Positions 1 to 64,000 of a stretch of DNA of 64,000 nt are shown one piece after another. Made by a program: the position numbers and the translations under genes. Source of the stretch: a virus; IMG/VR virus record IMGVR_UViG_3300034200_001896, positions 21,764-85,763 of that record, one strand, 5' to 3'. Every line of letters starts with the position of its first letter. The first letter of the stretch is position 1. The notes beneath the pieces are model-generated. The model had not been told where the DNA came from. It was given only the letters and a program-made list of their open reading frames with translations, and did no database searches.

Positions 1-4
1 CGCA

Positions 5-2503
5 ATGACGGGAAGTGAATTAAATATAGATTATATTGATTTTGTTCCACAGCCAAGTGCAACACCTCCAGCACAACAAGTAGGAAGAATATTTGTAGAC
101 AATTTATATAATGAAGTTAACACTTGGACTGATGTTACTGGAGTTAAATTGTTGCAAGGACAACAACTTGTATTAAGAGCTAAATGTACCGACATGGCTA
201 CATTTACGAAAGGTACTGTTGTAAGAATTAACGGCGGCACTGGTGCTAATGCTACATTCGTTACCGCTAGCTGGGAAAATGACACAAATTCTGCTGATAC
301 GCTTGGCCTTTTGATGAACAGCGGCGTGACAAACGATTTTGCTTATATAATTATCAACGGATATTTAACAGATATTAATACAGCCGGTTATACTCCCGGT
401 CAAACACTGTATTTATCCTCCAGCGGAAACTATACTAACGTTGTTCCACTATATCCAAATCATGAGGTAAGATTAGGACAAGTGGTTAGAGCGCATGCAA
501 CAGTTGGTAGCGTTTTCGTTCGTGTACAAAATGGTTATGAACTTGGCGAATTACACGATGTTTATACTGGTTCATTAAGTCCCGGCGATTTATTGGTGTA
601 TGAAAATACAGTTAACACTCAATGGACAAACAAAAAACAACTAACTGGTTCCTATGGTTTAACTGGTAGTTTAACAGCCAGCGTTGGTTTATCAGGTGCG
701 TTAGGCTTATTCCCAGTATTAACTGGTTCAAATGTTTCAGGAACAACAGCACAATTTACAACCGTTAGCGGTTCTGCTATTAGTGGTGCATTGATAGGTA
801 CACTAAACACAATTAGTGTTATTAATGCTGGCTCAAACTTGACTGCTTCAAACGTCGGAAGTATCAGAACTTTAGCTTTAACTTCCAGCGTAGCAGGTTT
901 AACTTCTTTGTCAAGCGCAACTGGCAGTTTCACTATTTTATCTGGCTCCACTACGACTGGCTCAACGGCATTATTTACAACTGTAACTGGTAGTACAATA
1001 AGCGGTTCTACTTTATCTTACACAACCTTAAACACCACACAAATGACTTCAAGTGGTAAGATATTGGTTGATAACAACGTAACTATTGGTAATGGTAGCA
1101 ATTCTGTTTCTACTAATATAGCAATCGGTTCCGACGTATTAAGAAGCAATCCTATCGGTGGTATTAATAATTTAGGTATCGGTTATCAATCCCTATATAG
1201 CGCTAATGGCGGAAGCAGTAATCTAGCAATTGGTAATTATTCTTTATATAAAAGCACTACTTCGACTAATAATATAGGTATTGGCGTACAAGCAGGAAAT
1301 GATATTACAACTCAAACAGATAATATTTTAATTGGTCATTTCGCAGGATTTTTAAATAACGGTTCTTACAATGTTGCTTTGGGAAATTTTGCCGGTTATC
1401 GTCTTAAAACAAATCAAAATATAGCTATTGGATATTATGCCTTAAACTCTCATAATGGAACAGGAGCTAGTAATTTTGCTGCTGGTGTAGGCGCAGCACA
1501 AGCAATGGTAACTGGTGCTCAAAACGTTGCTATTGGTGTTAACGCTCTAAATGGTATCATTAATGGAGAAAACAATATAGCTATTGGCGCACAAGCTATG
1601 TCGCCAGTATTAGCGGGTTTTTCTACAGTGACAGCAAGTTTTAATACTGCAATAGGCTTTAATTCTCTAGGCATTATGAGAACTGGTTCACAAAATTTAT
1701 CGATAGGTTATAGTTCTACAACTAATTTGGGAAGTGGTTCTTTCAACTCTGCTATTGGTACAACAGCTTTAAGCTCTTTAAGGACCGGTTCAGCTAATAC
1801 ATCAATAGGTTATAGTGCATTAAGCAGTTTATTAACTGGTAGTAATAACGTAGTTGTCGGTAATTTAGCTGGTTCATCAATACTAACTGGTTCTGGAAAC
1901 GTTATTATTGGTAGTGCAGGCGGTACTAACAATACAGACAACAATATTTATGTTGCCGATGGAGCTGGTAACTTAAGATTGCAAGTAGACAGCAACGGTG
2001 TACTAGATGTAAAATCAGGACAAATTAAATTCCCGTCCGTACAAACAGCTTCAAACGACCCAAATACATTAGATGATTATGAAGAAGGAACATGGACGCC
2101 ATATCTTACTGGCAGTGGCGGCAGTACTGGAATAGCTTATTCCGGCCCTACACCTACACTGGGAAATGTGGGTTTGTATACTAAAATAGGTAAAAGTGTT
2201 GTAGCAATAGGTCATATCAAACTTACTTCGACTGGTTCTGCAAATGGTTCAGTAACAATAGGAAATTTACCGTATGCTTCTTCAATCTGGCCATTAGGCC
2301 CGCATTATTATAGTGTCACATTTCATCAATACACAAATTTTAATTCTTCGATTACAACAATACCATATGGTAGCATAACACAAAATACAGCAATAATAGA
2401 TTTTTATAAGGCTGGCGCAGGCGGCGGAACAGCTTTACAAATATCTGACTTAAGCAATTCTGCAGAATTTAGCTTTATTGCTATTTACGTTGCAACATCT
2501 TAA
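5..2503 (+). CDS. Tail fibre / receptor-binding structural protein (5' end may lie upstream)
   Basis: At least 832 residues. Residues about 200-345 are rich in TGS and SG triplets. Residues about 355-640 carry many repeats of the type N(I/V)AIG.xAL, as in YadA-head and phage fibre beta-rolls. The C-terminus has DDYEEGTWTP followed by a YTKIGKSV segment, a layout common at the tips of phage tail fibres. These features indicate a trimeric fibre that contacts the host surface. The frame stays open to the window edge and no ribosome site is visible before the first ATG, so the true start may be outside. The next gene follows after 14 bases. Which receptor it binds cannot be told. Confidence 0.8.
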   Translation: MTGSELNIDYIDFVPQPSATPPAQQVGRIFVDNLYNEVNTWTDVTGVKLLQGQQLVLRAKCTDMATFTKGTVVRINGGTGANATFVTASWENDTNSADTLGLLMNSGVTNDFAYIIINGYLTDINTAGYTPGQTLYLSSSGNYTNVVPLYPNHEVRLGQVVRAHATVGSVFVRVQNGYELGELHDVYTGSLSPGDLLVYENTVNTQWTNKKQLTGSYGLTGSLTASVGLSGALGLFPVLTGSNVSGTTAQFTTVSGSAISGALIGTLNTISVINAGSNLTASNVGSIRTLALTSSVAGLTSLSSATGSFTILSGSTTTGSTALFTTVTGSTISGSTLSYTTLNTTQMTSSGKILVDNNVTIGNGSNSVSTNIAIGSDVLRSNPIGGINNLGIGYQSLYSANGGSSNLAIGNYSLYKSTTSTNNIGIGVQAGNDITTQTDNILIGHFAGFLNNGSYNVALGNFAGYRLKTNQNIAIGYYALNSHNGTGASNFAAGVGAAQAMVTGAQNVAIGVNALNGIINGENNIAIGAQAMSPVLAGFSTVTASFNTAIGFNSLGIMRTGSQNLSIGYSSTTNLGSGSFNSAIGTTALSSLRTGSANTSIGYSALSSLLTGSNNVVVGNLAGSSILTGSGNVIIGSAGGTNNTDNNIYVADGAGNLRLQVDSNGVLDVKSGQIKFPSVQTASNDPNTLDDYEEGTWTPYLTGSGGSTGIAYSGPTPTLGNVGLYTKIGKSVVAIGHIKLTSTGSANGSVTIGNLPYASSIWPLGPHYYSVTFHQYTNFNSSITTIPYGSITQNTAIIDFYKAGAGGGTALQISDLSNSAEFSFIAIYVATS

Positions 2504-2517
2504 AAAGGAGTTATGAA

Positions 2518-2754
2518 ATGGCTTTAACAGAACGTAGTACAATTGATAAAATTGAAGTATTAGAAAACGGCATCATTCAAGTCCGTCGTGCAGACATTGT
2601 GGAAAGAGATGGAGTAGAAATTGCTAAAAGTTATCATCGTTGGACTTTAAGCCCCGGTCAAGATTTAACAGGCCAAGAACAACGTGTTATAGATGTAGCA
2701 AATGCAGTTTGGACACAAGAAGTTATCGCTGCTTATCAACAAATAATTGGATAA
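2518..2754 (+). CDS. Small conserved-looking protein after the tail fibre
   Basis: 78 residues, preceded by AAGGAG at good distance from the ATG. No recognised domain. It contains SYHRWTLSPGQDL and ends in a probable helix with WTQEVIAAYQQ. Proteins of this size and character often follow fibre genes and may be structural or fibre-assembly factors, but this rests only on position. Confidence 0.8.
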   Translation: MALTERSTIDKIEVLENGIIQVRRADIVERDGVEIAKSYHRWTLSPGQDLTGQEQRVIDVANAVWTQEVIAAYQQIIG

Positions 2755-2758
2755 TAAA

Positions 2759-3097
2759 ATGAAGATTACAAATGAAGATATACGTAATTTAATTAAAGAA
2801 TGTATGGATGATATGGGTTATGGTCAGGCAACAAATTTTGCCCCTCCAATCCAACCAGCTAACCCTGCACAAATGCCCATGCAAAATGCAGACCCAGATG
2901 GATACGAAGGCCGTATGGCAAAAGGAAATCTATTTAAAATGGCAGAATATGCCATGCAATTGCACAACATGATTCAAGATGGACAAAATCTTGAACCTTG
3001 GGTCGAAGAAAAAATAGCTGTTGCTGCCTCTATGTTAGATTCTGTTACACATTATATGCAATACGAAAAAGTTAGAGGCCCGCAGCAAGGGGAATAA
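2759..3097 (+). CDS. Small hypothetical protein, virion region
   Basis: 112 residues from the ATG at 2759; an in-frame TTG four codons earlier overlaps the previous stop and is less likely. The N-terminus KITNEDIRNLIKECM resembles helical N-termini of virion-associated proteins of large myoviruses. A Pro/Met/Gln-rich linker (PPIQPANPAQMPMQ) follows and then a helical C-terminal half. Function unknown. Confidence 0.7.
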   Translation: MKITNEDIRNLIKECMDDMGYGQATNFAPPIQPANPAQMPMQNADPDGYEGRMAKGNLFKMAEYAMQLHNMIQDGQNLEPWVEEKIAVAASMLDSVTHYMQYEKVRGPQQGE

Positions 3098-3098
3098 T

Positions 3099-4694
3099 GT
3101 GCAAGATATCTTTAAAAACTGGAGAAGCTTTTTAAACGAAAGCAAGGTAATAAAAGAAGTGTATCATATAGAGGGTATGTACCTACCAAAAGAATTCATT
3201 TCTAAGCTTCCAAAACCAGTTAAAGATAAAATTGAAGAATATGATGTATTAGATTTTGCTTTTGAAAGATATCGTCAATTATTTCCAGAAATAAAATTAA
3301 CATCTCTACCACAAAAATTCCTTGTTCCATATGGCTCTGGAGAGGAATTGTTATTTGATTTTTCTTCTGATTCAACTCCAGAGACACAAGCTAGAAAACC
3401 CACACCAGATGAAATGGAACAGAGAAATAAATCTATTCCAGTACTTCCTAAAAATTGGTATAACGCTTTTCTTAATCGTCTAGGAGAGCCATTACTGACA
3501 GAAAGCAAGCATAAGCGTGACTTATCTTTAGTAACGACTCTAGCGGTTTTTGATTTTGACCACACTTTATATAAAAGTCCAGAGGCTCCAAAGGGTCATA
3601 AAGGTAATTGGCATATCAAACCCGAATCCCTTCCAGAAAATCCTAAAGATAAATCTTGGAATAATGAGATAGTAATCAAAGCACAGGAACTTTGTGATGA
3701 CCCATCTGTTTACTGTGTCATGATGACGGGTCGTGTAGGAAATGTGTTTGGTGAAAAGATAGATAATTATTTTAAACAACGTGGATTAAACTTTGCTAAA
3801 ACTTTTTATAATGAATTCGGTGGCGATACCGCTGACTATAAGATTGATAACATTAATAAACTTCTTAACAAATTATCAAATGTAAAATCGTTAATTATGT
3901 GGGACGATGATAGGGAAAAGGCAGAGAAATATTCTGAAGAGTTTGCAGACAAAATAGATTATAAGATACACATGGTCGGCGATGAAGAATTATCAGAAAG
4001 TAAATTTGAAGAAGTAAAATATGATGTAAATAATGTCGGTCTATTAACTTTAGATAAACGTAAATTCATTCTTTTCGATACTAAAAGATTAATTGATTTT
4101 GTTTCGCAATTACCAAAAGATAATCCAGATATGGATAGCGCTGCATTAATAGATAACAATATTACTTTATCTTATGCAGCAGTAACTCCAAATGATAAGT
4201 TAAAAAATCCCTGCATGGGTGCTGCTGAAAGAAGTATATTAGCGCAGAATCCAAGTATAAAAGGTTCTGGAATGGGCAGATACATGATGTCTGTTTTATT
4301 TAAGTTCTATCCAGAGGGTATAATGAATGATAGAGGTGATGTTAGCCCTATGGCTAAACAATCAGCTAGATTATTAGCGTTATCAGGCTTGGCTAAGATT
4401 AAGAAAATAAAAGACGGCGATGAGATTCTTGATAAATTAGATGATATTGATAATCCAAAAACAGCAACAAAAAAAGATGATTGCGAAGTTCATAATGATG
4501 ATTTGTTAGATAGAGTATATCAATACAACGACCCTAACGTAAATGAGCAAGCGTTATTAAAGAAATCACAAGAAGCCCTACAGGTCTGTGAACAAATAAC
4601 AGAAGGTAATTGGCCCACATATGCATTAGAAGATTTAATAGAAGCTTCAGGAATGGCTCTTTATTATAGAAGTATAGATACTTCTAATATGTAA
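3099..4694 (+). CDS. HAD-domain protein with unknown C-terminal domain
   Basis: 531 residues from a GTG start one base after the previous stop. The N-terminus has the FKNWRSFLNES motif seen on many large-phage virion proteins. Residues about 145-290 form a HAD-like phosphatase domain: motif I DFDHTL (residues about 151-156), motif II MMTGR (about 208-212) and an acidic motif IV-like MWDDDREKAEKY (about 267-278). This resembles the HAD domains linked to nucleic-acid end repair (3'-phosphatase type), but the substrate is inferred. The C-terminal half has a conserved-looking PCMGAAERSI and GSGMGRYMMS stretch that I do not recognise; it could be a second enzymatic domain. Confidence 0.7.
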   Translation: MQDIFKNWRSFLNESKVIKEVYHIEGMYLPKEFISKLPKPVKDKIEEYDVLDFAFERYRQLFPEIKLTSLPQKFLVPYGSGEELLFDFSSDSTPETQARKPTPDEMEQRNKSIPVLPKNWYNAFLNRLGEPLLTESKHKRDLSLVTTLAVFDFDHTLYKSPEAPKGHKGNWHIKPESLPENPKDKSWNNEIVIKAQELCDDPSVYCVMMTGRVGNVFGEKIDNYFKQRGLNFAKTFYNEFGGDTADYKIDNINKLLNKLSNVKSLIMWDDDREKAEKYSEEFADKIDYKIHMVGDEELSESKFEEVKYDVNNVGLLTLDKRKFILFDTKRLIDFVSQLPKDNPDMDSAALIDNNITLSYAAVTPNDKLKNPCMGAAERSILAQNPSIKGSGMGRYMMSVLFKFYPEGIMNDRGDVSPMAKQSARLLALSGLAKIKKIKDGDEILDKLDDIDNPKTATKKDDCEVHNDDLLDRVYQYNDPNVNEQALLKKSQEALQVCEQITEGNWPTYALEDLIEASGMALYYRSIDTSNM

Positions 4695-4705
4695 ATTAAA
4701 AAGGC

Positions 4706-4734
4706 TTAACAAACTTTTTTCTCTTTGGTATAGA
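4706..4734 (+). promoter_or_regulatory. sigma70-like promoter
   Basis: TTAACA (4706-4711), 17-base spacer, TATAGA (4729-4734), then a leader with AAGGAG before the ATG at 4776. Confidence 0.55.
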
Positions 4735-4775
4735 TACTACTACTTAGTTGTACTTTCTTAAGGAGCTAACTATCT

Positions 4776-5054
4776 ATGTGCATGATTTGTAAGGGTCTAG
4801 AAAAGGGTAAGTTCTCACCAGAAGATGCCCGTGAAAAACTTGAAGAGTTCGTTGATTTAGATTTGCTAGACGAAGACCACCAAGAAGAAGTAGAGTCCCT
4901 TATTGCTGAAGCGGAAGAAGAGGAATTCTATTGGGCTTCAGCTAAGAAAGATGTGCGTAAATACGAAGACTATGATGATGAATACGTAGACGAAGAAGAA
5001 TATGCAGATGATTATTCCTATCCCGACGATGAAGAAGAACCGTTAGAAGACTAA
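4776..5054 (+). CDS. Acidic small protein
   Basis: 92 residues with AAGGAGC about 10 bases before the start. The N-terminus has CMICKGLEKGKFSPEDAREKL, then a very acidic tail of Asp, Glu and Tyr (DYDDEYVDEEEYADDY and more). Such acidic proteins can mimic DNA or bind basic partners, but nothing here proves that. Has its own promoter. Confidence 0.75.
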   Translation: MCMICKGLEKGKFSPEDAREKLEEFVDLDLLDEDHQEEVESLIAEAEEEEFYWASAKKDVRKYEDYDDEYVDEEEYADDYSYPDDEEEPLED

Positions 5055-5062
5055 TTATATGC

Positions 5063-5755
5063 ATGAAGTTTATTTGCGACCACACCTATGGTTTCGGCAA
5101 AATGCGGAATCAGAACATTATCTATGTTCCGTTTGGTGTGATGTTGGAGCCAAATGAATATAAAGAATATCTAGAACAAGGTTGGTATCCAGCAACAAAT
5201 GATATATGGTTTCAAACACGCAGCACGCGAATAAACTTAGAACATTATAAGCCAACAAAAACAGTATTACGTCTGGCAAAGAAGGTTAAATACTTTCCAG
5301 ACGTAAACATGACCCCAGCCAAACGTGAAAGATTAGCACGAATCTATGACAAGTATATCGAACACAAAGGCTATAGTGATGATATGTCAATTGATGATAT
5401 TATCACTAATAGTCACGGGCATATCTACTATGTATATAATAATGAAATCGTTGCATTTGCGTTTTATAAAGTTATCGAAGATGCTTACTTGGGCATAGAA
5501 TTTGCGTGGGATTATGGCGAACCAAAACTTTCTTTGGGTCATGTCAATGTATATTACAATTCTCTTTTTGCTCGTTTCAAGCGTTGTAAATATATTTACC
5601 TATCTTCTGGATATGAAAGTTGTTCCATTTATAAAAGCCAATATCCGGGCTTTGAGTGGTGGCTTGGTTACCAATGGTCTACGGACGTTGAAATGTATAG
5701 AGAATTATGTAAAAGGGATGATGAAATAAAGATAGAAGCTGGAGACTTAATATAA
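5063..5755 (+). CDS. Aminoacyl-tRNA-protein transferase-like protein (ATE/Bpt family, GNAT fold)
   Basis: 230 residues. The order of motifs follows the arginyl/leucyl-tRNA-protein transferases that attach an amino acid to protein N-termini in the N-degron pathway: LEQGWYPA..., a QTRSTRI segment, YKPTKTVLRLAKK, a helix with RLARIYDKYIEHKGYSD, then SLGHVNVYY (family SLG), KYIYLSSGYESC and SIYKSQYPGFEWW, matching the family's LYLGY...K..YK..F.P. The N-terminal Cys-x2-Cys pair of ATE1 is not present. Known enzymes are about 230-250 residues in bacteria, so this is full length. Role in phage is inferred: marking host or phage proteins for Clp proteolysis is one option. It could instead be a GNAT that lost tRNA use. 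Confidence 0.55.
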   Translation: MKFICDHTYGFGKMRNQNIIYVPFGVMLEPNEYKEYLEQGWYPATNDIWFQTRSTRINLEHYKPTKTVLRLAKKVKYFPDVNMTPAKRERLARIYDKYIEHKGYSDDMSIDDIITNSHGHIYYVYNNEIVAFAFYKVIEDAYLGIEFAWDYGEPKLSLGHVNVYYNSLFARFKRCKYIYLSSGYESCSIYKSQYPGFEWWLGYQWSTDVEMYRELCKRDDEIKIEAGDLI

Positions 5756-5760
5756 AGTTG

Positions 5761-5788
5761 TTAACAGCAAGATGTTCTGTGATACTAT
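5761..5788 (+). promoter_or_regulatory. sigma70-like promoter before the purA-like gene
   Basis: TTAACA (5761-5766), 16-base spacer, TACTAT (5783-5788). GTGAGGGATAA precedes the ATG at 5819. Confidence 0.5.
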
Positions 5789-5818
5789 CAGTTATGTTGT
5801 TCAGCCAGTGAGGGATAA

Positions 5819-6814
5819 ATGATTGATTACGCTGATGTTATTGTTGACTTGGCTTATGGTGATTCCGGTAAGGGAAAAGTAACGCACTTACTTAGTAAGA
5901 GTGGTGAATATACACATTGTATTAGGTACAATGGGTCGAATAATGCAGGCCATACAATCTATCATGAGGGTAAAAAGATTGTAACACATTCAATTCCTAC
6001 AGGGGTTGTGCATGGTGTCAAGTCTATTATTGGCCCCGGTTGTGTAATGAATGTTAAGCAATTCTTTGATGAACTTAAGGAGTTGCAAGATGCCGGTATT
6101 AACACTGACGGTCTTGTATATATTGCAAAGAACGTTCATATCATCACAGAAGAGCACTTGCAAGAAGATAGACAAGATGCTAAGATAGGTACAACGAAGC
6201 GAGGCAACGGTCCAGCATATCGTGATAAGTACGCTAGGAAAGGAATTCGCGCAGAACAGATTCCAGAATTACAAAACTATTTAATAGACATATATGAAGA
6301 GCTTCATAGTGACAATACAAGATGTCGCATCCTTTTTGAAGGGGCTCAAGGATTTGGTTTGGATATCGACTTTGGTGATTATCCTTATTGCACTAGCTCC
6401 ACATGCACAGTTGGCGCTGCTGTTGCTAACGGCGTTCCTCCAAGCAAAATTAGGAATGTATGGGGAATAACTAAAGTATATGAGACATATGTTGGTGGTA
6501 AAAAGTTTGAACCTGATGAACCTATATTTAAACATATTCGTGAACTTGGTGGTGAATATGGTGCCACAACTGGTCGTCCTCGTCAATGCAATTGGATAAA
6601 TACAGCTCTATTACGCAAAGCTGCCAGAATCAACGGTGTTAATCGTGTTGTGTTTAATAAGGCAGATATCCTTCGCAAGATTAATCAATGGAAGGCATAT
6701 GATGTAAATGGTAATCTTATTAACTTCCAAGATGAAGAGCTAATGAAACAATGGATGCAAGAAGTATTACCAGATGTAAAGATTTATTGGAGTGATTCAC
6801 CCGATAAATTGTAA
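5819..6814 (+). CDS. purA: Compact adenylosuccinate synthetase (PurA/PurZ superfamily)
   Basis: 331 residues, about 100 shorter than bacterial PurA and close to phage PurZ in length. Ligates aspartate to a 6-oxopurine nucleotide using GTP. Visible motifs: DLAYGDSGKGK (P-loop; the catalytic Asp before Ser is kept, whereas the usual GDEGKGK has Glu there), RYNGSNNAGHT, IGTTKRGNGPAYRDK (nucleotide site), LFEGAQGFGLDID, YPYCTSSTCTVG, and GATTGRPRQCNW (aspartate loop). YPYCTS is reminiscent of PurZ, which makes the precursor of 2-aminoadenine, but retained Asp and aspartate loop fit ordinary PurA. Substrate (IMP or dGMP) cannot be decided from sequence. Own promoter upstream. Confidence 0.85.
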   Translation: MIDYADVIVDLAYGDSGKGKVTHLLSKSGEYTHCIRYNGSNNAGHTIYHEGKKIVTHSIPTGVVHGVKSIIGPGCVMNVKQFFDELKELQDAGINTDGLVYIAKNVHIITEEHLQEDRQDAKIGTTKRGNGPAYRDKYARKGIRAEQIPELQNYLIDIYEELHSDNTRCRILFEGAQGFGLDIDFGDYPYCTSSTCTVGAAVANGVPPSKIRNVWGITKVYETYVGGKKFEPDEPIFKHIRELGGEYGATTGRPRQCNWINTALLRKAARINGVNRVVFNKADILRKINQWKAYDVNGNLINFQDEELMKQWMQEVLPDVKIYWSDSPDKL

Positions 6815-6836
6815 ATTAAAAAAGAATATAAAGTGC

Positions 6837-6865
6837 TTTACAAGAAGAAGCAGTAGAAGTATAGT
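6837..6865 (+). promoter_or_regulatory. sigma70-like promoter
   Basis: TTTACA (6837-6842), 17 bases, TATAGT (6860-6865); AAGGAGAAATA lies before the ATG at 6912. Confidence 0.6.
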
Positions 6866-6911
6866 AGATACATCAACTGAGCCGAAAGGCTCCATAACCA
6901 AGGAGAAATAA

Positions 6912-7190
6912 ATGTCTAACCGTACCAATTCAACCCGTCGTTCTTCCACCCGCAACTCCCGTCCAGTTTATAATGTAACTGAAAAGGGCGTATATCGTCG
7001 TGAGCGCAAGCTTTCACGTATCGGCATGGGAATTCGTCGTGGTGATACCCGTCACGGTGATTATTCCAACGTAGTACTTTGGAAGCCAACTGACAGCGAT
7101 GGTCCGTCCCGCCGTTTCGTAATGTCCCTTGCTGAAGCACGTGCATTCAAGGCATTCCTTGACCGTGAGCTTCAAACTCTCGCTCGCTAA
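6912..7190 (+). CDS. Basic small protein
   Basis: 92 residues with AAGGAG seven bases before the start. The N-terminus is Ser/Thr/Arg/Asn-rich (SNRTNSTRRSSTRNSR), disordered and basic, suggesting binding to nucleic acid; a folded C-terminal part has VVLWKPTDSDGPSRRF and ends in a helix. Codons are more G+C-rich than its neighbours. Own promoter, followed by a terminator at 7233: a monocistronic gene. Confidence 0.75.
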   Translation: MSNRTNSTRRSSTRNSRPVYNVTEKGVYRRERKLSRIGMGIRRGDTRHGDYSNVVLWKPTDSDGPSRRFVMSLAEARAFKAFLDRELQTLAR

Positions 7191-7220
7191 ATAAAAAGCA
7201 GCAAGACTAAAATAGAATAG

Positions 7221-7249
7221 TTGCAAATCTGCCGCCCACCTGATACAAT
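7221..7249 (+). promoter_or_regulatory. Promoter overlapping the terminator hairpin
   Basis: TTGCAA (7221-7226), 17 bases, TACAAT (7244-7249). The -10 box forms the loop and one arm of the hairpin at 7233-7259. Predicted transcripts would start just downstream and lead into the gene at 7278. Confidence 0.5.
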
Positions 7250-7263
7250 CAGGTGGGCGTTTT
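7233..7263 (+). terminator. Rho-independent terminator
   Basis: Perfect 12-bp stem CGCCCACCTGAT / ATCAGGTGGGCG with a 3-base loop followed by TTTT. Ends the 6912 gene; overlaps the promoter of the next one. Confidence 0.8.
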
Positions 7264-7277
7264 GCATTGGAGATACA

Positions 7278-7733
7278 ATGACTGAAAACAAAACTAACAT
7301 TTTAAAAGTTGCATTTCCTAATTTTATTCGTGAGAGTTTTTATATTGAATGTGGTAATGGTTGGTTTGATATTATTGCAGAGGTTTGTCAATTTATTGAA
7401 TCAAAAACAAAATATTGCCACGCTCAACAAATTAAAGAAAAGTTCGGCCTACTCAGAATCTATTTCGATTGTGATTACGATGAAAATGGTGAACCATTAA
7501 CCGATAGAGATACAATGGAAGAAATATATTCCTTTATTAATAAAAAAGAAAGCGAAAGTAAAAACATATGTGAAGATTGTGGTATAAAGCTTGTAGAAGA
7601 TAACAGGGCTAAGAAAGAACATCTTGGTTATTGGATTGCAAATATCTGTATGGATTGTCTTGATAGAACAAATCGGGAAGCATCAGAAAGATTAGAAAAA
7701 AAGATTTATAAGACCCTTAAAGAAAAGCCATGA
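7278..7733 (+). CDS. Zinc-binding hypothetical protein heading the SH3-like array
   Basis: 151 residues from the ATG at 7278 (GGAGATACA precedes it; upstream in-frame codons run through the terminator and are excluded). C-x2-C (CEDC, about residue 99) and a later C-x2-C (CMDC, about residue 126) form a likely zinc ribbon; the N-terminal half has GNGWFDIIAEVCQFIE and KEKFGLLRIYFD. The stop overlaps the next start by ATGA, so it is the first gene of the polycistronic array. Function unknown. Confidence 0.8.
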   Translation: MTENKTNILKVAFPNFIRESFYIECGNGWFDIIAEVCQFIESKTKYCHAQQIKEKFGLLRIYFDCDYDENGEPLTDRDTMEEIYSFINKKESESKNICEDCGIKLVEDNRAKKEHLGYWIANICMDCLDRTNREASERLEKKIYKTLKEKP

Positions 7734-7981
7734 GTGAATTTAAATTAGGAGACTTAGTTGAATTCATCCCAGAAAACTTTGATTATCCAAATTATACATA
7801 TCGCTTAATAGGTATTGGTTATATAGAACAAATTACAGAAGATAATATTTATTTCGTTTATTGCGGTAAAGTTATAAAACAACAAATGAAAAACTTTGCA
7901 GAACTAGAATTAAAAGATAAAACCTTTTCTTTTACGGAAGAAATAATGAGGATAATATGCAGGAAGATAAATTCAAAGTAG
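7730..7981 (+). CDS. SH3-like array member 1 (divergent)
   Basis: 83 residues. Has the family opening FKLGDLVEF and a second strand GIGYIEQI, but lacks the VEWYG core, having YFVYCGKV at that place. Starts in an ATGA overlap with the preceding gene. First of about 20 consecutive paralogues, and among the most diverged. Confidence 0.8.
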   Translation: MSEFKLGDLVEFIPENFDYPNYTYRLIGIGYIEQITEDNIYFVYCGKVIKQQMKNFAELELKDKTFSFTEEIMRIICRKINSK

Positions 7982-8250
7982 GAGACTTGTTAGAATTTTG
8001 TACAGAAAAGCAGCAGCTATGGAATCACGATGACTTGATTTATGAAGGTTACGGAATGGTTGTTTCTATTGAGCCGGGAGAACATATAGATGAAATGATA
8101 TATACAGTTGATATTTATAAAGGCACAGAAACAAGTATAAAGGCTAATGCCGATATATCTGGATTTAAGTTTAAACTTTACGAGTCACAAATTCATCATG
8201 ATATGAGGTTACTAAATGCGGGAACTAAAAATAAAACCAGAGATAGGTAA
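7957..8250 (+). CDS. SH3-like array member 2
   Basis: 97 residues: FKVGDLLEF, a longer insert, GYGMVVSIE, then YTVDIYKG in place of VEWYG. The start lies 25 bases inside the end of member 1, with GAGGATA just upstream, so translation is coupled. The C-terminal helix is longer and ends in basic residues. Confidence 0.8.
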   Translation: MQEDKFKVGDLLEFCTEKQQLWNHDDLIYEGYGMVVSIEPGEHIDEMIYTVDIYKGTETSIKANADISGFKFKLYESQIHHDMRLLNAGTKNKTRDR

Positions 8251-8554
8251 ATTATATAAATTCCGAGAAGATAATCGTGAAGCACTGTTAAAAAAATATA
8301 GTCACCATTATACTGGCTTGCTTTTATGTATTCAGACAGATATAATAAATGATATAAGCGTTCCAGAATCTGTAAAAAATTGGGTTCAACATCCTAATCC
8401 TATATATCAATTTGAAGTTTATAACTGCGTACAGATATTTGCACAAATAGATTTTTTCGGTAGAAAAGAAATAATTATTAAGTCTCCTTTGTATTTAACT
8501 CTTTTTGAACTAAACGATATGATAGAGGATGCATATGGCAAGAAAGAAACATAA
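8216..8554 (+). CDS. SH3-like array member 3 (very divergent)
   Basis: 112 residues, the longest in the array. IGKLYKF stands where GDLV is expected, followed by GLLLCIQTD and YQFEVYNC. IGKLY links it to the IGKLF subgroup at 15.4-18.9 kb. Begins 35 bases inside member 2. Confidence 0.7.
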   Translation: MRELKIKPEIGKLYKFREDNREALLKKYSHHYTGLLLCIQTDIINDISVPESVKNWVQHPNPIYQFEVYNCVQIFAQIDFFGRKEIIIKSPLYLTLFELNDMIEDAYGKKET

Positions 8555-8744
8555 AATTGGTGATTTAGTTTTATGCACTCCACAAGAAGAAGATGTTCGG
8601 TTTGTTTTTGGAATCATAAAAAGCTACGACCGTCAATTTTACTTTGTCGATTGGACCGATGGTAATCATGACACGGAACCTTATTCTTGGCACGAAATTC
8701 AACACTGGAAAGAGATATTACAAAAACATGTTAAAGGTCGGTGA
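8535..8744 (+). CDS. SH3-like array member 4
   Basis: 69 residues from the ATG at 8535, chosen over the ATG two codons earlier because GAGG sits at better distance. HKIGDLVLC, VFGIIKSY and YFVDWTDG are the three core strands. Overlaps member 3 by 20 bases. Confidence 0.8.
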   Translation: MARKKHKIGDLVLCTPQEEDVRFVFGIIKSYDRQFYFVDWTDGNHDTEPYSWHEIQHWKEILQKHVKGR

Positions 8745-8955
8745 TTTAATAATGAATAAGTTTGGTAATCTTGGAATGATAACCAGTTTAGTTTATCATC
8801 CAACTATTAAAAAATATAATAGTGGTTATGTTGAGTGGTATCCATATAATCCAAAACAAGGTAAAATTAATTTATCTATTTCTAAACTAGAAGAATATAG
8901 AGATAACTTTACTGGTTATATGTTTTTAGAAAAACGCGGGGCACGGGTAGAATGA
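8728..8955 (+). CDS. SH3-like array member 5
   Basis: 75 residues from the ATG at 8728; the open frame extends 28 codons further upstream but the family start LKVGDLIMN fixes this one. NLGMITSLV and GYVEWYPYN follow. Overlaps member 4 by 17 bases. Confidence 0.8.
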   Translation: MLKVGDLIMNKFGNLGMITSLVYHPTIKKYNSGYVEWYPYNPKQGKINLSISKLEEYRDNFTGYMFLEKRGARVE

Positions 8956-9191
8956 AAAAACGCGAAGCGCCTAAAAAAATTTTTCCTCCCGGCTCACTCA
9001 TCGCCATGCGTGATAGTAAATTAATAGGTATGATAGTAGAATATGACTACGATTCCAACCTCCATGATTGGTATCGTGTTGAATGGTTTGGTGCGAACGG
9101 CGAAATTGGATGGATGGAAACCCTAACATCACACGAAATAAAGATATACACCCGTGAATATAAGCAATTGCGTAAAGACCTTGGCATCTAG
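8952..9191 (+). CDS. SH3-like array member 6
   Basis: 79 residues: a basic extension KKREAPKKIFPP, then GSLIAM, LIGMIVEY and YRVEWFGANGEI. ATGA overlap with member 5. Its last codons contain the -35 box of the promoter that drives member 7. Confidence 0.8.
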   Translation: MKKREAPKKIFPPGSLIAMRDSKLIGMIVEYDYDSNLHDWYRVEWFGANGEIGWMETLTSHEIKIYTREYKQLRKDLGI

Positions 9192-9208
9192 AAAGACTAT
9201 GGTATCAT
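9181..9208 (+). promoter_or_regulatory. Internal promoter of the SH3 array, predicted leaderless
   Basis: TTGGCA (9181-9186, inside the end of member 6), 16 bases, TATCAT (9203-9208), then six bases and the ATG at 9215. This is the only real intergenic gap in the array (23 bases) and divides it into two operons. Confidence 0.55.
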
Positions 9209-9214
9209 GTATCT

Positions 9215-9409
9215 ATGAATCAGTTCCTTGGACACTTGGTAATGAATTATGCTTACAGGTTAGGAATGGTTATCTATACAGATATAGATAATGGTTGGCA
9301 TACGGTTGAATGGTTGGGCGGCAACATAGAAATCGCCAGTTATCCTACATTTTCAATAACCAATTTTATCAGGACATACGAAAATTATAAGGATGAAAAC
9401 AAGCTATGA
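9215..9409 (+). CDS. SH3-like array member 7
   Basis: 64 residues. GHLVMN replaces GDLV; then RLGMVIYTD and HTVEWLGGNIEI. The only array member not overlapping its predecessor; the start is six bases after a -10 box, fitting leaderless translation. Confidence 0.8.
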   Translation: MNQFLGHLVMNYAYRLGMVIYTDIDNGWHTVEWLGGNIEIASYPTFSITNFIRTYENYKDENKL

Positions 9410-9603
9410 ACGAAAGCGAACTTTATCGTGTTGGAGAATTGGTGCATTCCCGCCATGCAGGATATGGAATAATTACAAGTGTATACCAACACGGTGCAAC
9501 TATCTATTGGTTTGAACTTAAGAAATATAGTCCCGAAGCATTTCATTGGGTAGCAACGTTTAAAAAGGATTTGTATAATAAATTACGGGGTGAAGAAGAA
9601 TGA
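9406..9603 (+). CDS. SH3-like array member 8
   Basis: 65 residues: YRVGELVHS, GYGIITSV and ATIYWFEL (Tyr-Trp instead of Glu-Trp). ATGA overlap on both sides; GGGGTGAAGAAG near its end serves as ribosome site for member 9. Confidence 0.8.
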   Translation: MNESELYRVGELVHSRHAGYGIITSVYQHGATIYWFELKKYSPEAFHWVATFKKDLYNKLRGEEE

Positions 9604-9806
9604 AATACGCAATCGGTGACCTTGTGGCGTTTGGTTATAAAATCGGCATGATAACCAATTATGATGTTAAAGATAAAACATATCAAGTTGAATGGGCGGC
9701 AAATCGCTTAGAGCTTATTCCAGAGGAACGTGTTGGTGCCCTACGCGAACACTTTGTGACACTCAGGAATTTGCTAAAGCTATCAGGATATTCTAATGGA
9801 ATTTAA
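9600..9806 (+). CDS. SH3-like array member 9
   Basis: 68 residues: YAIGDLVAF, KIGMITNYD, YQVEWAANRLEL, then a C-terminal helix LREHFVTLRNLLKL. ATGA overlap upstream. A clean example of the family layout. Confidence 0.85.
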   Translation: MKYAIGDLVAFGYKIGMITNYDVKDKTYQVEWAANRLELIPEERVGALREHFVTLRNLLKLSGYSNGI

Positions 9807-10014
9807 GATTGGTGATTTGATAGCGGTGGAAACAATAAACTCTTATCATAAAACAAGTAAAATAAATTTAGGAATGATTGTTGAAATTATATCAAATAGC
9901 GATACTCCTTATCGTGTAGAATGGTATGGATTACAAGTGAACCGTCCAGTATACATGCGACAAAGCATTGAACATATGCGTAGAACTTATATAAATTTTC
10001 GTAAAACAATATGA
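9796..10014 (+). CDS. SH3-like array member 10
   Basis: 72 residues: FKIGDLIAV, a 14-residue variable loop, NLGMIVEII, YRVEWYG, C-terminal RRTYINFRKT. Overlaps member 9 by 11 bases. Confidence 0.85.
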   Translation: MEFKIGDLIAVETINSYHKTSKINLGMIVEIISNSDTPYRVEWYGLQVNRPVYMRQSIEHMRRTYINFRKTI

Positions 10015-10220
10015 ACTTTAAGATTGGTGACTTGGTAGCAACTCCGCAATGGACATTGCATGGCGATAAAACGTGCTTGGGCATGATTGTTGCCAGAAAC
10101 ACAAGCAGTTGGAAGGTAGATTGGTATGGAATAGAAGTGGAATTTTCTTGGTATACACCAGATGATATAAAACTATTTCGTAATAATTATTTAAAGTTGC
10201 GTAAGGAAAATGGAATTTAA
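10011..10220 (+). CDS. SH3-like array member 11
   Basis: 69 residues: FKIGDLVAT, KTCLGMIV, WKVDWYGIEVE, FRNNYLKLRKE. Most similar to the next gene, with shared DLVAT and KTCLGM, so probably a recent duplicate. ATGA overlap with member 10. Confidence 0.85.
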   Translation: MNFKIGDLVATPQWTLHGDKTCLGMIVARNTSSWKVDWYGIEVEFSWYTPDDIKLFRNNYLKLRKENGI

Positions 10221-10416
10221 ACTTGGTGATTTAGTTGCCACAGATGCTTGGACACCAGAAGGATATAAAACATGCTTAGGCATGCTTGTATATAGAAGAG
10301 ATGATTTATATTGGAAAGTTGATTGGTATGGTTGTTATGTTAAAACGCCTTGGTATTTACCATATGAATTAAAACCGATGCGTGAAAAATATTTAGAATT
10401 ACGTGACAACTTATGA
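10210..10416 (+). CDS. SH3-like array member 12
   Basis: 68 residues: FKLGDLVAT, KTCLGMLV, WKVDWYGCYV, MREKYLELRD. Near-duplicate of member 11; variation is concentrated in the loop after DLVAT and in the last third. Overlap 11 bases. Confidence 0.85.
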   Translation: MEFKLGDLVATDAWTPEGYKTCLGMLVYRRDDLYWKVDWYGCYVKTPWYLPYELKPMREKYLELRDNL

Positions 10417-10634
10417 AATACGGTGAACATTACATAGGCCACATGGTTGGTTATAGAGAAGACGACCGCTTTTCTATTGGCATGATTGTTGGATATGATG
10501 AAGATATTCCGCATGTTCCATATCGTGTTGAATGGTATGGTGAATATAGGGGAACAAAATTGGTTAATTATACGTTAGCACAAATAATGTTTTACATGGA
10601 CGAGTACAATAAATGGACGAAGAAGATATCCTAA
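10413..10634 (+). CDS. SH3-like array member 13
   Basis: 73 residues: YIGHMVGY (His for Asp as in member 7), SIGMIVGYD, YRVEWYGEYRG. ATGA overlap upstream; its end is overlapped 22 bases by member 14. Confidence 0.85.
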   Translation: MKYGEHYIGHMVGYREDDRFSIGMIVGYDEDIPHVPYRVEWYGEYRGTKLVNYTLAQIMFYMDEYNKWTKKIS

Positions 10635-10831
10635 CACGACCAAAAGTTGGCGATATGGTCATGGACATGGAAAATTATGGCATGATTATAGAACAGATTG
10701 GTAGCAAGTTCCTAGTTGAATGGTATGGCCGGATGCGTTATGCTTATCGCTATGATGTTTCAACGGTACGTTTGATGCGGCAAGACTTCTTGTATTATAA
10801 AAAACATGGCAGGCATCCATTGTCAATGTAA
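10613..10831 (+). CDS. SH3-like array member 14
   Basis: 72 residues: PKVGDMVMD, NYGMIIEQI, FLVEWYGRMRY, MRQDFLYYKK. Very short loop between first and second strand, showing which segment tolerates length change. Confidence 0.85.
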   Translation: MDEEDILTRPKVGDMVMDMENYGMIIEQIGSKFLVEWYGRMRYAYRYDVSTVRLMRQDFLYYKKHGRHPLSM

Positions 10832-10833
10832 AT

Positions 10834-11082
10834 ATGAACTATATTCCACGTATTGGCGACTTAGTGTTATATGAGTCTCTTCATGGCAAATCTACTCTTG
10901 GAATAATTAAGGGCATATATATCTATCCTTCGGATTTAGAAAATATACATCCAGATGATTTTGTTGGCAATCTTTACCGTATACTTTGGATAACCGAGAA
11001 CGATGAAGCAGGATATATTATAGATAGGGTAAAGGAATATAGACAGAATTATTTAAGATGGAGAAAAAATAATGGTTTATGA
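10834..11082 (+). CDS. SH3-like array member 15
   Basis: 82 residues: PRIGDLVLY, TLGIIKGIY, long insert, YRILWITEN, YRQNYLRWRK. Begins two bases after member 14 ends. Confidence 0.85.
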   Translation: MNYIPRIGDLVLYESLHGKSTLGIIKGIYIYPSDLENIHPDDFVGNLYRILWITENDEAGYIIDRVKEYRQNYLRWRKNNGL

Positions 11083-11302
11083 ACCACAGGTTGGTGATTT
11101 GCTAGCGGTTGAAAACGAAAATTCTCAAATTGTGTTGGGAATGATATACAAAAAATATAAAAAGGGTGGACGGACAGATTACTATACGGTAGAATGGTTT
11201 GACGAAACAACGTCATATGAATACAACATTGGCGACATAGATACATTTAGAATACAATTTGTAAAATGGCGAGACAGTGAATGCATCAACCTCCATACAT
11301 AG
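11072..11302 (+). CDS. SH3-like array member 16
   Basis: 76 residues: PQVGDLLAV, VLGMIYKKY, YTVEWFDETTSYEY, FRIQFVKWRD. Overlaps member 15 by 11 bases. Confidence 0.85.
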   Translation: MVYEPQVGDLLAVENENSQIVLGMIYKKYKKGGRTDYYTVEWFDETTSYEYNIGDIDTFRIQFVKWRDSECINLHT

Positions 11303-11499
11303 GTGAATTGCTTGCTGTCCATGACTATAAAAAAGATTATATTCTTGGAATGATTGTAGACATATGTGATGATGGTGATTTTCCATACGTTATAGATTGG
11401 TATTACAAAGACGCATCTGTTGTTGATTCAGCTTATACAAGTTTAGAAGATGTGCTACTGTATCGTAAACGTTTTCGGGAACTAAAAAAGAAACTATGA
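11281..11499 (+). CDS. SH3-like array member 17
   Basis: 72 residues: YIGELLAV, ILGMIVDIC, YVIDWYYKD, YRKRFRELKKK. Overlaps member 16 by 22 bases. Confidence 0.85.
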   Translation: MHQPPYIGELLAVHDYKKDYILGMIVDICDDGDFPYVIDWYYKDASVVDSAYTSLEDVLLYRKRFRELKKKL

Positions 11500-11687
11500 A
11501 CATAAATATTGGCGACCTTGTGTTACAAAACGGCAATAACCTTGGTATGATTATTGGTGCATTTGATGGTCAATATATAGTTGAATGGTATGGCAATGAT
11601 GATGTAACGCCATACAAGTTTAATTATTCGCCGTTTATCACCGAAAGCTTTCGCAGAACATACATGAAATACAGGAAATGGATATGA
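11496..11687 (+). CDS. SH3-like array member 18
   Basis: 63 residues, the shortest: INIGDLVLQ, NLGMIIGAF, YIVEWYGND, FRRTYMKYRK. It is close to a minimal version of the domain. ATGA overlap upstream. Confidence 0.85.
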   Translation: MNINIGDLVLQNGNNLGMIIGAFDGQYIVEWYGNDDVTPYKFNYSPFITESFRRTYMKYRKWI

Positions 11688-11884
11688 AAGATTATATTCC
11701 AAAACTAGGTGATTTAATACTAAAGCATGTTGGTAAAGAATATATGATTGGAATGATTGTCGAAGAATATGCCTCCTCTTGGTCTGTGGAATGGATTGGT
11801 CGTGACCTCCTATATTCAGGATATACACAAACAGAATTGATGCATGCCAGACAATCTTTCCTAAAGTTTAAGAAAACCCTATGA
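11678..11884 (+). CDS. SH3-like array member 19
   Basis: 68 residues: PKLGDLILK, MIGMIVEEY, WSVEWIGRDL, ARQSFLKFKKT. Overlaps member 18 by 10 bases. Confidence 0.85.
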   Translation: MDMKDYIPKLGDLILKHVGKEYMIGMIVEEYASSWSVEWIGRDLLYSGYTQTELMHARQSFLKFKKTL

Positions 11885-12108
11885 AACATCCTATCACAAA
11901 AGTTGGTGCCCTTGTTGCCCACAAAACTAATCCACAAAGTGAATTCACCTTGTTTGGTCATGTGGTGGAGATAGTCCAGAACGATAGCTACCCACATGGT
12001 TATGGTTATAGGGTTATTTGGCACAACAATGATAGCGATGAATACGTTTACAACACGCGAGAAATAGATTACTATCTAGGTATAGTTGAGGAGTTGAAGA
12101 AACTATGA
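11881..12108 (+). CDS. SH3-like array member 20, FGHVVEI subtype
   Basis: 75 residues: TKVGALVAH, LFGHVVEIV, YRVIWHNN and EYVYNTREID. The FGHVVEI / VIW / YN pattern is shared with the next gene and, more loosely, with the one at 22197, defining a subtype. ATGA overlap upstream. Confidence 0.85.
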   Translation: MKHPITKVGALVAHKTNPQSEFTLFGHVVEIVQNDSYPHGYGYRVIWHNNDSDEYVYNTREIDYYLGIVEELKKL

Positions 12109-12356
12109 AAGCCCATGTCGGAAGTCTTGTTGCAGTTAAAATAACAGGGCTTCATGCGTTAAATAATGGCAGCAAAATAGTTGATGGTAGCAAACGCACA
12201 GGTTTATTATTTGGTCATGTGGTGGAGATAAAAGAGGGTAGCAAAAAGATTATTAAGCATTACCGTGTTATATGGGATAATGGTAACGAGTTTCTTTACA
12301 ATGATTATGAAATGGATACATATCTAAAAAACATACAGGATATAAAGAACAGTTAA
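12105..12356 (+). CDS. SH3-like array member 21, FGHVVEI subtype
   Basis: 83 residues: AHVGSLVAV, a basic insert with GSKIVDGSKRTG, LFGHVVEIK, YRVIWDNG and FLYNDYEMD. Last of the run; its stop shares one base with the next start (TAATG). Confidence 0.85.
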   Translation: MKAHVGSLVAVKITGLHALNNGSKIVDGSKRTGLLFGHVVEIKEGSKKIIKHYRVIWDNGNEFLYNDYEMDTYLKNIQDIKNS

Positions 12357-12829
12357 TGAGTACTACCTACCCACTACCCCACCACCCCCCCTCTACCCAT
12401 CTACTACTCCAGCAGGGGGAGATGGTCTATATGATAAGCGGGAGATTAAAGCGTGAAAGGATGAAAGGATATTTCACTACATATTCCTATATGGACCCGC
12501 AAGAAGTAGTGGACAACTTTATAGCTAATGATAGTGAAGCTGTAGCCAAACGTAAATCCACCGGGGAACTAATAAATATAAGTACCCATATGATTGGTTA
12601 TATCCTAAGCGATAGGAAGTATAGTGAACAACATGCTGTGATGCAAAGTCCCCTATTAATAGGTTATGATATCCGTTGGGAATATGCTCAGAGTAACGGG
12701 CATCATAATATCTTTGAAGATGAGGAAAGCATTGTGCCATTAAAAGACCTAATTATATTAAACCCAGAAGAATTAAAGGGTGAGGTCTTTAATGATGGTG
12801 GACCCAAGAAAGGTCAGCAAGCCGGATAA
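12356..12829 (+). CDS. Hypothetical protein closing the SH3 array operon
   Basis: 157 residues if started at the TAATG junction. The first 22 residues are odd (Pro/His/Leu-rich, from a C-rich stretch). A second ATG at 12431 has AGGGGGAG at good distance and may be the true start, giving MISGRLKRERMKG and about 132 residues. No motif recognised. Followed by a hairpin and U-rich tract near 12846-12885. Confidence 0.6.
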   Translation: MSTTYPLPHHPPSTHLLLQQGEMVYMISGRLKRERMKGYFTTYSYMDPQEVVDNFIANDSEAVAKRKSTGELINISTHMIGYILSDRKYSEQHAVMQSPLLIGYDIRWEYAQSNGHHNIFEDEESIVPLKDLIILNPEELKGEVFNDGGPKKGQQAG

Positions 12830-13267
12830 AGATAGACCATACTTGTTGATTGATGTAACTATATCAACCATCCTGTTATATTTTTTATATTGTATAGTTT
12901 CTTAACAAGTCAGAAGCATGACGCCAAAAGCTTGTCATGCCATATAGTTGACGCCAAGATTCTGTCGTGACCATATGTTGCCCTACTTGTAGCGTAAAGA
13001 TTCTATACATGGGTGGCGCTAATAACTAACAATGGCAAAAGTAGAAAAACTAATACGGTGTGTTAGGGATTGGAAAAGGTGAGAGTATTTAACCCCCACG
13101 CACGAAAAAATATCTAATCATTTCAAGGGGTTACGCAATCACATATTGTATATTCTTGCCTCGCTTAACAATTGACATAACACATGGTACCATGCCTAAT
13201 CGTTGCTGTATAGCTCCCTATATTCCCTGTATATTATTAGGTGATTATGTCTGCAATTAGATTGCGC

Positions 13268-13295
13268 TTGACTTCCCCATCCCTTGTGATATGAT
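13268..13295 (+). promoter_or_regulatory. Promoter without an obvious gene
   Basis: TTGACT (13268-13273), 16 bases, TATGAT (13290-13295). No reading frame follows within the next 170 bases. Confidence 0.45.
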
Positions 13296-13318
13296 GGGGG
13301 AAGCCCGGCGGCTGGCGT

Positions 13319-13381
13319 GTCACATGGGGGTGACAGTATGGAAAAAAGGGGTTGCGGGGATAGGGGTACCTGTGTTATACT
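13319..13381 (+). promoter_or_regulatory. Operator-type promoter without an obvious gene
   Basis: GTCAC-N6-GTGAC at 13319-13334, A-tract, TTGCGG (13352-13357), 18 bases, TATACT (13376-13381). The operator centre is about 61 bp before the predicted start. Only a 10-codon ORF follows. Confidence 0.6.
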
Positions 13382-13474
13382 AATATCGCGGTGTGGGAGT
13401 CCGTGCTAGCCGCCATTATGGGTAAAAGGTCGGGAGTATATCAGACCTAGGCCCCCTGTCAAGGGAAAAGTGAT

Positions 13475-13536
13475 GTCACCCGCAGGTGACACCCCGAAAA
13501 CCTCTGCTTGCCAATATGGGGAGGGGGGTGTATTAT
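13475..13536 (+). promoter_or_regulatory. Operator-type promoter of the zinc-knuckle gene
   Basis: GTCAC-N6-GTGAC at 13475-13490, GAAAA tract, TTGCCA (13508-13513), 17 bases, TATTAT (13531-13536). Operator centre about -60. Confidence 0.65.
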
Positions 13537-13574
13537 GGGTACATCTTCAACGGCGAACCACGGAGAGAAAAACA

Positions 13575-14165
13575 ATGGCATGGAAAGACGGCAAGCGTAC
13601 AGTGATGTGCCGACGGTGTTATAGTTATGGGCATAATATGCGGTCCTGCCCTACAATGTCTCCAGAAATGAAGGCTATGTATAAGGATGGAGATAGGGCC
13701 CGCAAGTGCTCCTACTGTTCCGAGAAGGGTCACACCAAACGCAAGTGTGAGAAGCGAACCAAAGACATAGCAGAATACGCTGCCGAGAATAAGAAGTATC
13801 GGAAGGCTTATCTTGATGCTATGGTTCAGCATGGTCTGTCCATTGGTTCTCTTGTCACCCCCATGGGGGCACGTGGTGAAAAGGATTTGGGTGACATTAG
13901 CCCAGAATATATTGGCATGGTGACACACATTGAATGGAAAGACATTCAATATCGTCGTCGTTCCAATCGTCCTATCCAAGCTAAACGGTTGGGCGAACAA
14001 GAGAATAACTGGAATAATGATATGTGGTTGGGTAGTCCGCCAATCAATAGCAAGGATTATGAAAGCTGGGGCAGATGTCAAGTATTGTCCCGCCGTAATG
14101 ATATCCTGTCTCATGTTCCCGCTGATTGGTTGGATGGATTGAGCGGGGCAGAGGAGTTCTTCTAA
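13575..14165 (+). CDS. Two CCHC zinc knuckles fused to an SH3-like family domain
   Basis: 196 residues from the ATG at 13575; the open frame runs upstream through the promoter, so earlier starts are excluded. Residues 12-25 (CRRCYSYGHNMRSC) and 43-56 (CSYCSEKGHTKRKC) are perfect C-x2-C-x4-H-x4-C zinc knuckles, which bind single-stranded nucleic acid in known proteins. From about residue 91 the family core appears: LSIGSLVTP, a loop, YIGMVTHIEWKD. This is the only member with an added recognisable domain. It suggests the small paralogues also act on RNA or DNA, but that is inference. Confidence 0.8.
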   Translation: MAWKDGKRTVMCRRCYSYGHNMRSCPTMSPEMKAMYKDGDRARKCSYCSEKGHTKRKCEKRTKDIAEYAAENKKYRKAYLDAMVQHGLSIGSLVTPMGARGEKDLGDISPEYIGMVTHIEWKDIQYRRRSNRPIQAKRLGEQENNWNNDMWLGSPPINSKDYESWGRCQVLSRRNDILSHVPADWLDGLSGAEEFF

Positions 14166-14171
14166 CCCACT

Positions 14172-14230
14172 GTCACCGCAGAGTGACGCCGAAAAAAACC
14201 GGTTGCGCTTCCCGGTGGTTGTGGCATAAT
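14172..14230 (+). promoter_or_regulatory. Operator-type promoter of the MoxR-like gene
   Basis: GTCAC-N6-GTGAC (14172-14187), GAAAAAAACCGG, TTGCGC (14203-14208), 16 bases, CATAAT (14225-14230). The leader holds GCAGTTAACC, also present in the leader at about 18080. Confidence 0.65.
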
Positions 14231-14285
14231 AGGTTCATCAATCGCAGTTAACCACCCACGCAGTATAGCACAAACGAGGTTGCAC

Positions 14286-15335
14286 ATGGCTGTTGATTTC
14301 AAGACGTTCCTTAAGGTTGTTCCCCACGTTGCCGCTGTCAAGAAGCCTGTCCTTATCCGTGGTCGTCACGGTGTCGGTAAGAGCGAGACTGTGTATGCCT
14401 TTGCTGCCAATCGTGGCATGAAGGTTGTGGAGCGTCGGGCATCCCAAATGACCGAGGGTGACCTGATTGGTCTGCCGTCTATTGACGGTAACAGCACCAA
14501 GTTCAATCCTCCTGATTGGTTTAAGGATTGTTGCGATAATGGTCGGGCGCTGTTTCTTGACGAGGTGGACCGTGCTACGCTTGAGGTTCGTCAGGGTATT
14601 TTCGAGTTGACCGATTCCCGCAAGCTTAACGGTCACACGCTGCATCCTGATACGCTTATCTTTGCCGCTGTGAACGGTGGTGTGCATGGTGCACAGTATC
14701 AGGTGGGCGAGATGGACCCTGCCGAGTTGGACCGTTGGACTGTCTTTGACCTTGAGCCTTCCGTTGATGATTGGCTTGATTTTGCAAAGACTAACGCTGA
14801 CGGTCTGATTTGGGATTTCATTAACCAGAACCGTGGGCACCTTGAGCACAAGGGAGAGTTTGAGCCTAACAAGGTTTATCCCTCTCGTCGTTCTTGGATG
14901 CGTCTTAATGAGTGTCTGACCCATGCGGGCTTCCTTGGTACCGATGTTAAGAATAACCTCACTCCTATCTATGAGATTGGGTGTGCCTTTGTTGGCTTTG
15001 AGGCTTCGGTTGCCTTCCGTGACTTTGTTGACAAGTATGAGCGTCAGGTGACTATTGACGACATTCTTGCTGGCAAGCTTGAGAAGGTTAAGGATTGGGG
15101 CATCAATGACCACACCGCTATGGCAGACAAGCTTGTTGCGTCGGGTCTGTTTAAGGAGGAGTTGACCGATGCAAAGATTGACGCTGTTTGCAAGTATGCT
15201 CACCTTATGCCGTCTGAGGTTTGCATGAAGTTCTGGCGTGCCTTGTCGGGTGAGAATGTCAAGAACACGGTCAAGATTCACGATAAGCTTTCCGACCGTA
15301 TCATCACCATTCTTAATCCCGCTGCCAAGAAGTAA
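14286..15335 (+). CDS. MoxR-type AAA+ ATPase
   Basis: 349 residues. Walker A GRHGVGKSE (about 27-35), Walker B ALFLDEVDRA (about 88-97), sensor FAAVNGG (about 127-133) and an arginine finger in ELDRW (about 149-153) are intact. The region after Walker A (MTEGDLIGLPS) matches the MoxR/RavA group, which remodels partner proteins with a VWA protein. Exactly such a partner lies one gene downstream. Both have separate operator-type promoters, so they are probably co-regulated rather than co-transcribed. The gene is G+C-rich with CGT, GGT and CTT codons dominating, unlike the AT-rich flanks. Ends at a strong terminator. Confidence 0.85.
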   Translation: MAVDFKTFLKVVPHVAAVKKPVLIRGRHGVGKSETVYAFAANRGMKVVERRASQMTEGDLIGLPSIDGNSTKFNPPDWFKDCCDNGRALFLDEVDRATLEVRQGIFELTDSRKLNGHTLHPDTLIFAAVNGGVHGAQYQVGEMDPAELDRWTVFDLEPSVDDWLDFAKTNADGLIWDFINQNRGHLEHKGEFEPNKVYPSRRSWMRLNECLTHAGFLGTDVKNNLTPIYEIGCAFVGFEASVAFRDFVDKYERQVTIDDILAGKLEKVKDWGINDHTAMADKLVASGLFKEELTDAKIDAVCKYAHLMPSEVCMKFWRALSGENVKNTVKIHDKLSDRIITILNPAAKK

Positions 15336-15346
15336 TGCATGACATT

Positions 15347-15380
15347 GCGGGGGAGGTTGAATGACTCCCCCGCTTTTGTT
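15347..15380 (+). terminator. Rho-independent terminator after the MoxR-like gene
   Basis: GCGGGGGAG / CTCCCCCGC stem with nine-base loop followed by TTTTGTTG. Confidence 0.8.
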
Positions 15381-15408
15381 GTATGTCTTTGCCTAGCCGC
15401 CCAAATAT

Positions 15409-15711
15409 ATGACAAAACTGGAACAAGAGTATAGAAGCAATATTGGCAAGTTATTTGTTCACCGTGATAGACAATGGACAGGAGCAGCTAAAGGTTGGGT
15501 GTTGGTAGGTGATTTGGTAATGATTGAGAAGGTGGAGAAACAGGGAGGATGGTATCACTATCACATGGAGATTATCAAACGCAATCTAGATAATGTGCCA
15601 GATATAAAAGATTCTAGAAATAAGCGTATTGTATCTTGCCGAGAGTTTCACAGGCACAGCGAATCCCCCCTGTCACTCTTGGGTGACACGGAAAACAAGG
15701 AGGTTGCATAA
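15409..15711 (+). CDS. IGKLF-subgroup small protein
   Basis: 100 residues. Opens with LEQEYRSNIGKLFVHRDRQW, then a middle strand VLVGDLVMIEKVE and YHYHMEIIKRN. The pattern E-x2-Y-x3-IGKLF recurs at 17187, 17547 and 18665, and IGKLF occupies the position of IGDLV, so these look like a diverged branch of the SH3-like family. The last codons contain the operator of the next promoter (GTGAC at 15683). Confidence 0.75.
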   Translation: MTKLEQEYRSNIGKLFVHRDRQWTGAAKGWVLVGDLVMIEKVEKQGGWYHYHMEIIKRNLDNVPDIKDSRNKRIVSCREFHRHSESPLSLLGDTENKEVA

Positions 15712-15731
15712 ATCTCAGGATGGGGTACTAT
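15672..15731 (+). promoter_or_regulatory. Operator-type promoter of the VWA gene
   Basis: GTCAC-N6-GTGAC (15672-15687), GAAAACAAGGAGG, TTGCAT (15704-15709), 16 bases, TACTAT (15726-15731). Lies partly inside the preceding coding region. Confidence 0.65.
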
Positions 15732-15761
15732 GTATCCATAACTCGCTGATGGAGAAGCACA

Positions 15762-16958
15762 ATGGCTAACGAGACTGAGCAGTTCGACCTTGACCGTTAT
15801 ATCTACAATCTCTTGCAGAACGAGCCGTTCTTTGCAGAGATTTCCCGCCATGTTGAGAAACGTTCCAGCACCGCAATCCCTACCGCTGGTGTGCGTATCA
15901 CCAAGGAGGGACAGTTTGAAATGATGTATAACCCTGCCTTCTTCCAGAAGCTTACCCGTGAGCAGCGGGCAGGTGTTATCAAGCATGAGTTTTATCATTT
16001 GGTTTTCGGTCACGTCACTGACCGTATGCCTGATGGTAAGATGTCTAAGAAGTGGAATATTGCAACTGACCTTGCAATCAATAGTCATATCAAGGATGAA
16101 CTGCCCTCAATGGCTTGCATCCCCGGTGTTGGTCCCTTCAAGGATTTGCCGTTGTTTGAATCGTCTGAGTGGTATTATAACAATCTGCCAAAGCAAGACG
16201 AAAAGAGCGGCAAGGGATTGGGTGAGGGTTCTCCTGATGGTGGTGGTGAGGGTGAATCTGATTCCTTCGACGACCATTCCCAGTGGGGTGAGAACGCAGA
16301 GAACCTTGACCCCGGATTGCGTGAACTCGCCAAGGAACGTCTGCGTGAAATGATGCGAAGCGCAGCAGAGGAGGCCAACAAATCCTCTAATGGTTGGGGT
16401 TCTGTCACTCATAATATCCGCAAGGAGATTATGGACCGTATCTCTGGCAAGATTGATTGGCGTGCGGTGCTGCGCTACTTCATCAAGACCTCTCAGCGTT
16501 CTGCAAAGACTAGCACGGTTAAGCGTATCAACAAGCGTTACGCTTACATCCATCCCGGTCAGAAGGTGCAGCGTCATGCTAAGATTGCCATTAGCATTGA
16601 CCAGAGCGGTTCTGTCTCGGATGAAATGCTGGAAGCTTTCTTCTCTGAACTAAACAACCTTGCAAAGATTGCCACGTTTACTGTGGTACCCTTTGATACG
16701 GAGGTTGATGATAACCTTGTTTATGTTTGGAAGAAGGGAATGTCTCGCAGGAAGGAACGTGTTAAGTATGGCGGAACTGACTTTGACGCTCCAACCAAGT
16801 ATGTTAATGATAAGGGGTTCGATGGACATATAGTGCTTACAGATATGCAGGCACCAAAGCCTATCACTAGCAAGTGCCAGCGTATGTGGATGACTACTAA
16901 AGATTGTATGTCGTCGGCCCCTTTTAAGACTCATGAGCGGGTAATCCCTGTTGAATAA
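15762..16958 (+). CDS. VWA-domain protein with N-terminal putative metallopeptidase domain (DUF2201-like)
   Basis: 398 residues. The N-terminal part has HEFYHLVFGH (about 72-81), a zinc-metallopeptidase-type HExxH, and the typical NIATDLAINSH. A Gly/Glu/Ser-rich linker (about 150-175) follows. The C-terminal domain is von Willebrand factor A-like with MIDAS DQSGSVS (about 282-288), later GGTDFDAP and VLTDMQ. MoxR ATPase plus VWA/DUF2201 pairs are a known chaperone-like arrangement. Here the ATPase is one gene upstream. The target is unknown; it could remodel a host complex or a virion part. Confidence 0.85.
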   Translation: MANETEQFDLDRYIYNLLQNEPFFAEISRHVEKRSSTAIPTAGVRITKEGQFEMMYNPAFFQKLTREQRAGVIKHEFYHLVFGHVTDRMPDGKMSKKWNIATDLAINSHIKDELPSMACIPGVGPFKDLPLFESSEWYYNNLPKQDEKSGKGLGEGSPDGGGEGESDSFDDHSQWGENAENLDPGLRELAKERLREMMRSAAEEANKSSNGWGSVTHNIRKEIMDRISGKIDWRAVLRYFIKTSQRSAKTSTVKRINKRYAYIHPGQKVQRHAKIAISIDQSGSVSDEMLEAFFSELNNLAKIATFTVVPFDTEVDDNLVYVWKKGMSRRKERVKYGGTDFDAPTKYVNDKGFDGHIVLTDMQAPKPITSKCQRMWMTTKDCMSSAPFKTHERVIPVE

Positions 16959-16970
16959 ATAAACACATAT

Positions 16971-17006
16971 GGTGTGGGCAGTAAGGCAGACGATACTGCC
17001 CACACC
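16971..17006 (+). terminator. Strong hairpin after the VWA gene
   Basis: 13-bp stem GGTGTGGGCAGTA / TACTGCCCACACC with a 10-base loop. No clear U-tract, so termination is inferred from position. Confidence 0.6.
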
Positions 17007-17032
17007 AATGATGTTTGATATAGCATTGCGGG

Positions 17033-17087
17033 GGCTGGGAATGGCAATAAACCTCCCAGTATATCAAAATCCAGCCGCCCCGTCAAG
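17033..17087 (+). repeat. Intergenic element GGGGCTGG...CCAGCCGCC-N2-GTCAAG
   Basis: GGGGCTGG pairs over about 30 bases with CCAGCCGCCCC (17071-17081), followed by GTCAAG. Related elements stand at 26537-26606, 27727-27790 and 29185-29205, each between a hairpin terminator and an operator-type promoter. Confidence 0.5.
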
Positions 17088-17102
17088 CACTATTTTCTAC
17101 CT

Positions 17103-17180
17103 GTCACCTACGGGTGACGTAACGTGGGGGTGACACCCTCTAAAAAACCGGTTGCAAAAAGGCGAGAGCAGAAGTATTAT
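17103..17180 (+). promoter_or_regulatory. Double-operator promoter, predicted leaderless
   Basis: Perfect GTCAC-N6-GTGAC at 17103-17118 directly followed by GTAAC-N6-GTGAC at 17119-17134, then TAAAAAACCGG, TTGCAA (17152-17157), 17 bases, TATTAT (17175-17180), six bases, ATG. Confidence 0.65.
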
Positions 17181-17186
17181 CTACCT

Positions 17187-17534
17187 ATGACCCCCACCGA
17201 AAAGCAATACGCAAAGAATGTTGGCAAGTTGTTTATCGCTAAGGACAGGCGATACAATACGGATAAGCAAAAGTTTGAGCATACTCATACTCTTTGTTTT
17301 GTCTATGGTATGTACCGTACTGGTTACAATGGTAAGAATGGTGCATATGGTTACAAGATACAATCTCTTTTTCCTAAACTAGAACAAGATTGGAGAATGG
17401 ATTATACTATAAGGTGTAAAGAGTTTAATGAAGGTGGTAGACGTGGCCACTGGCACAGGATGGATTATCTCCCCGCTACTCCTGAGAATACGGAACTGAT
17501 TGGAAAAGTTATTGACGTGCCAGAAAATGAATGA
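17187..17534 (+). CDS. IGKLF-subgroup small protein
   Basis: 115 residues from the ATG six bases after the -10 box; the open frame continues upstream through the promoter and is rejected. TEKQYAKNVGKLFIAKDRRYNTD is the subgroup opening, then LCFVYGMYRTGYNG and YGYKIQSLF. The motif with IAKDRRYNTD reappears at 17547 as ERTYNTD, so the two are tandem duplicates. Its last codons hold the -35 box of the next gene. Confidence 0.75.
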   Translation: MTPTEKQYAKNVGKLFIAKDRRYNTDKQKFEHTHTLCFVYGMYRTGYNGKNGAYGYKIQSLFPKLEQDWRMDYTIRCKEFNEGGRRGHWHRMDYLPATPENTELIGKVIDVPENE

Positions 17535-17540
17535 TAAGAT
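17512..17540 (+). promoter_or_regulatory. Promoter embedded in coding sequence, predicted leaderless
   Basis: TTGACG (17512-17517) within the end of the upstream gene, 17 bases, TAAGAT (17535-17540), six bases, ATG at 17547. Confidence 0.6.
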
Positions 17541-17546
17541 GATTAT

Positions 17547-17882
17547 ATGAGTCAGACAGAAAAGCGATACAACAAACACATAGGCAAACTGTTTTGGTGT
17601 GGTGAACGAACATATAATACAGATGTAAGCGGATATCATCATTACTTTACGCTTGTAATGATTAGGGGAATAGAAAAAGAAAAATACAACAAGAAATACC
17701 AATATATTGTAGATGTAATATCTTCCCCATATAAACATAACGAAGGAGAAACTTACAAAGTTGGATGTGCGTATTTCTGTAATGATTTGTTGGAAGTTAT
17801 TACCCAGTATGGAAATGGATACTTCCCAGCGACTACAGGAGATTTAGAAAAAGATGTTGCCCAAATCCAGAAAGCGTGTTAA
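17547..17882 (+). CDS. IGKLF-subgroup small protein
   Basis: 111 residues: TEKRYNKHIGKLFWCGERTYNTD, LVMIRGIEKEKYN, YQYIVDVISS and a C-terminal YFPATTGDLEKDV comparable to YLPATPENTELI of its upstream neighbour. More AT-rich than that neighbour although clearly related. Confidence 0.75.
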   Translation: MSQTEKRYNKHIGKLFWCGERTYNTDVSGYHHYFTLVMIRGIEKEKYNKKYQYIVDVISSPYKHNEGETYKVGCAYFCNDLLEVITQYGNGYFPATTGDLEKDVAQIQKAC

Positions 17883-17883
17883 G

Positions 17884-18015
17884 ATGGGTTGCAAGCACAA
17901 GTATCAAGTCCGCATCGGATACGAGGAAGCGGAAAGCTTTGCAGGAGATATGTATCAGCTAGAAGTGACAGAGGTTTATGAATGTTTGGACTGTAAGAAA
18001 ATCGTCAAGGTCTAG
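17884..18015 (+). CDS. Short zinc-finger-like protein
   Basis: 43 residues, starting directly after the previous stop. CKH near the N-terminus and CLDC near the C-terminus could bind one zinc ion. No ribosome site beyond the preceding gene's end, so translation would be coupled. No function known. Confidence 0.6.
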   Translation: MGCKHKYQVRIGYEEAESFAGDMYQLEVTEVYECLDCKKIVKV

Positions 18016-18129
18016 AAAAAAGATATTGACCTCCAGCACAAAATAGAATAAGATGGTTTCTGAAGTTAAGCGAAGTGATTGCAGTTAACCCTAACCAGAA
18101 GTTCACTCTCACTAAGGACAATAACTATT

Positions 18130-18420
18130 ATGGCTACCATTTCTAACTCTGACGTTCTCTCCGCTGTGCAGACTTTCGTTTCCTCTAACAACCGTCCCTG
18201 CCCTGCCCATTTCCTGACTGAGAAGTTTGGTGATGATGTGCTGGATGTGATTGACGAGTTGAAGGCTTCGGGTGTTCTGCTTGGTCTGCGTGGTCGCAAC
18301 GGTGGTCTTGCCACTCCTGATTCCGAGATTGTGGCTAAGCGTTCTGCCAAGTCTAAGACTGTAAGCAATACTAACGAGCCTGCCTCCGAGGCTGCCGAGA
18401 CTGTGGCTGCCGTTGGGTAA
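18130..18420 (+). CDS. Possible winged-helix DNA-binding protein
   Basis: 96 residues from ATG 18130 (AAGGACA upstream). Residues about 1-55 read as a winged helix: SDVLSAVQTFV, AHFLTEKFGDDVLDVIDELKASGVL as helices, and LRGRNGGLATPD as the wing. A disordered tail follows (Ser/Ala/Lys/Glu-rich). A candidate regulator of the operator-type promoters, but this is speculation from size and fold. Promoter TTGACC-N17-TAAGAT lies near 18022-18050. Confidence 0.6.
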   Translation: MATISNSDVLSAVQTFVSSNNRPCPAHFLTEKFGDDVLDVIDELKASGVLLGLRGRNGGLATPDSEIVAKRSAKSKTVSNTNEPASEAAETVAAVG

Positions 18421-18440
18421 GCTGATGTAGATGTGGTAAA

Positions 18441-18487
18441 GGCAGGGAGGCAGAAACTTTAACTCTGTCCTCCCTGCCTGTTGTTTC
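18441..18487 (+). terminator. Rho-independent terminator
   Basis: 10-bp stem GGCAGGGAGG / CCTCCCTGCC with an inner CAGA/TCTG pair, followed by TGTTGTTT. Confidence 0.75.
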
Positions 18488-18507
18488 TAACATAAGGATT
18501 AACCAAA

Positions 18508-18678
18508 ATGTCACTGTGGCGTTGTTCAGTTTGTCATAAGGCAGGTCTTGAAGATGATTTTGTTTTCGTTCCTGTTGATGATACTCATGAGGATATATAC
18601 TGTTTTGATTGTGCTCCTCCAGAGGCAATGAAACAGCATTGGCCTGTCGATGAGGAGGAAGACAATGACAGCGACTGA
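18508..18678 (+). CDS. Small zinc-ribbon protein
   Basis: 56 residues, AAGGATTAACC upstream. CSVC and CFDC (C-x2-C twice) form a likely zinc ribbon; the C-terminus is acidic (DEEEDNDSD). Its end overlaps the next start by 14 bases in another frame. Confidence 0.7.
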   Translation: MSLWRCSVCHKAGLEDDFVFVPVDDTHEDIYCFDCAPPEAMKQHWPVDEEEDNDSD

Positions 18679-18949
18679 GAGGAATTATAGAAAGTATCTT
18701 GGCAAGCTTTATTGGTCTACTAACAGAGGTTCGCTTGTGACTATCGAAGCAGTTAAACGTTCACAATACGGTAACCGTTGGAAATTTGATATATTCTATA
18801 TGAATGCCAACGTTGGACAGCAGACTAGAAAGATTGATTGTGTAAGAATAGCCAACCTAATTAAAGAAGGTACTTGGATTCCAGCAGACCAGTATATCAA
18901 AAACCCGCCTCCCGCTGTCAAGCTGAAAGTAGCAGAAAAAAGTTGTTGA
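18665..18949 (+). CDS. IGKLF-subgroup small protein
   Basis: 94 residues from ATG 18665 with GAGGAGGAAG upstream. TERNYRKYLGKLYWSTNRG, LVTIEAVKRSQYG, WKFDIFYMN, then a linker with PPPAVKLKV. Last codons hold the -35 box of the gene at 18983. Confidence 0.75.
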   Translation: MTATERNYRKYLGKLYWSTNRGSLVTIEAVKRSQYGNRWKFDIFYMNANVGQQTRKIDCVRIANLIKEGTWIPADQYIKNPPPAVKLKVAEKSC

Positions 18950-18973
18950 CTTCCTCCACCACTCTGGTATTAT
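18946..18973 (+). promoter_or_regulatory. Promoter
   Basis: TTGACT (18946-18951), 16 bases, TATTAT (18968-18973), nine bases, ATG at 18983. Leader very short or absent. Confidence 0.6.
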
Positions 18974-18982
18974 CTTCCCATC

Positions 18983-19660
18983 ATGAGCACTTGGAAATAC
19001 AACCGAATGTATGCAGCACAGGCACGTACTCCTGTTGAGAAGGTTACGGATGCTACCATCCCCACTCGCATTGATGCTATTCTGAATAACGGTATCTGTA
19101 ACGATTGGGAAAAGAACTTCTGTACTTCCATTAAGGAAAGCTTTACCAAGTATCAGGGTCTGACTAAGGGGCAATATGATACGTTTGTGAAGGTTGAACA
19201 GCGTTACGATTCTGCTGCTGTTACGGCACGTAATAACTGGAATGCCGCTTGGGATGCCAGCAAGAAGGCGAAGTGGGATAAGATGATTGAGTATTATTCC
19301 AAGACACCTTACTACAAGGGAGCGACGGATAAGGTTAGGGTTAATCCTAACTATATCCCCAGCGAAAAGGAATACGCTGCAATCTGCGAAAACAAGTATG
19401 CTGTCAAGATGCTTGCCCAGCAGAATATTCCTCCCAAGTATAAGTGTGGTGAGCTGACTGTGTATAAGGAATATGGTAACTATCGTTTGGCAACTGTTGT
19501 TGAAGTTGGCAACGTTGATAGTTGGGTTAAGGGTAGTCGCACTTACAAGATTAACATCGTGGGTGAAGCTGCCATTAAACTAGTTGAGGAGCGGGATATG
19601 TTGTATTACCGTGACTCGATTATCCCCAAGTTGACTAAAAAGGATGAAGTACCTTTTTAG
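18983..19660 (+). CDS. Hypothetical protein, helical N-terminus and SH3-like C-terminus
   Basis: 225 residues. Residues about 40-75 (NDWEKNFCTSIKESF...LTKGQYDTFVKVEQRY) match a helical motif found in many phage proteins of unknown role. The last 75 residues read like the SH3-like family: CGELTVYKEYG, RLATVVEVG, YKINIVGEA. If so this is a second fusion of that domain. Function unknown. Confidence 0.7.
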   Translation: MSTWKYNRMYAAQARTPVEKVTDATIPTRIDAILNNGICNDWEKNFCTSIKESFTKYQGLTKGQYDTFVKVEQRYDSAAVTARNNWNAAWDASKKAKWDKMIEYYSKTPYYKGATDKVRVNPNYIPSEKEYAAICENKYAVKMLAQQNIPPKYKCGELTVYKEYGNYRLATVVEVGNVDSWVKGSRTYKINIVGEAAIKLVEERDMLYYRDSIIPKLTKKDEVPF

Positions 19661-19710
19661 TTCACACTGAAAGCCCACTGTGATACTATATACACAGTGC
19701 GGCGGCTAGC

Positions 19711-19869
19711 ATGGAAAACAAAACAATGAACAAAGATATCAAGACCCGAGACTATTTCATGTTGCTTATTATCAACGGTGTTACCAAGAGCGGCACCCAT
19801 AAGGATAAGAAGCGGGAACAAAATAAAAAAGAGTGCAGAAAAAAGGTTGACACTCGCAGGGAAGATTGA
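19711..19869 (+). CDS. Short basic protein
   Basis: 52 residues preceded by TTCACA-N17-TACTAT about 40 bases upstream. N-terminus RDYFMLLIINGVT may be a short strand-helix; the C-terminal half is Lys/Arg-rich. The consensus promoter at 19847 lies inside its last codons. Confidence 0.5.
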   Translation: MENKTMNKDIKTRDYFMLLIINGVTKSGTHKDKKREQNKKECRKKVDTRRED

Positions 19870-19875
19870 TAGAAT
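19847..19875 (+). promoter_or_regulatory. Consensus promoter ahead of the tRNA cluster
   Basis: TTGACA (19847-19852), 17 bases, TAGAAT (19870-19875). First of three related promoters each ending TA(G/T)AATAGATG. Confidence 0.65.
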
Positions 19876-19930
19876 AGATGGGCAGCAGGAAGCAAACAAA
19901 AAAGAATAGCAGAAGCCTAAAAGAAAGTGC

Positions 19931-19959
19931 TAGACAAGTAGGAAGAAGTGATGTAGAAT
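19931..19959 (+). promoter_or_regulatory. Second tRNA promoter
   Basis: TAGACA, 17 bases, TAGAAT (19954-19959), then AGATGATG. Fifteen bases before the first tRNA. Confidence 0.5.
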
Positions 19960-19973
19960 AGATGATGTAAAAC

Positions 19974-20058
19974 GGACTCGACGGTTGGACTGACCACTCG
20001 CTTATAACGAGTTGCACTAGATTGGTGTTGGGATAGGGTTCGATTCCCTACGGGTCCA
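19974..20058 (+). tRNA. tRNA with UAU anticodon and long variable arm (Ile by anticodon, identity uncertain)
   Basis: Acceptor GGACTCG / CGGGTCC, anticodon stem ACTCG / CGAGT with loop CTTATAA giving anticodon UAU (reads AUA), T-arm TAGGG-TTCGATT-CCCTA, discriminator A. The 21-base variable region contains a GCAC/GTGT stem, which is a Leu/Ser/Tyr feature and not expected for tRNA-Ile. Confidence 0.7.
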
Positions 20059-20071
20059 TAGAAGAAAGTAG

Positions 20072-20101
20072 TTGACAAGTGAATAGCAGTTGATGTATAA
20101 T
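20072..20101 (+). promoter_or_regulatory. Third tRNA promoter
   Basis: TTGACA, 18 bases, TATAAT (20096-20101), nine bases before tRNA-Leu. Confidence 0.65.
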
Positions 20102-20110
20102 AGATGTGTC

Positions 20111-20194
20111 GCCCCCATGGTGGAATCGGTAGACACAACAGACTTAAAATCTGTCGTCCGCAAGGGCATCCCCGTTCGACTCGGGGTGGGGGCA
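20111..20194 (+). tRNA. tRNA-Leu(UAA)
   Basis: GCCCCCA / TGGGGGC acceptor, anticodon loop CTTAAAA, long variable arm, T-arm with GTTCGAC, discriminator A. Confidence 0.92.
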
Positions 20195-20211
20195 TGATGT
20201 AAAGTTGTAAA

Positions 20212-20284
20212 GGGTCTGTAACTCAATGGTTAGAGTACTCGCCTTTTAAGCGATAAGTTGTCGGTTCGAGTCCGACCAGACCCA
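20212..20284 (+). tRNA. tRNA-Lys(UUU)
   Basis: GGGTCTG / CAGACCC acceptor, anticodon loop CTTTTAA, T-loop TTCGAGT. Confidence 0.92.
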
Positions 20285-20286
20285 CT

Positions 20287-20670
20287 ATGAATAAACGTAA
20301 AACTCCAATAATTGGAGAATATGAAATTAGAAATTGCAGCAAACATGGTGAGGTTCGCTATGTGAAAGAATCTAGTGGCTACTGGCGTTGTACGAAATGC
20401 AGAAATGCAAATGTTAGCAATCGTAGAGACAAATTGAAGTTAATGGCAATTGAATATAAAGGCGGGGAATGTCAGAAATGCGGATATAATAAATGTAATA
20501 GAGCATTAGCATTTCATCATCTAGACCCAACACAAAAAGATTTTGGTTTAGCAAAAAGCGGATTAACAAGAAGTTGGGAAAAGATGAAAGAAGAACTTGA
20601 CAAGTGCATATTGGTATGTCATAATTGTCACGCAGAAATACATGATGAAGAACATATAAGAAGTTATTAG
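20287..20670 (+). CDS. HNH homing-type endonuclease in the tRNA cluster
   Basis: 127 residues starting three bases after tRNA-Lys. N-terminal zinc pair CTKC, then CQKCGYNKC, the HNH core FHHLDPTQKDF, and CILVCHNCHAEIHDE. A freestanding endonuclease that cuts DNA and probably spreads with the adjoining tRNA genes. Same subfamily as the minus-strand gene at 21119. Confidence 0.85.
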   Translation: MNKRKTPIIGEYEIRNCSKHGEVRYVKESSGYWRCTKCRNANVSNRRDKLKLMAIEYKGGECQKCGYNKCNRALAFHHLDPTQKDFGLAKSGLTRSWEKMKEELDKCILVCHNCHAEIHDEEHIRSY

Positions 20671-20671
20671 T

Positions 20672-20745
20672 AGGGGCATAGTTTAATTGGCAAAACCTCT
20701 GACTTTGAATCAGATGACGTGAAGGTTCGATTCCTTCTGCCCCTT
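20672..20745 (+). tRNA. tRNA-Gln(UUG)
   Basis: AGGGGCA / TGCCCCT acceptor, stem TCTGA/TCAGA with loop CTTTGAA, T-arm GAAGG-TTCGATT-CCTTC. Confidence 0.9.
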
Positions 20746-20758
20746 TGTTGTGTTGTAT

Positions 20759-20832
20759 TCCCAAGTAGCTCAGTTGGTAGAAGCGCCGAACTGTTAATTC
20801 GGATGTCGTTGGTTCGAATCCAACCTTGGGAG
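20759..20832 (+). tRNA. tRNA-Asn(GUU)
   Basis: TCCCAAG / CTTGGGA acceptor, CCGAA/TTCGG stem with loop CTGTTAA, discriminator G. Confidence 0.92.
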
Positions 20833-20848
20833 CAGGTAGTATGTAGTC

Positions 20849-20921
20849 GGCCCTATCATCTAGAGGTCTAGGATACCGCCCTTTCAAGGCGATTACGCGA
20901 GTTCGAATCTCGCTAGGGTCA
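20849..20921 (+). tRNA. tRNA-Glu(UUC)
   Basis: GGCCCTA / TAGGGTC acceptor, loop CTTTCAA, T-loop TTCGAAT, discriminator A. Confidence 0.92.
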
Positions 20922-20922
20922 T

Positions 20923-21135
20923 ATGGAAATCAAAGAAGGTGACTTGGTTTGGAATAAATTTAATGGCTATGGGACGGTACTAAAGATTAGGATTGAATAT
21001 TGCGCCGTCTATTGGTATGCACCGACAAACCCAACAGAGAACACAAACTATCTTAAACCAGATTATCATGTAAAGTATGTAAGACAGTGGAAACGTAATG
21101 TTGAAGATAAATGCAGCGTTAGCTCAATTGGATAG
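20923..21135 (+). CDS. SH3-like family member between tRNAs
   Basis: 70 residues starting one base after tRNA-Glu: IKEGDLVWN, GYGTVLKIRI, CAVYWYAP, then a C-terminal WKRN helix. The last codons run into the tRNA fragment at 21113. Confidence 0.75.
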   Translation: MEIKEGDLVWNKFNGYGTVLKIRIEYCAVYWYAPTNPTENTNYLKPDYHVKYVRQWKRNVEDKCSVSSIG

Positions 21136-21150
21136 AGCCGTGATGCCTTA
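21113..21150 (+). pseudogene. 5' half of a tRNA gene, truncated
   Basis: GCAGCGT-TAGCTCAATTGGATAGAGC is a normal acceptor strand plus D-arm, then the anticodon arm starts but no matching 3' half follows. Instead the sequence continues as the 3' part of the minus-strand HNH gene, whose stop and last codons lie within the tRNA half. Confidence 0.6.
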
Positions 21151-21481
21151 GTCTATGGCAATTAGAACAAAGCAATATGCACTTATCAAGTTCTTGTTTT
21201 AACCTTTCATCGCTAACCATCTTTGCTCTATCCCATGCCATATCTTTCTTTGATGGGTCTAAGTGATGAAAATCATAAACAGAGAAATGATATGTCTGTT
21301 TGCAATCGTGACATTTATCGCCTTTATCTTTTATGGCTTTTATTTTTCTCTCTCTCCAACGGTTAATACAATAACTACTAAAACATTTCTTACATCTTGA
21401 CATAAATCTACCTTTAGTTCCAGCTTTCTTGTAACCGTTTAATTCATTAATTTCTACTTTACAATCTGTGCAAACTGACAT
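21119..21481 (-). CDS. HNH endonuclease inserted at a tRNA
   Basis: 120 residues on the minus strand, GGAGATAC before the start. Zinc pairs CTDC and CKKC, then CHDC, FHHLDPSKKD and CILLCSNCHRLRHH. Its final residues GSIQLS are encoded by the complement of a tRNA 5' half, indicating insertion into, or recombination with, a tRNA gene. Confidence 0.85.
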   Translation of the reverse strand: MSVCTDCKVEINELNGYKKAGTKGRFMSRCKKCFSSYCINRWRERKIKAIKDKGDKCHDCKQTYHFSVYDFHHLDPSKKDMAWDRAKMVSDERLKQELDKCILLCSNCHRLRHHGSIQLS

Positions 21482-21495
21482 ATAGTATCTCCTAT

Positions 21496-21564
21496 GCCCC
21501 GTGTAGCGGACCTACTAGTTGGTCTTCTAAACCGACAAAAACCGTTCGACTCGGTTACGGGGTG
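21496..21564 (+). tRNA. tRNA-Arg(UCU)
   Basis: GCCCCGT / ACGGGGT acceptor, TTGGT/ACCGA stem with loop CTTCTAA. D-loop is short (GTAG-CGGAC-CTAC), total 69 bases. Reads AGA, frequent in the AT-rich genes of the window. Confidence 0.8.
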
Positions 21565-21605
21565 CTATAGTAAGTAGTTGGGTAAAACAGAAAAGTCTAC
21601 CTAAA

Positions 21606-21809
21606 ATGACAACAATAAATGTTGGTGATTTGCTGCGTACTAATAGTTGGTTTGGTGTTGTGATGCGTATAGATGAAGGAAATAATTACGAAGAAACTGC
21701 ATATATGGTTCACTGGTTCTTCCCTGACAATAGAAATCCTATTAGTATGATAAACGGTTATAATGCATTAAAGTATAGAATTAATGTATTGACAATACTT
21801 GGAAAGTAG
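21606..21809 (+). CDS. SH3-like family member
   Basis: 67 residues: INVGDLLRT, WFGVVMRID, YMVHWFFPD, C-terminal LKYRINVLTIL. Last codons contain TTGACA. No clear promoter or ribosome site upstream. Confidence 0.75.
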   Translation: MTTINVGDLLRTNSWFGVVMRIDEGNNYEETAYMVHWFFPDNRNPISMINGYNALKYRINVLTILGK

Positions 21810-21842
21810 TGTATAATATTTTCCCTCACGCTGTGCTGTTAT

Positions 21843-21925
21843 GGGGATGTTGACAGTAAGGTTACTGACGTGGACTGTAAATCCGCTGCCATTAGGCCAA
21901 CTAGGTTCATGTCCTAGCATCCCCA
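21843..21925 (+). tRNA. tRNA-Tyr(GUA)
   Basis: GGGGATG / CATCCCC acceptor, GTGGA/TCCGC stem with loop CTGTAAA, long variable arm expected for bacterial Tyr, discriminator A. Confidence 0.9.
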
Positions 21926-21935
21926 TCTTTTTTTC

Positions 21936-21963
21936 TTGACTTTCCCTCCAGCTTCGGTATACT
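21936..21963 (+). promoter_or_regulatory. Promoter, predicted leaderless
   Basis: TTGACT (21936-21941), 16 bases, TATACT (21958-21963), then AGCCGCC and ATG at 21971. Confidence 0.65.
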
Positions 21964-21970
21964 AGCCGCC

Positions 21971-22186
21971 ATGTTAAAGACAAGAAAGCTGAATCTAGGT
22001 GACTTGGTTGCGGTAACAGAGCATAAAGACAATATCACTATTGGAATGATTGTAGAATTTGACGATGCTTATACTACCTACAAGATTGAGTGGTGCAACG
22101 GTAAACATATCTGGGCTAAGGCATCGTGGATAACTACCCAACAGTACCGTAACATTTTCCTTGACTGGAAGGCACAACTGTTATAG
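21971..22186 (+). CDS. SH3-like family member
   Basis: 71 residues: LNLGDLVAV, TIGMIVEFD, YKIEWCNGKHIW, FLDWKAQLL. The Leu-Asp-Trp codons near its end supply the TTGACT box used by the next gene. Confidence 0.85.
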   Translation: MLKTRKLNLGDLVAVTEHKDNITIGMIVEFDDAYTTYKIEWCNGKHIWAKASWITTQQYRNIFLDWKAQLL

Positions 22187-22189
22187 GAT
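22161..22189 (+). promoter_or_regulatory. Promoter inside coding sequence
   Basis: TTGACT (22161-22166), 17 bases, TAGGAT (22184-22189), seven bases, GTG at 22197. Confidence 0.5.
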
Positions 22190-22196
22190 ACTTCCC

Positions 22197-22436
22197 GTGA
22201 ACGACCCTTACATCGGCAAGTTGTTCCTCATGGATTGGCATCCTCCATCGTTCGGTGTTAACCCGACTCAGCGTATATATCTTTTCATGGTTGTCGGCAA
22301 GGGTAAAGAACATCATACCAAGCAAGGTTATATTTGTGAGTCCCTGACTTCGGGTAGGCAATATATCTACAACGAATACGAGATTATCTCAGGACTTGTG
22401 CAATACAAGCAATGGAAGGAGCAAAATAATGTTTGA
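22197..22436 (+). CDS. SH3-like/IGKLF family member with GTG start
   Basis: 79 residues from GTG 22197. DPYIGKLFLMD, LFMVVGKG, GYICESLTSGRQYIYNEYEI. YIYNEYEI matches the ends of array members 20 and 21 (YNTREI, YNDYEM), while IGKLF matches the other subgroup, so it bridges the two. The longer upstream frame overlaps the previous gene and is less likely. Confidence 0.7.
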   Translation: MNDPYIGKLFLMDWHPPSFGVNPTQRIYLFMVVGKGKEHHTKQGYICESLTSGRQYIYNEYEIISGLVQYKQWKEQNNV

Positions 22437-22635
22437 TATCCGCGAAGGTGATAGTTTGTTGGGTTATAGTATTGCTACCAAGGATTATATTGTTGGCATC
22501 GTTACTGATATTAAGCTTGACGCAATTGCCCGTAAGCAGTATAATGTTCATTGGGCTGATGCACAAGTTGGATGGTTGGACCATAACACCGCTGTACGTT
22601 TGCGTGAGAAATATCTTGACTTCCGCAACAAGTAG
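22429..22635 (+). CDS. SH3-like family member, DIREGDS type
   Basis: 68 residues: DIREGDSLLG, IVGIVTDIK, YNVHWADAQ, LREKYLDFRNK. Overlaps the previous gene by eight bases and has AAGGAG upstream, so it is translated in the normal way, unlike its neighbours. First of three related copies in a row. Confidence 0.85.
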   Translation: MFDIREGDSLLGYSIATKDYIVGIVTDIKLDAIARKQYNVHWADAQVGWLDHNTAVRLREKYLDFRNK

Positions 22636-22643
22636 GGTATAGT
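22616..22643 (+). promoter_or_regulatory. Repeated promoter copy 1, inside coding sequence
   Basis: TTGACT (22616-22621) in the YLDF codons, 16 bases, TATAGT (22638-22643), seven bases, ATG. Confidence 0.65.
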
Positions 22644-22650
22644 GTTTATC

Positions 22651-22857
22651 ATGGATATCAAAATCGGTGACAGTGTTGCGTTCATTGGCAGTGTTGCATC
22701 CACTGGTAAATCTTTCAGCTACGTTGGCGTGGTGTCAAAGATATCTAACCATAACCCTCGTTATTGTGTTTCTTGGAATGACGGTACGGAAACTTACGAA
22801 GATAGTCCTGAGATTGCCATTTTCCGAAAACAATACCTTGACTTCCTCAACAAGTAG
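22651..22857 (+). CDS. SH3-like family member, DIKIGDS type
   Basis: 68 residues from the ATG seven bases after the -10 box: DIKIGDSVAF, YVGVVSKIS, YCVSWNDG, FRKQYLDFLNK. Duplicate of its neighbours on both sides; start and end are the most conserved parts at DNA level. Confidence 0.85.
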   Translation: MDIKIGDSVAFIGSVASTGKSFSYVGVVSKISNHNPRYCVSWNDGTETYEDSPEIAIFRKQYLDFLNK

Positions 22858-22865
22858 GGTATAGT
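22838..22865 (+). promoter_or_regulatory. Repeated promoter copy 2, inside coding sequence
   Basis: TTGACT (22838-22843), 16 bases, TATAGT (22860-22865), seven bases, ATG at 22873. Shares CAAGTAGGGTATAGT with copy 1. Confidence 0.65.
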
Positions 22866-22872
22866 AACTATC

Positions 22873-23085
22873 ATGGATATCAAAGTCGGTGACAGTGTAG
22901 CATTTAAGCCTAGGAAAACGTCTAACGAATACGATTTGGGAATCGTTGTAAATATAATTCCAAACAAAAATTACTGTGTAAAGATAATATGGAATGATGT
23001 TGCATTTCCCTCTAGTGAGACTGTTGAGTTAATGGCGGACGCTCTAGAGTTCCGTCAGATTTATCTTGACCTTCTCGCAAAGTAG
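22873..23085 (+). CDS. SH3-like family member, DIKVGDS type
   Basis: 70 residues: DIKVGDSVAF, DLGIVVNII, VKIIWNDV, FRQIYLDLLAK. Third tandem copy. Confidence 0.85.
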   Translation: MDIKVGDSVAFKPRKTSNEYDLGIVVNIIPNKNYCVKIIWNDVAFPSSETVELMADALEFRQIYLDLLAK

Positions 23086-23093
23086 GGTATAGT
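23066..23093 (+). promoter_or_regulatory. Repeated promoter copy 3, inside coding sequence
   Basis: TTGACC (23066-23071), 16 bases, TATAGT (23088-23093), seven bases, ATG at 23101 of an unrelated gene. Confidence 0.65.
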
Positions 23094-23100
23094 AGTAATC

Positions 23101-23442
23101 ATGAAAGCGACCGATTGCGTTGAGTGCGGAGAGCAGTTCAATCTTTATTCCCCTGAGAAGCGCAGGACAGGCGGTAAAGCTAATACTTGTCCCCTGTGTA
23201 GTGAGGAGACTGCCGTTAAATATGCGGGAGTCTCAGCAGGTGAAGGCAAGATGGGTAGTGTGCAGGTATTGAAGTTTTCCTCTAATGCTGACCGTGCAGC
23301 TTATCTTTCATTCTGGAAAGCTACAAGCGGTATGAATACAGGCAAGAACTGTCAGATGCAGTTTCGTGCCAAGGAACCAAACGTAAAGTTTAAGACTGTC
23401 GCAACCTTTACAGGCAACGTAAATCACAAGGGGAAGGCATAA
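23101..23442 (+). CDS. Zinc-ribbon protein
   Basis: 113 residues. CVEC (about 6-9) and CPLC (about 31-34) form a zinc ribbon; the remainder (SSNADRAAYLSFW, MQFRAKEPNVKFK) is unassigned. Uses the third copy of the repeated leaderless promoter although it is not an SH3-like gene, showing the promoter can be captured by other genes. Confidence 0.75.
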   Translation: MKATDCVECGEQFNLYSPEKRRTGGKANTCPLCSEETAVKYAGVSAGEGKMGSVQVLKFSSNADRAAYLSFWKATSGMNTGKNCQMQFRAKEPNVKFKTVATFTGNVNHKGKA

Positions 23443-23603
23443 TGTCTGACGTACTTTCGTCTAAGTATCTTACCCGTGATAATCGTCCAACCATTCGTCA
23501 ACTGTTTGAGAAACTTGGAATCAACAAAGGCGAGCATGATGAAAATGTTAGGGCAGCACTTGAAGAACTTATTACGTTGAGAAATCACAAGGGAAGGAGT
23601 TGA
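23442..23603 (+). CDS. Small helical protein
   Basis: 53 residues, start sharing one base with the previous stop, GGGGAAGG upstream. RPTIRQLFEKLGINKGEHDENVRAALEEL suggests a small helical bundle, perhaps a helix-turn-helix. Unknown function. Confidence 0.65.
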   Translation: MSDVLSSKYLTRDNRPTIRQLFEKLGINKGEHDENVRAALEELITLRNHKGRS

Positions 23604-23610
23604 TAATACA

Positions 23611-23841
23611 ATGCTTATTGAAAATAAGAAAAATCTGGATATCAAAACCTTAGATTCTATCAACAGCGGCGCTGCTTTTTGTTTTTATGAAAGTCACTTG
23701 GGCAAAGGTATATATATGAAAACTGCTCTACCGCCCAATGGTAAGAAGTACGCTATAGTATCTCTTGAAGATGGAGAGATTGAGGAATATGATAGGTCGG
23801 TGAGAGTGACCGTCCTTAATGCAAAGGTAGTTATAGACTAA
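23611..23841 (+). CDS. Small hypothetical protein
   Basis: 76 residues, GGAAGGAG upstream. FCFYESHLGKGIYMKT, KYAIVSLEDGEIEEYD suggest a small beta protein. Not clearly a member of the SH3-like family. Confidence 0.65.
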   Translation: MLIENKKNLDIKTLDSINSGAAFCFYESHLGKGIYMKTALPPNGKKYAIVSLEDGEIEEYDRSVRVTVLNAKVVID

Positions 23842-24434
23842 CCAATATATCTATCTTGCTTTGATATATTGTCCTTTGCCCAAAGAGGTTGGAGATTATC
23901 TAAACTCCAGCACTTAAGAAAGTTCTCGTCCTCTATAGAATCAAACGGCAACCAAGATTGAGGTATGATGTGGTCAATATGCCATTCACCGTGGTTATCC
24001 CATGTCATACCTTCTTTAAACTTGCTTTCAAGATGCTTACGCAAATCATCAGGGGTATAACCAAGACGTTCAAATATCTTCTTTGAAGGCCAACCATTCT
24101 TTAGGGCACGCTTGATAGAAACAAAAAGGTTCTTATACCAACCTCTAACTTCATATGACTTCTTCCAGTGTTTCCTCTGTATCTCTTTATAGCGTTCTGG
24201 ATTCTGTTCCTTCCAGCGTTTTGTATTCTCTCTTTGACGTTCCTTATTACCTTTTCTCCATTGACGGGAACGCTGATTAATGGTATCTTTGTTTTGTAGA
24301 GAGTAGTCCTTATCTTTAGAATGTTTGCAGGAACGACATATACTTTGATGCCCGTCTTTCTTTGTGGCATCCTTATTGAAATCAGCAAGTGACTTTTCTT
24401 CTTGACATACACGGCAAAGTTTGGTAGTATCCAT
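23838..24434 (-). CDS. HNH endonuclease with N-terminal zinc finger
   Basis: 198 residues from the ATG at 24434 on the minus strand. CRVC and CRSC pairs with the K-x4-F...DGH spacing typical of phage HNH proteins, then a basic helical middle, then the HNH core GEWHIDHIIPQSW and LDNLQPLWAKDN. Convergent with the gene at 23611, overlapping its stop by four bases. A mobile gene by type. Confidence 0.85.
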   Translation of the reverse strand: MDTTKLCRVCQEEKSLADFNKDATKKDGHQSICRSCKHSKDKDYSLQNKDTINQRSRQWRKGNKERQRENTKRWKEQNPERYKEIQRKHWKKSYEVRGWYKNLFVSIKRALKNGWPSKKIFERLGYTPDDLRKHLESKFKEGMTWDNHGEWHIDHIIPQSWLPFDSIEDENFLKCWSLDNLQPLWAKDNISKQDRYIG

Positions 24435-24489
24435 ATACAGTAAGTAGTCAATCGGATAAGAATAGACCAAAGAAAGTGAGGAGATAATA

Positions 24490-24582
24490 ATGGGACATCC
24501 AAAGAAAAACCGCCCACGCAAGGGACGCAGGAAGATTGGTAGCAAGAAGCGTAAGGCTCAGAGCAATAACCGAAAGAAGTAA
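24490..24582 (+). CDS. 30-residue highly basic peptide
   Basis: Preceded by GAGGAGATAATA. GHPKKNRPRKGRRKIGSKKR and a Lys/Arg/Asn tail: nearly half the residues are basic. Resembles RNA-binding tails of ribosomal proteins in composition only. Followed after three bases by the next gene. Confidence 0.55.
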   Translation: MGHPKKNRPRKGRRKIGSKKRKAQSNNRKK

Positions 24583-24585
24583 ACC

Positions 24586-24759
24586 ATGAAAAGACTTAAG
24601 CGTGGCGACCTAGCTTGGATGATTTTTGATGGTAAGCAAAGCATGGTAATGATTACGGAGTGCAGATACAAGACTGATGTTTATCTTTGTGCCCCTGTTG
24701 CCGTAGCGCATCATGCATCATGGGTGTCAGGCTTTAGGTTGGAGCGTATAGTACCGTAA
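24586..24759 (+). CDS. SH3-like family member, truncated form
   Basis: 57 residues: LKRGDLAWM, MVMITECRY, VYLCAPVAV. Lacks the Glu-Trp core but keeps the strand order. Ends at a terminator. Confidence 0.65.
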   Translation: MKRLKRGDLAWMIFDGKQSMVMITECRYKTDVYLCAPVAVAHHASWVSGFRLERIVP

Positions 24760-24765
24760 GGATTG

Positions 24766-24802
24766 CCTCCCCCTGCCACTACCGTAGTAGGGTGGGGGGA
24801 GG
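24766..24802 (+). terminator. Rho-independent terminator-like hairpin
   Basis: CCTCCCCCTGCCACTAC pairs with GTAG..GGTGGGGGGAGG, followed by GTCGTGAAAAAAAC. Strong stem, no U-tract. Confidence 0.55.
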
Positions 24803-24905
24803 TCGTGAAAAAAACAAAATTTCCTGTGCAGCCAGCCGCCGTTAAGGCGGTATTCTAGTATATATTAGTACATATATATATGTATGGGGTAGTGGCGGCT
24901 AGCTC

Positions 24906-24934
24906 TTGACAGGGTACTACTGTAGTGGTAGAGT
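24906..24934 (+). promoter_or_regulatory. Consensus promoter
   Basis: TTGACA (24906-24911), 17 bases, TAGAGT (24929-24934); AGGAGGGGG then precedes the ATG at 24951. Confidence 0.65.
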
Positions 24935-24950
24935 AGGAGGGGGCTACAGA

Positions 24951-25286
24951 ATGTATTATTCTTTTAGACAAAACAACAGCGGCGGTAGATTTCAAGGTCC
25001 AGCAAACACTGTATGGGTAGAAGCTGATAGCGCAGAGGAAGCTAACAATATATTTACAACTCTGGATAACTGTTACTTCGACCCTGACTTTCAGTTTGAC
25101 TGTGGATGCTGCCGTGCTCGTTGGTATGAGGCAGACGAGCAGGCTGCTAAATCACACTACGATATGTTGCGGGAGATAGATAGAGATATTAATAGTGAAT
25201 GGAAATCAATGAGTGATTTGATTGGCAGAAACAAGATTCCACAGCATATGGTAAGGCACAAGAATGGCACCGTCCAGTTTATCTAA
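24951..25286 (+). CDS. Small protein with a Cys-rich centre
   Basis: 111 residues. VWVEADSAEEANNIF resembles the conserved core of small phage proteins that modify a query residue pattern, and CGCCRARWYEAD could bind metal. Strong ribosome site. Function unknown. Confidence 0.7.
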   Translation: MYYSFRQNNSGGRFQGPANTVWVEADSAEEANNIFTTLDNCYFDPDFQFDCGCCRARWYEADEQAAKSHYDMLREIDRDINSEWKSMSDLIGRNKIPQHMVRHKNGTVQFI

Positions 25287-25473
25287 AAACATAGGTAGAC
25301 TATGCATCGATGCTCTCAAAGGCACCATGTATATGATTGTCGGTGTTGAATGTGAAATTAATTCATCGCCTAAATATATACTATACAATGTTCAAAGCGG
25401 TGTAAGGTTTTCGTTGTATGTAAACGCTCTTGACAACCCCAACCTCGTCAAATGGCTGACGCCACCTCGATGA
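25264..25473 (+). CDS. IGRLC-type small protein
   Basis: 69 residues overlapping the previous gene by 23 bases in another frame: LSKNIGRLCIDALKG, MYMIVGVECE, YILYNVQSG. Probably a diverged IGKLF-subgroup member. Confidence 0.6.
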   Translation: MAPSSLSKNIGRLCIDALKGTMYMIVGVECEINSSPKYILYNVQSGVRFSLYVNALDNPNLVKWLTPPR

Positions 25474-25730
25474 CACGTCAGAAAAATGACGTGACAGAAG
25501 TTTGACATGTCAGAAATTTGACGTTAGCTGCTGTAAAGAAAGTTTGCTTCCTGTCAAAAATTTGACAGGAAGCTCCAATCCAATACACTAATAATATCAT
25601 GGGTTTAGCGTTTCGTCAATGAAAGTCTTTGACCCTTGTAACCATGCGGAATCATTAGGGAAAGAGAATATTGGCGCGCCGTTTTTCCCCTTGTCCACCT
25701 ATCTTTTTCCACCGTCACCACCATGAGACT
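25474..25730. other. Intergenic region with TGTCA/TTTGAC inverted repeats
   Basis: CGTCA-N5-TGACG near 25485, TTTGACATGTCA, AAATTTGACG, and a 28-base palindrome GCTTCCTGTCA / TGACAGGAAGC at 25546-25573. No gene seen. Could be binding sites or a terminator. Confidence 0.5.
25546..25573. repeat. 28-base palindrome
   Basis: Perfect 11-bp arms GCTTCCTGTCA / TGACAGGAAGC around six A/T bases. Confidence 0.75.
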
Positions 25731-25793
25731 GTCACACGGATGCGACACCGTGAAAACCGGTTGCTTGCAAGCGTGGCCGTTTCGTGAGAATAT
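25731..25793 (+). promoter_or_regulatory. Operator-type promoter of the Gp88-like gene
   Basis: GTCAC-N6-GCGAC (25731-25746), GAAAACCGG, TTGCAA (25765-25770), 17 bases, GAATAT (25788-25793). The leader carries ACCGAAAGG, shared with the leaders before 28016 and 28394. Confidence 0.6.
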
Positions 25794-25837
25794 ATGTCCA
25801 CTTCAAACGACGGACTAACCGAAAGGCAAACGAAACT

Positions 25838-26491
25838 ATGAACCTGAATCTTAAGTGGACCATGGGCAACGCAAAGCTTGTCAAGACCTCCGGTGAGGCT
25901 TACCGTGTACTTGGCTTTGGCATCCCTGCCGATATGTCTTTCGATGGTGGCAATACTTGTCCCGGTGCTAACGCTTGCCGTGGAGTGTGCTACGCTAAGC
26001 AGGGACGTTATATCATGGCAGGGGTTAAGAATGCTCGGATGCATAACTTCAATGCCTCCCGTGATTATGTTTCCTTCGTTGTGTCTGCCATTGCTGACCT
26101 GACCCGTTTGACTAAGCGTTATAACGTGGTTCGTTTGCACGATAGCGGGGACTTCTACTCTCAAGAATATCTCAACGCTTGGAAGGCTATTGCGTTTGCT
26201 TTCCCTAACACTATCTTTTATGCTTACACTAAATCTCTGCACCTTGACATTGAGAGCGATAAGCCTGCTAATCTTCGCATCGTTCAGTCTCTCGGTGGCA
26301 AGTATGATGCAAAGCTTAACCTTAATCTCCCTCACTCCCGTATCTTTTCCACTGACGAGGACCGCATTGCAGCGGGATACATTGACGGTAACGTGAGTGA
26401 CATTCCGGCAATCGAGGGAGAGATTAATATTGGTTTGGTTTATCACGGTGTCCGCAAGCTTACGTCTGCACAGAATGAGTTTTTCCGCTAA
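25838..26491 (+). CDS. Gp88-like protein with Cys cluster
   Basis: 217 residues from ATG 25838. CPGANACRGVCYAKQGRY (four residues of Cys-cluster type, about 43-60), RLHDSGDFYSQEYLNAW and FYAYTKSLHLD match the phage Gp88 family, which is of unknown function; the three-cysteine cluster is suggestive of an iron-sulfur or zinc site. Length is typical. Followed by a hairpin terminator. G+C-rich codon use as in the MoxR gene. Confidence 0.75.
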   Translation: MNLNLKWTMGNAKLVKTSGEAYRVLGFGIPADMSFDGGNTCPGANACRGVCYAKQGRYIMAGVKNARMHNFNASRDYVSFVVSAIADLTRLTKRYNVVRLHDSGDFYSQEYLNAWKAIAFAFPNTIFYAYTKSLHLDIESDKPANLRIVQSLGGKYDAKLNLNLPHSRIFSTDEDRIAAGYIDGNVSDIPAIEGEINIGLVYHGVRKLTSAQNEFFR

Positions 26492-26504
26492 TCATTAACA
26501 TAAT

Positions 26505-26540
26505 GCCGCTGCCCTAGCGATTGATGCTAGGGTTTGCGGC
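26505..26540 (+). terminator. Hairpin after the Gp88-like gene
   Basis: CCCTAGC / GCTAGGG inner stem and GCCGC / GCGGC outer stem. GGCGGCTG at 26537 also pairs with CAGCCGCC at 26588, then GTCAAG. Confidence 0.6.
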
Positions 26541-26638
26541 GGCTGTAACGTCCCTTTACACCGGAAATATGGCGCGCAAAATATTGCCAGCCGCCTGCCT
26601 GTCAAGCTCTTTCTGATGGGTGTCACATCCATGCGACT

Positions 26639-26700
26639 GTCACCCGAACGTGACACCTAAAAACCGGAAGCTTGCACGTACGGGGAAGAGCAGCTATATT
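26639..26700 (+). promoter_or_regulatory. Operator-type promoter, predicted leaderless
   Basis: GTCAC-N6-GTGAC (26639-26654), TAAAAACCGG, TTGCAC (26672-26677), 17 bases, TATATT (26695-26700), six bases, ATG at 26707. Operator centre about -60. Confidence 0.7.
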
Positions 26701-26706
26701 ATGTGC

Positions 26707-26874
26707 ATGAACGACGAACACATGTGCGAGCGGTGCGGTGAGGAACCTGCCTCTAATCTTTTGGAGCATACGCTGTATGCGGAAGCGGTTTGCGGATTGT
26801 GCCTGAAGGATGAACGGGAGCACCACGAAAATGAAAACGTTCTTTACATGGAGGATTATCGGGCAGCGATGTGA
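26707..26874 (+). CDS. Small zinc-ribbon protein
   Basis: 55 residues from ATG 26707 (an ATG at 26701 touches the -10 box). CERC and CGLC pairs with the short helix REHHENENV. Stop codon TGA is part of the next operator-like site. Function unknown. Confidence 0.7.
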   Translation: MNDEHMCERCGEEPASNLLEHTLYAEAVCGLCLKDEREHHENENVLYMEDYRAAM

Positions 26875-26934
26875 AACCTGAAGGCGACAGGTAGAAAAAG
26901 GTAGCTTGCAAAAAACCGGAACCCGTGAGATAAT
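26873..26934 (+). promoter_or_regulatory. Operator-like promoter, predicted leaderless
   Basis: Degenerate operator GAAAC-N6-GCGAC (26873-26888), TAGAAAAAGG, TTGCAA (26906-26911), 17 bases, GATAAT (26929-26934), seven bases, ATG. Confidence 0.6.
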
Positions 26935-26941
26935 AACCGCC

Positions 26942-27175
26942 ATGAACGACAACATCCAGTGGACGAACGATGCGACGGCCAATGTGGCAAAGTGGATTGA
27001 CCGTGACCCTGCCTTCTACAACGTTGCAAAGAATAATGCGAAGGGACGGCAGCCGTATCTGAACCTGCGTTCATGGATGAAGGAACTGGGTTTCCATAAG
27101 ACTCCTGACCAGATTTCTTTTTTTGATTCCACGCTTGACATTCGGCAGCTCAATCTTTTCATCAAGGAGCTTTAA
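26942..27175 (+). CDS. Small hypothetical protein
   Basis: 77 residues starting NDNIQWTNDATANVAKWID. Reads as mainly helical; LRSWMKELGFHKTPDQISFF follows. Unrecognised. The next gene starts two bases after its stop, so they form a pair. Confidence 0.7.
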   Translation: MNDNIQWTNDATANVAKWIDRDPAFYNVAKNNAKGRQPYLNLRSWMKELGFHKTPDQISFFDSTLDIRQLNLFIKEL

Positions 27176-27177
27176 TC

Positions 27178-27411
27178 ATGGCTGATACCTCTTACAACGG
27201 TTGGACGAACTACGAGACTTGGAACGTTGCGCTGTATATCCAGAACGAGGAGCCGCTTTATAGGATTGCCTTGCGGAGTGATGATTATGCTGATTTCCTT
27301 AGAGAGTCAGAACATATCCGTGGAGTGAACACTCCTGATGGTGTACAATGGGATAGCGGAGAGCTTGATTGGGATGAGCTTGATGATATGATTGTGGAGC
27401 TTCGCTCTTGA
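27178..27411 (+). CDS. NGWTNYETWNVAL-family protein (DUF7249-like)
   Basis: 77 residues. NGWTNYETWNVALYIQNEE is the hallmark of a small family widespread in phages and plasmids, of unknown function. Acidic C-terminus (ELDWDELDDMIVELR). Translation probably coupled to the upstream gene. Confidence 0.8.
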   Translation: MADTSYNGWTNYETWNVALYIQNEEPLYRIALRSDDYADFLRESEHIRGVNTPDGVQWDSGELDWDELDDMIVELRS

Positions 27412-27494
27412 TTCATCGTAGCAACGCAATCTTTTTCATTCCCTCGCTGTATATTCCTGTTGGGATTATCGCTTATCTTTGGAGGATACATTGA
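27408..27494 (+). CDS. Possible 28-residue membrane peptide
   Basis: TTG start overlapping the previous stop; AIFFIPSLYIPVGIIAYLW is one hydrophobic span. Its end overlaps the next start. No independent support. Confidence 0.35.
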   Translation: MIHRSNAIFFIPSLYIPVGIIAYLWRIH

Positions 27495-27685
27495 TTATTA
27501 ATCTGAACGACTTTCGCAAGCTGCACGGTATTGACAATCAAACTGACTTTTGGAATCTGTTGACGGATTGGAGTGAGAGTGCTAGCGTTCCCGCTATGTG
27601 CTCTCAGCTGTGTGAGGTTTCCCCTGATGCGAAGTGCGAGCATGGTGCTCCCAGTATCATTGTGCGTGTGATTGGAGAGAACTGA
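27491..27685 (+). CDS. Small hypothetical protein with TTG start
   Basis: 64 residues. TTG 27491 is chosen because GGAGG lies seven bases upstream. IINLNDFRKLHGI, DFWNLLTDWSES and a Cys-containing SQLCEVSPDAKCEHG. Unrecognised. Confidence 0.65.
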   Translation: MIINLNDFRKLHGIDNQTDFWNLLTDWSESASVPAMCSQLCEVSPDAKCEHGAPSIIVRVIGEN

Positions 27686-27694
27686 TATACATTG

Positions 27695-27730
27695 CCCCGC
27701 TGCCCTGTTAATGACAGGGTTTGCCCGGGC
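27695..27730 (+). terminator. Hairpin terminator-like element
   Basis: CCCTGT / ACAGGG inner stem with CCCG / CGGG outer stem. GGGCTGG at 27727 can pair with CCAGCCC at 27771, then GTCAAG at 27785. Confidence 0.55.
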
Positions 27731-27822
27731 TGGATTGCGCGAGGGACAATATTCAGCGCGGCAATATTTCCCAGCCCCCGGCAAGTCAAGTGGAAAGTTC
27801 ACGGTGTCACCGGCTGGTTACT

Positions 27823-27885
27823 GTCACCCGAACGTGACACCTAAAAAAGAGGTTGCTTGCCAAGTGAGGCAGGGTGTGAGAATAT
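27823..27885 (+). promoter_or_regulatory. Operator-type promoter with no gene after it
   Basis: GTCAC-N6-GTGAC (27823-27838), TAAAAAAGAGG, TTGCCA (27857-27862), 17 bases, GAATAT (27880-27885). Only short stop-interrupted frames and a CCCGT/ACGGG hairpin follow before the next promoter. Confidence 0.6.
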
Positions 27886-27922
27886 ATGTCCCGTTGATGC
27901 AGCACGGGTGAGCGGTGAAGGT

Positions 27923-27984
27923 GAAACCCGGAAGTGACACCCTGAAAAAAGAAGCTTGCAGGTTCGAAGGTTCCACGGTATAAT
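27923..27984 (+). promoter_or_regulatory. Operator-like promoter
   Basis: GAAAC-N6-GTGAC (27923-27938), GAAAAAAGAAG, TTGCAG (27956-27961), 17 bases, consensus TATAAT (27979-27984). Leader has CGAAAGG before the ATG at 28016. Confidence 0.65.
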
Positions 27985-28015
27985 AAGCGCAACCCAAACG
28001 AAAGGTAACAAAACA

Positions 28016-28315
28016 ATGTCCAAGTCCTCTTCTGTGTTCGTGGTTGACGGTGGTGATTACTATCAGGATGTGCGTGGTGCTTTTACTTCGCTCGATGCTG
28101 CGAAGGATTATGTTCTCTCTGATATTCTTCTGGACGTGCTGGATGGTGACGAGTATGTGGACACCATGAAGTCGGTTGTTCTTGAGTATCAGGGTGGCGA
28201 CCTTGTAAACCGGTTTGAGGTTTCCTGTCAGGGCTTTGACTTCGACGTGTGCAAGGTGACGAACAAGAACAAGGTGTTGGAGTCGCTGGACCTGAAGTGT
28301 GAAACCGTGCGGTGA
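28016..28315 (+). CDS. Small hypothetical protein
   Basis: 99 residues: SSSVFVVDGGDYYQDVRGAF, LDAAKDYVLSDILLDV. Alternating strands and helices, acidic; resembles small phage proteins that begin by listing a query of residues around a helix DAAKDYV. Unrecognised. Its stop is part of the next operator-like site. Confidence 0.7.
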   Translation: MSKSSSVFVVDGGDYYQDVRGAFTSLDAAKDYVLSDILLDVLDGDEYVDTMKSVVLEYQGGDLVNRFEVSCQGFDFDVCKVTNKNKVLESLDLKCETVR

Positions 28316-28362
28316 CACTCCGCAAGTAGCAGGTTGCATCCCGTCCCGTCCTGCTGTATATT
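28301..28362 (+). promoter_or_regulatory. Operator-like promoter
   Basis: GAAAC-N6-GTGAC (28301-28316) overlapping the stop, TTGCAT (28334-28339), 17 bases, TATATT (28357-28362). Leader has ACCGAAAGG. Confidence 0.65.
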
Positions 28363-28393
28363 ATCACCACACTAACCGAAAGGCAGAAACAGA

Positions 28394-28615
28394 ATGATTA
28401 CCCGTCAGCTTGGCATCGTTGTGGAGAATCAGAAGGATTGGACGCTGGATGCTCTCCTTAATCAGTCCTGTATGAAGGCAACGCATTGCGTCAATGCCGA
28501 AGACCCTCACGGTGAGCCTGCCCGTGTTTGGGCAGAGGGTGAGGGACACGCAGACAACATTGCCAAGTTTCTTGTTTCGTATGGTTACACCATCATTGAC
28601 ACGGAGGAGGTTTGA
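28394..28615 (+). CDS. Small hypothetical protein
   Basis: 73 residues: ITRQLGIVVENQKDWTLD, ATHCVNAEDPHGEPARVW, then a helix HADNIAKFLVSYGY. Single Cys. Unrecognised. First of a short operon with the two next genes. Confidence 0.7.
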   Translation: MITRQLGIVVENQKDWTLDALLNQSCMKATHCVNAEDPHGEPARVWAEGEGHADNIAKFLVSYGYTIIDTEEV

Positions 28616-28618
28616 TTA

Positions 28619-28879
28619 GTGAATGACAAGCGTATGATTTTCTCGCCTTTGACCCATGAACAATGGGGTACGCTTAAGTATTGTCACAAGTGCGGGAAAC
28701 AGGAACGCTTGTATTTGCTGGAGGGTGACCTTTGTTTTGGTTATGTTTTCTGCGCTAAATGTTTCAGCGAACTAGCCCCCGCTATTAGCGCAAGGCTAGA
28801 CGAACAGATTAGGGATGCAAAGATTGGCATGGTTGTGTTAGTAGTTTTGGTTTTGCTCACCATTTACTTTAGGGGTTAA
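28619..28879 (+). CDS. Zinc-ribbon membrane protein
   Basis: 86 residues from GTG 28619 (GGAGG nearby). CHKC and CAKC make a zinc ribbon facing the cytoplasm; residues about 66-84 (GMVVLVVLVLLTIYF) are a membrane span. Comparable design to the gene at 31454. Confidence 0.7.
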   Translation: MNDKRMIFSPLTHEQWGTLKYCHKCGKQERLYLLEGDLCFGYVFCAKCFSELAPAISARLDEQIRDAKIGMVVLVVLVLLTIYFRG

Positions 28880-28883
28880 CATC

Positions 28884-29132
28884 ATGGCTCGCAAGATGAA
28901 GCGGATTGACGGTAAGAGTGTTGTGACGGTTCATGCTTTCGGTGTCACGAAGCACTTCTGGGAGTATTATATCCTTGATAATGCTAAGACTGATTATCGT
29001 CTGGCGTTGGTGGAAGGATTTGAGCAGGAGATGGGTGACATTAGCATGAGTGAGATTAAGCCTTATCTCCTGTCATTCACTCATGATGTGTCTGAAATTG
29101 CTCCTGCTCCCGGTTGGGAATGGATTGACTAA
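28884..29132 (+). CDS. Small hypothetical protein
   Basis: 82 residues: SVVTVHAFGVTKHFWEYYILD. It has beta-rich start and acidic middle. Third gene of the operon. Unrecognised. Confidence 0.65.
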   Translation: MARKMKRIDGKSVVTVHAFGVTKHFWEYYILDNAKTDYRLALVEGFEQEMGDISMSEIKPYLLSFTHDVSEIAPAPGWEWID

Positions 29133-29137
29133 GCTGT

Positions 29138-29171
29138 GCCGTTTCGGGTGCTGTCCTGCCCGAAATTCGGC
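29138..29171 (+). terminator. Hairpin terminator-like element
   Basis: TTTCGGG / CCCGAAA with GCCG / CGGC outside. Followed by CCCAGCCCCC and GTCAAG (29185-29205). Confidence 0.55.
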
Positions 29172-29237
29172 GCGCAGCTTTATTCCCAGCCCCCGGTTTG
29201 TCAAGAAGAAAGCGCAGGGTGTCACACGAAAGTTACT

Positions 29238-29299
29238 GTCACCCGGATGTGACACCCGGAAACAGGAAGCTTGCACGTAGCAGGAAACAGGCGTATATT
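29238..29299 (+). promoter_or_regulatory. Operator-type promoter, predicted leaderless
   Basis: GTCAC-N6-GTGAC (29238-29253), GGAAACAGGAAGC, TTGCAC (29272-29277), 17 bases, TATATT (29294-29299), six bases, ATG at 29306. Geometry identical to the unit at 26639. Confidence 0.7.
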
Positions 29300-29305
29300 A
29301 TGGGC

Positions 29306-29626
29306 ATGAACACGACAAAGCGGACAGCGTGGGTTGTGGGCAACGGCAAGCGGTTCCTTATTGAAAAGGATACGCTCGGTAAGTTTGATAAGGCTATCTT
29401 CTATCAAAGCAAGGAAGGTGCTTACCGTGCGTTGGATAGGCTTCACCGCACGCACGCTGATACAAAGCAACACCTTGCGGAAGTTCTCCAGCGTGGTTAT
29501 GTTGCTGATTATATCCTGAATGAGAGTGAAAGTGGGCAACGCTTTATTGCACGCTATAGGAAGTACATCCGTTATAATAACCCGAAGGACTGCAATCCAA
29601 TGAAGGTGACTGTCACGCTTGGGTGA
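29306..29626 (+). CDS. Small hypothetical protein
   Basis: 106 residues from ATG 29306; upstream codons run through the promoter. TAWVVGNGKRFLIEKD, YRALDRLHRTHADTKQHLAEVL, C-terminal basic RFIARYRKYIRY. Unrecognised. Last codons form the operator of the next unit. Confidence 0.7.
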   Translation: MNTTKRTAWVVGNGKRFLIEKDTLGKFDKAIFYQSKEGAYRALDRLHRTHADTKQHLAEVLQRGYVADYILNESESGQRFIARYRKYIRYNNPKDCNPMKVTVTLG

Positions 29627-29673
29627 CAGGTAGAAAAAAGGAAGTTGCAGTTTCCCCTAACCTGTGAGACTAT
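29612..29673 (+). promoter_or_regulatory. Operator-type promoter, predicted leaderless
   Basis: GTCAC-N6-GTGAC (29612-29627), TAGAAAAAAGG, TTGCAG (29651-29656 region), 17 bases, GACTAT (29668-29673), seven bases, ATG at 29681. Confidence 0.65.
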
Positions 29674-29680
29674 ATACCCC

Positions 29681-29947
29681 ATGAACGAAACCACTACTGC
29701 CACTGAGTCGATTGCCGCTGTTGATACTGTGCTTCCCGGTTTTGAGGTTGTCCAGATTCCTGTTGAGGTTGAGCCTGTGAAGCCGGACCTTGATGCCGTG
29801 TGCTACACGATGAACGCAGCGGAGGTTGATTGTCAGCAGGCTTTGTTCCAGATTGTTGATATCATGCGAAACCTTAGCAAGTCGCTGAATGACCTTGATA
29901 ATGCAATCGAGATTGTGGAGTCTAACCTTGAGCGGGAGGATTGTTAA
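29681..29947 (+). CDS. Helical small protein
   Basis: 88 residues. Disordered Thr/Ala/Val/Pro-rich N-terminus, then a long amphipathic helix from about residue 45 (CQQALFQIVDIMRNLSKSL, DLDNAIEIVESNL) suited to coiled-coil pairing. Heads a five-gene run to 30800. Confidence 0.7.
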   Translation: MNETTTATESIAAVDTVLPGFEVVQIPVEVEPVKPDLDAVCYTMNAAEVDCQQALFQIVDIMRNLSKSLNDLDNAIEIVESNLEREDC

Positions 29948-29948
29948 T

Positions 29949-30143
29949 ATGGCTAAGAGCAAGGCAAGCGTTGTGCATTTGCAGGTCACGCAGGAACAGG
30001 CAGACGCATTGGTGGCAGCAATGGATGCCGTAAAGGAAACGCTGGAACGTACAACGCCAAAGGGCAAGCTGTATCAGGAGAACCTTTACAATGCCCAGCG
30101 GATTATCACTGACCAGATTATAGGAAAGGGAGTGCTGAACTAA
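29949..30143 (+). CDS. Small helical protein
   Basis: 64 residues, GGAGGATTGTTAAT upstream. VHLQVTQEQADALVAAMDAV and a second helix. Unrecognised. The stop shares a base with the next start. Confidence 0.7.
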   Translation: MAKSKASVVHLQVTQEQADALVAAMDAVKETLERTTPKGKLYQENLYNAQRIITDQIIGKGVLN

Positions 30144-30307
30144 TGGATAAGATTGCCAATGCGGTTGAGACTAGCCCCCAGTTCCAAGGTCATAAGCGTG
30201 TGCTGCGTGCGAGGGGTTGGAATGAAGATAGGATTAACAAGTTTCTTTATGATGCGATGACTCATCTTATTGCCATCAACGAAAAGGAAAAGGGGAACAT
30301 TCAATAA
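30143..30307 (+). CDS. Small basic protein
   Basis: 54 residues starting in TAATG. HKRVLRARGWNEDRINKFLYDAM. Unrecognised; coupled to both neighbours. Confidence 0.65.
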   Translation: MDKIANAVETSPQFQGHKRVLRARGWNEDRINKFLYDAMTHLIAINEKEKGNIQ

Positions 30308-30423
30308 TGAATAAGATTGATAAGCATGAGTTGAATGAGTTGGTTCAAGGTGGTCTGACTGCGATTGGTATTGTTATCCTTACTGTTGGTCTTCTCTACT
30401 TTGGTTATGCGATGGGGTATTAA
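30307..30423 (+). CDS. Small single-span membrane protein
   Basis: 38 residues starting in TAATG; LTAIGIVILTVGLLYFGYAM is one membrane segment after a charged N-terminus. Unrecognised. Confidence 0.65.
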   Translation: MNKIDKHELNELVQGGLTAIGIVILTVGLLYFGYAMGY

Positions 30424-30800
30424 TGATTGACTATAACCTGCAACAGATTAGACTTACCCTTCAACGCCTGAATGATATGTGGAGCTTTGCTGATTCTCCA
30501 ATGACATATCAAGTTGACATGCTGTTGCGCATCACTCCAACTGAACCGGTGGAGAATATCCTTTATGCTATTCGTGGATATGGTTGTTTATCTGCTGCTG
30601 CTGGTTACCATATCGAGCAAGGCATCAACCCTCCTGATGAATGGACTAGATTGTTCAGCCAGTGTGGACAGCGATTGATGTTTGACTTGCCAGAGAACCT
30701 AAAGTATTTTGATAGGCGAAGGTTTGAAAAGCAAGCCGCCAAAAACTTCATGGTTGGCTTTAACACTTGCACCCCCTCCCCCTCCTCCGGGGGGAGGTGA
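30423..30800 (+). CDS. Hypothetical protein ending the G+C-rich module
   Basis: 125 residues starting in TAATG. Mostly helical, with LLRITPTEPVENILYAIRGYG and CLSAAAGYHIEQG. Its last codons cross a G/C-rich hairpin, so the natural C-terminus may be an accident of the terminator. Unrecognised. Confidence 0.65.
   Translation: MIDYNLQQIRLTLQRLNDMWSFADSPMTYQVDMLLRITPTEPVENILYAIRGYGCLSAAAGYHIEQGINPPDEWTRLFSQCGQRLMFDLPENLKYFDRRRFEKQAAKNFMVGFNTCTPSPSSGGR
30775..30797 (+). terminator. G/C-rich hairpin at the end of the module
   Basis: CCTCCCC / GGGGAGG-type stem overlapping the end of the last gene. After it base composition returns to AT-rich. Confidence 0.4.
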
Positions 30801-30952
30801 TGTGTCCTGTTTACCGGAATCTATGTCTGCCCGAGAAATGTTGTATGTGTTTAAGGGCGCTAGGGTCGTAAATAAACCCCGGACCAAAAATTGGAAATTT
30901 CTTGTTTTTCTTGAAAAGTGTGGCATACTAAAAAAATCCTCGGAAAAAATTT

Positions 30953-31195
30953 ATGGAAAATCTCAATCTAATCGGACGTTTAATAGCCTTCCACACCAAT
31001 TTTGCAAGAACAAAAATAATATTGGGTGTAGTATCTGATACACGGATGGTGACATCAAAAAACTTATTTGGCTTTAAAAAACAAATAACAGAATATAAGA
31101 TTGTTTGGCAGGATAAGGAATATGACGATACATGGACAACAGAAAATGGCATTAAAACAGGCGCAGAAATATTAAATAACTATAAAAATTTATGA
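30953..31195 (+). CDS. SH3-like family member
   Basis: 80 residues: LIGRLIAFH, ILGVVSDTR, YKIVWQDKEYDD. Promoter TTGTTT-N16-CATACT lies about 30 bases upstream. ATGA overlap with the next gene. Confidence 0.8.
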   Translation: MENLNLIGRLIAFHTNFARTKIILGVVSDTRMVTSKNLFGFKKQITEYKIVWQDKEYDDTWTTENGIKTGAEILNNYKNL

Positions 31196-31452
31196 AAAAC
31201 TCATCCATCAAAGTAGGTGACCTTGTGCTTTGCAAGGCAAAAATAGACCCAAGTTATGATTTTGAAGATAAAAATATAAAACTTGTGATTGGGTGGATAA
31301 CAAAAAAAACTACAACTACTTTTATGGATGGTAAATTTACAATTTTCCATGTACAATGGAGCGACAAAGAAACAGATGGTGAATTAAAAGAGGAAGATGC
31401 ACTATCGGTACGTAATTTTTTCTTAAAAATGCGAAAGGAATGGGGTATTTAA
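31192..31452 (+). CDS. SH3-like family member
   Basis: 86 residues: IKVGDLVLC, LVIGWITKK, FHVQWSDKETDGE, C-terminal VRNFFLKMRKEW. Directly paired with the previous copy. Confidence 0.8.
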   Translation: MKNSSIKVGDLVLCKAKIDPSYDFEDKNIKLVIGWITKKTTTTFMDGKFTIFHVQWSDKETDGELKEEDALSVRNFFLKMRKEWGI

Positions 31453-31453
31453 A

Positions 31454-31630
31454 ATGGCTACTTGTTTTAAGTGCATGTCTAAAATTGATGCTTGGGCTAG
31501 AGTTTGTCCGTATTGCACTAGAGATGTATATAGTATCAGCAGCTCATCAGGGGGTTCTTCCGCTCAAAGCGAAGGAATATTTTCATTAGTAATTTTGATT
31601 ATCATAGTTGGCATGGCTATATTTAAATAA
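31454..31630 (+). CDS. Zinc-ribbon membrane protein
   Basis: 58 residues. CFKC and CPYC zinc ribbon, a Ser/Gly linker, and a C-terminal membrane span (SLVILIIIVGMAIF). Same design as 28619. Confidence 0.7.
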   Translation: MATCFKCMSKIDAWARVCPYCTRDVYSISSSSGGSSAQSEGIFSLVILIIIVGMAIFK

Positions 31631-31699
31631 ATTTTTCTATTTAAAAAGACCCATATGCATGGGTAGTAGAAACCCCATCATCGATGCTAAATCCCCTAC

Positions 31700-31732
31700 G
31701 GGTTGCTAATTACTATTAGCAACCCTATTTTA
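31700..31732 (+). terminator. Rho-independent terminator
   Basis: GGGTTGCTAAT / ATTAGCAACCC with a four-base loop, followed by TATTTTATTT. Confidence 0.8.
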
Positions 31733-31789
31733 TTTGCATCAGAAAGGCCGTAGATTTGCGTACAAACGATTCTTTGAGGACAGGGCAAC

Positions 31790-31999
31790 TTGGACACGTT
31801 CAACGAAAAGAGCATTTCTATAGGCGCTTTAGTGCGTATAAAGGTGCATGGAGCAAAGCGCTATCTTGGCATCGTCACGGAACGCATTTGGCACGGCAAT
31901 GCTAAAAAACTAGGTTATACTGTTTACTTGATGGAACTGGAAGCTAGCATCATGATGTTCGACCATGAATTTGAGGTTTTAAGTGATAAAGTATCGTAA
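31790..31999 (+). CDS. SH3-like family member, IGALV type
   Basis: 69 residues from TTG 31790 with GAGGACAGGG upstream. SIGALVRIK, YLGIVTERI, YTVYLMELEA, FEVLSDK. The IGALV...EVL form is the one common in other large phages. Start codon unsure. Confidence 0.7.
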   Translation: MDTFNEKSISIGALVRIKVHGAKRYLGIVTERIWHGNAKKLGYTVYLMELEASIMMFDHEFEVLSDKVS

Positions 32000-32222
32000 T
32001 CCAATAGCAATTGGTGCTTTAGTAAAAGATAAAAGCACAAAACGCCTAGCAATCATTCTAGATAAAATGAGCACTAGCGAATGGGAGCGAACTGATAAAG
32101 ATAATGAATTCAATGCTGGAATAGTTTATGGCATGCAATTTATGGACGGAATAGGACCGTTTAAGACATATCGGTACGCTTATGAGGTAGAAGTACTAAG
32201 TCGAGGAAAGGAGAATGGATAG
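31983..32222 (+). CDS. SH3-like family member, IGALV type
   Basis: 79 residues from GTG 31983: AIGALVKDK, LAIILDKMS, YAYEVEVLSR. Overlaps the previous gene by 17 bases. Confidence 0.7.
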   Translation: MIKYRNPIAIGALVKDKSTKRLAIILDKMSTSEWERTDKDNEFNAGIVYGMQFMDGIGPFKTYRYAYEVEVLSRGKENG

Positions 32223-32409
32223 AAAGGTAATAGATTTTAAAATAGGTGACCTTGTTTACCTAAACATAGAAAATGGCGACGGTGGGATGGGGATGGTTAT
32301 AAGCGATATAGTTTATACGGAAATAGAGTTTTATTATGCTGTTTTCTCCATGCGGGAAAATAAAATCATAATTGCGTTCCCTTATGAATTGGAATTAGTA
32401 CGTGGCTAA
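32215..32409 (+). CDS. SH3-like family member
   Basis: 64 residues: FKIGDLVYL, GMGMVISDI, YYAVFSMREN, ELELVRG. AAAGGAGA upstream; overlaps the previous gene by eight bases. Confidence 0.8.
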   Translation: MDRKVIDFKIGDLVYLNIENGDGGMGMVISDIVYTEIEFYYAVFSMRENKIIIAFPYELELVRG

Positions 32410-32421
32410 CTATTTATATGT

Positions 32422-32649
32422 ATGGGGAACAAAAGAATCATTCCAGACGTTCATATACCAATTGGTGCGCTTGTGAGAGTTAATATCATAAAGCGTAGAG
32501 AAGATTTAGCCGTTGTTGTAGATAAAAACGTTGGCTTACTTGAAAACTGTTGGTATATGGTCCATAGCTTAAGCACTGGTAAAGAATATATGGCATATCC
32601 TCATGAACTTGTTTGGTTAACTAAGGAAAGGGATGGTGAAAGCGGGTAA
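32422..32649 (+). CDS. SH3-like family member, IGALV type
   Basis: 75 residues: PIGALVRVN, DLAVVVDKN, YMVHSLSTGKEYMAY, ELVWLTK. Related to the two IGALV copies upstream. Confidence 0.75.
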   Translation: MGNKRIIPDVHIPIGALVRVNIIKRREDLAVVVDKNVGLLENCWYMVHSLSTGKEYMAYPHELVWLTKERDGESG

Positions 32650-32689
32650 CGTCTTAAAACGCCTATATTACATACGGAGGGATTTCTTC

Positions 32690-33217
32690 ATGAAAAGTGG
32701 AACAACAGTATATTATGATTTGGTGCATGCAATAAAAGAAGAATTTCCCGATTTTGAAGTTATCCCTAAACTTAACAGTAAACTCATGTGGGCATGCTAT
32801 TATTTTGGCCTTATGCGTTTCTGGAATCCCTATTTCATGGAACGTTATATTACAACCGCATTTGGCAAGGTTTATATGCCCGCTGAGTTGATTGGAACTG
32901 AAATAGGAGCGGACGTATTGCGTCATGAATTGGTGCATTTGCGTGATGCAAAACGTTGGGGAATCCTGTTTTATTCATCCTATCTCTTATTTCCGCTACC
33001 CGCCATTTTTACCATGAGAGCGTATTGGGAATATCGCGGTTATTGCGAAAGTCTACGTTGCGAATATGAGCGCTATGGCGTAGTTTATAGCGAAAGTTTA
33101 AATTATTATGTTTCCCTTTTCACCGGTCCTGCCTATTTATGGATGTGTCCATTCCAAGATTTTATAATGGGACAATTTGTTGCTTTTTGCAAAAAAGAAG
33201 GGATAAGGATTGTATAA
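32690..33217 (+). CDS. Zincin-like metallopeptidase-fold protein
   Basis: 175 residues from ATG 32690, chosen for GGAGGG eight bases upstream; an in-frame ATG at 32633 would add 19 residues. VLRHELVHLRDAKRW has the HExxH zinc motif. Flanking hydrophobic stretches (ILFYSSYLLFPLPAIF) may bury it in or on a membrane. Substrate unknown. Confidence 0.7.
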   Translation: MKSGTTVYYDLVHAIKEEFPDFEVIPKLNSKLMWACYYFGLMRFWNPYFMERYITTAFGKVYMPAELIGTEIGADVLRHELVHLRDAKRWGILFYSSYLLFPLPAIFTMRAYWEYRGYCESLRCEYERYGVVYSESLNYYVSLFTGPAYLWMCPFQDFIMGQFVAFCKKEGIRIV

Positions 33218-33218
33218 T

Positions 33219-33539
33219 ATGAAAAAAAGTATGCTTTTGGCACGTCCAACTTTAGCTGAATTAAAAGAAAATGTCACCTTGAATGACAAACCAATTAATA
33301 AACACGGCGTTGATAGCGATAGTGAACTGTTTTCTAAATTAGAAAGTATTGCTCATGAATTAGAACAAGTAAATGTAAATTTAGGTGGTCATCAATTGTT
33401 AAAAGCATTGCATACACGCATGGTAGATGTTTTAAAAGACATTGAGCCATCATACGATTATTCCTATCAAGATGGCGGTGAAGAGGGACAAGAAACACCT
33501 GAAGAAGAATATGAATTTAGCGAAGAAGATTTTGAATAA
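33219..33539 (+). CDS. Hypothetical protein with acidic tail
   Basis: 106 residues: LARPTLAELKENV, a helical middle KLESIAHELEQVN, then an acidic tail (EEGQETPEEEYEFSEED). Unrecognised. Confidence 0.7.
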   Translation: MKKSMLLARPTLAELKENVTLNDKPINKHGVDSDSELFSKLESIAHELEQVNVNLGGHQLLKALHTRMVDVLKDIEPSYDYSYQDGGEEGQETPEEEYEFSEEDFE

Positions 33540-33612
33540 TTTAAAGGCGCTAGTCCTGTTTCTTATTATATTGCCTTATTGGTTAGTTAGGGAAATAAAA
33601 AACAGAAAGTAG
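33532..33612 (+). CDS. Possible 26-residue membrane peptide
   Basis: TTG start overlapping the previous stop; LKALVLFLIILPYWLV is hydrophobic with a basic tail. No ribosome site. Confidence 0.3.
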   Translation: MNNLKALVLFLIILPYWLVREIKNRK

Positions 33613-33653
33613 GAAGTAAAATAGTTTTAGGCCGCTTCGCGGTTTGCGCCTCC

Positions 33654-33675
33654 AAGCCCCCTTTGGGGGCTTTTT
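33654..33675 (+). terminator. Rho-independent terminator
   Basis: AAGCCCCC / GGGGGCTT with TTT loop followed by TTTTC. Confidence 0.85.
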
Positions 33676-33700
33676 CATTATTTTCAACTACTTATATATT

Positions 33701-33904
33701 ATGGCATTCCGTAGACCATGTTATGTAAAGGTAGGTGATTTAGTTCGTACCCGTGGAGATTTAGATATCTACGGATATGTTACATATATTGATGGTAACA
33801 GCGAAACTGGTGAATATTACGTAGAAATAGTTTTCGATGAGGACGCTGACCCATTGTATTTTTATGATGACCAACTGGAAGTATTAACGGTAATTAAAGA
33901 ATAA
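33701..33904 (+). CDS. SH3-like family member
   Basis: 67 residues from ATG 33701: VKVGDLVRT, IYGYVTYID, YYVEIVFDE, QLEVLTV. Earlier in-frame ATGs fall in the terminator and are excluded. Confidence 0.8.
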   Translation: MAFRRPCYVKVGDLVRTRGDLDIYGYVTYIDGNSETGEYYVEIVFDEDADPLYFYDDQLEVLTVIKE

Positions 33905-34131
33905 TGGAACATAACATAGGCGATTTGCTCCTTGCACACACCGTTGATGGTGGTATAATGTTTGGAATAATAACAAAGATAGATGAATCTTTATTTGACA
34001 AAAATTTTAACTTATACACCGTAACTTGGTTTCAAAAAAATAATATTCAAGATACCCGTGACTATACATACAACAACATAACTCGTTTGAAAAAAAATTT
34101 AGAAGATTATTTTAATAACGATAGGGTTTAA
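33904..34131 (+). CDS. SH3-like family member
   Basis: 75 residues starting in TAATGG: HNIGDLLLA, MFGIITKID, YTVTWFQKN, LKKNLEDYF. Confidence 0.8.
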   Translation: MEHNIGDLLLAHTVDGGIMFGIITKIDESLFDKNFNLYTVTWFQKNNIQDTRDYTYNNITRLKKNLEDYFNNDRV

Positions 34132-34133
34132 AT

Positions 34134-34310
34134 ATGAGTTCTGAACAATTAGATAATTTAGTTAAACTTTCTAAGCATTTTATTTCTATTTGTATTATTT
34201 GTTTATCACTATTAATAATTTGTAAAGTTGCTTACTCATATTGGATAGACCCACCACAAAAACCTCAACCACGTTTTAAAAATACATTACAAAGAGATAT
34301 AAATCCATAA
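34134..34310 (+). CDS. Small membrane protein next to the lysis genes
   Basis: 58 residues. One membrane span (FISICIICLSLLIICKV) then a Pro-rich outside segment (DPPQKPQPRF). Placement just before the SLT enzyme suggests a lysis accessory or spanin-like role, without direct proof. Confidence 0.65.
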   Translation: MSSEQLDNLVKLSKHFISICIICLSLLIICKVAYSYWIDPPQKPQPRFKNTLQRDINP

Positions 34311-34311
34311 T

Positions 34312-34947
34312 ATGAAAAAATTTTTTTTGATTCTGACGGCTGTTTTATCACTTGGCGTTGCTCCTGCGCCAATCATGAAGCCCTTGATGTGGGAACAAAA
34401 AAATCCTAAAAGAAATAAATGGAGTGAATTTACATTTCAACAAATATATCGTAATTTTGATTCTTTTAATAAAGTAAAAGACATGGATTTTTTTTGTCCA
34501 AATTACAATAATTTAAATCGGGACGAACGAGTTAATGTTTGGGGTCAATTAATAGCAGCAATGTCTTGGTATGAAAGCGGTCACAATCCAAAAGCCAGAT
34601 TACCGCAACCAAGCTTAGGTATAGACCCTGTTACTAATCAATATACATGCGCCGAAGGTTTATTACAATTAGGCTATGCTGATACAATGTGGCATTCGTA
34701 TTGTGATTTTGATTGGTCGCAAGATATACAATTTGATATAACGGACGGTAGAAAAACCACTTTTGACCCATATATTAATTTAAAATGCGGTATTGGCATT
34801 CTTGCTAATCAAATTGATAAATATGGTAAAATAGTATTAACTCGCGGCGCTTATTGGTCTGTATTAAAAGATGGACATAAAAATAGTAGATTAGAAGGAA
34901 TAAGAAAAATAGTTAGTAACTATGAAATGTGTAAATTAAATGAATAA
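34312..34947 (+). CDS. Secreted SLT-type lytic transglycosylase
   Basis: 211 residues. Signal peptide KKFFLILTAVLSLGVAPA. The lysozyme-like domain has AAMSWYESGHNPKA (catalytic Glu about residue 89), AEGLLQLGYADT (family GLMQI) and LKCGIGILANQ. Cleaves peptidoglycan in the periplasm. The Sec signal implies export without a classic holin. The next gene, overlapping by eight bases, encodes four membrane spans. Confidence 0.8.
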   Translation: MKKFFLILTAVLSLGVAPAPIMKPLMWEQKNPKRNKWSEFTFQQIYRNFDSFNKVKDMDFFCPNYNNLNRDERVNVWGQLIAAMSWYESGHNPKARLPQPSLGIDPVTNQYTCAEGLLQLGYADTMWHSYCDFDWSQDIQFDITDGRKTTFDPYINLKCGIGILANQIDKYGKIVLTRGAYWSVLKDGHKNSRLEGIRKIVSNYEMCKLNE

Positions 34948-35263
34948 TAATATAAAAATAACGTTAGTAGCAATTTGTTTAATAAGTAATGGAATATTTG
35001 CCGCTTTTTTGTCAAAATCTATTAGACTTGGAAACACGGCTTGGTATTGGTCATACTTGACTAGCTTCATTAGTGCTTCAGTGTTTGCTTATCAATTAAA
35101 AGAAAAATTACTACCATTAACTGTTACATCAGTATTTCAAACTTTCTTTTTTCATGCCGCTTGGTACGCAACAGCATTTTTTATTTTATCGAATGAATTA
35201 CAAGGTCATAAATTGTTTGGTCTTATATTGGCATTTTGTGGTATGATAATAATGAGTTTGTAA
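34940..35263 (+). CDS. Four-span membrane protein, holin-like or SMR-like
   Basis: 107 residues with four hydrophobic segments. The pattern FGLILAFCGMIIM at the end resembles small multidrug-resistance-type membrane proteins. Its overlap with the transglycosylase gene favours a lysis role (holin), but a transporter-like role is not excluded. Confidence 0.65.
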   Translation: MNNNIKITLVAICLISNGIFAAFLSKSIRLGNTAWYWSYLTSFISASVFAYQLKEKLLPLTVTSVFQTFFFHAAWYATAFFILSNELQGHKLFGLILAFCGMIIMSL

Positions 35264-35274
35264 AGGGGAACTAT

Positions 35275-35523
35275 ATGGGACTAACACAAACACAAATTGA
35301 AAATGCTAAAAATGTAGCATGTGAAAAATGCGGAAATGAAATTTTAAAACAAGTTTATGTTATTAAATCAATTTCTGCTTTATTAACTGGGGAGTCTAAA
35401 GATACTTATATTCCAGTACCAATATTTGCATGCAATGATTGCAATCATGTTAATGAAATATTTTGCAAAGACTTAAATATCTCTTCCAAAATAAATAAAT
35501 CTGTTCTTCATGTAACAGTATAA
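35275..35523 (+). CDS. Conserved phage zinc-ribbon protein
   Basis: 82 residues from ATG 35275 (AAAGGGGAAC upstream). VACEKCGNEILKQVYVIKSI, LLTGESKDTYIPVPIFACNDCNHVN matches a family common in T4-like cyanophages, of unknown function and often near structural genes. Confidence 0.75.
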   Translation: MGLTQTQIENAKNVACEKCGNEILKQVYVIKSISALLTGESKDTYIPVPIFACNDCNHVNEIFCKDLNISSKINKSVLHVTV

Positions 35524-35533
35524 TTATTTTAGA

Positions 35534-35562
35534 TTGATACCTAGGTAAAACTCATGTATGAT
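35534..35562 (+). promoter_or_regulatory. Promoter
   Basis: TTGATA (35534-35539), 17 bases, TATGAT (35557-35562); GGAGATTTAAGT precedes ATG 35587. Confidence 0.6.
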
Positions 35563-35586
35563 GGCAAGACGACTGGAGATTTAAGT

Positions 35587-36111
35587 ATGAAAGTTCTTGC
35601 GCTGTCTGCTAATTATGAGCCTCTTGGTGTTGTCTCTTGGGAACGGGCTATTACGCTTGTTTATTCAGATAAAGTTTCTGTAGTTGAAGAATATGATTGT
35701 TTTGTGCGTTCTCCGTCAGTTCAAGTTAAAATTCCTGCTGTTGTTGTTTTTAAAAAATCGTTTATAGGTAATAAACGTAATTCTGTTAGATTTTCTCGTA
35801 AGAATGTTTGGATTCGTGATGAGGGAAAGTGCCAATATTGTCATTTGCATGTTTCTCTTTCTACTTTCACTATTGACCACGTTATTCCAAAAACTCTCGG
35901 TGGAAAAACCGTTTGGGATAATGTAGTTGTATGCTGCTATTCTTGTAATCAAAAAAAGGGCGATAAAAGTTTGAAAGAAGCCGGATTTAAACTATTTAAA
36001 GTACCACGGAAGCCATTTAAGTTACCGTATCTACAAGAAATAACAGATGGACAATACAACTTGGAAAAAAATATTCCCCAAGAGTGGAAATTCTATCTAG
36101 AAAGATTTTAA
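35587..36111 (+). CDS. HNH endonuclease (McrA-like, cellular type)
   Basis: 174 residues from ATG 35587. VLALSANYEPLGVVSWERAI and VEEYD are the N-terminal hallmark of this subfamily; CQYC...TIDHVIPKTLGG...WDNVVVCCYSCNQKKGD is the HNH core with zinc Cys. Unlike the homing-type HNHs of the window, this subfamily is commonly a fixed phage gene, sometimes tied to DNA processing. Followed immediately by the exonuclease gene. Confidence 0.85.
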   Translation: MKVLALSANYEPLGVVSWERAITLVYSDKVSVVEEYDCFVRSPSVQVKIPAVVVFKKSFIGNKRNSVRFSRKNVWIRDEGKCQYCHLHVSLSTFTIDHVIPKTLGGKTVWDNVVVCCYSCNQKKGDKSLKEAGFKLFKVPRKPFKLPYLQEITDGQYNLEKNIPQEWKFYLERF

Positions 36112-36696
36112 ATGAGAATTACTGTTATCGATACTGAAACAACAGGTCTTGACCTGTTAAAACACGAAATTATTCAAATAGCTGCAATAGAATTAGAACA
36201 AGAAGACTGCGGCGATTTAAAGACTATTAAAGAATTTCAATATAATATTCGACCATTTAATATAAACACCGCTAGTCCAGAAGCGCTTAGGATAAACGGA
36301 TATAATAAAAATGATTGGGAAGAAGCAAGTTCTTTTTCTGAAGTTATTGGTCTTTTAAATAATATTTGGGATAATTCTGAGTTATTGCTTGGCCAAAACC
36401 TAATTTTTGATTTACGTTTTATAGCAAAACATTATAAACGTTATGGTTTTAACTGTCCAAATTTTCCACGTTATATCGACACAAAACACATGGGTAGTCT
36501 TTTAGTAAGTGAAGGAGTTATGAAATCAAGCTCCATGGATAATATGTGTAAGCACTTTAATATAAAATTTAAAGGTAGAGCACATACAGCGTTGACTGAT
36601 TGCCAAAGAACTGTTACATTGTGGAGACAGCTAGCTAAGTATGCAGAAGCAAAAAAGTTTTCTTACAAGGAGCCATATAATCCCCATGCAAAATAG
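36112..36696 (+). CDS. DEDDh 3'-5' exonuclease (DnaQ/epsilon-like)
   Basis: 194 residues. Exo I VIDTETTGL, Exo II GQNLIFDLRFI, Exo III HTALTDCQRT with the catalytic His. Degrades DNA or RNA 3' ends; could proofread or process RNA. Starts on the base after the HNH stop, so the two are one operon. Confidence 0.85.
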   Translation: MRITVIDTETTGLDLLKHEIIQIAAIELEQEDCGDLKTIKEFQYNIRPFNINTASPEALRINGYNKNDWEEASSFSEVIGLLNNIWDNSELLLGQNLIFDLRFIAKHYKRYGFNCPNFPRYIDTKHMGSLLVSEGVMKSSSMDNMCKHFNIKFKGRAHTALTDCQRTVTLWRQLAKYAEAKKFSYKEPYNPHAK

Positions 36697-36880
36697 AATT
36701 CAAATGCCCGAGAATCTTTCTCCTAAAGACTTAGACCGTATCTCTTATGTTTTTTCTAAGATGTCTATGGCTTCCAAGCACGATTTTTTAGCAGCAATGA
36801 TGGTAGAGTGCCCAAAGCAGTATATAAAAGTCATAGAAGCCCTTGGAAGCGATTACAAAAAATCTATGGTGCAAGCATGA
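36686..36880 (+). CDS. Small helical protein
   Basis: 64 residues from ATG 36686 overlapping the exonuclease end. MPENLSPKDLDRISYVFSKM and FLAAMMVECPKQY are helical. Unrecognised. Confidence 0.65.
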   Translation: MQNRIQMPENLSPKDLDRISYVFSKMSMASKHDFLAAMMVECPKQYIKVIEALGSDYKKSMVQA

Positions 36881-37104
36881 AAGCTGGTGCTTTAGTTAAA
36901 GTTGAAATATTGACACCCGGTTTATCAGTATATTCTTATGGTATTTTAGTTGATGATGAAGCTCATGACTTATATGACGGCAGAGAAAAATATAAAAAGA
37001 TATGGGTTTTTAAATATCCTGAGTCATATGGAGAAATGGAGCCTAAAAACATGTTAATTCAAGAAGAACGTATAACTCACATTAAGACGTTTGAGGATTG
37101 GTGA
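36877..37104 (+). CDS. SH3-like family member, GALV type
   Basis: 75 residues from ATG 36877 in an ATGA overlap: MKAGALVKVE, SYGILVDDEA, KIWVFKYPES, ITHIKTF. Confidence 0.75.
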   Translation: MKAGALVKVEILTPGLSVYSYGILVDDEAHDLYDGREKYKKIWVFKYPESYGEMEPKNMLIQEERITHIKTFEDW

Positions 37105-37147
37105 AACTAGATAATAATATGGGTTTTTATACCCATAAGGAGTCTAT

Positions 37148-37309
37148 ATGTTTCTCCCAGCTATAGCTGAAAAGCTAAAGAAAGAAAAAGAAATCACAAT
37201 CGAAAAGCGTTTAGAACTTCCCAATTATCAAGAACAATACGAAGAATATTATAAAAATAAAGAAAAAGAACAACCAAAACAAACAGTTATTCAAATTCAA
37301 ATACTATAA
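37148..37309 (+). CDS. Small charged protein
   Basis: 53 residues, AAGGAG upstream. LKKEKEITIEKRLELPNYQ then YYKNKEKEQPKQ; helical, highly charged. Unrecognised. Confidence 0.6.
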   Translation: MFLPAIAEKLKKEKEITIEKRLELPNYQEQYEEYYKNKEKEQPKQTVIQIQIL

Positions 37310-37335
37310 TTAAATAAGAAATTTAAGCTTTAAGA

Positions 37336-37375
37336 AACTACTTATGTCATAGCGCATAGGTAGTTTTTTTATTTT
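37336..37375 (+). terminator. Rho-independent terminator
   Basis: AACTACTTATG / CATAGGTAGTT stem followed by TTTTTTATTTT. Confidence 0.8.
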
Positions 37376-38263
37376 ATGGAACTTTTACTAGAAAATATTA
37401 GCCACGAAGAACTTAAAAAATATACAAAAGAGTTCTATAATTATGCTAAAAAACAATTAAAACTAACACGTACGCCGAAAGTGTTTTTTAAAAAAAATCA
37501 ATTCAATGCAGATGATTTATTAGGTAAAACTGGTTATTATGACCCAGAAAAAGAAGAAATACATTTATATATATCTGATAGACATGCAAAAGATATAATA
37601 CGTTCTTTCTCACACGAATTAGTACATCATGCACAAAAATTAGCTGGATTTGATAATAATATCAATTTATCTTTAACTAGTAGCGACCCAGCGTACGCTT
37701 CCCACGATGAAGGATTAAGAGAAATGGAACGTGATGCTTTCGAACGTGGTAATATGATTTTTAGAGATTGGACAGACAACAAAAAACTTGAGAGGAAAAA
37801 CAACATGGCAGAGCAAAAAAAATTACCAAAAAGTGTAGTTAAAAAAGGTCATAAAATAGCTAAAAAAATAGAAAAAACCGACAGTGCCGTAAATCCATAT
37901 GCTGTTGGCATGGCGGCTGCTAAAAAAGAAGCTGGTTTAACAGAGCTAGAAGATAAAAAGAAAGCAGATTTAAATAAAGACGGTAAAATTTCTTCATATG
38001 AAAAAAAGCGTGGAGAAGCTATAGAGAAATCTATAAAAAAAACAGCTAAAAAGCAAGCAAAAGACGATATGAAAGCTCGCCACGGTAAAGACATTGAAGA
38101 ACAAGGTGAATATGTTGAAAAACTAGAAGAAAATAAAAGTCAAGAAATACAACATCCATATCCGCAGCTATTTACCGAAAAAGAGCGTATTCTTAAAGAT
38201 GTATTTAATAAGCGAGAAGAAGCAATATATCAAGAATTAATTAATCGATTCATTAAAAAATAA
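37376..38263 (+). CDS. Virion-type metallopeptidase with EF-hand-like loop
   Basis: 295 residues. FSHELVHHAQKLAG (about 80-93) has the HExxH motif; DEGLREMERDAFERG supplies a third acidic ligand candidate. The C-terminal half is Lys-rich and includes KADLNKDGKISSYEKKRGE (about 198-216), a complete EF-hand loop (D-x-N-x-DG-x-I-x3-E). Peptidase domains of this kind occur on phage virion proteins. Linking it to the structural genes that follow is inference from position. Confidence 0.75.
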   Translation: MELLLENISHEELKKYTKEFYNYAKKQLKLTRTPKVFFKKNQFNADDLLGKTGYYDPEKEEIHLYISDRHAKDIIRSFSHELVHHAQKLAGFDNNINLSLTSSDPAYASHDEGLREMERDAFERGNMIFRDWTDNKKLERKNNMAEQKKLPKSVVKKGHKIAKKIEKTDSAVNPYAVGMAAAKKEAGLTELEDKKKADLNKDGKISSYEKKRGEAIEKSIKKTAKKQAKDDMKARHGKDIEEQGEYVEKLEENKSQEIQHPYPQLFTEKERILKDVFNKREEAIYQELINRFIKK

Positions 38264-38517
38264 TGGCTAGAGAATTTATTATACAGTTAGATAATACTAG
38301 GGCTTCCGGGTCTTTAGCGGGATATTTACCAACGGTTTCTAATGGTGGTAATACGTATATTTTAACTGTGGCTGATTCTGGAAATACATATTTAGCAAAA
38401 TATCCCATATACGTGCTTACTCCCATGGGGCAATATACAAACACCGTTTTATCATTAAAAAATACTGGTGTACCATATCGATTATTTGTTGGCGATAAAG
38501 AAGATAATTTACCTTAA
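38263..38517 (+). CDS. Small beta-rich protein, probably structural
   Basis: 84 residues starting in TAATGG. IIQLDNTRASGSLAGYLPT, NTYILTVADSGNTYLAKYP: a beta-sandwich-like sequence without charged helices. Unrecognised. Confidence 0.7.
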   Translation: MAREFIIQLDNTRASGSLAGYLPTVSNGGNTYILTVADSGNTYLAKYPIYVLTPMGQYTNTVLSLKNTGVPYRLFVGDKEDNLP

Positions 38518-38527
38518 GGATTATATA

Positions 38528-40660
38528 ATGTCAGATTTATTATTAGAAGGAGGTGTGGCTGGACATATGAACCATTTATACGATAATGGTGATTTGACAT
38601 TTGCTAAATTAAAAGAAATATTTGCTGCAGCTGCCGAAGGTAAACTAGAGGGCACAGAAAAAACAGATGGTCAAAATTTGATGATATCTTTCTCTGTCAA
38701 AGAGGGAAGAGCTAAAGGTGTTCGTAACAAAGGAGAAATTAAGGGAGGCGGATTAACCCCAGAACAATTAGCAGCAAAGTTTGCCGATAGAGCCAACCCA
38801 GCACTCAAAGAAACGTTTAGTGATGCTCTACGAGCCTTTGAAAAGGCTATTCAAGGCTTAGACCACGATGAACAAGTTGAACTTTTCGGTCCTGATACAA
38901 ACATATATTATAACGCAGAAGTAATGGACCCCAGAGCCCCAAACGTTATTAATTACGATACAAAAACATTAGTTATTCATCGTGTTGGCCATGGCGAATT
39001 TGATAGAGCTACTGGCAAGAAAACAGAAACTGATGTAACAGATAAAGCAAAAAAATTAGAAGATATTATTAAAGATTCTCAAGAAAAAGTTAAAGACGAA
39101 AATTATGGCTTACAAGTTAATGCCATTAAGAGACTTAAAGCCCTAAGTGATAAACGTCCATTAAATACTGCCAATAATAAAATTAACGTAATGTTGTCTT
39201 CTGTTAATAAATTAATAGGAAATGAACAATTATCTTTATCTGATAGTTCTACTATTGATGAATTTATGATGGCAAGAATATATATTCTTTTAAACTCTAT
39301 ACTCAAAAAAGGCGGATATGAAAAAATTGAACCATTAGTTAAAATGAGTATTGCTAAAAATTTATTAGGCGTTGGCGGAATATCTGCTTTAGATATTAAA
39401 AAGAAAATGAGTAAAGAAGAATATGCTTTCGTTAAAGAAAATATATTAAATAGCGATAGCAAAAAACAAATTTATGTAACCGCCATTCAACCATTAGAAG
39501 CTATTGTTAGTGATTTTGCCGTTGATATGCTCCGTGGAATGAAGAGCGCTTATATATTAGATAATGAAAAAGAAGTTCAACGTTTAAAAAAAGAAGTTCA
39601 GGTAGCTATAGATGCCATAGAAAAATCCGGCAATGAAGAAGCTATGGAAATTCTGAAACGTCAAATGAGTAAATTACGTAGTGCAGATAAAGTTAGCGCC
39701 ACTGCCGAAGGGTTTGTTTTTGATTATGATGGAGTAACATATAAATTTACTGGAAATTTTGCTCCGGTTAATCAAATATTAGGTCTTTTTAAATATGGTA
39801 GAGGCTCTGTACCTGCCATGAAGCAGGACTTAGAAGAAGTATCAAAAAAGCCAAAAGGATTAACAGTAGCAGTTATTCCCGGTGCTTTTAAGCCTCCACA
39901 TAAAGGCCATTTAGATATGGTTAAACAATATGCCAGAGAAGCTGACAAGGTTATTGTTTTTATTTCTCCTATGGCCCGTGAATTAGAAGATGGTACACCA
40001 GCTACTTTTGATATATCTAAAAAGATTTGGGATATGTATTTAAAGGCAGCTGCTCTAACAAATAAAGTAACTGTCATGCAATCGCCTTTTAGTTCTCCGG
40101 TTCGTGCTGCTTATGAATTTGTTGGAAATCAAGATAATCGTTCTGAATTTGCTCAACCGGGACAAACAGTAATACTTGGCACAAGTACAAAAGGTGGTGA
40201 CGAAGAACGTTTTGCAAGAGATGCAAAAAAATATGCCAGAGAAGGTGTTACCGTTATGGTTAAACCTATGCCACCACTAGAATCCTTAAGTGCAACAGAT
40301 ATGAGAAAAGCAATATTTAATAATAATATCGCTGAATTAACTAAGTTTTTACCAGACGAGTTAAAAAATAAAGAAACTACTGCTAAAGATATTATTAAAC
40401 TGTTCAAGCCAGAAGTCAATAAAAAATTATCTGAAAATATATTTTATGATATAATTAATGAAACTATTACTAAAAGAGGTGATAAATATTGTCTTGTCTC
40501 TAAAAAATCTAAAAAGAATTTAGGATGTTATACAAGTAAAAGCGGTGCAGAAAAGAGAGAACGTCAAGTACAATATTTTAAACACGCTAAAGAAGAAAAT
40601 ATGGCCGCTGGCTCCGTCGCTGGTTATGGCACTAAAATTGAAGATAAAATGGAGTCATAA
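38528..40660 (+). CDS. Ligase-like nucleotidyltransferase fused to HxGH adenylyltransferase
   Basis: 710 residues from ATG 38528. The N-terminal part has KTDGQNLMISF (a KxDG ligase-type nucleophile, about residue 45), GVRNKGEI, NAEVMDP and AEGFVFDYDGVTYKFTG (motif IV/V-like), i.e. the fold of ATP-dependent ligases. From about residue 445, VIPGAFKPPHKGHLDMV (HxGH) and SATDMRKAI belong to the nicotinamide/cytidylyl-nucleotide adenylyltransferases. The tail RGDKYCLVSKKSKKNLG...KRERQVQYFK is a small module at the C-terminus of many phage virion proteins. Substrates unknown. Confidence 0.7.
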   Translation: MSDLLLEGGVAGHMNHLYDNGDLTFAKLKEIFAAAAEGKLEGTEKTDGQNLMISFSVKEGRAKGVRNKGEIKGGGLTPEQLAAKFADRANPALKETFSDALRAFEKAIQGLDHDEQVELFGPDTNIYYNAEVMDPRAPNVINYDTKTLVIHRVGHGEFDRATGKKTETDVTDKAKKLEDIIKDSQEKVKDENYGLQVNAIKRLKALSDKRPLNTANNKINVMLSSVNKLIGNEQLSLSDSSTIDEFMMARIYILLNSILKKGGYEKIEPLVKMSIAKNLLGVGGISALDIKKKMSKEEYAFVKENILNSDSKKQIYVTAIQPLEAIVSDFAVDMLRGMKSAYILDNEKEVQRLKKEVQVAIDAIEKSGNEEAMEILKRQMSKLRSADKVSATAEGFVFDYDGVTYKFTGNFAPVNQILGLFKYGRGSVPAMKQDLEEVSKKPKGLTVAVIPGAFKPPHKGHLDMVKQYAREADKVIVFISPMARELEDGTPATFDISKKIWDMYLKAAALTNKVTVMQSPFSSPVRAAYEFVGNQDNRSEFAQPGQTVILGTSTKGGDEERFARDAKKYAREGVTVMVKPMPPLESLSATDMRKAIFNNNIAELTKFLPDELKNKETTAKDIIKLFKPEVNKKLSENIFYDIINETITKRGDKYCLVSKKSKKNLGCYTSKSGAEKRERQVQYFKHAKEENMAAGSVAGYGTKIEDKMES

Positions 40661-40661
40661 A

Positions 40662-41531
40662 ATGGAACAAATGCAAGAATTAAGACAATACATTAGAGAA
40701 GTTTTACGTAAAATTAAAAAAGACCAAAAACAAGAATTACGTAAAGAAGTACGTGAGCAAAGAGAATTACGTAAATTAGTTCGTGTAATGCTAAAAGAAA
40801 AGCAAGATACTGTACAACATAGTTCTACTGGTATTAATGCATTAGAAAAATTACTTGGTAGTATTGTTCCTATATTAGAAACCGGCTATAAAGATTTAAA
40901 AACAGATGCTGCTCAACGTAAATCTTTTAAAGCTCACATTCTTCGTGCAATACAGAACTTATTATCCACCGCTTCAGTATATTTTTCAGCTGATAAAAAA
41001 GGTGGAGAACCTACCGCTGCGCCTGCTTTAGCAGTTCCCCCTGCTAATCTAGAACAACCAGAAGCTGAATTAAAAGAACAAGATGAAGAAGCAGGTCCTG
41101 AAACTGACCCACAATTTATTGATATCAATAAAGATAAAAAAGGTAAAGAAGAAAAAGCTAAAAAAGACCCTGTTAATGCTTTCCAAACCGTTCAAGGAGA
41201 AGACTTAACTGGTAGAAACTTTGCTCTTGAAACTTTCAAGAAAATTCAAAAACAGATTTTGGAAACATATTCTTTATTATCAAACGAACAAGACCGCGAA
41301 ATATTTTATGATTACTTGCTAACCAACACTAAACTATATTTTGATAAGTTTGAAACTGAATTAGAAGCTACCCCGGCGGAACCCACAACTCCTGAATATG
41401 AGGCTGAAAAGGCAAAGAAAGATGCATCATTACAACCAACAGGCCAAGATGTTGCGGGCTTAGAACAGCCTGTAGAACAACCAGCTGGATTAGAAACTGC
41501 TGCAGAGGAATTGCCAGAACCAGAAGTATAA
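40662..41531 (+). CDS. Coiled-coil structural or scaffold-like protein
   Basis: 289 residues. Residues 1-45 are a charged coiled coil (LRQYIREVLRKIKKDQKQ, ELRKEVREQRELRK); the middle has an Ala/Pro/Glu-rich linker and a DINKDKKGKEE loop; then a helical block FKKIQKQILETYSLL and an acidic Pro/Ala tail. Sequence of this style is usual for head-core or virion-packaged proteins. Separated by two bases from the fusion enzyme. Confidence 0.7.
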   Translation: MEQMQELRQYIREVLRKIKKDQKQELRKEVREQRELRKLVRVMLKEKQDTVQHSSTGINALEKLLGSIVPILETGYKDLKTDAAQRKSFKAHILRAIQNLLSTASVYFSADKKGGEPTAAPALAVPPANLEQPEAELKEQDEEAGPETDPQFIDINKDKKGKEEKAKKDPVNAFQTVQGEDLTGRNFALETFKKIQKQILETYSLLSNEQDREIFYDYLLTNTKLYFDKFETELEATPAEPTTPEYEAEKAKKDASLQPTGQDVAGLEQPVEQPAGLETAAEELPEPEV

Positions 41532-41609
41532 AGAAGAAGGACATGGCGTTCAAACTACACTAGTGAAATTTTCTAGTTAAATCTAAATATTAAAAAGGAA
41601 TATATAAAA

Positions 41610-41882
41610 ATGAATCCATTAAAACGGAAAAAACTCTATCGTCTTGAATTATCTAAGCAAAAAAATAAAACAGAAATTCAAGTTGAACAAAAAGTAACCG
41701 TTACTGAACCAATAAAACTTGCTGAAGCAATACAAGAAACTGCACCGGTTGAAGCTGCTGAATTGCCAATGGGTCTTAAAGTTAGCTTACCAGTAGAAAC
41801 TTCTACAGAAACTGCAGCAACTGAATCAGTAGTAGAAAACAAGAAAGAAAAGAAAAAGAAATGGTCTTCACAAGATGCATAA
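41610..41882 (+). CDS. Disordered Lys/Glu/Thr-rich protein
   Basis: 90 residues, AAAAAGGAA upstream. Low-complexity repeats of Glu, Thr and Ala with basic ends (KRKKLYRLELSKQKNK, KKEKKKKWSS). Possibly a virion component. Unrecognised. Confidence 0.65.
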   Translation: MNPLKRKKLYRLELSKQKNKTEIQVEQKVTVTEPIKLAEAIQETAPVEAAELPMGLKVSLPVETSTETAATESVVENKKEKKKKWSSQDA

Positions 41883-41894
41883 TTGTGTTATAGT
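41867..41894 (+). promoter_or_regulatory. Promoter, predicted leaderless
   Basis: TTCACA (41867-41872, inside the previous gene), 16 bases, TATAGT (41889-41894), six bases, ATG at 41901. Confidence 0.5.
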
Positions 41895-41900
41895 AGGTTA

Positions 41901-42182
41901 ATGACCACTAAAACATATAAACAAATTGGTGAAGAAATTGGTAGTTTAGTAGATGAAAAAAACGCAGCATATGGTAGTTCATTTGCTGAATGTCACAAAA
42001 TTCTGAGCGTCTTATATCCTAATGGTATCCAACCAGAACAATATACAGACGCTCTTGCTATTATAAGAGTAATAGATAAATTATTTAGAATAGCTAATAA
42101 GAAAAATGCATTTGGCGAATCTCCATGGAATGATATAGCAGGATATGCTATATTAGGAGTCGCTAATCATGATAAAAAATAA
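41901..42182 (+). CDS. Nucleotide-modification-associated / MazG-like all-alpha protein (DUF1599-like)
   Basis: 93 residues from ATG 41901. IGSLVDEKNAAYGSSFAE, DALAIIRVIDKLFRIAN and ESPWNDIAGYAILG follow the layout E-K..YG / D....K..R / ES..D..GYA of Nmad1 (DUF1599), related to MazG-type NTP pyrophosphatases. These are associated with modified nucleotides in phages. A link with the PurA-like gene at 5819 is possible but distant. Confidence 0.65.
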   Translation: MTTKTYKQIGEEIGSLVDEKNAAYGSSFAECHKILSVLYPNGIQPEQYTDALAIIRVIDKLFRIANKKNAFGESPWNDIAGYAILGVANHDKK

Positions 42183-42564
42183 ATATAATAATACTTGTGA
42201 AGATTATAGTATTAGTAAAATATTAAGAGAACAAAAAAGAAGTAATGATTATTTTGAAGTATTATTAAATAATTTAACATTAGAAGAAATAATAGCTTTA
42301 AAACTAGAATTAACTTATAAATCAATTGGTTTTGTATTACATGGTTATCCTTTGTGGTCTAGTACTAATTATATTGTAAAAGATGCATTATTAAAATATG
42401 CTGTTTCAGCTTCAAAAACAAAAACTGAAGCAAGAAAATTATTAGGATTAACTAACATTAAATTCTTTAGATTATTAAAAAAATATAAAATTAATAAGTA
42501 TTTTAAACCAGAGGAAAGCATCGATGTTAATAACAGAAATTCAATTAAAGAAAATATATCCTAA
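42169..42564 (+). CDS. Helix-turn-helix protein (Fis-type C-terminus)
   Basis: 131 residues. The C-terminal TKTEARKLLGLTNIKFFRLLKKYKI matches the Fis-family DNA-binding helix-turn-helix (TKTEAARLLGISR..L.R.L.KYGI). N-terminal half helical. Probably a DNA-binding regulator or an RNA polymerase accessory. Overlaps both neighbours (14 and 41 bases). Confidence 0.7.
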   Translation: MIKNKYNNTCEDYSISKILREQKRSNDYFEVLLNNLTLEEIIALKLELTYKSIGFVLHGYPLWSSTNYIVKDALLKYAVSASKTKTEARKLLGLTNIKFFRLLKKYKINKYFKPEESIDVNNRNSIKENIS

Positions 42565-43096
42565 TATAAAAAAAGATAAATTACAAACTTATGTTAAGGC
42601 TTTTAATAATGTTTTTCCTACCTATGGTATCAATACCCCTAGAAGGATTGCTGCATTTCTTGGACAAGTTGGCGTCGAAAGCGGAGAATTAAAATACGAT
42701 AAAGAATTGGCTTCTAAATGGAATAAAAAAGATGTTGGTAATCGTTTTGAACCAATTGGAACTTTATATGAAGGAAGAAAAAACTTAGGTAATACACAAG
42801 TTGGTGATGGACCTAAATTTATTGGTCGTGGAATTCTTCAGTTGACAGGTAGAGCTAACTATGAGAACATGTCTAAGATATTAGGAATCGATTTAGTTCA
42901 TAATCCTGAACTAGCTTGTGACCCAGAAGTCAGCACTAAGATTGCTTGTGAATATTTTAAGAAACGTGGATTGTTGGAATTAGCTGACGAATGGAATTTA
43001 GAAGAAATTACTCGTCGTGTTAATGGTAATGCTAAACTACATCATGATATTAGAGTAAAATATAGTGAAACTGCTTTAAAGACTTTAGGTGAATAA
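42524..43096 (+). CDS. GH19-type endolysin (chitinase-like lysozyme)
   Basis: 190 residues. RRIAAFLGQVGVESGELKY (catalytic Glu), GTLYEGRKNLGNTQVGDG, FIGRGILQLTGRANYE and RRVNGNAK are characteristic of GH19 endolysins. No signal peptide, so it needs a holin. Second peptidoglycan hydrolase of the window beside the exported SLT enzyme at 34312. Confidence 0.9.
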   Translation: MLITEIQLKKIYPNIKKDKLQTYVKAFNNVFPTYGINTPRRIAAFLGQVGVESGELKYDKELASKWNKKDVGNRFEPIGTLYEGRKNLGNTQVGDGPKFIGRGILQLTGRANYENMSKILGIDLVHNPELACDPEVSTKIACEYFKKRGLLELADEWNLEEITRRVNGNAKLHHDIRVKYSETALKTLGE

Positions 43097-43293
43097 TGAA
43101 TAATTATAAATTCCCATGTGATGAATGTAGCTGGCCTAATGCGCCAAATATGTTTGCTGTTGCGCACATTGGATTTAAGTGGTATTGTCATAGGTGTTTA
43201 GATAAATTTTTAAAAGAAGAAAAACGTAAGCAAAAAGAAAAACAACAAAGATTGGCACAAGAACAAGAACAAGAAAGTAACAAGCCTGTATAG
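43096..43293 (+). CDS. Small zinc-finger protein overlapping a tRNA
   Basis: 65 residues, starting in TAATGA. CDEC and CHRC pairs, then a highly charged helix of Lys, Glu and Gln. The last codons and stop (KPV-stop) are formed by the first ten bases of tRNA-Thr. Confidence 0.75.
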   Translation: MNNYKFPCDECSWPNAPNMFAVAHIGFKWYCHRCLDKFLKEEKRKQKEKQQRLAQEQEQESNKPV

Positions 43294-43355
43294 CACAGTG
43301 GTAGTGCAACGGTTTTGTAAACCGTAGGTCGGGGGTTCGAATCCCTCTACAGGCT
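43284..43355 (+). tRNA. tRNA-Thr(UGU)
   Basis: GCCTGTA / TACAGGC acceptor, ACGGT/ACCGT stem with loop TTTGTAA, T-loop TTCGAAT, discriminator T. Confidence 0.92.
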
Positions 43356-43369
43356 CTAAAATAAAATAC

Positions 43370-43444
43370 GCGAATGTAGCTCAGTTGGTTTAGAGCAGCC
43401 GCTTGATAAGCGGCAGGTCAGTGGTTCAAGTCCACTCATTCGCA
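43370..43444 (+). tRNA. tRNA-Ile(GAU)
   Basis: GCGAATG / CATTCGC acceptor, GCCGC/GCGGC stem with loop TTGATAA, discriminator A. Confidence 0.92.
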
Positions 43445-43454
43445 CTGGAAACAT

Positions 43455-43628
43455 ATGAAACATAATATTGGCAATTTAGTTTATGATGGAACAAGTATTG
43501 GTTGGATTATAGAAGTTGGCCGTTCAGGATATTATCATATTGAGTTTTGTAATAACCAAAAAGGTTGGTATAGTGGAGAAGCAGTTAGCCTTCTAGTAGA
43601 AGCATTAAAATCAAAATTAAATAAATAA
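43455..43628 (+). CDS. SH3-like family member between tRNAs
   Basis: 57 residues: HNIGNLVYD, SIGWIIEVG, YHIEFCNNQ, C-terminal LLVEALKSKL. Starts 11 bases after tRNA-Ile; no clear ribosome site. Confidence 0.75.
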   Translation: MKHNIGNLVYDGTSIGWIIEVGRSGYYHIEFCNNQKGWYSGEAVSLLVEALKSKLNK

Positions 43629-43634
43629 AAATAA

Positions 43635-43715
43635 GGGCGAGTAGGAGAATTGGTAAATCTAGCGGACTCAAAATCCGCCGCGCAAGCACTGTCGGTTCGA
43701 TTCCGACCTCGCCTA
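43635..43715 (+). tRNA. tRNA-Leu(CAA)
   Basis: GGGCGAG / CTCGCCT acceptor (one G-U), GCGGA/TCCGC stem with loop CTCAAAA, long variable arm, discriminator A. Confidence 0.88.
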
Positions 43716-43718
43716 TTT

Positions 43719-43790
43719 GCAGGAATAGCTCAGTGGTAGAGCATCACGTTGCCAACGTGAGGGTCGTGGGTTCAAATCCCACTTTCTGCT
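43719..43790 (+). tRNA. tRNA-Gly(GCC)
   Basis: GCAGGAA / TTTCTGC acceptor (one G-U), TCACG/CGTGA stem with loop TTGCCAA, discriminator T. Confidence 0.9.
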
Positions 43791-43791
43791 T

Positions 43792-44097
43792 GTTAGCGGT
43801 AGGTAGTAGGCTCAGAAGTAGCCATCCGAAAGGACATGGATAGTAATATCTGTGCTTTAATGAGTGAGACAAAATCCTTTACTAGTGATATAATTCCGTT
43901 AACAGCGGGGAGCGATGCGATGTTCTGCCCGAAGAAAGCACAACGAAACCTGATGTCAGTTGTGTGGACAAACCGCTGCTAGGTAAACTCCAATATATCT
44001 TAATGTACTAGGAGGTTGGGTAATAGGAAAGTCAGATTTACTGATGGGACAGAAGCACGCACAAGATATAATCATTGAAAAGATTATATTGTTTGTT
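43792..44097 (+). ncRNA. Probable structured non-coding RNA after the tRNA cluster
   Basis: No reading frame. Paired segments: GTTAGCGG (43792) with CCGTTAAC (43896), enclosing GGCT/AGCC and TCC-GAAA-GGA hairpins and ATATC/GATAT; CAGCGG (43903) with CCGCTG (43973), enclosing CACAAC/GTTGTG; CTCC/GGAG (43988/44011); TCAG/CTGA (44032/44041). It ends in a terminator. It contains GGTAAACTCC and AGGAAAGTC, which recall RNase P RNA pieces but in the wrong order. Identity unknown. Confidence 0.65.
44066..44097 (+). terminator. Rho-independent terminator of the ncRNA
   Basis: ATATAATC / GATTATAT stem, eight-base loop, followed by TGTTTGTTT. Confidence 0.7.
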
Positions 44098-44158
44098 TCC
44101 TCCCGCTCTTTGGTGTAGTAACACACCTACTGTTAACAGTTTTTCGAAAGGGCATATA

Positions 44159-44464
44159 ATGGCTAAGAAAAAAGAAACCTATTGGAATTATAGAATTTAT
44201 GCTAAAGAATGCATTAGTAATTCAGGAACCAATTATATTGAATATGGTATAACTGAAGTATATTATAAAGGAGATAAAATTGAAGGTTATATAGCTGATT
44301 TTATGACTCCATGGGGCGAAACTGAAAAAGATTTAAAATTAAATTTTGATATGATGAAGAAAGCTTTTGAATATCCAGTATTAACTATTGATGATTTAGA
44401 ACCAAAGAAAAAATCTAAAAAAATAAAAAAGAAGAAAGCTGGAAAGAAAAATGCGAAAAACTAG
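44159..44464 (+). CDS. WNYRI-family small protein, copy 1
   Basis: 101 residues, GAAAGGGCATATA upstream. YWNYRIYAKE, YGITEVYYKGDKIEGY, GETEKDLKLNFDMMKKAFEYPVL, then a Lys-rich tail. The same order of motifs occurs in the next gene. A small alpha/beta family seen in phages and bacteria, function unknown. Confidence 0.8.
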   Translation: MAKKKETYWNYRIYAKECISNSGTNYIEYGITEVYYKGDKIEGYIADFMTPWGETEKDLKLNFDMMKKAFEYPVLTIDDLEPKKKSKKIKKKKAGKKNAKN

Positions 44465-44759
44465 CGTTAAAGATTGGAATTATAGAATATTTAAATCTGG
44501 TGATTTTTTTGGAATAGTTGAGGTTTATTACGATGCTTCTGGCAATCCTGTTGGTTATAGTGACTATAATTATCCATTTGGCTACTCGGAACAAGAATTA
44601 AAACTTGATATTTCCAATATGTTAAAGGCGTGTAGACAACCTACCTTAACTCCAGAAGACTTTGAAAAAAAGTCTGTACGCAAAAATAAAATTGTAGTAC
44701 CATCAGTTAAGAATCCACCAAGTAAAGAAGCATTAATGAGGGGAAATAATAATGTCTAA
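44451..44759 (+). CDS. WNYRI-family small protein, copy 2
   Basis: 102 residues: DWNYRIFKSGD, FGIVEVYYDASGNPVGY, YSEQELKLDISNMLKACRQPTL. Tandem paralogue, overlapping copy 1 by 14 bases and the next gene by eight. Confidence 0.8.
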   Translation: MRKTSVKDWNYRIFKSGDFFGIVEVYYDASGNPVGYSDYNYPFGYSEQELKLDISNMLKACRQPTLTPEDFEKKSVRKNKIVVPSVKNPPSKEALMRGNNNV

Positions 44760-45000
44760 TTCTTGGAAAATAGAAGAAATTTTTGTAGTATATGAAAATG
44801 CCAAAGAATTTAAAAAACAGTTGCTTCGTTCCCCAGAAGGTGCTACATTACAAGTCAAGATTCGCAGATATTCATCAAACAAAACAGTTAATACAGAAAC
44901 GTTTGTTGTTAAAAGCCGAACAGACCCTAGTTTAATAGCAGCTATACAAGAAGTAGAAGAACGACTATTAATAAATAAGAGTAAATCTAAAAAGAAATAA
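44752..45000 (+). CDS. Small hypothetical protein
   Basis: 82 residues, GAGGGGAAATAAT upstream. WKIEEIFVVYENAKEFKK, TLQVKIRRYSSNKTV, C-terminal basic tail. Alpha/beta, unrecognised. Confidence 0.7.
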   Translation: MSNSWKIEEIFVVYENAKEFKKQLLRSPEGATLQVKIRRYSSNKTVNTETFVVKSRTDPSLIAAIQEVEERLLINKSKSKKK

Positions 45001-45008
45001 GGTGAACA

Positions 45009-45635
45009 ATGGTTTTCGGAAAATATCTCAATAACGAAAAAGAAAAGCAGAAAGAAGCGGCTCCACAACGTAAGTCTAGAGAAAAAGACGAAGACAATCT
45101 TGACGTAGAACACCAAGACGGACGTATATATTTTTATACTGAAGTAAACAAAGCGTCTATTTTAGACCTTAATAAAGCTATACGTTCTAGCGAAGAAGAA
45201 ATGTTACATACAGCTAATGTTTTAGATATTTCACCGCCACATATTAAGATACATATCAATAGTCCCGGTGGAAGTCTTTTTGACGGCCTTGCCGCTGTTG
45301 ATTATGTTCGTAAATGTAAAGTGCCGGTCCATTCCATTGTTGAAGGCATGGCCGCATCAGCGGCAACACTTATTTCAGTAATGGCTCACAAACGTTCTAT
45401 TAATAAACATTCTTATATGCTCATCCACCAACTCTCATCTGGAGCAATTGGAAAGTTTGAAGAATTGATGGATGATATGGAAAATAATAAAGCTTTAATG
45501 AAAGCAATTAGAGAAATATATCTGGCGAGAACTAAAATCCCAGAAAATCTGTTAAAAGATATCCTTAAAAAAGATATCTATTTTGACGCAAAGCAGTGCT
45601 TGAAGTATGGTTTAGTAGATAATATTATCGAATAG
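45009..45635 (+). CDS. ClpP/SppA-type serine protease
   Basis: 208 residues. HINSPGGSLFDGLAAVD (oxyanion region), EGMAASAATLIS with the catalytic Ser (about residue 119), YMLIHQLSSG with the catalytic His,  and an Asp in the ELMDDMENN helix or following region. The charged N-terminal 35 residues are extra. Full-length for a ClpP subunit. It could process virion proteins or, as ClpP does, degrade proteins with a host ATPase. Confidence 0.85.
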   Translation: MVFGKYLNNEKEKQKEAAPQRKSREKDEDNLDVEHQDGRIYFYTEVNKASILDLNKAIRSSEEEMLHTANVLDISPPHIKIHINSPGGSLFDGLAAVDYVRKCKVPVHSIVEGMAASAATLISVMAHKRSINKHSYMLIHQLSSGAIGKFEELMDDMENNKALMKAIREIYLARTKIPENLLKDILKKDIYFDAKQCLKYGLVDNIIE

Positions 45636-45649
45636 AAAAGGAAAATAAA

Positions 45650-46000
45650 ATGAAGACACTTGTTATGACCGCAGTAGTAGCAGCAATGTTCGTAGGTTGC
45701 ACCAGCAAGACCAGTGTACCAGCCGCCGGTTCTACCTCTACCACTGCTCCGGTAGTAGAAGTATCAGCGCCAGCAGTAACAACACAAACTTCCCCTACTG
45801 TAGCCGCTCCAGTTGCCCCACAAAGCGCCGTTGCGGTACCATCCGTAGGTGGAAGCGCTTCTGCAACAGCAGCTTCTAGCGCCTCGACAGCAGCTGCTAC
45901 ATCAACCGCATCAACCGCATCAACCGCATCAGGCGCAGCAGGCAACGCAGCACCAGCAGCCGGCGCAGCAGGTTCTGCCGCTGCAGCAGATAAGAAGTAA
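45650..46000 (+). CDS. Low-complexity lipoprotein
   Basis: 116 residues, AAAAGGAAAATAAA upstream. Signal KTLVMTAVVAAMFVGC with lipobox VGC, so the Cys is lipid-anchored after cleavage. The rest is Ala, Ser, Thr, Val and Pro, with a nine-base unit (CATCAACCG) repeated three times near 45900. Possibly an outer-membrane lipoprotein affecting superinfection. More G+C-rich than its neighbours. Confidence 0.75.
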   Translation: MKTLVMTAVVAAMFVGCTSKTSVPAAGSTSTTAPVVEVSAPAVTTQTSPTVAAPVAPQSAVAVPSVGGSASATAASSASTAAATSTASTASTASGAAGNAAPAAGAAGSAAAADKK

Positions 46001-46067
46001 TTTTTAACAATCCCGCAGGTGACGGCATGGGGAGTCCGTTTTTTTAATGGACAAATAGATGTCGTCT

Positions 46068-46592
46068 TTATTGTTTCCAATTACCATCTTTATTATTGAA
46101 ATGTTCTTCTGAATGGCAAGTTGGACAAAGAACTTCTAAATTTTCTATAGTATTATTTTCTCTATTTCTATCTTTGTGATGTACGACTAATACTTCTGGA
46201 ATTTTAGAATAATCACATCTTTCACAAATCTTTTGTTTGTTTCTAAAAGCTATATCTCTATATACACGCCCAGCATTCGTATAATGTGGTGGTTGAATTT
46301 GTTTTATCCCACCAATTCTCTGAGCTATGTCTTTGTGTTCTCTACAGCAAAAAAATAAACCGCTTCTTGAATTCTTTTTTTTAGATTCACTTAAATAAAA
46401 CATTTCTTTACAATAAGCGCATTCAACATTTGGCGTGTTTATTAAAGCGAATTTTGCTATTCTTTGTTTTTTTATTGCTTCACCTGTACATTTTTTGGTA
46501 CAATACTTAGCGTTGCCTCTATTTACTTCTGATGGTTTTGCTTCAAAGGGTTGTTCGCAGTTTAAACAATTTTTAGTTATTGTAGTAATCAT
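46068..46592 (-). CDS. HNH endonuclease beside tRNA-Ala
   Basis: 174 residues on the minus strand. Zinc pairs CLNC, CTKKC, CAYC, then CERCDY, LVVHHKDRNRENN and LEVLCPTCHSEEH. The start lies 13 bases from tRNA-Ala on the opposite strand. Homing-type by context. Confidence 0.85.
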   Translation of the reverse strand: MITTITKNCLNCEQPFEAKPSEVNRGNAKYCTKKCTGEAIKKQRIAKFALINTPNVECAYCKEMFYLSESKKKNSRSGLFFCCREHKDIAQRIGGIKQIQPPHYTNAGRVYRDIAFRNKQKICERCDYSKIPEVLVVHHKDRNRENNTIENLEVLCPTCHSEEHFNNKDGNWKQ

Positions 46593-46605
46593 ATATTATC
46601 CTCAT

Positions 46606-46681
46606 GGGGGATGGGACTGCTTGGAGTGGTCGTCTGCCTTGCACGCAGAAATTCAGTTCGGTTCGAATCCGAAATCCTCCA
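46606..46681 (+). tRNA. tRNA-Ala(UGC)
   Basis: GGGGGAT / ATCCTCC acceptor with one G-U, TCTGC/GCAGA stem with loop CTTGCAC, T-loop TTCGAAT, discriminator A. Confidence 0.88.
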
Positions 46682-46733
46682 CTTATAATTAGTGTAGACT
46701 AACTGTTTTGCACCAAAAAAAGAATCGTCCATT

Positions 46734-46925
46734 ATGAAACAAAATAAATCTAGCAATACAATGTGGTTAAGAATAATGGTAGTACTTAATACAATTGCTG
46801 TTGCTGGTTATATTTTGTATGGTGAGTGGGAAAAAAAACAACCACGGATGGTAAAACATGTTTGCCAAACCGTGGCTGCTGACCAAGATAAAGGATTGGT
46901 CGCCCTTACTTGCTTAGAAGATTAA
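46734..46925 (+). CDS. Small membrane protein
   Basis: 63 residues. MWLRIMVVLNTIAVAGYIL is a membrane anchor; the outside part has two Cys (HVCQTVAADQ, ALTCLED) that could form a disulfide. Convergent with the serine protease gene, overlapping by four bases. Confidence 0.7.
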   Translation: MKQNKSSNTMWLRIMVVLNTIAVAGYILYGEWEKKQPRMVKHVCQTVAADQDKGLVALTCLED

Positions 46926-47740
46926 ACATTCTCTAGTTGCCATAATCCTTCAGCAAGTTGCAATAATATTTTAGCATTCTCTAAGCTAACACATATTGAT
47001 ATATGTTCATAATGAACTGTACGCTTGCTCAATAAACCAATTACTTTTCCTTTATAAAAAATACCAGAGCCGCTATGGCCGGGAGCAGAAGGTAAAGTAA
47101 TAATTTCTTCATTATTTTCGTCTAATCCCATAAATCTACCATCTGTTACGATGAATATATTTTTTGGATGATAGCCTAAAGCAGCACCAGAAATCATTAC
47201 GCTAGCACCAACTGGTGGTAATTCATCGGCTAATTCTCTTGCTTCTCCTGCAATACAAGTACTTTTAATAACTGATAAATCTTGCTTTTCATTTCCTGCC
47301 ATTGGAAATGCAGCACATTTTTCACCATCTAATCTCTCAACCATCATTTCAATTTTATCTATTTGGAAGAAATAGAATCCACTTTCATCTATTTCTAGAG
47401 TTGTTTTTTGTGGGTGTGTTACATGGGCAACGCTTAATATTAAACTTTCTTTTTTATTAAAGTTATTTCTGACCACAACACCAGAACCTGTCCAGCTTTT
47501 TTCTTCACTTTTTTCTTTTGTTCCTTCTGGCATGCTTGCATTTATACCCAAAACGCTAGCTAAATTAGTTCTATGACCAGAAACTTTTGTGTAAATTTTA
47601 ACTGTGCTGCTCATTGCTTCTCTTGCGTCAGAACCTTCTTGTGCAAACAGACCGCAACGTTTAAAACAACCGCTCATCATTACTAACATCATCGTTGAAA
47701 CTATTAATTTGTGTTTAATCCATGTATTATATCCTTTCAT
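46922..47740 (-). CDS. Secreted trypsin-like serine protease lipoprotein
   Basis: 272 residues on the minus strand with GGAGAA before the start. Signal HKLIVSTMMLVMMSGC with lipobox SGC. Catalytic triad candidates: His in LSVAHVTH, Asp in KQDLSVIKS, Ser in APGHSGSGIF. A chymotrypsin/DegP-like fold without PDZ domains. One of few minus-strand genes that is not an HNH, so it may be a cargo gene with its own regulation. Confidence 0.8.
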   Translation of the reverse strand: MKGYNTWIKHKLIVSTMMLVMMSGCFKRCGLFAQEGSDAREAMSSTVKIYTKVSGHRTNLASVLGINASMPEGTKEKSEEKSWTGSGVVVRNNFNKKESLILSVAHVTHPQKTTLEIDESGFYFFQIDKIEMMVERLDGEKCAAFPMAGNEKQDLSVIKSTCIAGEARELADELPPVGASVMISGAALGYHPKNIFIVTDGRFMGLDENNEEIITLPSAPGHSGSGIFYKGKVIGLLSKRTVHYEHISICVSLENAKILLQLAEGLWQLENV

Positions 47741-47782
47741 TGCATATTCTCCTCCCTATAAAAGTAGGGGTTGGTCTATTAT

Positions 47783-47800
47783 TAACTAGTAACGAAAAAA
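47783..47800 (+). repeat. Inverted repeat flanking tRNA-Ser, left arm
   Basis: 18 bases TAACTAGTAACGAAAAAA, exact reverse complement of 47982-47999. Confidence 0.85.
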
Positions 47801-47894
47801 ATCTTCGGCATTTTCGTAACTTTTGACTATTTAATAGTTTTAGCTAATTTTTGTTTACAAAATTATTTAAGTATGTGATACTTTTAATAATTAT

Positions 47895-47981
47895 GGAACA
47901 TTGGGTGAGTGGCTGAAACCACCTCTCTGCTAAGGAGGCATACTCGAAAGGGTATCGAAAGTTCAAATCTTTCATGTTCCG
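47895..47981 (+). tRNA. tRNA-Ser(GCU)
   Basis: GGAACAT / ATGTTCC acceptor, CCTCT/GGAGG stem with loop CTGCTAA, long variable arm with GAAAGGGTATC, discriminator G. Confidence 0.9.
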
Positions 47982-47999
47982 TTTTTTCGTTACTAGTTA
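47982..47999 (-). repeat. Inverted repeat flanking tRNA-Ser, right arm
   Basis: Begins one base after the tRNA. Together the arms bracket a 217-base segment holding the tRNA. Confidence 0.85.
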
Positions 48000-48014
48000 T
48001 TTTAGGAGAATGTT

Positions 48015-48233
48015 ATGGAAATAAAAAATCTAGGTTCCCTAAAAGCTTTAGAAGTAATAGATAATCCAGATGGTACATGCACAATACATTTTGACGTTAG
48101 TGAAGATTTTCAAACAAATTTAGTTCGTGAAATGGGCTGGCCTGAATGGTCACAAGAAAGATTTGAAAAATTAATTTTAGAAGCTCTTGAAAATGCCGTA
48201 AAAGACAAACTAGTTGACAGACCAGAAGATTAG
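48015..48233 (+). CDS. Small hypothetical protein
   Basis: 72 residues, AGGAGAATGTT upstream. VIDNPDGTCTIHFDVSEDF, MGWPEWSQERFEKLILEAL. Alpha/beta; unrecognised. Confidence 0.75.
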   Translation: MEIKNLGSLKALEVIDNPDGTCTIHFDVSEDFQTNLVREMGWPEWSQERFEKLILEALENAVKDKLVDRPED

Positions 48234-48251
48234 TAGTAATCTGTTTTTATT

Positions 48252-48845
48252 ATGCAAATCACCACTACCATTAACGAAACTTCCAATAACCCTACCGATA
48301 CTCGTAATATTGTTGATAAGTATAAGCACGACCGTTTGACTAAATGGACTACAGAGCTAATTAAAAAAGACCTTCAGCAAAAGTCTTTTCCTTTTGCTGT
48401 GATGATGGAAAACTTTGTTGGTGACTTTAATCTTTCCTCTGTTCTCCGTTCTTGTAATGCAATGAATGGTCGTGAAATGTTCTATCTTGGGCGTAAACAA
48501 TATGATAGACGTGGTACCGTTGGAACGCACCACTATACTGATTTAATTAACGTAAAGACCCGCGAAGAGCTTTTAAGGCTTAAGGAACGATATACTTTTG
48601 TTGCCCTTGAAAACAGTGTTCCACAAGCAGAAAGTATTTACGACTTCCAGTGGCCTGAGAATCCTCTTATTATCATCGGGGAAGAAGGTGTTGGAATTAC
48701 TCAAGAGACTCTTGCATTGTGTGATAGATTTCTTTATATCAACCAGTATGGCAGTGTAAGAAGCATGAACGCAGCAGTAGCTGGAAGTATTGCTATGAAT
48801 GATTTTGTAATGAAATATGTAAAAAATAACAACAACATCCGCTAG
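48252..48845 (+). CDS. SpoU/TrmH-type RNA 2'-O-methyltransferase
   Basis: 197 residues. Motif 1 ENFVGDFNLSSVLRSCNAM, motif 2 PLIIIGEEGVGIT, motif 3 INQYGSVRSMNAAVAGSIAM define the SPOUT knot that methylates ribose in tRNA or rRNA. Full catalytic domain with no N-terminal substrate domain. Given the phage's tRNA genes, a tRNA target is plausible but not proven. Confidence 0.88.
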   Translation: MQITTTINETSNNPTDTRNIVDKYKHDRLTKWTTELIKKDLQQKSFPFAVMMENFVGDFNLSSVLRSCNAMNGREMFYLGRKQYDRRGTVGTHHYTDLINVKTREELLRLKERYTFVALENSVPQAESIYDFQWPENPLIIIGEEGVGITQETLALCDRFLYINQYGSVRSMNAAVAGSIAMNDFVMKYVKNNNNIR

Positions 48846-48889
48846 AATACTATTTATATCGTGCTAATAGCCGCACGAAGGAATACATA

Positions 48890-50203
48890 ATGTCTAAAAA
48901 ATATTACGTGTTGGACACAAACGTATACTTAAGCGATTGTGACGCAGTATTCGCGTATAAGAATAATAACGTAGCAATTCCATTAAAAGTATTAGAGGAA
49001 GTTGATAAACACAAAAAGCGTCAAGATGGTGTCGGTGCTAATGCAAGACAGTTTATTCGTACTCTTGATGAATTACGTGAAAAAGGTAGCCTTGATGAAG
49101 GTGCAAAGCTAGGAAAAGGTAAAGGAACCATCTCAGTAATTCCTTGTGATTTATCACTTCTTCCAACTGGATTTGAAAGTAGCAATGCTGATAATCAAAT
49201 TATTGCCGCCACTTTAACACTTATAAAAGAATTAGGCAATAACAAAAATGTATTCTTAGTATCTCAAGATATTAACATGAGAGTTAAGTGCGACTCTCTT
49301 GGTATTAATACTGAAGATTATATTCCTAATCAAATAGTTGAACGTGCAGAAGAAGTATTTACTGGGTTTGTTCAATACTTGGTAGATGATGCATTGATTG
49401 ACCGCTTCTATGCTGGTGAGAAGATAATGCTTGAAGAAAAAGATATTAAGCTATTCCCAAATCAATTCTTAATGCTAGTTTCTAATGCAAACGATAAGAA
49501 GACTGCATTAGCCAGATTTCGTGCTTATAATAAGCCTATCACAAAAGTCCGTGAATATAAAGACGGCGTTTGGGGCATTCACGCTAAAAACAAAGAACAA
49601 CAATTCGCTCTAGAATTGCTTATGGACCCTGATGTAAAGATAGTGTCCATCATTGGCCGAGCAGGTGGTGGAAAAACTCTAAATGCCCTTGCAGCTGGTT
49701 TACAGCAAATCCTAGACGACAAGGTATACAAGAAGCTTATCGTATCTCGTCCCGTACAACCAATGGGTAAAGATATTGGTTATTTACCGGGAACATTAGA
49801 AGAGAAAATGTCTCCTTGGTTAGCGCCTGTTCAAGACAATCTTGAATTCCTTATGGGTGATGATAAGGCACATTTACAGATGTTGATGGAAGCTGGAACC
49901 ATTGAAATGGAAGCATTAACTTATATTCGCGGTCGTTCTATTGCTAACGCATTTATCATCATTGATGAATCACAAAACTTAACATCACACGAATTAAAGA
50001 CTATAATAACCCGTGTTGGCGAAGGAACAAAAATTATTCTAACTGGAGATATTGAGCAAATTGACAATGCATATGTAGACGCAACAACAAACGGTCTTAC
50101 ATATGCAGTAGAAAAGCTTAAGCCATATGAAATCTCTGGTCACATCACTTTAAAGAAAGGCGAGCGCTCAGCTGTTGCTACTCTAGCCGCTCAAGTTTTA
50201 TAA
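48890..50203 (+). CDS. phoH: PIN-PhoH ATPase (PhoH2)
   Basis: 437 residues, GAAGGAATACAT upstream. N-terminal PIN ribonuclease domain: YVLDTNVYL, LEEVDKHK, NADNQIIA, LVSQDINMR. C-terminal PhoH: Walker A IIGRAGGGKTLNA (about 257-269), SRPVQPMGKDIGYLPG, Walker B AFIIIDESQN, ILTGDIEQID. PhoH2 proteins are RNA helicase-ribonucleases. phoH is frequent in marine and freshwater phages. Confidence 0.92.
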   Translation: MSKKYYVLDTNVYLSDCDAVFAYKNNNVAIPLKVLEEVDKHKKRQDGVGANARQFIRTLDELREKGSLDEGAKLGKGKGTISVIPCDLSLLPTGFESSNADNQIIAATLTLIKELGNNKNVFLVSQDINMRVKCDSLGINTEDYIPNQIVERAEEVFTGFVQYLVDDALIDRFYAGEKIMLEEKDIKLFPNQFLMLVSNANDKKTALARFRAYNKPITKVREYKDGVWGIHAKNKEQQFALELLMDPDVKIVSIIGRAGGGKTLNALAAGLQQILDDKVYKKLIVSRPVQPMGKDIGYLPGTLEEKMSPWLAPVQDNLEFLMGDDKAHLQMLMEAGTIEMEALTYIRGRSIANAFIIIDESQNLTSHELKTIITRVGEGTKIILTGDIEQIDNAYVDATTNGLTYAVEKLKPYEISGHITLKKGERSAVATLAAQVL

Positions 50204-50463
50204 TGGAAATTTATAATCAAGAATTACTAAAAATAGTAGAAAAAGAAAATCCATTAAAGAATTGGTTAGTAGATTATGTCGGTAATACTACAAAACCAGA
50301 AAATAATCAAGTAACAGTTAATAACATTATAGATGTTATGGCAAAAGAATTTCCTGAATTTTTATTAGCCGTAGCAGAAGAAAACTTTATTCGTGGTTAT
50401 CAGCAAGCTTTTAAAGATTTAGAAGCTAATGGTGAAATAACCCCAACGTTAGAAGAAAAATAA
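50203..50463 (+). CDS. Small hypothetical protein coupled to phoH
   Basis: 86 residues starting in TAATGG. VTVNNIIDVMAKEFPEFLLAVAEENFIRGY. Helical, acidic. A gene of this kind commonly follows phage phoH or replication genes, but I do not recognise a function. Confidence 0.75.
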   Translation: MEIYNQELLKIVEKENPLKNWLVDYVGNTTKPENNQVTVNNIIDVMAKEFPEFLLAVAEENFIRGYQQAFKDLEANGEITPTLEEK

Positions 50464-50467
50464 ATTA

Positions 50468-51154
50468 ATGAGTAGTGAAAATTACATTAAGGCTTCATCA
50501 AAAAAAGCAAAAAGAATTCTAAAAGAATATACTCTTTTTGATAATGTAATGGTTGTTATTAAAGATAAAGTGTCTGATGATATAGATTTAGATTTTATAT
50601 TCAACACTATTAATAAACGTATACCATCAGTACTGGCACAAGAATTAGATGTAGTATACATCGGTCAGTTTCCACAATTAAAAGCGCGTAGCGTCGAATC
50701 AGCTTATATGAACGGCGCTATTTTTCTTTCTAATGAAATAATCGATAATGATATTTTTATAAAATCAATTATTCATGAGTTGGCTCATAATGTAGAAAAA
50801 ATATTTGGTAGAGAAGTGTTTGGCGACCAAACAATTATTCAAGAATTTGTAAATAAAAGAAAACAATTACAAGATATATTAGAAAGCTACAAATTGTATT
50901 GTGACCCACGTTTATATATACAATTTGATTATAGTAGAATATTTGATGATTTTCTTTATAAAACTGTAGGTTATGATAGATTAGCACAGTTAACTACAAA
51001 ACTTTTTATTTCTCCCTATGCAGCAACTAGTTTGCGAGAATACTTTGCAAATGGTTTTGAACATTATTTTGTTGATGAAAATCCAAAATATTTAAAATCA
51101 ATCTCTCCAAGACTTTATTCTAAGATTAATTCCTTGACAAAAATGGATGACTAG
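50468..51154 (+). CDS. Zincin-type metalloprotease-like protein
   Basis: 228 residues. IIHELAHNVEKIFG (about 98-111) is HExxH, and SLREYFANGFEHYFVDENP (about 193-211) gives the third Glu, as in lethal-factor-like (ATLF) metallopeptidases. Preceding VVYIGQFPQLK and SVESAYMNGAIFLS fit the strands before the active helix. Substrate unknown. Confidence 0.75.
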   Translation: MSSENYIKASSKKAKRILKEYTLFDNVMVVIKDKVSDDIDLDFIFNTINKRIPSVLAQELDVVYIGQFPQLKARSVESAYMNGAIFLSNEIIDNDIFIKSIIHELAHNVEKIFGREVFGDQTIIQEFVNKRKQLQDILESYKLYCDPRLYIQFDYSRIFDDFLYKTVGYDRLAQLTTKLFISPYAATSLREYFANGFEHYFVDENPKYLKSISPRLYSKINSLTKMDD

Positions 51155-51183
51155 TATATACTCATATTAGAAAGTGAGTTGCT

Positions 51184-51951
51184 ATGTCAAAACATATCTC
51201 TTATTCCGCATTAAAGATGTGGAACGATTGTCCATATAAATATAAGCTTGTTTATGTAGATAATGTAGGAAAGTTTAGCGGTAGTGAATATACGGCCTTT
51301 GGCACAGCGCTTCATGAGGCGTGCGAAAAGAAACTTCTAAATAATTCTGAAGACGAAGTAAAGATTTTTTCTGATGTATTTGAAGAAGAAATCAAAAAGC
51401 TTATTGCAGAAAAAACGCCAGATGAAAAGCTTCTCTCCGAAATGCGAGAACAGGGTAAAGTGCTAGCAAAACTAGTGCTTCCAGCGGTTCAAGAAAAGTT
51501 TGGTAATTTTACTGTTCTTGCGGCTGAAGAAGACATTTATGAAAATATGTCCAAAGTTTCAAATTGGAATTTTAAAGGTTTTATTGACTTAGTTATTAAA
51601 ACAGACGATGGGAAAATTCATATTCTTGACTGGAAAAGCTGCGCTTGGGGTTGGGATATGAAGAAAAAAAGTGACCCAATTACCACCTATCAATTGACTT
51701 TTTATAAATTTTTCTATGCACAAAAGCATAATGTAAAGCCAGAAATGATTGAAACACACTTTGCTTTACTTAAGCGTACAGCCAAAAAAGACAACGTAGA
51801 AATATTTCGTGTTACAAGCGGAGATAAAAAAACTGAAAACGCTTTTAACTTATTAACAAAAGCATTATATAGTATTGATAAAAATTTCTTTCCAAAGAAT
51901 CGCTTAAGTTGTAAATACTGCGAATTTAATAAAACAAAGGAATGTCCCTAA
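51184..51951 (+). CDS. PD-(D/E)XK nuclease, RecB/Cas4-like, with Cys cluster
   Basis: 255 residues. ISYSALKMWNDCPYKYK, GTALHEACE, FKGFIDLVI..., ILDWKS (catalytic Asp and Lys), TTYQLTFYKFF (motif QxxxY). One N-terminal Cys (NDCP) and three at the end (CKYCEFNKTKECP) fit the four-Cys iron-sulfur cluster of the Cas4/AddB group. Probably recombination or DNA-end processing. Confidence 0.85.
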   Translation: MSKHISYSALKMWNDCPYKYKLVYVDNVGKFSGSEYTAFGTALHEACEKKLLNNSEDEVKIFSDVFEEEIKKLIAEKTPDEKLLSEMREQGKVLAKLVLPAVQEKFGNFTVLAAEEDIYENMSKVSNWNFKGFIDLVIKTDDGKIHILDWKSCAWGWDMKKKSDPITTYQLTFYKFFYAQKHNVKPEMIETHFALLKRTAKKDNVEIFRVTSGDKKTENAFNLLTKALYSIDKNFFPKNRLSCKYCEFNKTKECP

Positions 51952-52931
51952 TGAAAACAGCGGTTATTACTGGCATTACAGGCCAAGACGGTAGTTATCT
52001 TGCAGAGTTACTTTTAGAAAAAAATTATAAAGTTGTTGGATTAGTACGTAGAAGTGCTATGGAAGATAAAAAACTCTATAATATAGAACACTTACTAGAT
52101 AACAAAAATTTAATATTAGAAAATGGCGATTTAACTGACGCTCCATCATTGTGGAGAGTAGTTAAAGATTATCAACCAGACGAATTCTACAACTTGGCTG
52201 CACAAAGTCACGTAGGCGCATCCTTTACTTCCCCCGAGAGCACTTTAGGAATAAATGCTACGGGGGTTTTAAATTGCCTAGAGGCTATTAGAAGTTTGAA
52301 GCCAGATACTAGATTTTATCAAGCCTCCACTAGTGAAATGTTTGGCGATAATATGAACGCACCACAAAGTGAAGAAACAGTGTTATCGCCAGTTTCTCCT
52401 TATGCCTGTGCTAAAGTATATGCTCACAATTTAGTAATTAATTATCGTAAAGCATATAATCTTTTTGCTTGTTCTGGAATTCTTTTTAATCACGAATCTC
52501 CTCGTCGTGGTGAGCAATTCGTTACAAGAAAAATTACTAAAGCTGCTGCACGTATTAAATTAGGACTACAAAAAGAATTACGTCTTGGAAACTTAGAAGC
52601 AAAACGTGATTGGGGTTATGCAAAAGAATATGTAGAAGGAATGTGGCTTATGCTACAACAGCCAACACCAGATGATTATGTTTTAGGAACTGGAAAAACC
52701 TATACAATTAGTGAATTTATTTCTTGCATATCAGAAATTGCTGGTTATAATTTATCTGATTATGTTATTGTAGATGATAAATACAAGCGACCAAGTGAAG
52801 TACCATTATTATTAGCTGACCCTTCAAGAGCAAAAAAATTACTTGGCTGGGAGCCGAAGACAAATTTAAAAGAATTAGCAAAAATAATGTATGTCGCTGA
52901 TTTGGAAAAGGAACAAAAGAATGTCAAATAA
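51951..52931 (+). CDS. gmd: GDP-mannose 4,6-dehydratase
   Basis: 326 residues from ATG 51951, sharing one base with the previous stop. NAD(P) motif ITGITGQDGSYLAELLL, catalytic ASTSEMFG and YACAKVYAH, HESPRRGEQFVTRKI, LGNLEAKRDWGYAKEYV, all typical of Gmd. Turns GDP-mannose into GDP-4-keto-6-deoxymannose, the branch point for GDP-fucose (with Fcl at 62716) and GDP-perosamine (with the aminotransferase at 59158). Confidence 0.92.
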   Translation: MKTAVITGITGQDGSYLAELLLEKNYKVVGLVRRSAMEDKKLYNIEHLLDNKNLILENGDLTDAPSLWRVVKDYQPDEFYNLAAQSHVGASFTSPESTLGINATGVLNCLEAIRSLKPDTRFYQASTSEMFGDNMNAPQSEETVLSPVSPYACAKVYAHNLVINYRKAYNLFACSGILFNHESPRRGEQFVTRKITKAAARIKLGLQKELRLGNLEAKRDWGYAKEYVEGMWLMLQQPTPDDYVLGTGKTYTISEFISCISEIAGYNLSDYVIVDDKYKRPSEVPLLLADPSRAKKLLGWEPKTNLKELAKIMYVADLEKEQKNVK

Positions 52932-54162
52932 GAAAATTAAGATTTTAACTTTGAGCGACCATCCACTTTCCCCAAGCGGAGTTGGTACTCAAACCAATTA
53001 TATGATACAAGGCTTATTAAAAACAGGCAAGTATCAAATAATTTCACTTGGTGGTGCTATTAAACATCAAGATTATAGACCGGTTAAATTTCATGAATAT
53101 GGTGATGATTTTGTAATCATTCCAGTAGACGGCTACGGTACTCCTGAATTAATAAGAAGTATAATCAGTAAAGAAAAACCAGACATTCTTTGGATGATGA
53201 CAGACCCACGTTTTTACACGTGGTTATGGGCCATGGAACAAGAAATTCGTCCCAATCTTCCAATAGTTTATTATCATGTTTGGGACAACTATCCTTATCC
53301 AAAGTTTAATCGTCCGTATTATCTTTCTAATGATAAAATTTGTACAATCTCTAAATTGACAAGCGATATCGTTAAAGTAGTCACTCCAGAAGTAGAAGAA
53401 GAATATGTTCCTCATGCAGTTAACATGGATATTTTTAAACCTTTAGAAGAAAAAGAATTTTCTCATTTGAAACAACAAGGAAAAACATTATTCTTCTGGA
53501 CCAATCGCAATGCTCGTAGAAAGATGAGTGGAAGTGTTGTTTGGTGGTATAAAGAATTCCTAGATAAAGTAGGACATGATAAAGCATATCTCTTGATGCA
53601 CACCGACCCTAAAGACCCACACGGTCAAGATTTGGTTGCAATTGCAGAAGAACTTGGATTAACAAGACAAAACTTTGCTATTTCTCCCGGCAAAATTCCT
53701 GCTCCTGATATGGCAAAATTTTATAACGCCGCTGACTGTACTATAAATATTAGTGATGCAGAAGGTTTCGGTTTGTCCGTTCTAGAATCTTTATCATGCG
53801 GCACGCCAGTTATTGTTAATAAAACTGGTGGTATGCAAGACCAAGCTACTGATGGTACAGAAACGTTTGGCGTCATGATTGAGCCAGCTAGCCGTGCTGT
53901 TATTGGCTCACAAGAAGTTCCATGGATTTATGAAGATAGAGTTTCTAATACCGATGTTGTAAATGCAATGATTAAAATTCATAACATGTCTAGAGAAGAA
54001 CGCAAGGCTTTAGGTCTTAAAGCGGTAGAGCATGTAAAGAAAAATTTTAGCTTTAACAAATACCACGAACAATGGGATAAGATTATGACCGATGTTCATC
54101 AAAAGTATGGTTCTTGGGAAACACGAAAGAATCACCAATCTTGGTATGTAAAGGATTTATAA
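52921..54162 (+). CDS. Family 4-like glycosyltransferase
   Basis: 413 residues from ATG 52921, overlapping gmd by 11 bases. GT-B fold: N-terminal LSPSGVGTQTNYMIQGLL, C-terminal NISDAEGFGLSVLESLSCGTPVIVNKTGG with the E-x7-E motif. Transfers a sugar from a nucleotide donor; acceptor unknown. Confidence 0.85.
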   Translation: MSNKKIKILTLSDHPLSPSGVGTQTNYMIQGLLKTGKYQIISLGGAIKHQDYRPVKFHEYGDDFVIIPVDGYGTPELIRSIISKEKPDILWMMTDPRFYTWLWAMEQEIRPNLPIVYYHVWDNYPYPKFNRPYYLSNDKICTISKLTSDIVKVVTPEVEEEYVPHAVNMDIFKPLEEKEFSHLKQQGKTLFFWTNRNARRKMSGSVVWWYKEFLDKVGHDKAYLLMHTDPKDPHGQDLVAIAEELGLTRQNFAISPGKIPAPDMAKFYNAADCTINISDAEGFGLSVLESLSCGTPVIVNKTGGMQDQATDGTETFGVMIEPASRAVIGSQEVPWIYEDRVSNTDVVNAMIKIHNMSREERKALGLKAVEHVKKNFSFNKYHEQWDKIMTDVHQKYGSWETRKNHQSWYVKDL

Positions 54163-54163
54163 A

Positions 54164-56110
54164 ATGAAAAAGATATTAGTAGCTGGACCAGTATTAACAA
54201 GAAGTGGCTATGGTGAAATGGCACGTTTTGCTTTACGCTCTCTTAAAAAACGTGCTGATGTCGATTTACATGTCATACCAACAACTTGGGGTAATACTGG
54301 TTGGATGCTAGGAATCAGCGAAGAATTAAATTGGATTAATTCTTTGATTGCCAAGACACAAACATATATTCAAAGTACTGGTAACAAGCCATCATATGAT
54401 ATAGCAATACAAATTTCCATCCCAAACGAATGGAAAAAAATGGCACCAATTAATATCGGCTATACAGCTGGAATCGAAACAAACATGATATCCCCAGCTT
54501 GGTTGCAACCAACTCAACAAATGGATAAGGTTGTTGTAATCAGCGACCATGCTAAAGCTGGTTTTCTTAATACTGTTTTTGGTAACGATAAGGGACAACA
54601 GTTTAAAGTTACGGTACCATTAGAAACTGTACACTTACCATATAGAAAAATAGAAAAAGAAGATTTACCATTAGAATTAAAGTATGATTTTAATTTCTTA
54701 TCTGTATGTCAATGGGGAGCAAGAAAGAATTTAGACCAAACAATCGTTGGATTCCTAGAAGAATTCCGCAACGAAGAAGTAGGTTTAGTATTAAAAATCA
54801 ACACCGCTAATGACTCTATAATCGATAGACATAATACAGAAGGAAGATTAAAGGCTCTGTTAAGTAACTATCCAAATCGTAAATGCTCTATTACTTTATT
54901 ACACGGCCATCTATCAGAAGGTCAAATGCAATCACTGTATACGCATCCAAAGATTAAAGCAATAGTTTCTACAACACACGGAGAAGGGTATGGTCTTCCT
55001 CTAATGGAAGCAGCTGCAAATGGATTACCTGTAATAGCAACCGACTGGAGCGCTCATACAGAATTCTTATATATGTCAGAAGAAGACGGTTCTTTAAAAC
55101 GTATGTTTGGCAAGATTGATTATGAACTAAAACCTATTGAGCAAGCACACGTATGGCAGGGCGTATTAGAAGCTAATACTCAATGGGCATACCCAATAAT
55201 GTCAAGCTATAAAAATAAATTGCGTGACTGTTTTAAGGACCATGGCCGCTACAAGTCACAAGCTAAAAAACTAGCGCCATTTGTACAAGAGAAAATGGAT
55301 GAAACTAAATTACACGATAAATTTAGTGTATTAGTAGCTGGCGAAAAAGAAAAAGAAATAGATACAGCATTATTACCAAAGATATCTATTATTGCCTCAG
55401 TATTTAACGCCGACAAGTATATTGAACAATATCTAGAAGACGTAACTAGACAAACTATCTTTAAAGATAAGTGTGAATTAGTATTAATTAATCCAAATTC
55501 GCCGGGAAATGAAGAGCCGGTTATTAAAAAATATATGGAAAAATTCCCTAATATCGTTTATAAGCGTTTAGAGGCAGACCCCGGCATTTATGCTACATGG
55601 AATATGGCTATTCAAATGGCCTCTGGAGAGTTTATAACAAATGCAAATCTAGACGATAGAAAGGCTCCATGGTCTTTAGAAAAACACGCTAAAGCCCTTT
55701 ATAGCCATCCTGAAGTAGATTTAGTATATGCTGACAGCTATGTTGTTAATGATGCAAACGTAATGTGGGAACAAGTAAAGCCAGATGCTCAAAGAAGTAA
55801 CTTTGAACAGTATACTTTAGAAGCCATGCTTCGTGGTAATCCTCCACACAACAATCCAATGTGGAGAAAAAGTCTTCATGAAAAGAACGGATGGTTTGAA
55901 GAAAAGTACAAGTCTGCTGCTGATTGGGAATTGTGGTTAAGAAGTGCATTTAATGGCTCTAAATTCATGAAAATTAATGAAGTTTTAGGAGCATACTACT
56001 TCAATCCAGAAGGCATGTCTACAAATCCCGCTAATGTTTCTTGGAAGCAACAAGAAGAAAAAGAAATATTTAAGAAATATATGAGTTTATATCAGGAAAG
56101 AGTTAAATAA
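54164..56110 (+). CDS. Two-domain glycosyltransferase (GT4-like + GT2)
   Basis: 648 residues. N-terminal GT-B domain (1-400): GPVLTRSGYGEMARFAL, TTHGEGYGLPLMEAAANGLPVIATDWSAH. C-terminal GT-A/GT2 domain (about 405-640): ISIIASVFNADKYIEQYL, ATWNMAIQMASGEFITNANLDDR with the DxD-type NLDD. Fusion suggests two sequential sugar additions to one glycan. Confidence 0.85.
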   Translation: MKKILVAGPVLTRSGYGEMARFALRSLKKRADVDLHVIPTTWGNTGWMLGISEELNWINSLIAKTQTYIQSTGNKPSYDIAIQISIPNEWKKMAPINIGYTAGIETNMISPAWLQPTQQMDKVVVISDHAKAGFLNTVFGNDKGQQFKVTVPLETVHLPYRKIEKEDLPLELKYDFNFLSVCQWGARKNLDQTIVGFLEEFRNEEVGLVLKINTANDSIIDRHNTEGRLKALLSNYPNRKCSITLLHGHLSEGQMQSLYTHPKIKAIVSTTHGEGYGLPLMEAAANGLPVIATDWSAHTEFLYMSEEDGSLKRMFGKIDYELKPIEQAHVWQGVLEANTQWAYPIMSSYKNKLRDCFKDHGRYKSQAKKLAPFVQEKMDETKLHDKFSVLVAGEKEKEIDTALLPKISIIASVFNADKYIEQYLEDVTRQTIFKDKCELVLINPNSPGNEEPVIKKYMEKFPNIVYKRLEADPGIYATWNMAIQMASGEFITNANLDDRKAPWSLEKHAKALYSHPEVDLVYADSYVVNDANVMWEQVKPDAQRSNFEQYTLEAMLRGNPPHNNPMWRKSLHEKNGWFEEKYKSAADWELWLRSAFNGSKFMKINEVLGAYYFNPEGMSTNPANVSWKQQEEKEIFKKYMSLYQERVK

Positions 56111-56886
56111 TGGATTTATGCACGGTAACTAATAAACGGTATGTTAAAAATGCTATTAATCTGATTAATAGTTACCGTGTTAATTCATATAATCAAAAAG
56201 TTTATTTTTATTGCTTTGATATGAATCAGGAAGAAATTAAAAATCTTTCTGAATTATATAAAGAAATAACTTTTTTAGAAGTTCCGAAAGTTTGTGATTG
56301 GGCTTGGAATCCAACAGCATTTTTTTATAAAACATATGCTATAAAAGATTGTATTAATAAATCTGATGGTTTTATTTATTCTGATGCAACAAATGTTTTT
56401 AATCGTTTTGTAGATATAAAGAAATATCTAGTTGATGATAGTTTATTTCTTCCTTATAACCATCAAGGTTTATTAAACAAATATTGGACTACAAAAAAAT
56501 GCTTTGAAAAGATGGATTGCAATTCAGCTAAAGAAATGATGCAATATTCTGCTGGCTTTCAAACATATATTGCCACAGAAGAAAACAAGAACTTTGTTGA
56601 AGAAATGTATAATTGGATGTTAGACGCAGACGTGGCATTACCCGATACATTTGCAAAAAAACCCGATGGGCAAGATGCAGACTGTATAGAACACAGACAA
56701 GACCAATCTGTATTTTCTTTATTAATTCACAAACACTTTAGACATCAAAGGTATAATCACGAAAAGCAGCTACTTTTTGGAGATTGGTTAACTTATTCTT
56801 CTTTTGATTCTTCTTATCGTCATGATATGAAATATATGGCTATGTCATCAAGAGAATCAAAGTTTGGTAATTTTAGGTTTTTATAA
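56110..56886 (+). CDS. Probable glycosyltransferase (GT-A-like)
   Basis: 258 residues starting in TAATGG. TVTNKRYVKNAINLINSY, GFIYSDATNVFNRF (DxT near the expected metal site), HRQDQSVFSLLIHKHF near the end, a motif common in capsule glycosyltransferases. Family assignment tentative. Confidence 0.65.
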   Translation: MDLCTVTNKRYVKNAINLINSYRVNSYNQKVYFYCFDMNQEEIKNLSELYKEITFLEVPKVCDWAWNPTAFFYKTYAIKDCINKSDGFIYSDATNVFNRFVDIKKYLVDDSLFLPYNHQGLLNKYWTTKKCFEKMDCNSAKEMMQYSAGFQTYIATEENKNFVEEMYNWMLDADVALPDTFAKKPDGQDADCIEHRQDQSVFSLLIHKHFRHQRYNHEKQLLFGDWLTYSSFDSSYRHDMKYMAMSSRESKFGNFRFL

Positions 56887-56887
56887 A

Positions 56888-57598
56888 ATGAATTCAATAG
56901 GTATATATCATCATTTGGGATTAGGCGACACCATAGAATGCTCCGCTATAGTAAGAAAACACTGTAAGGAATACGATAGAGTATATTTATTTGCTAAAAG
57001 TAAATATAAAGAAATGATTAGCACTCTTTATAAAGATTTAAATAATTTAGAAATTATTTGTGTTTCTGATGACCCTTCTAAAGAAAGACAAGATGTTAAT
57101 AAATTTTTCTCTGACAATTCACAAGTTGAAAGATTTATATTAGGACATGAGAACTATTTTACCAATACCTCTCTCTTTAATCATCTTGGCATAACGTGTG
57201 CAGAAGCTTTTTACTATTTAGCAAGAATACCTTATTCATATAAATATAATGGATTTTATTTAGAAAGAAATTTATTAGAAGAGGAAAGAATATATAATAA
57301 ATTAAACCCAAATAATGAAAAGTATATTTTTATTCATGATGATGAAAAGTTGGGATTTAAAATAAGCGCTGATACTAAACTAAAAATAATTAAAAACGAT
57401 ACAACAGAAAATCTTTTTCACATGATTAAAGTTTTAGAAAACGCAGAAGAAATACATTGTATGTCTAGTAGTATTCTTTGCTTAATAGATAGTATGATTG
57501 AAAAAGCGAATTTTAAGAATCTGTTTTTACACTATAATGTTAGAAAATTTCCCTTAACACCAAATTATTTAAATAAAAAATGGACGATATTAAAATAG
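56888..57598 (+). CDS. Glycosyltransferase-like protein
   Basis: 236 residues from ATG 56888. IYHHLGLGDTIECSAIVRKH, then EEIHCMSSSILCLIDSM, reminiscent of GT9-like heptosyltransferase domains (GLGD start, CMSSS in the donor site). The same GIGD start appears in the gene at 58323. Tentative. Confidence 0.55.
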   Translation: MNSIGIYHHLGLGDTIECSAIVRKHCKEYDRVYLFAKSKYKEMISTLYKDLNNLEIICVSDDPSKERQDVNKFFSDNSQVERFILGHENYFTNTSLFNHLGITCAEAFYYLARIPYSYKYNGFYLERNLLEEERIYNKLNPNNEKYIFIHDDEKLGFKISADTKLKIIKNDTTENLFHMIKVLENAEEIHCMSSSILCLIDSMIEKANFKNLFLHYNVRKFPLTPNYLNKKWTILK

Positions 57599-58011
57599 TA
57601 AAAATAACATATGAAAATGATTTAAAAGATTTAAAAGCATTTTTTGAAATAGAATGCGGCTCTTCAAATTTATCTTTTACATATTTTAATAAGCGTGGAT
57701 ACGAAGTAATAAAAAACCACCTATTAACTAATTTACTTTACGTAAATAATCAGCCAGCTGGTTACAGCCATTTAGATAAAGATGGAGAAAATATTTGGTT
57801 TGGTATTTGCATAGCCGAAAAATATAAAGGTAAAAAATTAGGTGAAAAATTAATTATTCACACTTTACAGCAAGCAAATGAAAATAACATAAAAAATGTG
57901 TTATTATCTGTCTATAAAGACAATTTACCCGCTATTCGTTTATATGAAAAATTAAATTTTAAAGTATACACTGAAAACGAATTAAGCTTTTTTATGATAA
58001 AGGAACTATAA
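57580..58011 (+). CDS. GNAT N-acetyltransferase
   Basis: 143 residues. YVNNQPAGYSHLD, then motif A ICIAEKYKGKKLGEKLI (acetyl-CoA loop), and YKDNLPAIRLYEKLNFKVY. Position among sugar genes suggests it acetylates an amino-sugar, possibly the product of the aminotransferase at 59158. Confidence 0.8.
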   Translation: MDDIKIVKITYENDLKDLKAFFEIECGSSNLSFTYFNKRGYEVIKNHLLTNLLYVNNQPAGYSHLDKDGENIWFGICIAEKYKGKKLGEKLIIHTLQQANENNIKNVLLSVYKDNLPAIRLYEKLNFKVYTENELSFFMIKEL

Positions 58012-58012
58012 C

Positions 58013-58321
58013 ATGGCAGATACATTAGGAAGTTTGATAGATAAGCTTTTTACAGCAGATACAAAGATGTGGAATAACCAAGAAGAACTCTATAAGATTA
58101 GAAAGATGTCCTTTGAACAATATAGGGAAGAGTATTACTCTAATGAAGAGGGGGCTCAACGCCTTTGGGAAACTTTAAAAAAGGCTTGTGACTTGAATGT
58201 TCAAAGAAATCAGCTTATTGATGAAATTGATAAGAAGATTATTGAAATGATTAAAGATGCACTTTCTGGTGAAGACTTAGATAGTGGAAAACATCTTCAA
58301 AGAAAATACAAGACATACTAA
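58013..58321 (+). CDS. Small helical protein of glycan loci
   Basis: 102 residues: DTLGSLIDKLFTADTKMWNNQEELY, EIDKKIIEMIKDAL. This LGSLIDKL...KMW motif occurs in small proteins of phage and bacterial polysaccharide clusters (DUF4254-like). Function unknown. Confidence 0.7.
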   Translation: MADTLGSLIDKLFTADTKMWNNQEELYKIRKMSFEQYREEYYSNEEGAQRLWETLKKACDLNVQRNQLIDEIDKKIIEMIKDALSGEDLDSGKHLQRKYKTY

Positions 58322-58322
58322 A

Positions 58323-59144
58323 ATGGAAAAAAAATTAGATGTCAATATTCCAATTGGTATTGGCGATTTAATTACTTATCGTGGCTTATTAGATAATTTA
58401 TTACCATTTTATGAAGTAATAAATGTAAATTTATGTATGACCATATTGGACATATATAAGCCAGATAACAAAAATGAAAATACAATATTTTTGCAAAATA
58501 TTGCCAACCTTGTATTTAATAATGAAAAATACAAGGTTGGTTTAGTTTATAACGTTGAACATACCCCACCAGATATATTTGCAAAACATCATAATTTACA
58601 ATATAAAATCCCTAATTTAAGAAATGAATTATGTAATGATGATAAGATATTTGATGGAGAATATATTGTTTTAGCGACTAAGGCAAGGTTTATAGATAGA
58701 GAATTATTTTTATCTAGAAAAGAAACTTTTTGTAGCGTTTTAAACGATTTATCTAAAAAATATAAAGTTGTTTTAGTTGGTGAAAAAATTGTTGAAATGA
58801 ATAAAGAGTATCAACATCATGGCTCACATTATATTTTTAGCATTTATAACGATATTATAGATTCTCTAAAAAATAATATAATTGATTTAACCGTACCCGC
58901 TTTAGGTATTACAATACCAAATATAGAAAATCTAAAAAAAGATTGCTCTATTATGAGTCATGCTAAAAAAGTAATTACTTTTGGCGTTGGAGGTAATTTT
59001 TCTATTGCTCAAACAGTTTCTAATGCCATAGCATATAAAGAGGGTGGCGCATTAGATTTTTTATTCACCAACCATGTTAATACTGATTCATATTTTATAA
59101 CTAAAGAATGGTATGAGTTTATTAACGCTTTATTAAAACTATAA
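58323..59144 (+). CDS. Glycosyltransferase-like protein (GIGD start)
   Basis: 273 residues from ATG 58323. NIPIGIGDLITYRGLLDNL, YKVVLVGEKIVEMNKEY, SHAKKVITFGVGGNFSIAQ resemble the two halves of a GT-B (GT9-like) enzyme. Likely part of the glycan pathway; specificity unknown. Confidence 0.55.
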   Translation: MEKKLDVNIPIGIGDLITYRGLLDNLLPFYEVINVNLCMTILDIYKPDNKNENTIFLQNIANLVFNNEKYKVGLVYNVEHTPPDIFAKHHNLQYKIPNLRNELCNDDKIFDGEYIVLATKARFIDRELFLSRKETFCSVLNDLSKKYKVVLVGEKIVEMNKEYQHHGSHYIFSIYNDIIDSLKNNIIDLTVPALGITIPNIENLKKDCSIMSHAKKVITFGVGGNFSIAQTVSNAIAYKEGGALDFLFTNHVNTDSYFITKEWYEFINALLKL

Positions 59145-59157
59145 TCAAGGATTTATA

Positions 59158-60264
59158 ATGATTCCTATATACCAACCATACCTTCCTAAAAAAGCTTTAA
59201 AACATGCCCATAAGGCCCTAGATTCATCTTGGATATCTAATCTTGGAGAATACAAGGAATTATCTAAAAAACGCTTAAACGAGATTTTAGGATGTCAAAA
59301 TAATATCTTAACTAATAATGGTACTACTTCTACGCATTTAATTTATAAAGCTTTAAAATTTAAAAAACCAAATATCAAAAATTTGATTGTTCCAAATAAT
59401 GTATATGTAGCAGCTTGGAACGCCATGCTATTTGACGGTGACGGCATTAATCTAATTCCAATTAAGACAAACCTTAAGACTTGGAATATGGATATTAAAG
59501 ACTTATTATATGAAGCAAAAGAAAGAAGTCCAGAAGACACGGCTATATTAATTGTACATAATCTTGGCGGCATTATTAATGTTCCTGCCTTAAAAAGATT
59601 GTTACCAGAATATGAATTTATAGAAGACAATTGTGAAGGTTTTTTAGGTAAATATGAAAATCAATTTGCTGGCACTGCCTGTCTTGCAAGTTCTATATCT
59701 TTTTATGGCAATAAAACTATTACCTGCGGCGAAGGTGGTGCATTAATTATTAATGATAATAGTCAAACAAAGTTTTTAGAAAAAACTCACAGTCAAGGAC
59801 AATCAGAAATAAGATATATTCATGATATTCTTGGTTATAACTATAGAATGACTAACGTTCAAGCGGCCATTCTTTATGGTCAATTAGAAATTCATGAAAA
59901 GATTTTAAGTAAGAAAAAGAAAATCTTTAATCGTTATAAGAAAAATCTAAAAGTAAATAAAAATATAGCATTTCAATATAAAGAAAAGGATTGTGAAAAT
60001 GCCTTATGGATGTTCCCTATTCGTATAATTGGAAATACTGATTACGAATCAGCAAAACAATATTTTTTAAGTAAGGGAATAGAAACAAGAAATATGTTTT
60101 ATCCTATGTCTCGGCATGAACATCTCAAACAGTATGCGAATGTAGAAAAAGAAATAGAGGCAGAGCAATTATTAAAAGAAATTATTATTTTTCCTTCAAG
60201 TCCGACTTTAAAATCTGAAGAAGTAGATTATATTAGTAGTGAAATACTAAACTATTGCAAATAG
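59158..60264 (+). CDS. DegT/DnrJ/EryC1-type sugar aminotransferase (perosamine-synthase-like)
   Basis: 368 residues. WISNLGEY, NNGTTSTHLIYKAL (phosphate loop), ILIVHNLGG, FIEDNCEGFLGKY, SISFYGNKTITCGEGGAL with the PLP lysine (about residue 186), and NYRMTNVQAAIL. Adds an amino group to a keto-sugar nucleotide. With Gmd upstream, GDP-perosamine is a reasonable product but other keto-sugars are possible. Confidence 0.85.
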   Translation: MIPIYQPYLPKKALKHAHKALDSSWISNLGEYKELSKKRLNEILGCQNNILTNNGTTSTHLIYKALKFKKPNIKNLIVPNNVYVAAWNAMLFDGDGINLIPIKTNLKTWNMDIKDLLYEAKERSPEDTAILIVHNLGGIINVPALKRLLPEYEFIEDNCEGFLGKYENQFAGTACLASSISFYGNKTITCGEGGALIINDNSQTKFLEKTHSQGQSEIRYIHDILGYNYRMTNVQAAILYGQLEIHEKILSKKKKIFNRYKKNLKVNKNIAFQYKEKDCENALWMFPIRIIGNTDYESAKQYFLSKGIETRNMFYPMSRHEHLKQYANVEKEIEAEQLLKEIIIFPSSPTLKSEEVDYISSEILNYCK

Positions 60265-60267
60265 AAT

Positions 60268-60855
60268 ATGCTAATAAAAGAATTGTGTTTTTTACATTTA
60301 GAAAATATTAAAAACTCTTTTTCTTCTTTAGAAGAACAAAAACTGTTAGAATTAGCAAATTTAATTAATAATTGTTCTGGTATAGTTTATTTTACTGGTG
60401 TTGGAAAAAATGGTCATGTAGCCGCTAAGGCAGCTTCTACTTTTGCCAGCATAGGAGTAAAAAGTATATATATCAACCCTGTTGATGCAGTGCATGGAGA
60501 CATGGGTAATATAAGCAATAATGATGTTATAATAAACATTAGTAAAAGTGGTAACACCGAAGAATTATTGAATTTTCTTGATATATTAAGAAAGAATAAT
60601 AAAATTATAAAAATAGTATCTGTTCATTCTAATAACAATGGTCAAACCGCCAATTTAGCTAATATTAGTATTTGCATTCCAGATATAAAAGAGGTTGATA
60701 ACTATAATATTGTTCCAACTACTTCCATAGCAGCATATGTTATATTTTTACAAAGCTTGGGGATATACGTTTCTAATTTACGTGACTTTTCTTTATCAAA
60801 ATTTAAGAAAAATCATCCCGGCGGTTCAATAGGTGTACAATTAAAAAATGAATAA
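60268..60855 (+). CDS. SIS-domain sugar-phosphate isomerase (KdsD/GutQ-like)
   Basis: 195 residues. FTGVGKNGHVAAKAASTFASIG, NPVDAVHGDMGNI, INISKSGNTEELL, and HPGGSIGVQL near the end match arabinose-5-phosphate isomerase, lacking the CBS domains of the larger form. Overlaps the next gene by eight bases. Confidence 0.85.
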   Translation: MLIKELCFLHLENIKNSFSSLEEQKLLELANLINNCSGIVYFTGVGKNGHVAAKAASTFASIGVKSIYINPVDAVHGDMGNISNNDVIINISKSGNTEELLNFLDILRKNNKIIKIVSVHSNNNGQTANLANISICIPDIKEVDNYNIVPTTSIAAYVIFLQSLGIYVSNLRDFSLSKFKKNHPGGSIGVQLKNE

Positions 60856-62344
60856 TATAGGCACGGTTATAATACAAGCAGGAGGTCTTGGTTCAAGGCT
60901 TGAAAAGTATACTAAAAACAAACCAAAATGCTTAGTGCCTTTAAACGGCAAACCTTTAATTGAATACTCTATAGAAAGATTTAAAGATTGTAAGATTATT
61001 ATTATTGGCGATTATAAATTTGATGTATTGAAACTATACATTGAAAATTTTTATTCTAAATATAATATTTCTCTTGTTAAAGCAACTGGAAAAAATACTT
61101 GCTCCGGTATTCAAGACGCAATAAAGCTAATAGAAAACGATTTGCCAGTATGTCTTATTTGGTCAGATTTAATATTAGAGCAAGACATAGAACATAAAGA
61201 AGAAATACAAGTTTTTTTAAGTGATGCTTTTCCTTGTAGATATAAACTAGAGGAAAAAAACATCGTTAAAGAAACAACAGATACAAATGGTGTTATAGGT
61301 CTTTTTACTTTTAAAAATAAAAGCGTCATTAGCACTGTACCAGAATCTGGCTCTTTTGTTGGAAAGTGGTTAAAAGAACAAAACCAAATAACATCTACAA
61401 AAATAAACAATATAAAAGAAATTGGCATTTTGAGCGCTTTAGAAAAACATAAAAATAAATCCTTTTGTAGATTTTTTAATTCTGTTGAAATTAAAGAGAA
61501 CAAGATATACAAAAAATGTATTAATACTGAATTTGATAATTTACATAAAGATGAAAAAAATTGGTATAAGTATGTTGTAGAAAAAAGATATTCTAATGTT
61601 CCACAAATATATTCTTATGAGCCATTAATTTTAGAATATATTAACGGTTATCATTGTCACAAAGAATATTTTAATGAGCAACAAAAAAAAACAATTTTAT
61701 TTAATTTTTGTAAAGCAATCAAAAATTTACATGATTTAGAAAAAATAAATGTAAATCAAAAAGATATTGATGAAGTATATTATACTAAAACTTTTGAGCG
61801 TATAAAAAAAGTACAAAACGTTATTCCTTTTTTTAAATATGAAAAATTAATAGTTAATAATAAAATTATTAAAAATCCATTTCATAATAAAAATATAAAT
61901 AAATTTTCCCAAGATATAAAAAATATTAAAGTAGAATCTTTTCATTCAATACATGGCGACTGTACGTTTAGTAATTTTTTAGTTAATAATGATTTGTCTA
62001 TAAAACTCATAGACCCAAGAGGATGTTTTGGAAAAACAAAAATATTTGGCGATAAAGATTATGATTGGGCCAAATTTTATTATTCTCTAGTTGGAAATTA
62101 TGATTCTATTAATGATAAAAATTATGATTTAGAGTTTGAAGAAAACAATATTACATACTCTATTAAAAGTAATGGTTGGGAAAATTTAGAAACTATCTTT
62201 TTTGAATTGTCGGGTGTAGACAGAAATAAAAATTATTTATTAAATAGTTTAATATGGCTATCTTTATGTGGTTATGTAATAGAAGACTATGATGCAATTT
62301 TAATTTCTTTTATTAAAGGTGTTGAATTATGGAACATGATATAG
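60848..62344 (+). CDS. Sugar nucleotidyltransferase fused to a kinase-like domain
   Basis: 498 residues. N-terminal nucleotidyltransferase (1-230): QAGGLGSRLEKYTKNKPKCL, VPLNGKPLIEYS, LIWSDLILEQD. C-terminal aminoglycoside-kinase-like fold (about 260-498): HSIHGDCTFSNFLVNNDL (HGD catalytic loop), LIDPRGCFG (DFG-like), DYDWAKFYYSL. One chain may phosphorylate and then activate a sugar or alcohol. Very AT-rich. Confidence 0.8.
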   Translation: MNNIGTVIIQAGGLGSRLEKYTKNKPKCLVPLNGKPLIEYSIERFKDCKIIIIGDYKFDVLKLYIENFYSKYNISLVKATGKNTCSGIQDAIKLIENDLPVCLIWSDLILEQDIEHKEEIQVFLSDAFPCRYKLEEKNIVKETTDTNGVIGLFTFKNKSVISTVPESGSFVGKWLKEQNQITSTKINNIKEIGILSALEKHKNKSFCRFFNSVEIKENKIYKKCINTEFDNLHKDEKNWYKYVVEKRYSNVPQIYSYEPLILEYINGYHCHKEYFNEQQKKTILFNFCKAIKNLHDLEKINVNQKDIDEVYYTKTFERIKKVQNVIPFFKYEKLIVNNKIIKNPFHNKNINKFSQDIKNIKVESFHSIHGDCTFSNFLVNNDLSIKLIDPRGCFGKTKIFGDKDYDWAKFYYSLVGNYDSINDKNYDLEFEENNITYSIKSNGWENLETIFFELSGVDRNKNYLLNSLIWLSLCGYVIEDYDAILISFIKGVELWNMI

Positions 62345-62715
62345 AATTAACATTATCTCCCTTGGCGAAAACATGGATATTTGATATTGATGGCACCATA
62401 TTAAAACATAATGGATATAAAAATAATAATGAAGTATTATTGCCGGGTGTAAAAGAATTTTTTAATGAATACGTTAAAGATTGCGATGTTGTTATTTTAA
62501 CAACAGGTAGGAAAACTGATATTATTGATTCTACAAAAAAGTTTTTATTAAATAATGGAATTAGATTTGACCATATAATTTTTAATCTACCATTAGGTGA
62601 AAGATTATTATTAAATGATAAAAAAGATAATGGTCTTTTAACAGCATATAGCATAAATTTAATAAGAGACAGCGGATTAAAAAATATATCTATTACTATT
62701 AATGAAGGAATATAA
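62329..62715 (+). CDS. HAD-family sugar-phosphate phosphatase
   Basis: 128 residues overlapping the previous gene by 16 bases. Motif I IFDIDGTI, motif II ILTTGRK, and a Lys further on. Small capped-less HAD like those in capsule clusters. Expected to remove a phosphate between isomerase and nucleotidyltransferase steps. Confidence 0.8.
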   Translation: MEHDIELTLSPLAKTWIFDIDGTILKHNGYKNNNEVLLPGVKEFFNEYVKDCDVVILTTGRKTDIIDSTKKFLLNNGIRFDHIIFNLPLGERLLLNDKKDNGLLTAYSINLIRDSGLKNISITINEGI

Positions 62716-63645
62716 ATGACAATAGTCACTGGTGGTTCTGGTTTATTAGGAAATGCGTTTAAGAGAATATTAAACGACGCTGAGTATCCCACTCATAAAG
62801 AATTAGATTTAACTAACAAAAAAAGCACTGACGAATACATTAAAAAACACAGCGGAGCACATACAGTCATCCATTTAGCAGGAATGGTTGGTGGTGTAAA
62901 AGCAAATACAGAACGTGTATCGGATTTTTATGAAACCAATTCAGCTATAAACAATAATATTATTACTTCCTGTATAGAAAATAATGTACCAACATTGGTT
63001 TGTTGCCTATCTACCTGCATATATCCAGATGAAAAATACGTTAAGTATCCTTTAACTGAAGACCAGTTACACAATGGCCCTCCTCATGATTCTAATTTTG
63101 GCTATGCATATGCCAAAAGAATGGTCGATGTGCAGATAAGAGCTGCTAGACAACAATACCATTATGAATATATTACTGTTGTTCCGAATAACATGTATGG
63201 TGAACATGATAATTTCGATTTAGAAAATGGGCATGTTTTACCATCATTAATACGTAAAATATGGGAAGCTAAAATAAACAACAAGCCCACTTTCACAGTT
63301 TGGGGAGATGGCGAAGTTTATCGTGAATTTACATATGCAGAAGACATAGCAAAAGCAATACTGTTTTGTTTAGATAACTACGATAGTTCAGAGCCTATTA
63401 ATATTGGCAGTACAAAAGAATATAAATTAAAAGATGTTATTCAAATAATAACTAAACAATTAGATTATAGTGGTGATATAATTTATGACATTACTAAACC
63501 AAAGGGACAAATACGTAAACCAACTAGTAATAAAAAATTGTTAGATTTAGGTTGGAAAGATGAATGGTATACACCATTAGAAGTTGGCTTAGAAAAGACC
63601 TGTATTTGGTTTAAACAAAATTATCCTAGTGTAAGGGGAATATAA
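62716..63645 (+). CDS. fcl: GDP-L-fucose synthase-like epimerase/reductase
   Basis: 309 residues starting on the base after the previous stop. VTGGSGLLGNAFKRIL, HLAGMVGGVKAN, LSTCIYPD, YAYAKRMVDVQ, VPNNMYGEHDNFD and HVLPSLIRK are characteristic of Fcl/WcaG. Completes GDP-mannose to GDP-fucose with Gmd. Confidence 0.9.
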   Translation: MTIVTGGSGLLGNAFKRILNDAEYPTHKELDLTNKKSTDEYIKKHSGAHTVIHLAGMVGGVKANTERVSDFYETNSAINNNIITSCIENNVPTLVCCLSTCIYPDEKYVKYPLTEDQLHNGPPHDSNFGYAYAKRMVDVQIRAARQQYHYEYITVVPNNMYGEHDNFDLENGHVLPSLIRKIWEAKINNKPTFTVWGDGEVYREFTYAEDIAKAILFCLDNYDSSEPINIGSTKEYKLKDVIQIITKQLDYSGDIIYDITKPKGQIRKPTSNKKLLDLGWKDEWYTPLEVGLEKTCIWFKQNYPSVRGI

Positions 63646-63646
63646 A

Positions 63647-63829
63647 ATGAAACTTTCAAATCAAGCATTATCCTGCGTAATGGTAGCTTTACAGAAAAGC
63701 CTTATGGAACAAACTGATATTGTTCCGTTATTAAAAGGTTTTGATATGGTATTAGAGGGCGAAGAATTGGTTGTTTCCAATCCTCCTACTTCCATTACTG
63801 CTTCTCCTGTGCTGACAGAAGAAAAATAA
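63647..63829 (+). CDS. Conserved phage small protein
   Basis: 60 residues: LSNQALSCVMVALQKSLMEQTDIVPLLKGF. This helical start followed by ELVVSNPP occurs in T4-like cyanophages, function unknown. Confidence 0.75.
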   Translation: MKLSNQALSCVMVALQKSLMEQTDIVPLLKGFDMVLEGEELVVSNPPTSITASPVLTEEK

Positions 63830-63831
63830 TT

Positions 63832-64000
63832 ATGCCTACTTATATCTATAAATGCGAGAAGTGTCAAAATACCTTTAAAGCATTTCATGAAATGAGTGTA
63901 GTGTTAAATGAATGCCTAGACTGCCATTCAGAAGGATGTGTTAAGAAATTACCTTCTCTTTTAACCTCTTTACCAGAAAGAGATAAGGCTAAAGAGGCGG
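63832..64000 (+). CDS. FmdB-like zinc-ribbon protein (truncated by window end)
   Basis: Starts PTYIYKCEKCQNTFKAFHEM, then CLDCHSEGCVKKLPSL: the C-x2-C...C-x2-C ribbon of the FmdB family, often linked to regulation. Runs off the window. Confidence 0.75.
   Translation, partial: MPTYIYKCEKCQNTFKAFHEMSVVLNECLDCHSEGCVKKLPSLLTSLPERDKAKEA

What the first reader, a model, noticed from the sequence alone, without database searches (positions are those of the whole stretch)
7730..12356. Run of about 21 tandem paralogues of one tiny SH3/KOW-like protein
Nearly every ORF for 4.6 kb is a 63-112 residue protein with the same order: (I/V)GDLV, variable loop, GM(I/V)V, variable loop, Y-x-V-(E/D)-W-(Y/F), then a C-terminal helix with (F/Y)R..Y...R. 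Most start inside or in an ATGA overlap with the previous one. Core strands are kept while loops vary in length and sequence, as expected for a scaffold that is repeatedly duplicated and diversified against changing targets. I know of scattered GDLV-type phage proteins but not of such an array.
Basis: partly seen in the sequence, partly recalled or inferred. Interest (0 to 1): 0.92.

Follow-up and report, generated by a model that had tools for sequence, protein, structure and literature searches.

The report
Phage tandem array of SH3-barrel proteins
An uncultivated T4-like phage carries about twenty head-to-tail, strongly diverged copies of one small barrel-shaped protein at a fixed spot where its relatives carry 1, 8 or 21, which looks like a toolbox of binding proteins kept to deal with varied host factors, although what they bind is unknown.

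Summary
The array is real. Between 7730 and 12356, 20 of 21 consecutive ORFs belong to one protein family: 18 by profile search, and the first two by profile-profile comparison. ORF 8216-8554 does not match. Shuffled ORFs give no matches. AlphaFold2 gives a confident small SH3-like barrel plus C-terminal helix (pLDDT 90.7). The weak best structural matches are mostly Tudor, PWWP, MBT or KOW barrels.

At the same locus, with the same flanking genes, related phages hold 1, 1, 8, 18 (window) and 21 copies. Between the two closest phages, copies are gained, lost or replaced whole. The family is common in uncultivated T4-like phages, mostly within 20 kb of a MoxR ATPase/vWA-metallopeptidase pair, in runs of up to 16 elsewhere. 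It was absent from the three named isolates tested and matches no Pfam, PHROG or PADLOC family convincingly.

My best reading is a birth-and-death array of early-expressed, target-binding proteins for host takeover or counter-defence. The function is inferred. It is a new variant of a known kind.

The parts
7233..7259 (+). intrinsic terminator-like hairpin that separates the upstream gene from the array operon
   Evidence: 12 bp stem followed by TTTTGC
7281..7733 (+). conserved gene upstream of the array (about 151 aa, CxxC pairs, zinc-ribbon-like), syntenic in L110, L111, L112 and L113
   Evidence: weak DZR match for the L112 orthologue
7730..7981 (+). m01, divergent first copy, conserved in all syntenic relatives except L113
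   Evidence: hhalign 94% to the family; AF2 pLDDT 84.7, small beta-barrel, best weak PDB matches Sm/LSm
7957..8250 (+). m02, divergent copy
   Evidence: aligned with m01, profile comparison
8216..8554 (+).
   Evidence: no match; conserved in L110 12420-12758
8529..8744 (+). m04 array copy
   Evidence: E 2.8e-19; syntenic L004 copy only 58% identical with dS 1.26
8728..8955 (+). m05 array copy
   Evidence: E 3.4e-13
8952..9191 (+). m06 array copy, no orthologue in L004
   Evidence: E 4.2e-19
9181..9208 (+). internal sigma70-like promoter match, -10 TATCAT ending 6 nt before the ATG of m07; the TATCAT block is kept in L004 but stands before a different copy
9215..9409 (+). m07 array copy
   Evidence: E 8.4e-20
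9406..9603 (+). m08 array copy
   Evidence: E 3.0e-5; syntenic L004 copy 49% identical
9600..9806 (+). m09 array copy
   Evidence: E 8.4e-16
9796..10014 (+). m10 array copy, replaced in L004
   Evidence: E 7.9e-23
10011..10220 (+). m11 array copy; the structure-predicted copy
   Evidence: E 5.1e-25; AF2 pLDDT 90.7
10210..10416 (+). m12 array copy, 54% identical to m11, absent in L004
10413..10634 (+). m13 array copy
   Evidence: E 7.4e-20; dN/dS 0.04
10613..10831 (+). m14 array copy
   Evidence: E 1.3e-17
10834..11082 (+). m15 array copy
   Evidence: E 3.7e-18; syntenic L004 copy diverged, dS 1.27
11072..11302 (+). m16 array copy
   Evidence: E 1.7e-20
11281..11499 (+). m17 array copy
   Evidence: E 2.5e-18
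11496..11687 (+). m18 array copy
   Evidence: E 2.1e-19
11678..11884 (+). m19 array copy
   Evidence: E 2.5e-20
11881..12108 (+). m20 array copy
   Evidence: E 3.1e-6, second iteration
12105..12356 (+). m21 array copy
   Evidence: E 7.5e-5; 43% identical to m20
12356..12829 (+). conserved 157-aa gene that closes the array in L110, L111 and L112
14286..15335 (+). MoxR-like AAA+ ATPase, syntenic anchor near the family in relatives
   Evidence: PHROG 1297, E 8.4e-51; linkage
15762..16958 (+). vWA protein with N-terminal metallopeptidase-like domain (DUF2201), partner of the MoxR ATPase
   Evidence: Pfam DUF2201_N 1.6e-19 and DUF2201 4.3e-12
20923..21135 (+). dispersed family copy n01 (marginal)
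   Evidence: E 5.5e-4
21606..21809 (+). dispersed family copy n02
   Evidence: E 4.2e-5
21971..22186 (+). dispersed family copy n03, own promoter-like site with -10 ending 7 nt before ATG
   Evidence: E 3.2e-14
22429..22635 (+). dispersed family copy n05
   Evidence: E 6.5e-7
22651..22857 (+). dispersed family copy n06 with its own promoter cassette; -35 lies in the end of n05
   Evidence: E 1.2e-6
22873..23085 (+). dispersed family copy n07 with its own promoter cassette; -35 lies in the end of n06
   Evidence: E 3.2e-9
30953..31195 (+). dispersed family copy q01
   Evidence: E 1.1e-5
31192..31452 (+). dispersed family copy q02
   Evidence: E 1.6e-10
32215..32409 (+). dispersed family copy q04 (weak)
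   Evidence: E 2.2e-4, 3.5e-5
33701..33904 (+). dispersed family copy q06 (weak)
   Evidence: E 7.6e-6
33904..34131 (+). dispersed family copy q07
   Evidence: E 6.5e-10
43455..43628 (+). dispersed family copy r01, in a tRNA cluster
   Evidence: E 2.2e-5

Best explanation
The locus is a birth-and-death gene array of single-domain binding proteins. Each gene encodes one SH3-like (Tudor/PWWP/KOW-type) barrel with a C-terminal helix. Copies arose by old tandem duplication, and phages of this clade add, lose and swap whole copies at a fixed insertion point while keeping most resident copies under purifying selection. I infer that the proteins are made early in infection and that each copy binds a different host target, probably a protein or peptide, to neutralise or redirect it (host takeover or counter-defence). 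A set is then kept in the way bacteria keep polyimmunity loci. Shown here: homology, fold, array, turnover, purifying selection, fixed position, and host-type promoter-like sites in the same region. Inferred: early timing, target binding, and the counter-defence purpose.
For: Family and array. Fold. Copy number at one syntenic locus: L111 1, L112 1, L079/L113 8, window 18, L004/L110 21. Between window and L004, whose MoxR is 94% identical: 12 orthologues at 76-97% identity, 3 syntenic but strongly diverged copies (dS about 1.25 against about 0.4 for MoxR), 3 window-only and 6 L004-only copies, with no broken copies seen. Selection: dN/dS core 0.09, helix 0.17, loops 0.26, so the copies are used. 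Surface make-up is diverse, with pI 4.1-9.5 and mean net charge -0.8, which suits varied partners rather than one nucleic-acid ligand. Sigma70-like promoter sites with the -10 box a fixed 6-7 nt before the ATG occur in this region and before some copies. Polyimmunity loci show the same organisation: distantly related tandem paralogues, one message, number and type differing between strains (PMC3482391).
Against: No target, expression or phenotype data exist for any copy. No match to any defence family was found (PADLOC: one marginal hit). There is no sign of positive selection between orthologues, whereas an arms race might be expected to leave one. Individual Foldseek matches are weak (best E 0.19), so function cannot be carried over from the fold. 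Promoter matches are consensus hits, not mapped transcripts.
Confidence: 0.5

Rival explanations
1. The copies are nucleic-acid-binding modules of the KOW/PWWP/Tudor type that modulate phage or host transcription or translation, or coat phage DNA or RNA.
For: The best weak fold and sequence matches include PWWP bound to ssDNA, Spt5 KOW, NusG, L24 and eS4, and m01 resembles Sm/LSm.
Against: Charge is not consistently basic (mean net -0.8, pI 4.1-9.5; most array copies are neutral or acidic), no basic column is invariant, and it is hard to see why one phage would need about 30 versions.
Confidence: 0.2
2. The copies are exchangeable substrate adaptors for the neighbouring MoxR AAA+ ATPase and vWA-metallopeptidase pair, each bringing a different host protein to be remodelled or cleaved.
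For: 84 of 85 listed family matches in 13 large phage records lie within 20 kb of the MoxR gene, against 20.9 expected if spread evenly. In a scan anchored on the family itself, 17 of 23 loci with full flanks carry MoxR or vWA within 10 kb. The partner has metallopeptidase-like and vWA-like domains.
Against: Linkage may only mean that both lie in one accessory region. Six of the 23 loci have no MoxR within 10 kb. Many other phages carry related MoxR ATPases, and the pair has been proposed to act in virion assembly in jumbo phages (PMC7824862).
Confidence: 0.12
3. The array is mostly neutral or selfish accumulation by unequal recombination, with little function per copy.
For: Adjacent copies are more alike and copy number varies widely. 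A related phage may hold only one copy.
Against: All copies are intact and most orthologues have dN/dS well below 1 at dS about 0.1-0.9. Neutral copies would have decayed.
Confidence: 0.08
4. The copies are virion or assembly components (small decoration or scaffold proteins).
For: Upstream genes include tail-spike-like proteins, and MoxR-vWA has been linked to virion assembly (PMC7824862).
Against: Copy number from 1 to 21 at the same locus in relatives is hard to reconcile with a structural role. Several copies have host-type promoter sites, and the exact T4 late motif TATAAATA is not enriched (7 found, 11 expected) and does not occur on the + strand near the array.
Confidence: 0.06

Closest known systems
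Royal-family/SH3-like small barrels: PWWP, Tudor, MBT, chromo, KOW
   Same: Order of strands with GDLV, GxI and YxVxW motifs plus C-terminal helix; best weak matches by profile (NSD3 PWWP E 0.022, MPP8 chromo E about 0.03) and by Foldseek.
   Different: All PDB matches are above E 0.01; the b1-b2 loop lacks a conserved aromatic cage, and no chromatin context applies. Bacterial chromo-like domains are described as secreted and multidomain (PMC5906684); these copies start directly at the barrel, with no recognisable leader.
Polyimmunity loci of bacteria (SUKH and other immunity families)
   Same: Tandem arrays of distantly related paralogues, probably one message, number and type differing between close relatives (PMC3482391).
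   Different: Found here in a phage; no toxin partners seen; different fold and no relation to an immunity family (one member matches Imm72 at only E 0.007).
Zinc-ribbon expansion in Bacillus phage G (about 35 copies)
   Same: A precedent for a large lineage-specific expansion of a tiny single-domain protein in a large phage (PMC7824862).
   Different: Different fold; whether those copies form a tandem array was not stated in the passage read.
PHROG 1690, PHROG 9237, Pfam DUF1918
   Same: Best family-library matches of single members (E 2.3e-5, 1.4e-5 and 3.9e-3).
   Different: Only 1-3 of 117 members match; all are of unknown function; none covers the family.
African swine fever virus multigene families (MGF)
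   Same: Paralogue families in a large DNA virus whose members target host immune factors (abstract of PMC11980378; tandem arrangement from general knowledge).
   Different: Analogy only: eukaryotic virus, unrelated proteins.

Membership tests
SH3-like small beta-barrel fold | Strongly bent antiparallel barrel of about 60 residues | tested here: met
   AF2 of m11, pLDDT 90.7, strands 8-11, 22-29, 34-38, 47-48 and helix 50-67; the top 50 PDB matches are mostly small SH3-like barrels, though each is weak
PWWP/Tudor/chromo reader domain (Royal family) | Significant sequence or structure similarity to a known member | tested here: inconclusive
   Best E 0.022 by profile, 0.19 by Foldseek; the class is consistent but no single match is significant
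PWWP/Tudor/chromo reader domain (Royal family) | Conserved aromatic cage, including aromatics in the b1-b2 loop | tested here: not met
   b1-b2 loop columns 12-21 are at most 29% aromatic; the conserved aromatics are Y34, W38 and Y48. Position equivalence was judged from the alignment
Bacterial polyimmunity locus | Tandem, distantly related paralogues varying in number and type between close relatives | tested here: met
Bacterial polyimmunity locus | Members belong to immunity protein families and neutralise toxins | tested here: not met
   No convincing immunity-family match; neutralisation itself not testable
Known anti-phage defence families (PADLOC) | Match to a defence protein profile | tested here: not met
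   One marginal hit, E 0.0095, of 117 members
PHROG 1690 | Profile match over the family | tested here: not met
   2 of 117 members; in genomes only partial matches, E 2.6e-4 at best
Anti-defence protein | Restores phage growth on a host carrying a defence system | not testable with these tools
   Needs an experiment

The most novel reading that the evidence does not exclude
The array is a diversified adaptor set for the neighbouring MoxR AAA+/vWA-metallopeptidase machine: a phage-borne, modular system for remodelling or degrading chosen host proteins in which each tiny SH3-like barrel supplies one target specificity and phages swap copies to change the target list.
Probability: 0.09. Interest if true: 0.9.

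Novelty: new variant of a known kind. Interest (0 to 1): 0.62.

Why it matters
If the copies bind different host proteins, this is a phage counterpart of polyimmunity loci: a ready-made natural library of tiny (about 70 aa) scaffolded binders, with strongly conserved strands and variable loops. The syntenic series with 1, 1, 8, 18 and 21 copies makes the question 'what does copy number buy a phage?' directly testable. It would also give a function to a small-protein family that is abundant in uncultivated T4-like phages and not captured by curated family libraries.

Tried and rejected
Single-sequence searches of array copies in the phage collection and of one member in bacterial genomes found nothing. 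Degenerate-pattern scans with m09 and m11 found only the sister phage. The scan with the 157-aa downstream gene found nothing. The profile alignments were too variable for pattern scans. A second small paralogue family in the window (IGKLF type: 15409, 17124, 17547, 18650) was tested as part of the same family and rejected: no shared hits and hhalign probability 2.5%. ORFs 22197, 31983 and 32422 looked similar by eye but were not recovered by the profile, so I do not count them. Methyl-lysine reading was rejected because the cage is not conserved. The T4 late promoter motif TATAAATA is not enriched. Shine-Dalgarno sites occur before 7 of 20 starts against 9 of 133 other ATGs, a weak sign of real starts. 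Literature searches found no description of such a phage array; the library holds open-access papers only.
Full report
What was checked. The window is 64 kb of an 85.8 kb IMG/VR virus record. Every ORF in 6.5-13.8 kb was listed. Twenty ORFs from 7730 to 12356 carry the motif order (I/V)GDLV, GxI, YxVxW and, in most, a C-terminal helix. All are on the + strand and start with ATG, and 16 of 19 junctions overlap. One further ORF inside the run (8216-8554) is not a detectable member.

More than chance. A profile HMM built from 15 copies recovers the array at E 5e-25 to 3e-13. After iteration it finds 803 ORFs in 84 loci, against none among residue-shuffled ORFs and at most one on the minus strand. 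Self-matching of the seed copies is expected, but the other array copies, the dispersed copies and the copies in other phages are not in the seed. The broader 117-sequence profile finds 18 array copies and 11 dispersed copies in the whole record. The first two copies are linked by profile-profile comparison (94%).

Fold. AlphaFold2 with 117 sequences gives mean pLDDT 90.7 for m11: a short b1, a long b2, b3, a small b4 and an 18-residue helix. The closest solved structures are PWWP, MBT, SMN and TDRD3 Tudor and Spt5 KOW domains, none significant alone. Sequence profiles point the same way: NSD3 PWWP (E 0.022), MPP8 chromo, DUF1918, L24 and NusG. Divergent m01 also folds as a small barrel, nearest to Sm/LSm.

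Conservation. Across 117 sequences, G6 is invariant and G24 and W38 are nearly so. D7, L8, V9, I26, Y34, V36 and L53 are strongly kept, and these read as barrel core positions. Loops vary from 2 to 19, 4 to 19 and 1 to 12 residues. In this sample the helix extension (F/Y)R..Y...R is mainly a property of the window's own group (window, L004, L005, L006, L079). The wider family mostly ends in a short LEVISESR-like tail.

Comparison with relatives. A scan with the neighbouring MoxR ATPase gave 80 loci. Most hold family members, almost always on one strand, in runs of up to 21. Twenty records searched whole all hold 3-26 copies. Three named T4-like isolates (Flavobacterium phage immuto, Microcystis phage Mel-JY01, Synechococcus phage S-CAM4) hold none, and one uncultured 484 kb phage holds one clear copy. 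The terminase of the L079 phage is T4-type, at most 44% identical to isolates, so the clade has no close cultured member in that collection.

Copy number at one locus. The gene order purA-like, a roughly 92-aa gene, a roughly 150-aa zinc-ribbon-like gene, an m01-like copy (not seen in L113), the array, a 157-aa gene, a zinc-knuckle gene, MoxR, vWA is shared in whole or part by five phages. The number of array copies detected by the profile is 1 (L111), 1 (L112), 8 (L079/L113), 18 (window) and 21 (L004/L110). L111 and L112 have a purA product 90% and 89% identical to the window's, so the difference between 1 and about 20 copies arose within a fairly close group.

Turnover and selection. L004 is the closest relative (flanking DNA 86-90% identical). 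Twelve copies are clear orthologues at 76-97% amino-acid identity in codon alignment. Three sit at the same place but are only 49-58% identical with dS about 1.25, three times that of MoxR, so they were replaced or exchanged. Three copies are found only in the window and six only in L004. A promoter-like TATCAT block before m07 in the window stands before a different copy in L004, so whole copies enter or leave at gene boundaries. Pooled dN/dS for orthologues is 0.09 in the core, 0.17 in the helix and 0.26 in loops. The array is therefore maintained and not decaying, and loops are freer than strands, but no positive selection is visible. Neighbouring copies are more alike than random pairs (p=0.014 in the window, 0.0002 in L004), while the nearest relative of a copy lies in another phage in 162 of 179 cases. 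Most duplications are therefore old.

Regional context. In 13 large records, 84 of 85 listed matches lie within 20 kb of MoxR, against 20.9 expected if even (positions typed, and only the better matches are listed). Those records were chosen for having MoxR. An independent scan with a short family member found 56 loci, and 17 of the 23 with full 10 kb flanks carry MoxR or vWA. The family thus lives in one accessory region. The same region holds tRNA genes and HNH-like endonuclease genes (the HNH call is by eye). A homing endonuclease has been shown to drive segmental amplification of anti-defence genes in phage T6 (PMC13096335), which is a possible mechanism for copy gain here, untested.

Expression. 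A strong terminator-like hairpin precedes the operon. In the second cluster, copies n06 and n07 and the next gene each have a near-identical promoter-like cassette with TTGAC in the last codons of the previous copy and TATAGT 7 nt before the ATG. The promoter-plus-ATG pattern occurs 10 times in the window against 1.6 expected. Across relatives its -10 to ATG distance peaks at 6 nt (58 of 100 cases), which suggests host-RNA-polymerase promoters and leaderless messages. This supports, but does not prove, early expression.

Interpretation. Fold, diverse charge, purifying selection on intact copies and rapid turnover of whole copies fit a kit of binding proteins better than a structural or neutral array. 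I put 0.5 on host-directed binders (takeover or counter-defence), 0.2 on nucleic-acid binding, 0.12 on MoxR/vWA adaptors, and the rest on neutral, structural or unforeseen roles. Steps shown: family, fold, array, locus, turnover, selection. Steps inferred: timing, target class, purpose.

Limits. All relatives with the family are uncultivated contigs, several of them fragments. The host is unknown. Foldseek matches are weak, as is usual for 60-residue barrels. Copy counts depend on the profile threshold. The dN/dS method is a simple count (Nei-Gojobori type).

Noticed in passing
window 22590-23103: Three near-identical promoter-plus-start cassettes (64 nt, 73% identical) in which the -35 box lies in the last codons of one gene and the -10 box ends 7 nt before the next ATG. 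Across relatives the -10 to ATG distance peaks sharply at 6 nt, suggesting leaderless early messages in this phage clade.
   Followed up: partly
window 15409-15711, 17124-17534, 17547-17882, 18650-18949: A second, separate family of small paralogues with an (N/Y)xGKL(F/Y) start, four copies here and three each in L005 and L079. Not shown to be related to the GDLV family.
   Followed up: partly
window 14286-16958: MoxR AAA+ ATPase next to a vWA protein with an N-terminal metallopeptidase-like domain (DUF2201), a pair otherwise reported in jumbo phages and proposed to act in virion assembly.
   Followed up: partly
window 26584-26657, 27768-27841, 29183-29256: A 74-nt direct repeat with GTGTCAC...GTGACACC, 69-80% identical in three places; possible regulatory or mobile element.
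   Followed up: no
window 19974-21927 and 43284-47982: Fourteen tRNA genes; ORFs at 20287, 21119(-), 23838(-), 35554 and 46068(-) look HNH-type by eye (not profile-searched), as expected for homing endonucleases.
   Followed up: no
window 5819-6814: Adenylosuccinate synthetase homologue of only 331 aa (PHROG 1211, named for the 2-amino-type enzyme). Whether it serves diaminopurine DNA was not tested.
   Followed up: no
window 48890-63645 and L002 10368-11960: PhoH, glycosyltransferase, aminotransferase and nucleotide-sugar epimerase genes downstream, and a GroEL homologue upstream in the same record.
   Followed up: no
window 13470-14165: Zinc-knuckle protein (two CxxC-type knuckles) between the array and MoxR, syntenic in L110 and L111.
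   Followed up: no
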